Positions 1 through 18,963 of a stretch of 18,963 nt of DNA are shown here, piece by piece. Origin of the DNA: an uncultured Butyricicoccus sp. (GTDB taxonomy: Bacteria; Bacillota; Clostridia; Oscillospirales; Butyricicoccaceae). The first letter of the stretch is position 1, and every line of letters starts with the position of its first letter. The stretch is taken from positions 1-18,963 of the forward strand of contig UQVU01000020.1 in the NCBI GenBank assembly GCA_900544475.1, in the 5' to 3' direction. The notes below the pieces were generated by a model. The model worked only from the letters and a program-made list of their open reading frames with translations, had not been told where the DNA came from and searched no databases. The translations under genes and the position numbers were made by a program.

Positions 1-71
1 GAAGTTAACGGGCTCGAACCGCTGACCCTCTGCTTGTAAGGCAGATGCTCTCCCAGCTGAGCTAACCTTCC
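1..71 (-). tRNA. tRNA-Val(TAC), 3' end cut by window edge
   Basis: The reverse strand folds as a cloverleaf: D stem GCTC/GAGC, anticodon loop CTTACAA with anticodon TAC (valine), and T loop TTCGAGC. The acceptor 5' strand is GGAAGGT. The last two bases of the body and any CCA lie outside the window. The visible 3' acceptor strand, AACTTC, leaves a G6:A67 mismatch. It is the last visible gene of a Met-Glu-Val tRNA unit, three bases after tRNA-Glu. Confidence 0.93.
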
Positions 72-74
72 ATT

Positions 75-149
75 TGGTGACCCGTGGGGGAATCGAACCC
101 CCGTTACCGCCGTGAAAGGGCGGTGTCTTGACCGCTTGACCAACGGGCC
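75..149 (-). tRNA. tRNA-Glu(TTC)
   Basis: The reverse strand gives a complete 75-base tRNA with encoded CCA. The acceptor stem GGCCCGT/ACGGGTC contains one G-U pair. The anticodon loop CTTTCAC has anticodon TTC (glutamate), and the T arm GGGGG TTCGATT CCCCC is perfect. It is the middle gene of the three-tRNA unit. Confidence 0.96.
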
Positions 150-162
150 AGGCGAAAAAAAG

Positions 163-239
163 TGGTAGCGGTAATTGGACTTGAACCAATGACCTTCCGG
201 GTATGAACCGGACGCTCTAGCCAACTAAGCTATACCGCC
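163..239 (-). tRNA. tRNA-Met(CAT), elongator type
   Basis: The reverse strand gives a 77-base tRNA with encoded CCA and acceptor stem GGCGGTA/TACCGCT. The anticodon loop TTCATAC has anticodon CAT. The anticodon stem TCCGG/CCGGA lacks the three stacked G-C pairs of initiator tRNA, and the whole resembles Firmicutes elongator tRNA-Met. A lysidine-modified tRNA-Ile2 also has a CAT anticodon, but that reading fits less well. It is the first gene of the tRNA unit, about 40 bases downstream of the promoter -10. Confidence 0.93.
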
Positions 240-281
240 ATTTCCTTTTCCCAGTGTCGCCCGCTCGCTGACGACTTGTAT

Positions 282-310
282 ATAATACAACACTTTTTCG
301 AAACTGTCAA
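282..310 (-). promoter_or_regulatory. Sigma-A promoter of the tRNA-Met-Glu-Val unit
   Basis: On the minus strand a perfect -35 TTGACA (305-310) is followed by 17 bases and TATTAT (282-287). Its distance and direction fit transcription of the tRNA unit. The -35 box shares bases 307-309 with the stop codon of the upstream transglutaminase-like gene, so the two units abut with no spacer. Confidence 0.88.
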
Positions 311-1155
311 CACTTTTTCTGAAAAAATTTCAGAATTTTTTTGAAAGGATTTTCCGCCCCGTTTTCCCCGCTTTTCCCGCCCTCTTCGAGCGGTGTGTTT
401 TCGAGGCTGTCGAGCGCCTGCTCGCAGAACGCGCGGTCCCACTGATGGGTTTCGGAAAGCTGCTCCGCGCCCACGAGAAAGAACTGCTCGGACACGTACT
501 GCCCCCGGTCGGGAACCGGGTCGTCAAAGGTACAGTCGATGAACCAAGTCTTTCCGTCGAGCCGCACGGCGTTCCAGCCGTGGTTCATCTGCTCGGAGGC
601 GACATAGACCGCCGGGATGTCTGCCGCATCGCACAGCATGGCATAGGCGCGGCCGTAGCCGGCGCACACGGCCCTGTGGTCGAGCAGCGCCCCGTCCGCA
701 GAGAAAGCCGGCGCCGAGCCGTCCGGGTGCTCCTGCTCCTCGGTATCGACGTCGTACTCGCACATCCGCACGAGCGCGTCATGCAGCGCACGCAGCTTCT
801 GCTCGGCCGTCATATCGGGCGTGACGCATTCCGCCGCAAGTGCGCCTGCGTATGCCTTTGCCTGCGCCTGCCGCTCGGGACGCGACACCTCGACGCGAAG
901 CTCGGTCGTCTTGTTCGCCCGGACGGTCGCGTGCAGGGCGAAGGCATAAGGCCAGCGTGCCTCCAGTGCACGGTAGACCGTGTCCGGGTCTACCTCCTCC
1001 GAGCGGAAGCACAGCGGCTCCTCCCCCGCCGCTTCCAGCAGCTCCGCCGCCTCGAACGGCGTGCTCACGCGCTCCGCCGCGAGGTAGGGATACCAGATCG
1101 TCCCTGCGCCCACGGCCAGCACGCACAGCATCAGCGCCCACATGAACCTGCGCAT
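307..1155 (-). CDS. Transglutaminase-like domain protein with N-terminal membrane anchor
   Basis: A 282-residue protein. The start is the ATG at 1155, seven bases after a strong AGGAGGAG site; a longer in-frame ORF lacks such support. Residues 4-24 form one hydrophobic segment, either a signal anchor or an uncleaved signal peptide, so the protein probably faces outside. The middle carries a transglutaminase-like cysteine-protease fold with a likely triad of Cys164 (in RAVCAGYG), His192 (in MNHGWNAV) and Asp207 (in WFIDCTFDDP). Such proteins are found in Clostridia as presumed cell-surface proteases or cross-linkers; the substrate cannot be told. The tail from about 255 is charged and ends in a lysine-rich stretch. 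A terminator sits directly before its ribosome binding site and no promoter fits between them, so expression may depend on read-through. Confidence 0.82.
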   Translation of the reverse strand: MRRFMWALMLCVLAVGAGTIWYPYLAAERVSTPFEAAELLEAAGEEPLCFRSEEVDPDTVYRALEARWPYAFALHATVRANKTTELRVEVSRPERQAQAKAYAGALAAECVTPDMTAEQKLRALHDALVRMCEYDVDTEEQEHPDGSAPAFSADGALLDHRAVCAGYGRAYAMLCDAADIPAVYVASEQMNHGWNAVRLDGKTWFIDCTFDDPVPDRGQYVSEQFFLVGAEQLSETHQWDRAFCEQALDSLENTPLEEGGKSGENGAENPFKKILKFFQKKC

Positions 1156-1175
1156 CGGCTTTCTCCTCCTTTCCG

Positions 1176-1216
1176 AAAAAAACAAAACGGCGGACGACTG
1201 CGAGAGCCATCCGCCG
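1176..1216 (-). terminator. Intrinsic terminator after the membrane-protein gene
   Basis: On the minus strand CGGCGGATG (1208-1216) pairs with CGTCCGCCG (1188-1196), with one T-G pair, and is followed by TTTTG and seven more T. It lies 17 bases past the stop of the membrane-protein gene and runs straight into the ribosome binding site of the transglutaminase-like gene. Confidence 0.82.
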
Positions 1217-1232
1217 CATACTGCGAATCAAA

Positions 1233-2015
1233 TCACATGAGTTTTACGGTGTAATAAACCGCGGTCACGAACAGGTACGCCGCTGCGATACCCATTACCA
1301 CCGGCATATGCGCCGGCGCGAACAGAACGGCTGCGGTCAGCACGGTCATGATAATCGGAGTCACCGTCATCATGAGGAAAGCATTGCTGCTGAAGTGTGC
1401 TTCCGCCTTCTTGCCGGTGTTCTTCGACTTGCCCTGCTTTGCGCGGACCGAATTGACCACGAAAATCTGCGCGATGGTCAGAACGACAGCCGCGATGAGC
1501 GCCGCGTAGGCCACCCAGACAAAGTTCGAAGAAACGAGCGCACGGTGCGCGAGCCACATCAGGCCGAGCGCCGCACCGCTGTCCACGGTGATAACGAAGA
1601 ACTCGGTCGAGTAGGAATGGTAGACCAGATAGAATACCGCCAGAACCGGCAGGATCACGTAAAGCGCCTTGATCGGAGCCGTGCCGACGTAGCTGATCGC
1701 GCTCATGCACAGCGTCATGACAACGCTTGCAATCAGCAGGTTGCGCCCGCAGACGATGCGTCGCGCGCTGTTTCTGCGGCCCGAGCGCTCCATGCCGAGC
1801 ATGACAAGACCGCCGATAACGCCGATGATGCCGATGGCGAGCAGGATCTTGGTCACGATAAGACCTATCATGAAGGTATTTCCGTAGTTCAGCAGGCGCT
1901 GAAGGATCATCAGCACCAGTACGCCCAGCAGGCATACGCTGAACACCGTCAGCACCTTGTTTGTTGTATATTCTTCCTCAGTAATTGGCTTTTTGCCCAC
2001 ATTGCTTTTTGCCAA
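1233..2015 (-). CDS. Polytopic membrane protein of unknown function
   Basis: A 260-residue protein starting at a TTG codon (2013-2015), placed nine bases after a GAGGGAG site; no ATG fits. It has about seven hydrophobic segments (roughly residues 21-39, 48-74, 90-110, 116-135, 140-157, 164-188 and 211-257 as a pair). A basic cytoplasmic-looking loop with RSGRRNSARR lies at 78-86 and another with KQGKSKNTGKK at 193-203. No catalytic or transport motif is recognisable. It starts 19 bases after the rsmE stop and is probably co-transcribed with it; a strong terminator follows. No function is proposed. Confidence 0.8.
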   Translation of the reverse strand: MAKSNVGKKPITEEEYTTNKVLTVFSVCLLGVLVLMILQRLLNYGNTFMIGLIVTKILLAIGIIGVIGGLVMLGMERSGRRNSARRIVCGRNLLIASVVMTLCMSAISYVGTAPIKALYVILPVLAVFYLVYHSYSTEFFVITVDSGAALGLMWLAHRALVSSNFVWVAYAALIAAVVLTIAQIFVVNSVRAKQGKSKNTGKKAEAHFSSNAFLMMTVTPIIMTVLTAAVLFAPAHMPVVMGIAAAYLFVTAVYYTVKLM

Positions 2016-2034
2016 TGAAATACACTCCCTCTTT

Positions 2035-2760
2035 TTACATATTTCCGCCTGCGTACAGCACCGCTGCCAGCGCTGCGACAGGCGCGGTCTCGCACCGCAG
2101 AATGCGCGTGCCGAGCGATACGCTCACAAGACCTGCATCTCTGGCTTTCTGCACCTCTTCGGGTGCGAAGCCGCCCTCCGGGCCGATAACGAGCGAAACC
2201 GTGTCCGAAACGCCCCTGTTTTCGAGCGTGTCGCGCAGTCCTCTCGTTTCGTGTTCATAGAAAAACAGCGCCGTTCCGCTTTCCGCCGCGAGCCGGAACG
2301 CCTCGTCTGCGTTCATCACAGCTGTGACCTCCGGCAGATAGCCGCGTCCGCACTGCTTTGCGGCCTCGACTGCGATCTTGCGCCAGCGCTCGACCTTTTT
2401 ATCGGTCTTGTCCGGGCGGGACACGCAGTTTTTCGACAGGAACGGTACGATTTTCCGCACGCCAAGCTCGACCGACTTCTGCATGACGAACTCCATCTTG
2501 TCGCTCTTGGGGAGCGCCATGAACAGCGTCATATCCTGCCGGGGTTCAGTTTCCGACGGGTGCGATGCCTGCACGCGGCAGACGACCTCGTCCTTTTCCA
2601 CCTGTTCGACCGTGCAGTCGAAATCCGTGCCCGCGCCGTCGCACAGCGTCAGCGCCTCGCCCGGCCGCAGCCGGAGCACACGACCCGCGTGATGCGCGTT
2701 TTCGCCGTGAAGCGCAACGGTATCGCCCTGCGGGGTTTCGTCAATGAAAAATCTTGGCAT
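2035..2760 (-). CDS. rsmE: 16S rRNA (uracil-1498 N3)-methyltransferase RsmE
   Basis: A 241-residue SPOUT-class methyltransferase, normal length for RsmE. The family methylates U1498 of 16S rRNA using S-adenosylmethionine. The N-terminal PUA-like part (about 1-70) contains HHAGRVLRLRPG. The C-terminal knotted domain has the family signatures VIGPEGGFAPEE (residues 191-202) and LGTRILRCETA (216-226), which bind the cofactor. The start ATG at 2760 follows AGGAAAGG. In Firmicutes rsmE commonly follows prmA, as here. A separate promoter lies in the 75-base gap from prmA, so it can be transcribed alone as well as by read-through. Confidence 0.95.
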   Translation of the reverse strand: MPRFFIDETPQGDTVALHGENAHHAGRVLRLRPGEALTLCDGAGTDFDCTVEQVEKDEVVCRVQASHPSETEPRQDMTLFMALPKSDKMEFVMQKSVELGVRKIVPFLSKNCVSRPDKTDKKVERWRKIAVEAAKQCGRGYLPEVTAVMNADEAFRLAAESGTALFFYEHETRGLRDTLENRGVSDTVSLVIGPEGGFAPEEVQKARDAGLVSVSLGTRILRCETAPVAALAAVLYAGGNM

Positions 2761-2778
2761 GGGAACTTGACCTTTCCT

Positions 2779-2807
2779 ATTCTAACAAATTATCGGCCTT
2801 TTGGCAA
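2779..2807 (-). promoter_or_regulatory. Promoter of rsmE
   Basis: On the minus strand TTGCCA (2802-2807) is followed by 17 bases and TAGAAT (2779-2784). It lies between the prmA stop and the rsmE start, giving a leader of about ten bases before the rsmE start. Confidence 0.65.
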
Positions 2808-2835
2808 GGGAACAATCAACAAATCATTCCAAAAA

Positions 2836-3798
2836 TCATTTTTTCGCCGTAAATGCGCTCCAGTCGTCACTTTTCGCGTGATGAAGGACGGTAAAACCCG
2901 CCTTTTCGAGCGCTGCGCGCACCTCGTCCGCGCGTTCGTTGAGGATGCCCGAGCAGATGAGCGTGCCTCCCTCGGCGGTCTTTTCGAAGAACATGGGCGC
3001 CATGCCGATGATGACGTCCGCCACGATGTTCGCAACGATGACGTTGTAGCCGCTTCCGATGTCCTCGGCGAGCTTTTCGTCGCGCAGCGCATCGCCGCAC
3101 AGGCCGCGGCCGATGGTTACGTGGTTTTTCTCGGCGTTCTCCTGCGCGGTACGCAGGCAGTTTTCGTCGATGTCAACGACCGTCTTGACCTCAGCGCCGA
3201 GCATCGCCGCCGCGATGGCGAGAATGCCCGAGCCGGTGCCCATGTCGAGCACGGTGTCGCCCGGCTTTACGTTGTCCTCCAGTGCACACATACACAGCTG
3301 CGTGGTGTCGTGGCTACCCGTGCCGAACGAGGACGCCGGGTCGATTTCCAGAATGCGGCGGCCCTGCGCATCGTCCACGGTTTCCCACGAGGGCTTGATC
3401 ATGAACGAATGGCCGACCGGGAACGGCTTGAAATACTGCTTCCAGCCCCATTCCCAGTCCTCCTGACGGGTGAGCGCGGTTTCGGTGACGAGCCGTCCCC
3501 ATGCGTGCTCTTCGTCGCGTGCCTTGAGGTTTTCGAGCGAAGTGCGCAGCGCGGCGTACTGCTTCGCGCCCGCCTCATCGTCCGAAAGGTAAATCTTCAG
3601 ACAAGTCTCCTGCGCACGCTTTTCGCGCACAAGCTCCTCGTCAACATAATCCCAGTAGATCTCGGTGTCCTTGAGGAATTCCTCGAAATCGGCCGCGTCC
3701 TCCAGAACGTAGCCCTCGATGCCGTTATCCTCCAGAACCGCCTCGACCGGGCCGATGCCCGCGGTGGTGGTGTAGATGGTGACCTCTCTCCAGTCCAT
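2836..3798 (-). CDS. prmA: Ribosomal protein L11 methyltransferase PrmA
   Basis: A 320-residue class I methyltransferase that trimethylates ribosomal protein L11 using S-adenosylmethionine. The start is the ATG at 3798, twelve bases after AAGGAGG. The open frame continues 51 codons upstream, but that stretch is encoded by a repeat element. The N-terminal L11-recognition part covers about 1-120. The catalytic domain has FGTGSHDTT at 158-166, motif I VLDMGTGSGILAIAA at 183-197 and the motif IV equivalent VANIVADV at 255-262. The length is typical of Firmicutes PrmA. It is followed by rsmE, the usual arrangement. A foldback repeat lies between the upstream gene and the ribosome binding site and may supply or alter the leader. 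Confidence 0.96.
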   Translation of the reverse strand: MDWREVTIYTTTAGIGPVEAVLEDNGIEGYVLEDAADFEEFLKDTEIYWDYVDEELVREKRAQETCLKIYLSDDEAGAKQYAALRTSLENLKARDEEHAWGRLVTETALTRQEDWEWGWKQYFKPFPVGHSFMIKPSWETVDDAQGRRILEIDPASSFGTGSHDTTQLCMCALEDNVKPGDTVLDMGTGSGILAIAAAMLGAEVKTVVDIDENCLRTAQENAEKNHVTIGRGLCGDALRDEKLAEDIGSGYNVIVANIVADVIIGMAPMFFEKTAEGGTLICSGILNERADEVRAALEKAGFTVLHHAKSDDWSAFTAKK

Positions 3799-3835
3799 CC
3801 TTATCTCGCTCCTCCTTTTATTTATGCCGTGTGAG

Positions 3836-3994
3836 GGCAACACCGCACAATTAAAGCTGCGGCGCTCTGCGGAAATTTTGTCCGCTGATTGCGTTGCGAT
3901 TTCTTGCAATACGTCAGTATTGCTGCAAAACCGCGCCTTATCAGCGCGCAAAATTTACTCGCAAATCGCTCTTGTCCAATTATGCGGTATTGCC
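3836..3994. repeat. 159-bp foldback (MITE-like) element upstream of prmA
   Basis: The ends are imperfect inverted repeats: GGCAACACCGCACAATTAA at the left and, reading inward from the right end on the other strand, GGCAATACCGCATAATTGG. The centre is a perfect hairpin, GCAATAC GTCA GTATTGC (3906-3923). The two halves can pair, with mismatches, along almost their whole length. It carries no gene. Base composition is more AT-rich than the coding DNA around it. No clear target-site duplication was found, so mobility is inferred from structure only. Confidence 0.75.
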
Positions 3995-4040
3995 TTAGAC
4001 GTATCGTGTCCGGATTTTGTTCCCTGCAAACGGATTTTTC

Positions 4041-5087
4041 TTACAGGCGCACCAGACCGTATTTTCTCTCCCAGTAATGCACGACCTCGTCGGGCTGCTC
4101 CCACGTGCCGTCATAGAGCGCAAGGCCGGGGAACACGCGCAGTCCCTGCTCAAGCAGGTCGGCGTTCTCCGCGCACAGGCAGACCGGGCGCGAAATCATG
4201 CAGCGGCACTCTTCGAGCGCCACCAGGTCGTCCTCGGTTTCGAGCAGCAGCTTGAACGCACCCGAGGCGTCCTCCGCCTCGATGAGCTCCTCGCCCAGAC
4301 GCGGGCCGCACTCGATTTCGTCCGAAATGTCGATGGTCGGGTCGATGAAGTGGGCGTTGTTGCCGTCCGGCGCCAGAATAAAATCATCGTGGTCGCGCGG
4401 AATGCTGAGGCAGACCGCCTTCTCATCTACCGCGTGCAGCAGCGTCTCCGCGTGCTCGTTTTCCGCCGGGACCGCGATTTCCGCGTTGTAAAGCGGCCGT
4501 CTTTCGTCGAACCACGCCGCCGGAGCGCACACGCCGAGCGGCAGACGCGCGTAGGGCGCGGTCTTTTCGAGCGCTTCGGAAAGCTCCTCCATGCTGCGGG
4601 CGCGAAGAATGACGGTCGTCACGCCGATGCGCTGGAGAACGCCGATGGCGGCGCGGACGTCCGTGCCGTCCGACAGATGCCCCTCGTCGTCCGCCAGCGT
4701 AAGCTCCGCGATGACTGTGCGCCCGCTGATGTCGCCGAGCGCCAGCACCGCCGCGCGGAGCGACGCGAAGGTTTCGGCGTTCCGCAGATAGTAGAACGCC
4801 GCGTCCTCATGCAGCCTGTCGCGAAAGGCCTCCTTGCACTGACGGATGTAGAACAGCGTGACCGGCCGCTCCACGTTTTCGTCCTCCTCATCGGGAACCG
4901 GCGGACAGTCGAGCGCAATGCCGACCGGAAGCGGATCGAGCTGCTTCTCCCATTCGTCGCAGGCCGCCCCGTCCGGCGCGATCGCCCCGGCGAAACGGTC
5001 CGGATGCGCGCGCCACAAGGGAACGTCGTCCGAAGAAGTGAGCATAAGCTGCGGCTTTCGGCCGCTCTGACTTAAAGGTGCGTCCAC
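4041..5087 (-). CDS. Homocysteine S-methyltransferase-like protein, divergent
   Basis: A 348-residue soluble protein starting at GTG (5085-5087), ten bases after GGGAGG. Residues 124-190 (starting TVIAELTLADDEG, with SDGTDVRAAIGVLQRIGV and LPLGVCAPA) resemble the barrel of the homocysteine/betaine-homocysteine methyltransferase family and the N-terminal part of MetH. Residues 296-328 resemble strand-helix repeats of the same or a pterin-binding barrel. The family's zinc-binding GGCC motif and first zinc cysteine are not visible and the N-terminal part is short, so it is probably not an ordinary methionine-forming enzyme. It lies 61 bases downstream of the S41 protease gene. The family call rests on recalled motif resemblance and is tentative. 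Confidence 0.5.
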   Translation of the reverse strand: MDAPLSQSGRKPQLMLTSSDDVPLWRAHPDRFAGAIAPDGAACDEWEKQLDPLPVGIALDCPPVPDEEDENVERPVTLFYIRQCKEAFRDRLHEDAAFYYLRNAETFASLRAAVLALGDISGRTVIAELTLADDEGHLSDGTDVRAAIGVLQRIGVTTVILRARSMEELSEALEKTAPYARLPLGVCAPAAWFDERRPLYNAEIAVPAENEHAETLLHAVDEKAVCLSIPRDHDDFILAPDGNNAHFIDPTIDISDEIECGPRLGEELIEAEDASGAFKLLLETEDDLVALEECRCMISRPVCLCAENADLLEQGLRVFPGLALYDGTWEQPDEVVHYWERKYGLVRL

Positions 5088-5119
5088 GATAGATTATCCT
5101 CCCATTGCAGACATTGTTG

Positions 5120-5132
5120 TGTTAGTCTAACA
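5120..5132. promoter_or_regulatory. Perfect palindrome TGTTAG-T-CTAACA, possible operator
   Basis: A 6-base inverted repeat around one central base, in the 61-base gap between the S41 protease gene and the methyltransferase-like gene. The inner GTTAG-CTAAC arms match the core of DtxR/IdeR-type operators except for the central base. A DtxR-type regulator is encoded elsewhere in the window. This could also be chance in a short AT-rich gap. Confidence 0.3.
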
Positions 5133-5148
5133 TGATATTGTGTAAATT

Positions 5149-6639
5149 TTATGAATTAGATTTCCAGCTGCCGTCCGCGAGAACGGTATACTGCTGCGGC
5201 TTGGCTGCGGCCAGACGGCAGATTTCGAGCGCCGACTGAAGCTGCATATCGAGCGTGTAGGTCTGGCCCGACAGTGCGCTGATGGCGTCGTCGAGCGCCG
5301 ACAGCATCTCGGGGGACGCATAAACCGCGCCCGGCAGCTCGTAGCTGTCGATGAAAGCGGTCACGGCGTCGAGAACCTCGCCGTCAAACGTGCTCGTCGC
5401 CTCGCCGATGAGTCCGAGAAGCTGCAAGCGTTCGGTCATGGCGTAAACATCGTCCGACGTTTCGCCGAAGTGCAGCGTTTTCGTGGTGTCGAGCGGATGC
5501 AGCGTGCTCGCGTTGACGCTGACCTCGCTGTTGCCGACCTGAATATCCGGCGTCAGACCGACGCCCTCCCAGCAGCCCTGGCGCGGCAGCTCCATTTCAA
5601 GCGTCGTAATAACGAGCTTGTCGCCGTTAATGAGCGGAATGTGCATCTGACCCTGGCCCTTGCCGTAGGTCTTTTCGCCGATTACCGTCACGTTTTTCGC
5701 CGTATCCTGCAAGATGCCGGTCAGAAGCTCGGCCGCCGAGGCCGTGCCGCCGTTGACGAGCACCACGATTTTGTTGAGCGGCAGACCGCCGCCGGTCGAA
5801 ACCGTCTGGTCGAGGCCGCCCATATCGTCGCGGTAGCGGACGCCCGCGAGCGCCACGCCCTTTTCGGGCGTCATGGCGTTCGCGATTTTGAACGCAACGT
5901 CGATCAGGCCGCCGCCGTTTCCGCGCAGGTCGAGCACGACCGCACGGGTGTTTTTCCGCGGCAGGCTGTTCCAGATTTCGGAAAACGCCTGCCAGTCGTT
6001 CTGCGAGGCGAACGAGCTGATTTTAATGTATTCCACGCCCTGCGTAAGCGTGCTGTTCGAAACATAGACCTGATTGACCTGACGGCGCTCGATTTTCACC
6101 GTGATGTCGCGGCCCTGACGGCGCACGGTCAGCTCGACCGTCGTGCCCTCCTTGCCGCGCAGCTTTTCCGCAACGAGCGCGCTCTCCGCGCCGCTTACGT
6201 CCTCGCCGTCGATTTTCACGATAAGGTCGCCGATCTGAAGGCCGGCCTCCTCGGCCGCCGAGTAGCGGATGACCTCCGCGATCTGCACGCCGCCCGCCGT
6301 CTGCTGAAGACCGACGCCGATGCCGACAAAGCCTTCGAGCGTGGAAAAGCCCTGCGAATACTCCTCGCTCGACAGGTACATCGAGTGGGTGTCGAGCAGA
6401 CCGAGGATGTCGTTCAGCACGTCGTACATCTCCTCCGGGTGCTTTTCCAGATACTTATTGATGTAGTTCTGGAGCACATAGGGGTCGTGCTCGGTCTTGA
6501 TGCTGAACGCATCGATGAGACTCCACACGCCGTCAAACCACGTTTCGCTCTCGCCGTCTGCGGTGATGGCTCCCGCCGGGGCGGTCAGCATGGCCGCCGA
6601 AAGCGCGAGCGCGGTCAGTCTTTTCGCTAATTTGTTCAT
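5149..6639 (-). CDS. S41-family C-terminal processing peptidase (CtpA-like), secreted
   Basis: A 496-residue exported serine protease. The start is the ATG at 6639, ten bases after GAGGAG; an upstream in-frame extension is unsupported. A signal peptide covers about 1-24 (lysines, then LTALALSAAMLTAPAGA). A family N-terminal region leads into a PDZ domain at about 101-190 (GFVGIGVGLQQ, then SAAEEAGLQIGDLIVKIDG). The tail-protease core at 200-370 holds the Ser-Lys dyad: Ser301 in GGTASAAEL and Lys327 in TYGKGQGQ. Residues about 393-435 look like a peptidoglycan-binding-type helical repeat, followed by an extra C-terminal stretch. These proteases trim exported or cell-wall proteins outside the membrane. 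The gene begins 50 bases after the argS-part stop and is probably co-transcribed with it. Confidence 0.92.
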   Translation of the reverse strand: MNKLAKRLTALALSAAMLTAPAGAITADGESETWFDGVWSLIDAFSIKTEHDPYVLQNYINKYLEKHPEEMYDVLNDILGLLDTHSMYLSSEEYSQGFSTLEGFVGIGVGLQQTAGGVQIAEVIRYSAAEEAGLQIGDLIVKIDGEDVSGAESALVAEKLRGKEGTTVELTVRRQGRDITVKIERRQVNQVYVSNSTLTQGVEYIKISSFASQNDWQAFSEIWNSLPRKNTRAVVLDLRGNGGGLIDVAFKIANAMTPEKGVALAGVRYRDDMGGLDQTVSTGGGLPLNKIVVLVNGGTASAAELLTGILQDTAKNVTVIGEKTYGKGQGQMHIPLINGDKLVITTLEMELPRQGCWEGVGLTPDIQVGNSEVSVNASTLHPLDTTKTLHFGETSDDVYAMTERLQLLGLIGEATSTFDGEVLDAVTAFIDSYELPGAVYASPEMLSALDDAISALSGQTYTLDMQLQSALEICRLAAAKPQQYTVLADGSWKSNS

Positions 6640-6689
6640 GGGATTTTTTCTCCTCACGCTGTACGCGTGACCGGAAAGGTTCAGATAAA

Positions 6690-9131
6690 TTACATCGACT
6701 CCGGTGCTTCTACGCCGATGAGCTTCAGCACGTTCTCGATGGTCTGCTTCGCCGCGAGGCACAGGGTCAGACGCGCATCGCGTACCGCCGGCTCCGCGTC
6801 CTTGATGCGGCAGGCGTTGTAGAAGTGGTGGAACTGCTGTGCCAGCGCGACAGCGTACTTATTGAGGCGCGACGGGTCACGGCTGACGGCGGACTGCACG
6901 ATCTCCTCGGGCAGCAGCGCGATCTGCTTGATGAGCTGACGCTCGTCCGCGCCGGTCAGCACGGAAAGGTCGGTCTTTGCGGTGTCCGGCAGGGCGATGC
7001 CGCTCTCCTGTGCGTTCTTGAGCACGGAGCAGATGCGGGCGTGCGCGTACTGGACGTAGTAGAGCGGGTTGTCGGAGTCCTGCTTGATGGCAAGGTCGAG
7101 GTCGAACTCCATCTGGGTCTCCGCCGCGCGGGAGTTGAAGAAGAAACGCGCCGCATCGACCGGAATTTCGTCGAGCAGGTCGGTCAGCGTCAGGCTCTTG
7201 CCGGTACGCTTGGACATACGGACGACCTCGCCGCCCTGCATCATGCGCACGAGCTGCATGAGCACGATCTCCAGACGGTGCGAGCCGTCAAGGCCGAGCG
7301 CATCGAGCGCACACTGGAGGCGCTTTACATGGCCGTGGTGGTCGGCGCCCCAGATATTGATAACGCGGTCAAAGCCGCGCTTTTCGAACTTGTTGCGGTG
7401 GTAGGCAATATCGGCCGCAAAGTAGGTGTAGAAACCGTTTGCGCGGCGCAGAACGTCGTCCTTGTCGCAGCCGAAATCGGTCGAGCGCAGCCAGAGTGCG
7501 CCGTCCTCGGTCTCGTAGGTCGCGCCCTTTGCGGTCAGCATATCGATGGTCTCCTTGACGTAGCCGCTCTCGTGCAGGGTGGACTCGCGGAACCAGACAT
7601 CGTAGTTGATCTTATAGCGCTTGAGGTCGCGCTCCATGCGGGCGATGTTGGTCGGCAGACCGTAGCCCTCGATGATGGCGAAGCGCTCCTCCGGGGTCTT
7701 TTCAAGCAGACTGTCGCCGTACTGCTCCACAAGGTCGTGCGCGAGCGCCTTGATGTCGTCGCCCTGATACCAGGAAGCGTCGAACTCGATAGCGTCCTCG
7801 CCCTTTACCTCCTGAATATAGCGGCCCTCGACCGAATGCGCGAACTTGTCGACCTGATTGCCGGCGTCGTTGATGTAGAACTCGCGGGTGACGTCGTTGC
7901 CCGACCAGTCGAGCACAGACGACAGGCAGTCGCCCAGAACGCCGCCGCGTGCGTTGCCCATGTGCATCGGGCCGGTGGGGTTCGCGGAAACGAACTCGAC
8001 CATGACCGTCTCCGGCTTTGCAGCCTTGGTGCGGCCGTAGTTCTCGCCCATCTCGAACACGCCGCGAACGGCCTTCTCGTACCAGCTCTGGTTCAGGGTG
8101 AAGTTCATGAAGCCCGGGCCTGCGATGGTCACGGTGTCGAAAATGCTGTCCGAAAGGTCGAGGTTCGCGACAATCGACTCCGCAATCTTGCGCGGCGCCA
8201 TGTGCAGCGGCTTTGCGCACTGCATGGCGAAGGTGGATGCCCAGTCGCCGTTCGAAGAATCCTTCGGGGTTTCTACCGCGACCGGCGGAATGTTGCCCTC
8301 GGGCAGCTCGCCTGCTGCGACTGCCTCGCAAGCGGACTTCTGGCCGTCGAAGCCGAGGAAGATGGTCTTTGCGTAGTTCGGGTTGCTCTTTGCGGTGCGG
8401 GCTGCTGCCAGCGCCATATCGTCATTGTTCGAGCAGATAATCGCGACGCCGTCCGGGAACTTGCTCATGATGCCTTCCATCGCGGTAACTGCGAGGTCAG
8501 CGGTCGCATTTGCGTACTGGGTCTCGTTGTCGAGGAACTCGCCGCCGGCCTCGGTGATGCCTTCGCGGTAGCCGTCCATGCGGGCGGTGTTGGTGGAGTC
8601 GCCCTGAACGCCTGCGATCTCGATGCACTTGATCTCGTCCCAGCCGTTTGCCTTGGCAGCCTCGACTGCGGCCTTTGCGCCTTCCTTAGCGGCCTCCTTG
8701 TTGCCGGTGCCGACGAAGGCGAGGCACTTGTCGGAGTCGATGTTGGTGTCATATGCTACGACCGGCTTGTCGGTGCTTGCGATAGCGGTTGCAACTGCTT
8801 CGGACTGAAGCGGAGCGATCAGGTAGCCGTCATAGTCGGCAACGAGGTCGGTCTGGATGGAGTTGAGCTGCTCCTCGTAGTAGGTCTCTCCCGGAGGGCC
8901 GTAGATGGACAGCTTGACTTCTTCCGGATGGTCCTTCTCGTAGGCTTCCGCACCGGCCTGAATGATGTTCCAGAACTCAGCGGCGTTGGTCTTGAGCGTC
9001 ATGCGGATCTTGTAAGGCTCGTTCGAAGCGTTGTCCGAACCGCCTGCCGGGGCGTCGCCGCCGCCGCACGCTGCGAGGCTCATTGCCATCGTTGCTGCCA
9101 TCAGAGCCGCCATAAGTCTTTTCTTCATCAT
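6690..9131 (-). CDS. argS: Chimeric ORF: sugar-binding lipoprotein N-terminus fused to arginyl-tRNA synthetase lacking its N-terminus
   Basis: A single 813-codon frame. The start is the second ATG (9131), six bases after AAAAGGAGAG. Residues 1-22 are a lipoprotein signal with lipobox LAAC (Cys22). Residues about 40-272 are a type 1 periplasmic sugar-binding protein (GYLIAPLQSEAV, VVAYDTNIDS, FLGFDGQKSACEA), which ends some 50-60 residues early. From about 273-280 the sequence becomes arginyl-tRNA synthetase: SSNGDWASTFAMQ (292-304), HIGH-type motif HMGN at 390-393 in SANPTGPMHMGNARG, and KMSKS-type MSKRTGK at 639-645. The anticodon-binding DALR domain runs to the end. ArgRS lacks about 20-25 residues including its start; no alternative start codon is visible at the join. 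As written, ArgRS would be exported and useless. The join is either a deletion fusion or an assembly chimera. The S41 gene follows 50 bases later. Confidence 0.9.
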   Translation of the reverse strand: MMKKRLMAALMAATMAMSLAACGGGDAPAGGSDNASNEPYKIRMTLKTNAAEFWNIIQAGAEAYEKDHPEEVKLSIYGPPGETYYEEQLNSIQTDLVADYDGYLIAPLQSEAVATAIASTDKPVVAYDTNIDSDKCLAFVGTGNKEAAKEGAKAAVEAAKANGWDEIKCIEIAGVQGDSTNTARMDGYREGITEAGGEFLDNETQYANATADLAVTAMEGIMSKFPDGVAIICSNNDDMALAAARTAKSNPNYAKTIFLGFDGQKSACEAVAAGELPEGNIPPVAVETPKDSSNGDWASTFAMQCAKPLHMAPRKIAESIVANLDLSDSIFDTVTIAGPGFMNFTLNQSWYEKAVRGVFEMGENYGRTKAAKPETVMVEFVSANPTGPMHMGNARGGVLGDCLSSVLDWSGNDVTREFYINDAGNQVDKFAHSVEGRYIQEVKGEDAIEFDASWYQGDDIKALAHDLVEQYGDSLLEKTPEERFAIIEGYGLPTNIARMERDLKRYKINYDVWFRESTLHESGYVKETIDMLTAKGATYETEDGALWLRSTDFGCDKDDVLRRANGFYTYFAADIAYHRNKFEKRGFDRVINIWGADHHGHVKRLQCALDALGLDGSHRLEIVLMQLVRMMQGGEVVRMSKRTGKSLTLTDLLDEIPVDAARFFFNSRAAETQMEFDLDLAIKQDSDNPLYYVQYAHARICSVLKNAQESGIALPDTAKTDLSVLTGADERQLIKQIALLPEEIVQSAVSRDPSRLNKYAVALAQQFHHFYNACRIKDAEPAVRDARLTLCLAAKQTIENVLKLIGVEAPESM

Positions 9132-9217
9132 AGTGAACTCTCCTTTTCTCTTCACTCTCTTTTGTGATGCACGGTTCTCTCTGTGCTTTTCTGTGCTTCC
9201 GTGCTCTTTATGTGCTT

Positions 9218-9246
9218 ATTATAGCGTGCTCCCTCTCCCCTGTCAA
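9218..9246 (-). promoter_or_regulatory. Consensus sigma-A promoter of the sugar-binding protein/argS chimera
   Basis: On the minus strand a perfect TTGACA (9241-9246) is followed by 17 bases and a perfect TATAAT (9218-9223). It drives the leader of about 80 bases before the chimeric gene, and that leader contains the 10-base-spaced GTGCT repeats. So strong a promoter next to candidate operators fits an inducible sugar transporter operon. Confidence 0.85.
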
Positions 9247-9553
9247 CAGTAATTTTACGAAAGCACAGAACAGTGTTTTAAACTTTTCACTTTGTATTTA
9301 CGATAATAAATCGTATTTATCCGCTTTATCCGAACTTCTCTTTCCGATATATTCGCTTTTTGACTTTTGTCACAAACTCCGTGGCACGCATTTGGTGACA
9401 CACACCAATTCTGTGCTTATGTGTTTTTTCGTGTCAGCACTTTTGCGCTTGATTTATTGCATATTTTCCGTGTTTTATCCGTTTTTCATTCCGTGCGTTT
9501 GTTTCTTTCCACCTGTGCTTTTGCACACATTCGTGTGCTGTGTGATACTTTTC

Positions 9554-9581
9554 TTTACATTGCACACATTTGTGCTATAAT
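9554..9581 (+). promoter_or_regulatory. Promoter of the LacI-family gene with embedded palindromic operator
   Basis: TTTACA (9554-9559) is followed by 16 bases and TATAAT (9576-9581). The spacer contains the perfect inverted repeat GCACA CATT TGTGC (9562-9575), placed where a bound repressor would block polymerase. A related palindrome lies 39 bases upstream (9523-9538). This fits autoregulation by the LacI-family product. Confidence 0.65.
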
Positions 9582-9623
9582 AAGTACAGAACCATTTCCC
9601 CACTGAAAAGGATAATGATAGCT

Positions 9624-10670
9624 ATGAACAAACGACCCACGATACAGACAGTTGCGGAACGCGCCGGCGTTTCGCGCGGCACGGTTGACCGCGTGCTGAA
9701 TAACCGCTCCTACGTCCGCGCAGACGTCCGCGAGCGCGTTCTGGACGCTATCCGCGAAACTGGATACCTTTCTCCGCGCGAGTCGCACCGCCAGACCGCC
9801 GACCGTCCGCAGCACTACTCCCCCGTCAAGCTCGGCGTGCTTCTGCCCAACTGGGCAGGCCCGTTCCGCGAGGAGGTCACGCGCGGCATCGAAAGCGCCC
9901 GCGTCAAGCTGTCCGTCCGCCACGCGGAGATCCGTGTGTGCACCTGTGAAACCGATATTCCCGGCGAGGCCATCACCCTGCTCGACGAGCTGCTCGAATG
10001 GGGGGCACAGGGCATCGCGCTGTGTGCGCTGAACGATATTGCAATAGAAGCGAAGGTCGGCGAGCTGGCCGACAGCGGCATTCCCTGCATCACGTTCAAC
10101 TCCGACCTGCCGAACAGCCGCCGTCTGTGCTTCATCGGTCAGGATTACGCGAAGAGCGGCCGCATCGCCGCCGAGCTGCTGACCAAGTGCATCGCGCCGG
10201 ATGCGCACGTGCTTGCCCTCGCCGGCAACCTTGAGTACCACGGCCACCGCACCCGTCTGGACGGCTTCTGCTCGCATATGCGCGAAAAAGGCTTCTCCTC
10301 GTCCCAGATCGACATCGGTGAAACCTACAACGACTACCGCGTGACCTATAATAAAGTGGCCGCCGCCCTGGGGAGCGCCACGCCGCCCGACGCCATCTAT
10401 ATGGCGAACCGCTCTGTGACCGCCTGCATCGACGCCGTGCGTGCCGCCGGATATACCGGCCGCGTCCGCGTCATTGCGCACGATATGTCCCCCGGCCGCG
10501 CGGAAATGCTGCGCGAGGGCACGCTCGACCTCACCATCACGCAGGACCTGTTCCGTCAGGGCAGCCTGCCGCTGACGCTGCTGTGCGACCTGCTCCAGCT
10601 CGGCGCCCAGCCGGACAATGACCAGCTCTCCACCAGCATCTCCATCATCTGCTCTCAGAACATCGACTGA
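9624..10670 (+). CDS. LacI-family transcriptional regulator of sugar uptake
   Basis: A 348-residue regulator. The start is taken as ATG 9624, twelve bases after AAAAGG; an in-frame ATG at 9615 lies too close to that site. Residues 6-26 form the LacI helix-turn-helix (TIQTVAERAGVSRGTVDRVL, then NNR), with Asp22 in GTVDRVLNNR as in a subset of sugar regulators; a hinge follows to about 65. Residues about 70-340 are a periplasmic-binding-protein-like effector domain (KLGVLLPNWAGPF, GIALCALND, CITFNSDLP, DAIYMANRS), which suggests a sugar inducer. It faces the sugar-binding protein gene across a shared operator-rich region, the usual arrangement for regulator and transporter. The transporter's ATPase and permease genes are not in the window, so the inducer cannot be named. 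Confidence 0.9.
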   Translation: MNKRPTIQTVAERAGVSRGTVDRVLNNRSYVRADVRERVLDAIRETGYLSPRESHRQTADRPQHYSPVKLGVLLPNWAGPFREEVTRGIESARVKLSVRHAEIRVCTCETDIPGEAITLLDELLEWGAQGIALCALNDIAIEAKVGELADSGIPCITFNSDLPNSRRLCFIGQDYAKSGRIAAELLTKCIAPDAHVLALAGNLEYHGHRTRLDGFCSHMREKGFSSSQIDIGETYNDYRVTYNKVAAALGSATPPDAIYMANRSVTACIDAVRAAGYTGRVRVIAHDMSPGRAEMLREGTLDLTITQDLFRQGSLPLTLLCDLLQLGAQPDNDQLSTSISIICSQNID

Positions 10671-10689
10671 GTTAGCAACATCTTACCGC

Positions 10690-10714
10690 AGAAAACGCTT
10701 CCGCAAACGTTTTC
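10690..10714. promoter_or_regulatory. CcpA/LacI-type operator-like pair
   Basis: Base 10690 onward reads AGAAAACGCTTCCG, which resembles the catabolite-response element TGAAAACGCTTTCA at 11 of 14 positions. It is followed by GCAAACGTTTTC, also with a central CG. The outer GAAAACG/CGTTTTC arms can also form a hairpin, but no T-run follows, so a terminator is unlikely. It lies 20 bases after the LacI-family gene and just before the mntP promoter. Confidence 0.3.
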
Positions 10715-10724
10715 GCCCTGCATA

Positions 10725-10753
10725 TTGACACTCCCTTTTGAATATGCTATAAT
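10725..10753 (+). promoter_or_regulatory. Consensus sigma-A promoter of mntP
   Basis: Perfect TTGACA (10725-10730), 17 bases, and perfect TATAAT (10748-10753). Transcription would start at about 10760, exactly at the beginning of the manganese riboswitch. Confidence 0.9.
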
Positions 10754-10758
10754 ACAGC

Positions 10759-10852
10759 ACAATAAGGGAGTAGTCGGCGGGCGCTTGTTCCGGCGCGCGC
10801 GGCAGGGCCAACATACTGAGAAGGACGCTTCTCTGGTTTTGCATGAAATGAC
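10759..10852 (+). ncRNA. yybP-ykoY manganese riboswitch aptamer
   Basis: The leader has the two conserved blocks of the yybP-ykoY family: GGGAGTAG (10766-10773) and CCAACATACTGAG (10808-10820), close to the blocks of the E. coli mntP leader. A GC-rich arm lies between them. A perfect hairpin, GAGAAG GACG CTTCTC (10818-10833), follows the second block. The family binds Mn2+ and usually turns expression on. The gene downstream is the Mn2+ exporter mntP, the classic target. Confidence 0.88.
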
Positions 10853-10893
10853 GAGACTTATCTGTTTTTCAGGGCAGATGGGTCTCTTTTTTT
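10853..10893 (+). terminator. Riboswitch expression platform: intrinsic terminator
   Basis: GAGACTTATCTG (10853-10864) pairs along all twelve bases with CAGATGGGTCTC (10875-10886), two pairs being G-U, and seven T follow. It lies between the aptamer and the mntP ribosome binding site. By family precedent, Mn2+ binding would favour an alternative fold and allow read-through into mntP. Confidence 0.88.
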
Positions 10894-10933
10894 ATGCTCA
10901 GCTGCCGTACACACGACAAGGAGGACAAGGAAA

Positions 10934-11497
10934 ATGGGATTAGTGGAGTTATTTATCATCGCGGTCGGACTTTCGATGGACGCTTTCGCGGTGTCCGTCT
11001 GCAAGGGACTGAGCGTACGTGAGCTGAAGCCGCGCCATGCGCTGACGGTCGGCGCGTATTTCGGCGGCTTTCAGATGCTGATGCCGCTCATCGGCTTCGC
11101 GCTCGGCGTGCGCTTTCAGTCGCTCATCATGAGCATCGACCACTGGATCGCGTTCGTTCTGCTCGGCCTCATCGGCGCGAACATGATCCGCGAGTCGCGT
11201 GAGCACGACGAGGAAAACCTCAGCGACTCGTTCTCGTTCGGCACCATGCTCCCGCTCGCGGTCGCGACCAGCATCGACGCGCTGGCGGTCGGCGTGACCT
11301 TCGCCTTTCTTCAGGTCAACATCCTTCCGGCGGTCTGCTTCATCGGCGCTACGACCTTCGTGCTGTCCTGCAGCGGCATCAAGATCGGCCACGTTTTCGG
11401 CCTCAAGTACAAATCCCGCGCGGAGTTCTTCGGCGGCGCGGTGCTGATTTTAATGGGCATCAAAATCCTGCTTGAGCACCTCGGCATTCTGGGGTAA
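10934..11497 (+). CDS. mntP: Manganese efflux pump MntP
   Basis: A 187-residue membrane protein of normal MntP length. The start ATG follows AAGGAGG. It has six likely membrane helices. Two internally related halves carry the family motifs [10 protein letters not shown] (Asp16) and [10 protein letters not shown] (Asp115), whose acidic residues are needed for Mn2+ export. It protects the cell from manganese overload. It is a single-gene unit with its own consensus promoter, a manganese riboswitch and a strong terminator. A DtxR/MntR-type regulator is encoded 2.3 kb downstream, but no binding site for it was recognised before mntP. Confidence 0.95.
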
Positions 11498-11514
11498 GCG
11501 CAAAAAGGCATGAG

Positions 11515-11560
11515 AAAAGACCATCTGAGCAGTCAATTCTGCGTCAGATGGTCTTTTTTT
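11515..11560. terminator. Terminator between convergent mntP and aguB, probably bidirectional
   Basis: AAAAGACCATCTGA (11515-11528) pairs with TCAGATGGTCTTTT (11544-11557), and inner GCAG pairs with CTGC. On the plus strand seven T close the hairpin. On the minus strand four T then CTC follow, a weaker signal. It lies 17 bases past the mntP stop and 18 bases past the aguB stop, serving both convergent genes. Confidence 0.88.
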
Positions 11561-11578
11561 CGTCTATGGAAGCTGTTC

Positions 11579-12445
<867 letters not shown>

Positions 12446-12501
12446 AATGTGCTCCTTTTCAATCATATAAAGAGTCTTACCGGTATCCGCTTCGTTTTTC
12501 C

Positions 12502-12530
12502 GGCGGCGGGCTGAGGGCAGCCCGCCCTAC
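12502..12530. repeat. Palindromic repeat element with AGGG loop, copy 1
   Basis: GGCGGGCTG (12505-12513), loop AGGG and CAGCCCGCC (12518-12526) make a perfect 9-base stem in the aguA-aguB gap. A relative lies at 18586-18606, where the loop is again AGGG but one stem pair is swapped (C-G here, G-C there). No T-run follows on either strand, so it is not a classic terminator, though it could stabilise mRNA ends. Confidence 0.6.
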
Positions 12531-12533
12531 GGA

Positions 12534-13625
12534 TTATTTCGGTATCTGCTGCGTGACGCAGTGGATGTTTCCGCCGCCGATGAGAATATCGCGTGCCGGG
12601 ACGGCAACGACCTTCCGGGTCGGGAACAGCTTTTCGAGAATGCGCCGCGCTTTCTCGTCGGCCGGGTCACCGAACGCCGGCATGACGATCGCGTGATTTG
12701 CGATGTAGAAGTTGACGTAGCTTGCGGCGAGGCGCTCACCGGGCGTACGGGTCGGCTCGCCCTCGCACAGGTCGAGTCCTTCGCATTCCTCGGCGGTGAT
12801 CGTGACCGGCTTCGGCAGCGGCAGCTTGTGCACCTTGATGCGGCGTCCCTTTGCGTCCAGCTCGGTCTCGAGAACGTCAAGGCTTGCCTTGGACAGCGCG
12901 TACTGCGGGTCGCTTTCGTCGTCCGTCCACGCGAGAACGACCTCGCCCGGCGCGGTAAAGGCGCAGACGTTGTCCACGTGCTCGTTGGTTTCGTCGTTGT
13001 AGATGCCGCGCGGCAGCCAGATGACCTTTTCCGCGCCCAGATACTCGCAGAGCGTCCGCTCGATCTCCGCCTTGGACAGGTCGGGGTTGCGTCCCGCGCT
13101 CAGCAGGCACGCCTCGGTGACGAGCACCGTGCCCTCGCCGTCCGTGTGGATGGAGCCGCCCTCGCAGATAAAATCGCGCTTGTCATAGACATCGTTCCCC
13201 ATCAGGTCGCAGAACTTCCGCGCCACGCGGTTATCGTTCTCCCACGAGGGATAGAGGCCGTCCACCGTGCCGCCCCAGGCGTTAAAGCCCCAGTCGATGC
13301 CGCGGCGCTCGCCCCGGTCGTTCACGACGAAGGTCGGGCCGACGTCCCGCGCCCATGCGTCGTCGGTCGCCATCACGACCAGCCGCACGCGGTCGGGCAG
13401 CTGCGCCCGGGCGTTGTCGTACTGCCCCTCCGAGCACAGAACGGTCATGCTTTCGCTCTCGGAAATGGTTTCGATGACGCGCAGAAAGGCTTTGCGTGCA
13501 GCATAGGCGCCGTACTGCCAGCTGTCGCCGCGCTCCGGCCAGATCATCAGACAGCCCTCGTGGGGCGCGAACTCCGCCGGCATATGGAACCCGTCCTCGG
13601 CGGGTGTGGTGTGCAGTATTTTCAT
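12534..13625 (-). CDS. aguA: Agmatine deiminase
   Basis: A 363-residue enzyme of the guanidino-group-modifying (peptidyl-arginine deiminase-like) family that converts agmatine to N-carbamoylputrescine and ammonia. The start ATG at 13625 lies after GAGGGAG; a 21-codon extension upstream lacks a site. The nucleophile is Cys356 in GGGNIHCVTQQIP at the C-terminus. Other family residues are Asp94 in WARDVGPT, Glu155 in CEGGSIHTDG and His216 in NDETNEHVDN. The length is normal. It is upstream of aguB in the same direction, giving a two-gene polyamine operon. A weak promoter candidate lies 35 bases before the start. Confidence 0.96.
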   Translation of the reverse strand: MKILHTTPAEDGFHMPAEFAPHEGCLMIWPERGDSWQYGAYAARKAFLRVIETISESESMTVLCSEGQYDNARAQLPDRVRLVVMATDDAWARDVGPTFVVNDRGERRGIDWGFNAWGGTVDGLYPSWENDNRVARKFCDLMGNDVYDKRDFICEGGSIHTDGEGTVLVTEACLLSAGRNPDLSKAEIERTLCEYLGAEKVIWLPRGIYNDETNEHVDNVCAFTAPGEVVLAWTDDESDPQYALSKASLDVLETELDAKGRRIKVHKLPLPKPVTITAEECEGLDLCEGEPTRTPGERLAASYVNFYIANHAIVMPAFGDPADEKARRILEKLFPTRKVVAVPARDILIGGGNIHCVTQQIPK

Positions 13626-13659
13626 ATGGCTTTCTCCCTCACAACTTTTCGCTATTCTA

Positions 13660-13688
13660 AGATTACAACATTTTGCCCGCGGTTGCAA
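13660..13688 (-). promoter_or_regulatory. Candidate promoter of aguA-aguB
   Basis: On the minus strand TTGCAA (13683-13688) is followed by 17 bases and TAATCT (13660-13665). The -10 box is a poor match, so this is tentative. It would give a leader of about 25-30 bases before aguA. Confidence 0.4.
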
Positions 13689-13727
13689 CGGGTAAAATTC
13701 TCACCTTATTCCGCAGGGTGCGCCGTA

Positions 13728-13756
13728 TTGCAAAAAATTTATTTTTATGATATACT
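13728..13756 (+). promoter_or_regulatory. Promoter of the DtxR-like regulator gene
   Basis: TTGCAA (13728-13733), 17 AT-rich bases, and TATACT (13751-13756). A second TATACT at 13761-13766 could be an alternative -10. The leader to the TTG start is about 80 bases. No clear DtxR-type palindrome was seen in it. Confidence 0.65.
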
Positions 13757-13843
13757 ATGTTATACTATTTCATATCACAAATCTGCGCTGTCCGCGCCGC
13801 TGCGCGACAGCTGAAAACAGAGCAAAAAAGGAGGCCGTGCACT

Positions 13844-14227
13844 TTGAAGATCCAGGAAAGCGCGGAAAACTATCTGGAAGCCATTCTCGTTCTCATGCAG
13901 AAGAACGGTCAGGTGCGCTCGATCGACGTAGCGCATTATACCGGCTTCTCCAAACCCAGCATCAGCCGGGCCGTCGGCCTGCTGCGCGATAACGGCTATG
14001 TATCCATCGACCAGAACGGTCTGCTCGGTCTGACCGAGTCCGGTCTGAAAATCGCCGAAACCATTTACGAGCGCCACACCGTACTGACCTCGTTTCTGAC
14101 CGCGCTCGGCGTGGACAGCGAGATAGCCGCCGAGGACGCCTGCCGCATTGAGCACGTGCTCAGTCCGGAAACTTTCGATAAGCTCAAGGCGCACGCCAAG
14201 GAATATATCGAGGGAAAACAGGAGTAA
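13844..14227 (+). CDS. DtxR/MntR-family metal-dependent regulator, short form
   Basis: A 127-residue protein. The start is TTG 13844, nine bases after AAAAAGGAGG; the longer open frame upstream lacks a site. Residues 7-60 form a winged helix-turn-helix (RSIDVAHYTGFSKPSISRAV). Residues 65-125 form the dimerisation and metal-binding domain. Aligned by eye with MntR and DtxR, the likely metal ligands are Glu12, His78, Cys100, Glu103 and His104 (in DACRIEHVLS); the MntR Asp8/DtxR Met10 position is Asn9. Cys100 matches iron-type DtxR rather than MntR, which has Glu. The C-terminal SH3-like domain of DtxR is absent, as in MntR. It probably represses metal-uptake genes; targets are not in evidence. 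It is followed by a hairpin-rich gap. Confidence 0.88.
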   Translation: MKIQESAENYLEAILVLMQKNGQVRSIDVAHYTGFSKPSISRAVGLLRDNGYVSIDQNGLLGLTESGLKIAETIYERHTVLTSFLTALGVDSEIAAEDACRIEHVLSPETFDKLKAHAKEYIEGKQE

Positions 14228-14555
14228 ACTCTGTCGAACCGACAGTCTTTGCCGGCCGCAAGGCCGGCTCTTAGACTGTCGCAAAACTATCGTTTTGCCG
14301 ACAATCTGTGTTCTGACAGCGCTTCGCGCCGCAAAACACGGACGGAAAAAAGTTCCTATACAGAAACTTTTTTCTCTCTCAGCGTATAAAAAACGAGGTA
14401 CACGCCCCCGGTTTTTATCACTTTGCTTTGCAAAGTGTATTTTATGCGCGCTGTCGCGCGATAGTTCGTAATTTCAATTTAAGACCATTGGGGACAGATG
14501 GTGTCGGCCGCAAGGCCGGCTCTTTCTCTATACGCCCCATGACAGGAGGAATTTC
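14228..14555. repeat. Hairpin-rich repeat region between the regulator and methyltransferase genes
   Basis: No gene in these 328 bases. In order: CTGTCG AAC CGACAG (14231-14245); GCCGGCC GCAA GGCCGGC (14251-14268); CTGTCGCAAAAC against GTTTTGCCGACA (14276-14303); GCGC TTC GCGC (14319-14329); the A-rich stem GAAAAAAGTT/AACTTTTTTC (14345-14374), which could end the regulator transcript; the AGGTACACGCCCC-loop hairpin (14386-14418); CACTTTGC TTT GCAAAGTG (14419-14437); GCGCG CTGT CGCGC (14446-14459). A second cggccgcaaggccggctctt lies at 14505-14524, identical to 14253-14272. The CGACAG/CTGTCG arms can pair in alternative ways. Confidence 0.8.
14386..14418 (+). repeat. Invariant-loop hairpin, copy 1
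   Basis: Stem ATAAAAAACG (14386-14395) pairs with CGGTTTTTAT (14409-14418), nine of ten positions, around the loop AGGTACACGCCCC (14396-14408). The same 13-base loop recurs at 18633-18645 and, inverted, at 18848-18860, each with different but complementary stems. Confidence 0.8.
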
Positions 14556-15251
14556 ATGCCGCTGACGACCGAAACGCTGCCGAACGGCTTGACGCTTTTT
14601 CAGGACGACCGATTTTTCAAGCTCGGGCAGGACAGCGTGCTGCTCTCCGCCTTTGCGAAGATACGCCGCCGGGCGAAGGTGCTCGACCTCGGCTGCGGCA
14701 CGGGTGCGCTTGCGCTGCTCTGCTGGCGCGAGGACCTGACGCTCACCGGACTCGAAATACAGCCGGAAGCGCTCGACCTGTTCCGCCGCTCCATCGAGGA
14801 AAACGGCCTTTCGAACGTCACCGCGCTCGAGGGCGATATGCGGCAGATGCGCACCCTCCTGCCCCACGGCAGCATGGACTACGTCATCTGTAACCCGCCC
14901 TATTTCGGCCGCAATACCGGCGCCGCCGCGCCCATGGCGGAAAAGCGCACCGCCCGACAGGACATCTGCTGCACGGTCGAGGAGGTCGCGGTAGCCGCGT
15001 CCTTCGTGCTGCATACCGGCGGCAAGGCGGCGTTCGTGTTCCGTCCCGAGCGGCTGTGGGTGCTGCTCGAGGCGCTTGACCGCGTGCGGCTCGTCCCCAA
15101 GCGCCTGCGCTTTGTCCACCAGAACGCCCTCGCCTCGCCAAGCGCCGTGCTCGTAGAGTGCCGCAAGGGCGGCAGCGCCGAGGGACTTATCGTCGAACCG
15201 CCGCTGCTCGTAGAAAGCGAAGAATATCTAAAAATCTACGGAAAAATGTAA
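14556..15251 (+). CDS. TrmN6-like class I methyltransferase
   Basis: A 231-residue methyltransferase. The start ATG follows AGGAGG by six bases. The N-terminal QDDRFFKLGQDSVLLSAFA (16-34) is typical of the TrmN6/YfiC-YabB group, which methylates N6 of A37 in tRNA-Val in E. coli. The S-adenosylmethionine motif VLDLGCGTGALALL is at 42-55 and the amino-methyltransferase motif IV NPPYF at 113-117. In Bacillus the homologue yabB sits beside rsmI (yabC), and here rsmI follows in the same direction. The group is well supported; the exact target in this organism is inferred. Confidence 0.88.
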   Translation: MPLTTETLPNGLTLFQDDRFFKLGQDSVLLSAFAKIRRRAKVLDLGCGTGALALLCWREDLTLTGLEIQPEALDLFRRSIEENGLSNVTALEGDMRQMRTLLPHGSMDYVICNPPYFGRNTGAAAPMAEKRTARQDICCTVEEVAVAASFVLHTGGKAAFVFRPERLWVLLEALDRVRLVPKRLRFVHQNALASPSAVLVECRKGGSAEGLIVEPPLLVESEEYLKIYGKM

Positions 15252-15263
15252 AGAGCACAGAAA

Positions 15264-15375
15264 AGAGTGTAGAGTTGAGAGTGCAGAGTGAAGTTATGGT
15301 ATCGCCTGCGGCGATTCAAATCGTGCGCTCTGCGCACACCGCCTCTCCACTCTCCACTCTTCACTCTTCACTCTC
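15264..15375. repeat. Foldback element with heptad-repeat arms upstream of rsmI
   Basis: The left arm is four 7-base units of the form AGAGTGN (15264-15291). The right arm is four units NCACTCT (15347-15374), its reverse complement. Between them lie two perfect triloop hairpins, ATCGCC TGC GGCGAT (15301-15315) and GTGCGC TCT GCGCAC (15323-15337). The arms can pair with a mismatch about every seventh base. The element fills the gap between the trmN6-like gene and the rsmI ribosome binding site and holds no gene. Confidence 0.78.
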
Positions 15376-15391
15376 AAAAAGGGGTTTTCTT

Positions 15392-16240
15392 ATGTCAATT
15401 CTCTATCTTGTCGCGACTCCGATCGGCAATCTGGGCGATCTTTCTCCCCGTGCACGTGAAATCCTCGGCACGGTGGATTTCATCGCCGCCGAGGACACGC
15501 GCGTTACGCAGAAGCTGCTGAACGCCTGCGAGCTGCCAAAAAAGCCGATGATTTCGTACTACGAGCATAACCGCCGTGCACGCGGCGAGGTCGTACTCGA
15601 GCGTATGCTCGCAGGGGAGTCCTGTGCGCTCGTGACCGACGCGGGCACGCCTGCGGTTTCCGACCCCGGCGAGGACCTTGTCGCGCTGTGCGCCGAGCAC
15701 GATATTCCGGTCATTCCGGTGCCCGGCTGCTGCGCCGCCGTCTGCGCACTCGCCGCAAGCGGTCTGCCGACCGGCCGCTGGTGCTTCGAGGGCTTTCTTT
15801 CGGTGAATAAAAAGGCGCGGCGCGAGCATCTGGACGCGCTCCGGAACGAAAAGCGCACGATGATTTTCTACGAAGCGCCGCACAAGCTGTGCGCGACCCT
15901 GCGCGACCTTGCCTCGGCCTTCGGCGAGGAGCGCCGCCTTTCGCTCTCGCGCGAGCTGACCAAGCTGCACGAGCAGACGCTGCGCATGACCATCGGCGAC
16001 GCGGTCCGCTACTTCGACGAAAACGCGCCGCGCGGCGAGTTCGTCCTCATCGTGGAGGGCGCGCCCGACGAGCCGGAGACCGAAGCGAGCGAGGAGGAGC
16101 GTCTGGCTGCCGCCGCTGAGGCAGTCCGCCGCCGCATCGAGCAGGGGCAGACCCAGAAGGACGCCGTGAAAGCGATCTCCGCCGAGGCCGGCGTCAAGAA
16201 GAACGCCCTCTACCGCTACGTGCTCGAAAACGAAGAATAA
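15392..16240 (+). CDS. rsmI: 16S rRNA (cytidine-1402 2'-O)-methyltransferase RsmI
   Basis: A 282-residue protein of normal RsmI length that 2'-O-methylates C1402 of 16S rRNA with S-adenosylmethionine. The start ATG at 15392 lies seven bases after AAAGGGG; the open frame upstream runs through the repeat element and is not coding. The tetrapyrrole-methylase fold is clear: LYLVATPIGNLGDLS (4-18), FIAAEDTRVTQKLL (30-43), LVTDAGTPAVSDPG (80-93), and EAPHKL with SRELTKLHE (161-194). A charged linker leads to a C-terminal helix-turn-helix-like segment (QKDAVKAISAEAGVKKNALY, 255-274), as in other RsmI. It probably forms a unit with the trmN6-like gene; a terminator follows. Confidence 0.96.
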   Translation: MSILYLVATPIGNLGDLSPRAREILGTVDFIAAEDTRVTQKLLNACELPKKPMISYYEHNRRARGEVVLERMLAGESCALVTDAGTPAVSDPGEDLVALCAEHDIPVIPVPGCCAAVCALAASGLPTGRWCFEGFLSVNKKARREHLDALRNEKRTMIFYEAPHKLCATLRDLASAFGEERRLSLSRELTKLHEQTLRMTIGDAVRYFDENAPRGEFVLIVEGAPDEPETEASEEERLAAAAEAVRRRIEQGQTQKDAVKAISAEAGVKKNALYRYVLENEE

Positions 16241-16248
16241 TATGAACG

Positions 16249-16284
16249 GGACGCAGTTTTTTTCTCTCTGCGTCCTCCTTTTTT
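16249..16284 (+). terminator. Intrinsic terminator after rsmI
   Basis: GGACGCAG (16249-16256) pairs perfectly with CTGCGTCC (16268-16275) around a T-rich loop and is followed by TCC and six T. It lies eight bases past the rsmI stop and separates rsmI from the two-component genes. Confidence 0.88.
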
Positions 16285-16319
16285 ATGTCAATGTTCACAC
16301 AACGAACAAACAGCTGCCG

Positions 16320-16325
16320 TATAAT
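16320..16325 (+). promoter_or_regulatory. Candidate -10 box of the two-component operon
   Basis: A perfect TATAAT lies 32 bases before the response-regulator start. No good -35 lies at 16-18 bases; TTCACA (16294-16299) is 20 bases away. The poor -35 would fit an activator-dependent promoter. TGTTC and GAACA (16293-16309) form a short inverted repeat over that region. Confidence 0.5.
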
Positions 16326-16357
16326 CTATTCATCTAAGTTGAAAAGGCGGAATTTTT

Positions 16358-17038
16358 ATGTCTACTATTCTCATTGCGGACGACGAGGCTCGTATCCGCC
16401 GACTCGTCAGCGATTTTCTCAAGCGCGACGGCCACACCATCCTCGAGGCGGCCGACGGCAAGACCGCGCTCGAACTCATCGAAAACCGCCGTCCCACGCT
16501 CGATCTTGCCATTCTGGACGTCATGATGCCGGGCATGGACGGTTTTGAGGTGCTGCGCGAGGTGCGCGAGCAGGAAACCGGCGACAACCACCTGCCCGTC
16601 ATGCTGCTGACCGCACGCGCCGAGGACGCCGACCAGGTGCGCGGCCTGGAGGGCGGCGCGGACGACTACGTGACCAAGCCCTTCTCCCCTATCGTGCTCG
16701 CCGCCCGCGTGCGCACCCTGCTCAAGCGCGAGGGACGCGCGGCTTCCCCCATCGAAACCATCGGCTGCCTGTCGGTCAACGAGCTGCGGCGCGAGGTGCT
16801 CGTCGAGGGTCAGCCGGTCGAGCTCACCCCCAAGGAGTACGAGCTGCTCATCTATTTCAAGAAGAACCGCTCGATCGCCCTCTCCCGCGAGAGCATCCTG
16901 AATGCCGTCTGGGGCTACGACTACTTCGGCGACCTGCGGACGGTCGATACCCATGTCAAAAAGCTGCGCGCCAAGCTCGGCGACTGCGGCTCGATGATCG
17001 AAACCGTGCGCGGCTACGGATACCGCTTTGAAGGATGA
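16358..17038 (+). CDS. OmpR/PhoB-family response regulator
   Basis: A 226-residue DNA-binding response regulator; the start ATG follows AAAGGCGG. The receiver domain (1-118) has the acidic pocket Asp8/Asp9, phospho-acceptor Asp54 in AILDVMMPGMDG, Thr85 and Lys107 in YVTKPF. The winged-helix effector domain (about 130-225) carries LTPKEYELLIYF and RTVDTHVKKLRAKLG, then ETVRGYGYRFE. It is phosphorylated by the histidine kinase encoded next, whose start codon overlaps its stop (ATGA). The signal and targets are unknown; no neighbouring gene clearly reveals them. Confidence 0.95.
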   Translation: MSTILIADDEARIRRLVSDFLKRDGHTILEAADGKTALELIENRRPTLDLAILDVMMPGMDGFEVLREVREQETGDNHLPVMLLTARAEDADQVRGLEGGADDYVTKPFSPIVLAARVRTLLKREGRAASPIETIGCLSVNELRREVLVEGQPVELTPKEYELLIYFKKNRSIALSRESILNAVWGYDYFGDLRTVDTHVKKLRAKLGDCGSMIETVRGYGYRFEG

Positions 17039-18561
17039 AGCCGAAACCGCATTCCATCCGCTTCAAGTTTTTCTCCGTCATCAGTCTGGTCGCGCTCGTC
17101 TTTATCGGTCTGCTGCTCGTCCTCAACCTGTTCTTCTACAAGGACTATTTCATGATGACGCGAAAAAACAGCCTGCGCGACGCCTTCAACACGGTCTGCG
17201 CCAGCTATACCGGCGACACGGACGACATCGTGACCATGCTCGACAGCTACGAGAGCCGCTCCGCCATCCGACTCGCCGTGGTGATGGACGACGGCACGAT
17301 TCTCACCTCGTCTTTTCTCCATGACCGCGACGAAAGCGGCGTGCCGGGGTTCAATTTCGGCATGAATGAGCAGCAGTTCCGCAGTATCGCGGTTCTCGCC
17401 TCGGTCATGCAGAACGCGGACTGGTCCTCGCTTGCCGTGCATCAGTACCGCTTCACCAACGTCTGTCTGCGCGACAACGACCAGTATCTCTGCCTCATCG
17501 GCTCGCTCGACACGGACGAGGGCAGCTACCTCATCGCCTATATGCCGTTCGCGTTCATCGAGCAGAACTCCTCGCTCAACCTCGTGTTCCTGCTGATCGC
17601 AGGCGGCTGCGCCCTGCTCATCTGCCTTGTGCTCGCATTTTTCTTCTCGCGCGAGTTTACCCGGCCGCTCGTTTCCATGGCGGCGCTCGCCGACCGCATG
17701 AGCGAGCTCGATTTTTCAAGCCAGTACGTCGGCAAGGGCAAGCGCGAGTCAGACGAAATCGAGCAGCTTGGCCAGTCGCTCAACCGGCTGAGTGCCTACC
17801 TCGAACAGGCCATCGGAGAGCTCAAGCAGTCCAACGACCAGCTGGCGCAGGAGGTCCGCGAAAAAGAGCGCATCGACAATATGCGCCGCGAGTTCATCGT
17901 CAACGTGTCCCACGAGCTGAAAACGCCGATCGCCCTCATTCAGGGTTACGCCGAGGGCCTGACCGCCGGCGTGGCGGACGACCCCGAGGACCGCAAGTTC
18001 TACTGCGACACCATCGCGGACGAAGCCAGCCACATGAACCGTCTGGTCATGCAGCTGCTCAGTCTGTCCAAGCTCGAGCTCGGCGCGGAGCAGACCTTCT
18101 TCGAGGAAATCGACCTGTACGAGATGTGCCACGACGCGGTGCAGAAAACCGCCGTGCTGTGTGAGAGCAAGGGACTCAGCGTTGACTGCGAGAACACGCA
18201 CGTGACCGTCCGCACGGACAGCGGCCTGCTCGACCAGGTGCTCATGAATTACCTGTCGAACGCCATCCGCTATACCACGGAGGGGGGTAAAATCGTGATT
18301 TCTGCCTCCCGTGACGAAAAAACCGCCCGTCTGACCGTTTTCAATGAGGGCGAGGGTCTGCCCGAGGAAGAGCTGCCGAAGATCTGGGAGAAATTCTACC
18401 GCACCGACCGCGCCCGTACCCGTGAGGCCGGCGGCACCGGCATCGGCCTGTCGCTCGTCCGCGCCATCGCGGATACCCTCCACGGCGACTGCGGCGCCGA
18501 AAACGTCCCCGGCGGCATCGCGTTCTGGTTCACCCTGCCCAATGAACTGTCGCAAAACTAA
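17035..18561 (+). CDS. Membrane sensor histidine kinase
   Basis: A 508-residue sensor kinase whose ATG overlaps the response-regulator stop by four bases, showing translational coupling. There are two membrane segments (about 11-34 and 182-204) with an extracellular sensing domain of about 145 residues between them. A HAMP domain (205-257) and a coiled-coil linker (255-285) follow. The HisKA domain has His293 in FIVNVSHELKTP. The ATPase domain has the N box with Asn409 (MNYLSNAIRYT), G1 around FNEGEGLPEE (436-445), the F box KFYR and G2 GGTGIGLSL (466-474). The last three codons and stop lie inside a palindromic repeat (18546-18583), so the original C-terminus may have been slightly different. 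Confidence 0.95.
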   Translation: MKPKPHSIRFKFFSVISLVALVFIGLLLVLNLFFYKDYFMMTRKNSLRDAFNTVCASYTGDTDDIVTMLDSYESRSAIRLAVVMDDGTILTSSFLHDRDESGVPGFNFGMNEQQFRSIAVLASVMQNADWSSLAVHQYRFTNVCLRDNDQYLCLIGSLDTDEGSYLIAYMPFAFIEQNSSLNLVFLLIAGGCALLICLVLAFFFSREFTRPLVSMAALADRMSELDFSSQYVGKGKRESDEIEQLGQSLNRLSAYLEQAIGELKQSNDQLAQEVREKERIDNMRREFIVNVSHELKTPIALIQGYAEGLTAGVADDPEDRKFYCDTIADEASHMNRLVMQLLSLSKLELGAEQTFFEEIDLYEMCHDAVQKTAVLCESKGLSVDCENTHVTVRTDSGLLDQVLMNYLSNAIRYTTEGGKIVISASRDEKTARLTVFNEGEGLPEEELPKIWEKFYRTDRARTREAGGTGIGLSLVRAIADTLHGDCGAENVPGGIAFWFTLPNELSQN

Positions 18562-18622
18562 CGTTTTGCCGACAAGTTGTGTTTGCGGCGGGGTGAGGGC
18601 ACCCCGAGCATTCGTTCAAGGT

Positions 18623-18655
18623 CAGAAAACCGAGGTACACGCCCCCGGTTTTCTG
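18623..18655 (+). repeat. Invariant-loop hairpin, copy 2
   Basis: Stem CAGAAAACCG (18623-18632) pairs perfectly with CGGTTTTCTG (18646-18655) around AGGTACACGCCCC (18633-18645). The last stem base is shared with the next hairpin. Confidence 0.85.
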
Positions 18656-18703
18656 GAATTTGCAAAGCAAATTCCATTAAATACGTGCGCGAAGCGCACG
18701 AAA

Positions 18704-18729
18704 AAAGGCACGCCCAAAGGCGTGCCTTT
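18704..18729 (-). terminator. Intrinsic terminator-like hairpin, stronger on the minus strand
   Basis: AAAGGCACGCC and GGCGTGCCTTT form an 11-base stem with a 4-base loop. On the minus strand the stem ends in a run of six T (18701-18706). On the plus strand only three T follow. It could stop transcripts coming from the right of the window and, less well, those from the histidine kinase. Confidence 0.6.
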
Positions 18730-18838
18730 CGCGTCCCTCCGGGACGCCGCGCACACTGCGTGTGCGCTTCCCCGCCCAATCTTGCCTTCGGCAAGGCGGG
18801 CGGGCAGACCTGCCGCAGCAGGCCGCATAAAATTCCCC

Positions 18839-18869
18839 GTAAAAGTCGGGGCGTGTACCTGACTTTTAC
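18839..18869 (-). repeat. Invariant-loop hairpin, copy 3 (inverted)
   Basis: On the minus strand the stem GTAAAAGTC pairs perfectly with GACTTTTAC around the exact 13-base loop AGGTACACGCCCC (18848-18860 on the plus strand it reads GGGGCGTGTACCT). The orientation is opposite to copies 1 and 2. Confidence 0.85.
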
Positions 18870-18963
18870 TCCGCTGCCCGCGCCGTAGCGGCGCGGCCTC
18901 GTCCGCCGTGCGGACGAGAGGGGGTTATCGCCCCCGGTTTCGCAAGGAACCGGGGGCGTATCT

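Follow-up and report, generated by a model that had tools for sequence, protein, structure and literature searches.

A large family of small, gene-free and probably mobile elements in gut bacteria, often located at transcription terminators

The target duplications made by most transposases are short and of constant length. Integration by CRISPR Cas1-Cas2 duplicates a whole, often palindromic repeat unit of about 30 bp, and REPINs are pairs of REP sequences, inverted relative to each other, that carry a tetranucleotide tag. MITEs are defined in the pertinent part of PMC4596501 as non-coding, multicopy sequences of 50-1000 bp, and for the IS1202 group the relevant section of PMC10132070 gives target duplications of 16-28 bp, with no target found for the group.

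Unlike Cas1-Cas2 integration, the element described here involves no array and no spacer-sized insert, and its target sequence varies by site. With MITEs (RUP, BOX and others, as outlined in PMC10969869) it has in common that it is short, non-coding, multicopy and intergenic, with inverted ends, target duplication and strong structure, but here what is duplicated is an entire terminator hairpin, variable in length, the source IS was not found, and a conserved, covarying internal hairpin is present. Unusually long duplications also characterize the IS1202 group, whose members, according to the same section of PMC10132070, are autonomous and mostly 1.3-1.7 kb, whereas the present element is probably non-autonomous. 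Like REPINs/RAYTs, as sketched in PMC3116915, it is extragenic palindromic miniature mobile DNA with hairpins, while its multi-hairpin chain, the terminator duplication and the lack of a Y1 match in two element-rich genomes set it apart. SPRITE of Streptococcus pneumoniae shares the enrichment at gene 3' ends and the association with terminators; as summarized in PMC3049150, however, SPRITE is itself terminator-like, whereas here it is the host's terminator that is doubled, with the element between the two. The repetitive hairpin-forming elements of mitochondria (PMC2800124) are likewise mobile hairpin modules invading intergenic DNA, but of different genomes, and the extracts of that paper make no mention of terminator duplication.

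The window, i.e., the whole stretch analysed, comprises 18,963 nt of an uncultured Butyricicoccus sp. (GCA_900544475.1, contig UQVU01000020.1, positions 1-18,963, forward strand). The 13-mer AGGTACACGCCCC occurs in it exactly at 14396-14408 (+), 18633-18645 (+) and 18848-18860 (-), confirming an earlier note that had reported three copies, one of them inverted. By simple arithmetic about 0.0006 exact matches are expected per 19 kb on both strands, so that the three-copy observation is real and far from chance; only the exact copies stand out, since with up to three mismatches there are seven matches in the window versus 4.55 expected. That note had also described complementary arms differing between copies, and these proved longer than it gave: ATAAAAAACG/CGGTTTTTAT in copy 1, with one A.G mismatch, CAGAAAACCG/CGGTTTTCTG in copy 2 and GTAAAAGTC/GACTTTTAC in copy 3. 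Each of the three hairpins is one module, called C, of a larger multi-hairpin intergenic element, with the following features:

14251..14272 (+): first copy of the terminator hairpin, flanking element 1 on the left, GCCGGCCGCAAGGCCGGC followed by TCTT
14273..14504 (+): element 1, ~232 bp, with hairpins A, B1, B2, C, D and E between inverted ends, the right end degenerate
14277..14303 (+): hairpin A, the palindrome at the left terminus, TGTCGCAAAAC...GTTTTGCCGACA, from the fold, resembling the left ends of relatives, GAGRCTGTCGAAAAAC
14345..14374 (+): hairpin B2, recurrent GTTCC...GAAAC apex, from the fold, with the same motif in elements of genomes G013 and G012
14386..14418 (+): hairpin C, copy 1 (R1 match, 53.0 bits)
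14419..14437 (+): hairpin D of element 1, from the fold, with a D module in relatives
14446..14459 (+): hairpin E of element 1, GCGCGCTGTCGCGC, from the sequence, with an E module in relatives
14505..14524 (+): second copy of the terminator hairpin, flanking element 1 on the right, from the common 20-mer and comparison with loci L001, L002 and L006
18545..18578 (+): hairpin A of element 2, from sequence and ORF
18623..18655 (+): hairpin C, copy 2 (R1 match, 54.7 bits)
18656..18674 (+): hairpin D of element 2, from the sequence
18684..18700 (+): hairpin E of element 2, from the sequence
18839..18869 (-): hairpin C, copy 3, of a third element, of the GGTTCC...GAAACC subtype, truncated where the window stops (R1 match, 47.0 bits; minus-strand 18920-18963)

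The 20-mer CGGCCGCAAGGCCGGCTCTT is common to 14253-14272 and 14505-14524. At the same iron-repressor/TrmN6 gap, L001, L002 and L006 have a single terminator and gaps of 82-86 bp, relative to which element 1 is surplus sequence. The fold of 14272-14503 beats 200 of 200 shuffles (z -4.1 as RNA, z -6.6 as DNA). Around copy 2 no duplicated terminator was detected in the window (score 9). Hairpin A of element 2 provides the last codons and the stop (TAA, 18559-18561) of a histidine kinase gene at 17035-18561; the C-termini of relatives' kinases differ from that of this protein.

This arrangement recurs across the family, many copies sitting between two full copies of that site's own intrinsic terminator hairpin. 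Duplicated flanks score at least 20 in 46 of 117 copies versus 2 of 1393 cross-pairs, the other 71 copies scoring below 20. Both this set and a larger one were gathered with regular expressions in which parts of the apex are fixed and the arms must pair, and all counts of stem cells, duplications and end motifs are conditional on this pattern. In the larger set flanks are duplicated in 62 of 151 copies versus 0 of 1795 cross-pairs, seven of the 62 being tandem repeats in L267, L273 and L281. The arm filter dropped L123 and L130, of which L123 nevertheless has a duplicated terminator. Both end motifs were recognized by pattern in 56/157 copies, subject to the same conditioning; duplication with fixed boundaries is seen in 29 of these, nine more were duplicated in the 117-copy set (L087, L092, L129, L179, L183, L196, L233, L239) or the 151-copy set (L303), and 18 show it in none of the three flank tests.

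Whatever its size, the hairpin delimits the duplication, which starts and stops at the hairpin base and has no fixed length: it spans 20-43 bp in 45 of the 46 duplications (L194, at >45 bp, was left out), neither edge is more than 4 nt away from the stem base in 40/45, and length and number of pairs correlate at 0.75. Nearly all (44/45) fold better than every one of 50 shuffles. That the duplication tracks palindrome size argues for a structure-led choice of target. A second empty site is found at the enolase terminator, occupied in L342, L345 and L353 and single in L354 with the same gene pair, so that target duplication as in MITEs is observed together with empty sites at two loci. By a codon model of gene orientation (30/30 on its own training genes; the longest ORF is unreliable), which assigns 25 of the 46 duplicated copies beyond its margin, 23/46 lie in convergent gaps behind a terminator and none in a divergent (promoter) setting.

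The common form is a chain of hairpins of ~210-232 bp in which no gene was recognized, bounded by imperfect inverted ends GAGACTGTCGAAAAA...TTTTTCGACAGACTG (terminal inverted repeats GAGRCTGTCGAAAAA / TTTTTCGACARRCTG; the end pair is also written TGTCGAAAA...TTTTCGACA). It is thus short, non-coding and multicopy in the sense used for MITEs, with up to at least 46 R1 matches per genome, a lower bound as all our copy numbers are, because the R1 and R2 genome searches were capped at 79 or 18 scored candidates in each genome. Thirty of the 87 family genomes are R1-positive at E<=0.01; some copies are orthologous in closely related genomes, so that not every one counts independently. In Agathobaculum/Butyricicoccus relatives a genome can hold dozens of copies of the element, which is also present elsewhere in the Oscillospirales and on three phage contigs. 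Nine viral contigs carry the 17-mer CGAGGTACACGCCCCCG, with real arms in three (L138, L139, L140), the other six resembling chance matches; the phage copies lie near tail-fibre-like or endolysin-like genes. BLAST with one element each against plasmid and phage collections gave no match. Of 20 further left-end regions of G013, each inspected for 300 bp onward from that end, nearly all again contain the short element, while L302, L308, L319 and L320 are truncated or interrupted. A second form, without the terminal inverted ends, is found before genes such as Orn/Lys/Arg decarboxylase and in phages.

These results suggest that we are probably dealing with a non-autonomous, MITE-like transposable element with structure-defined target duplication, of which the C hairpins are a conserved module. 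A transposase supplied in trans would join the element ends to the two bases of a terminator hairpin, which extrusion of the palindrome as a cruciform or hairpin would bring side by side; the whole terminator hairpin would then be copied by fill-in repair. Insertion would be cheap for the host, because both neighbouring genes keep a terminator. Simple fill-in does not account for L095, where the loop is inverted between the two copies of the terminator. With less confidence, hairpin C and its asymmetric apex may be the structure read by the mobility protein, and such reading would select for paired arms and a fixed apex; a factor reading the C apex is possible. More tentatively, the pathway could be one in which the enzyme recognizes the terminator hairpin in its extruded form and cleaves at its two bases, hairpin C being the matching element-side hairpin.

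Hairpin C has a stem of 13 pairs topped by an apical loop of 7 bases with the consensus YRCNNGY. The earlier note's hairpin family with a conserved apex stands, but not its unpaired loop of 13 bases: the outer bases face each other three deep (positions 1-13, 2-12, 3-11) and show compensatory changes in relatives (AGGTACACGCCCC versus AGATACATGCTCC; GC versus CG at 2-12), which leaves an apical loop of 7 nt. The apex is asymmetric, with an A.C or A-T pair, a pyrimidine-pyrimidine mismatch, a purine and CNNG. The earlier note's proposal that stems change yet stay paired is borne out over 59 aligned hairpins, in which 13/13 pairs changed on both sides and the covariation score is 0.617 versus 0.133 in shuffles, 0 of 500 reaching that value. 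The outcome which that note named as refuting, loops lacking complementary arms or arms identical in every copy, was not what the genomes showed: the exact 17-mer has 28 matches in the 87 family genomes, all with at least 8/10 arm pairs (two of the ten fixed by the pattern itself), and the arms differ between genomes. The exact 13-mer has 11 matches in 10 genomes, 10 with arms; the armless one, L084, is crossed by two long open frames and its genome lies outside the 87. Among the 13 one-mismatch 17-mer matches listed, L117 and L131 are armless.

Deep covariation and a near-invariant apex are also what a structured RNA (3' UTR, 5' UTR element or sRNA) would show, its apex binding a cellular factor and mobility being secondary. 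Of 25 orthologous loci that could be read, 7 keep hairpin C, in the form without terminal inverted ends, before the Orn/Lys/Arg decarboxylase gene, and five more (L396, L400, L404, L408, L410) have a comparable hairpin whose apex differs; the three phage copies near tail-fibre-like or endolysin-like genes also count in favour of this reading. However, no common downstream gene is seen, the hairpin occurs either way round, as had been noted, it often lies in convergent gaps behind a terminator, and it is absent from the same site in other family members. Rfam at gathering thresholds returned three tRNAs only in the window and no match to the element; in 11 loci at E<=1 there were four sub-threshold matches, one of which (STnc490) adjoins a copy in L104. 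We consider this explanation unlikely, and the original picture of a free-standing regulatory hairpin gives way to mobility inside a MITE-like element, which accounts better for the spread.

Templated (quasi-palindrome) repair could instead keep the arms paired, covariation then reflecting mutation bias rather than selection. Intermediates are indeed scarce, 696 of 720 cells of the C stems being Watson-Crick and 8 of 720 G.U in a set chosen for at least 8/10 paired, and terminators are equally perfect (G.U in 4 of 532 pairs); the rarity of G.U in terminator hairpins also means that its scarcity in C stems is no sign of a DNA-level role, and we rejected it as proof of one. This reading appears distinctly doubtful, as it leaves unexplained both the near-fixed apex across genomes and the T..C/C..T coupling of loop positions 4 and 10, found in 155/160 copies by a search pattern that fixed pyrimidines at both.

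The search for a mobility enzyme bears on a third possibility, a REPIN/REP system mobilized by a Y1 transposase (RAYT). The palindromic, extragenic, multicopy character and ssDNA hairpin agree with REPINs as described in the available text of PMC3116915, in which the term target site duplication is absent. Y1_Tnp matches number 0 in G002, 0 in G012, 1 below cut-off in G013 and 9 in G014 (genomes may be incomplete), while the Y1-less G002 and G012 have 22 and 31 R1 matches; a RAYT/Y1 mover was accordingly set aside, and this already weakened explanation is very improbable. No transposase or autonomous partner for the element came to light in the fetched stretches or in the profile searches for Y1 and IS1202-type enzymes. 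NF033594 (ISNCY_2), which we take to be the nearest model for an IS1202-type transposase, exceeded its cut-off in 0 of 87 family genomes, with weak matches in 13 and a diverged enzyme liable to be missed, and an IS1202-type partner was rejected on this count. End pairs 600-3500 bp apart occurred among 392 loci only in L299, which was rejected as an autonomous copy, being an IS200-like insertion within a copy; in G014, another five IS200-like copies (L294-L298) show no C hairpin in the fetched stretch. Of 78 hairpin-forming direct repeats 150-7000 bp apart in the loci collected up to that point, 12 exceed 450 bp, and none was read as an autonomous element.

It is hardly credible that the hairpins are ordinary intrinsic or bidirectional terminators, alike by coincidence: copy 1 scored terminator-like on the minus strand, but many copies already have distinct terminator hairpins to their left and right and, in line with the earlier note's doubts about simple terminators, the 5' arm, A-rich in most C copies, is T-rich in one G003/G014 subfamily, phage copies and some distant genomes, leaving no fixed-strand U-tract. 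Base skew shows no clear bias with replication strand in G014 (9/12 and 7/18).

In the literature searched, with subscription papers and preprints outside its scope, neither this family nor insertion with duplication of a terminator was described. Gut bacteria harbour a large family of small gene-free, probably mobile elements that often lie at transcription terminators, and given its abundance in several gut-associated genomes, polymorphic insertions in strain collections could be used to find the enzyme. The finding bears on the unexplained 16-28 bp duplications of IS1202-group elements, as presented in that section of PMC10132070. Tolerance of the insertions has a simple reason, the retention of a terminator by both genes. 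If the hairpin-recognizing pathway is true, each insertion would copy the whole terminator and both neighbours would stay insulated, and the small hairpin elements nested in loops of the family would belong to the same hairpin-targeting ecology, in Oscillospirales and their phages alike.

The 13-mer AGGTACACGCCCC is present at all three places where the earlier note had reported it (14396-14408 and 18633-18645 on the forward strand, 18848-18860 on the reverse), and the complementary arms around it, 9-10 bp long and different in each window copy, are confirmed. The exact 13-mer was found again in relatives inside different arms.

Arms around the 13-mer in relatives, examples
Subfamily of genomes G003 and G014: TGTTTTTTCG/CGAAAAAACG
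Genome G002: ATAAAATCCG/CGGATTTTAT
Phage contigs L139 and L140: ATTTTTCCCG/CGGGAAAAAT

Contrary to the earlier proposal, the 13 bases do not all form the loop: the top three base pairs of the stem fall within them, and the true apex measures 7 nt. Among 59 distinct hairpins, two-sided changes occur at all 13 pairs of this module (hairpin C), with a covariation score reached by none of 500 shuffles. Within the 13 bases, GC is replaced by AT at positions 3-11 and by CG at 2-12. Only a minority of 160 copies have a standard pair at 1-13 (A-T in 37, G-C in one), the other 122 having A.C. In this set, whose search pattern preset pyrimidines at loop positions 4 and 10, C at 6 and G at 9, the apex is TACACGC or TACATGC in 103 copies, and positions 4 and 10 read T..C in 109, C..T in 46, TT in 3 and CC in 2, a coupling that common descent may inflate.

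Aligned copies (16 from G014 and G003, five from G002) identify hairpin C as one module of a longer unit. The unit has a palindrome on its left (GAGACTGTCGAAAAAC-nnn-GTTTTTCGACAGTCTC); variable hairpins come next, then C, hairpin D and hairpin E, the last of which is rich in G+C, and the right end (TTTTTCGACAGACTG) is inverted relative to the left one. The element plus one terminator copy spans 239-256 bp at 14 of 15 sites in the single-contig genome G014 (sites where a script located both terminator copies). Search model R1 places the element in 30 of 87 family genomes (E<=0.01), with at least 46 matches in G014, and the wider model R2, applied to 394 genomes of the order with the family among them, places it in 61 (E<=0.001); by eye, the hairpin was present in 25/25 R2 loci read out of 30. 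Tandem arrays of the hairpin unit occur in some distant Oscillospirales genomes (loci L267, L273 and L281).

By the protein of gene 15392-16240, a TP_methylase that we take to be RsmI, the window is nearest to Agathobaculum (83-84% amino-acid identity to loci L001, L002 and L006). In these loci, the gap between the genes for an iron-dependent repressor and a TrmN6-like methyltransferase (Pfam assignments; presumably TrmN6 by name) measures 82-86 bp, with a single terminator that is rich in G+C; the window has element 1 there, flanked by two GCCGGCCGCAAGGCCGGC-type terminator copies. The enolase gene (Pfam) was matched in 82 of 87 genomes, and its 3' end was compared in 30 loci, of which 26 were readable and 3 occupied: G014, G013 and G002 carry elements, each of another subfamily and each between two related copies of the local terminator, and genome G006, with the same gene pair as G002, has a single terminator.

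In the G014 subfamily alignment, 8 of 12 copies are flanked by two copies of a terminator-like hairpin that varies by site (with inverted loops in L095 and diverged stems in L108); the other four (L115, L120, L124 and L125) do not lie between two such hairpins. A direct duplication scoring >=20 was detected in 46 of 117 flanked copies, against 2 of 1393 cross-site pairs. The remaining 71 include a second form of the element and copies with diverged terminators, such as L083/L353 and L345, each of which shows a pair of related hairpins. In a later set, the duplication was found by any of three scorings in 38 of 56 copies carrying both end motifs. The duplicated stretches are 20-43 bp long. In 40 of 45, neither edge is more than 4 nt from the stem base, and for 44 of 45 the fold beats that of every one of 50 shuffles. 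None of the 46 duplicated copies sits in a divergent gap, 23 being convergent and 23 co-directional in setting (25 of the 46 orientation calls above the confidence margin).

These results show that the element inserts with a hairpin-sized duplication. A plausible route, as we infer it, would be fill-in after strand transfer at the two stem bases of an extruded palindrome. No mobility enzyme for the element was found in the genomes and loci searched, and in G014 its strand showed no clear bias relative to base skew. The scarcity of G.U pairs in C stems fails as an argument on mechanism, because terminators match it.

The element is like MITEs in general anatomy (PMC10969869, PMC4596501) and has long duplications in common with the IS1202 group, where they are 16-28 bp and no target was found (PMC10132070); in SPRITE repeats, it is the repeat itself that is terminator-like (PMC3049150), and mitochondrial hairpin elements offer a looser parallel (PMC2800124). 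REPINs are linked to RAYTs (PMC3116915); no RAYT match was obtained in two element-rich genomes. Our search of the open literature listed no paper describing the hairpin-C family.

By eye and pattern, a first mini-element (~45 bp, occurring in both orientations) lies within the C loop in L241, L244, L246, L248, L253 and L320 and in the loop of another hairpin in L258, and a second occupies other loops or sites next to C in L234, L249, L258 and L299. Both are about 45-55 bp and hairpins themselves, and their position inside hairpin loops indicates that loops too serve as insertion sites. Similar sequence is also seen in L045, and IS200-like sequences adjoin or interrupt element copies in L104 and L299.

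Elsewhere in the window, a small palindrome directly before terminator copy 1 (14231-14249, CTGTCGAACCGACAG) looks like two joined element ends, perhaps a deleted copy. Between TrmN6 and RsmI (15255-15392), where relatives have about 30 bp, the window carries some 140 bp whose inverted arms are of the GAGTGnAGAGTG type; this looks like a further miniature repeat, unrelated to the element. Element 2 provides, with its left end (18545-18561), the final codons and stop of a histidine kinase gene, whose C-terminus is unlike that of its relatives. On the reverse strand, an 821-aa frame (6690-9155) has a periplasmic sugar-binding domain at residues 52-284 and continues from residue 285 as an arginyl-tRNA synthetase, entered at profile position 17; it may be a natural fusion, a deletion or an assembly chimera.

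Second-form copies lie between co-directional genes, without terminal ends or duplication. In the leader of the Orn/Lys/Arg decarboxylase gene, hairpin C is kept in 7 of 25 readable loci (a set in which L418 is a doubtful match), five further leaders have a similar hairpin with a different apex, and others have no such hairpin. Across leaders L393-L416, all from one orthologous intergenic site, hairpin modules turn over rapidly, and some species keep the C position. Hairpin C also occurs in three phage contigs, near tail-fibre-like genes or, in L138, adjoining an endolysin-like gene. The second form leaves room for a role as RNA.
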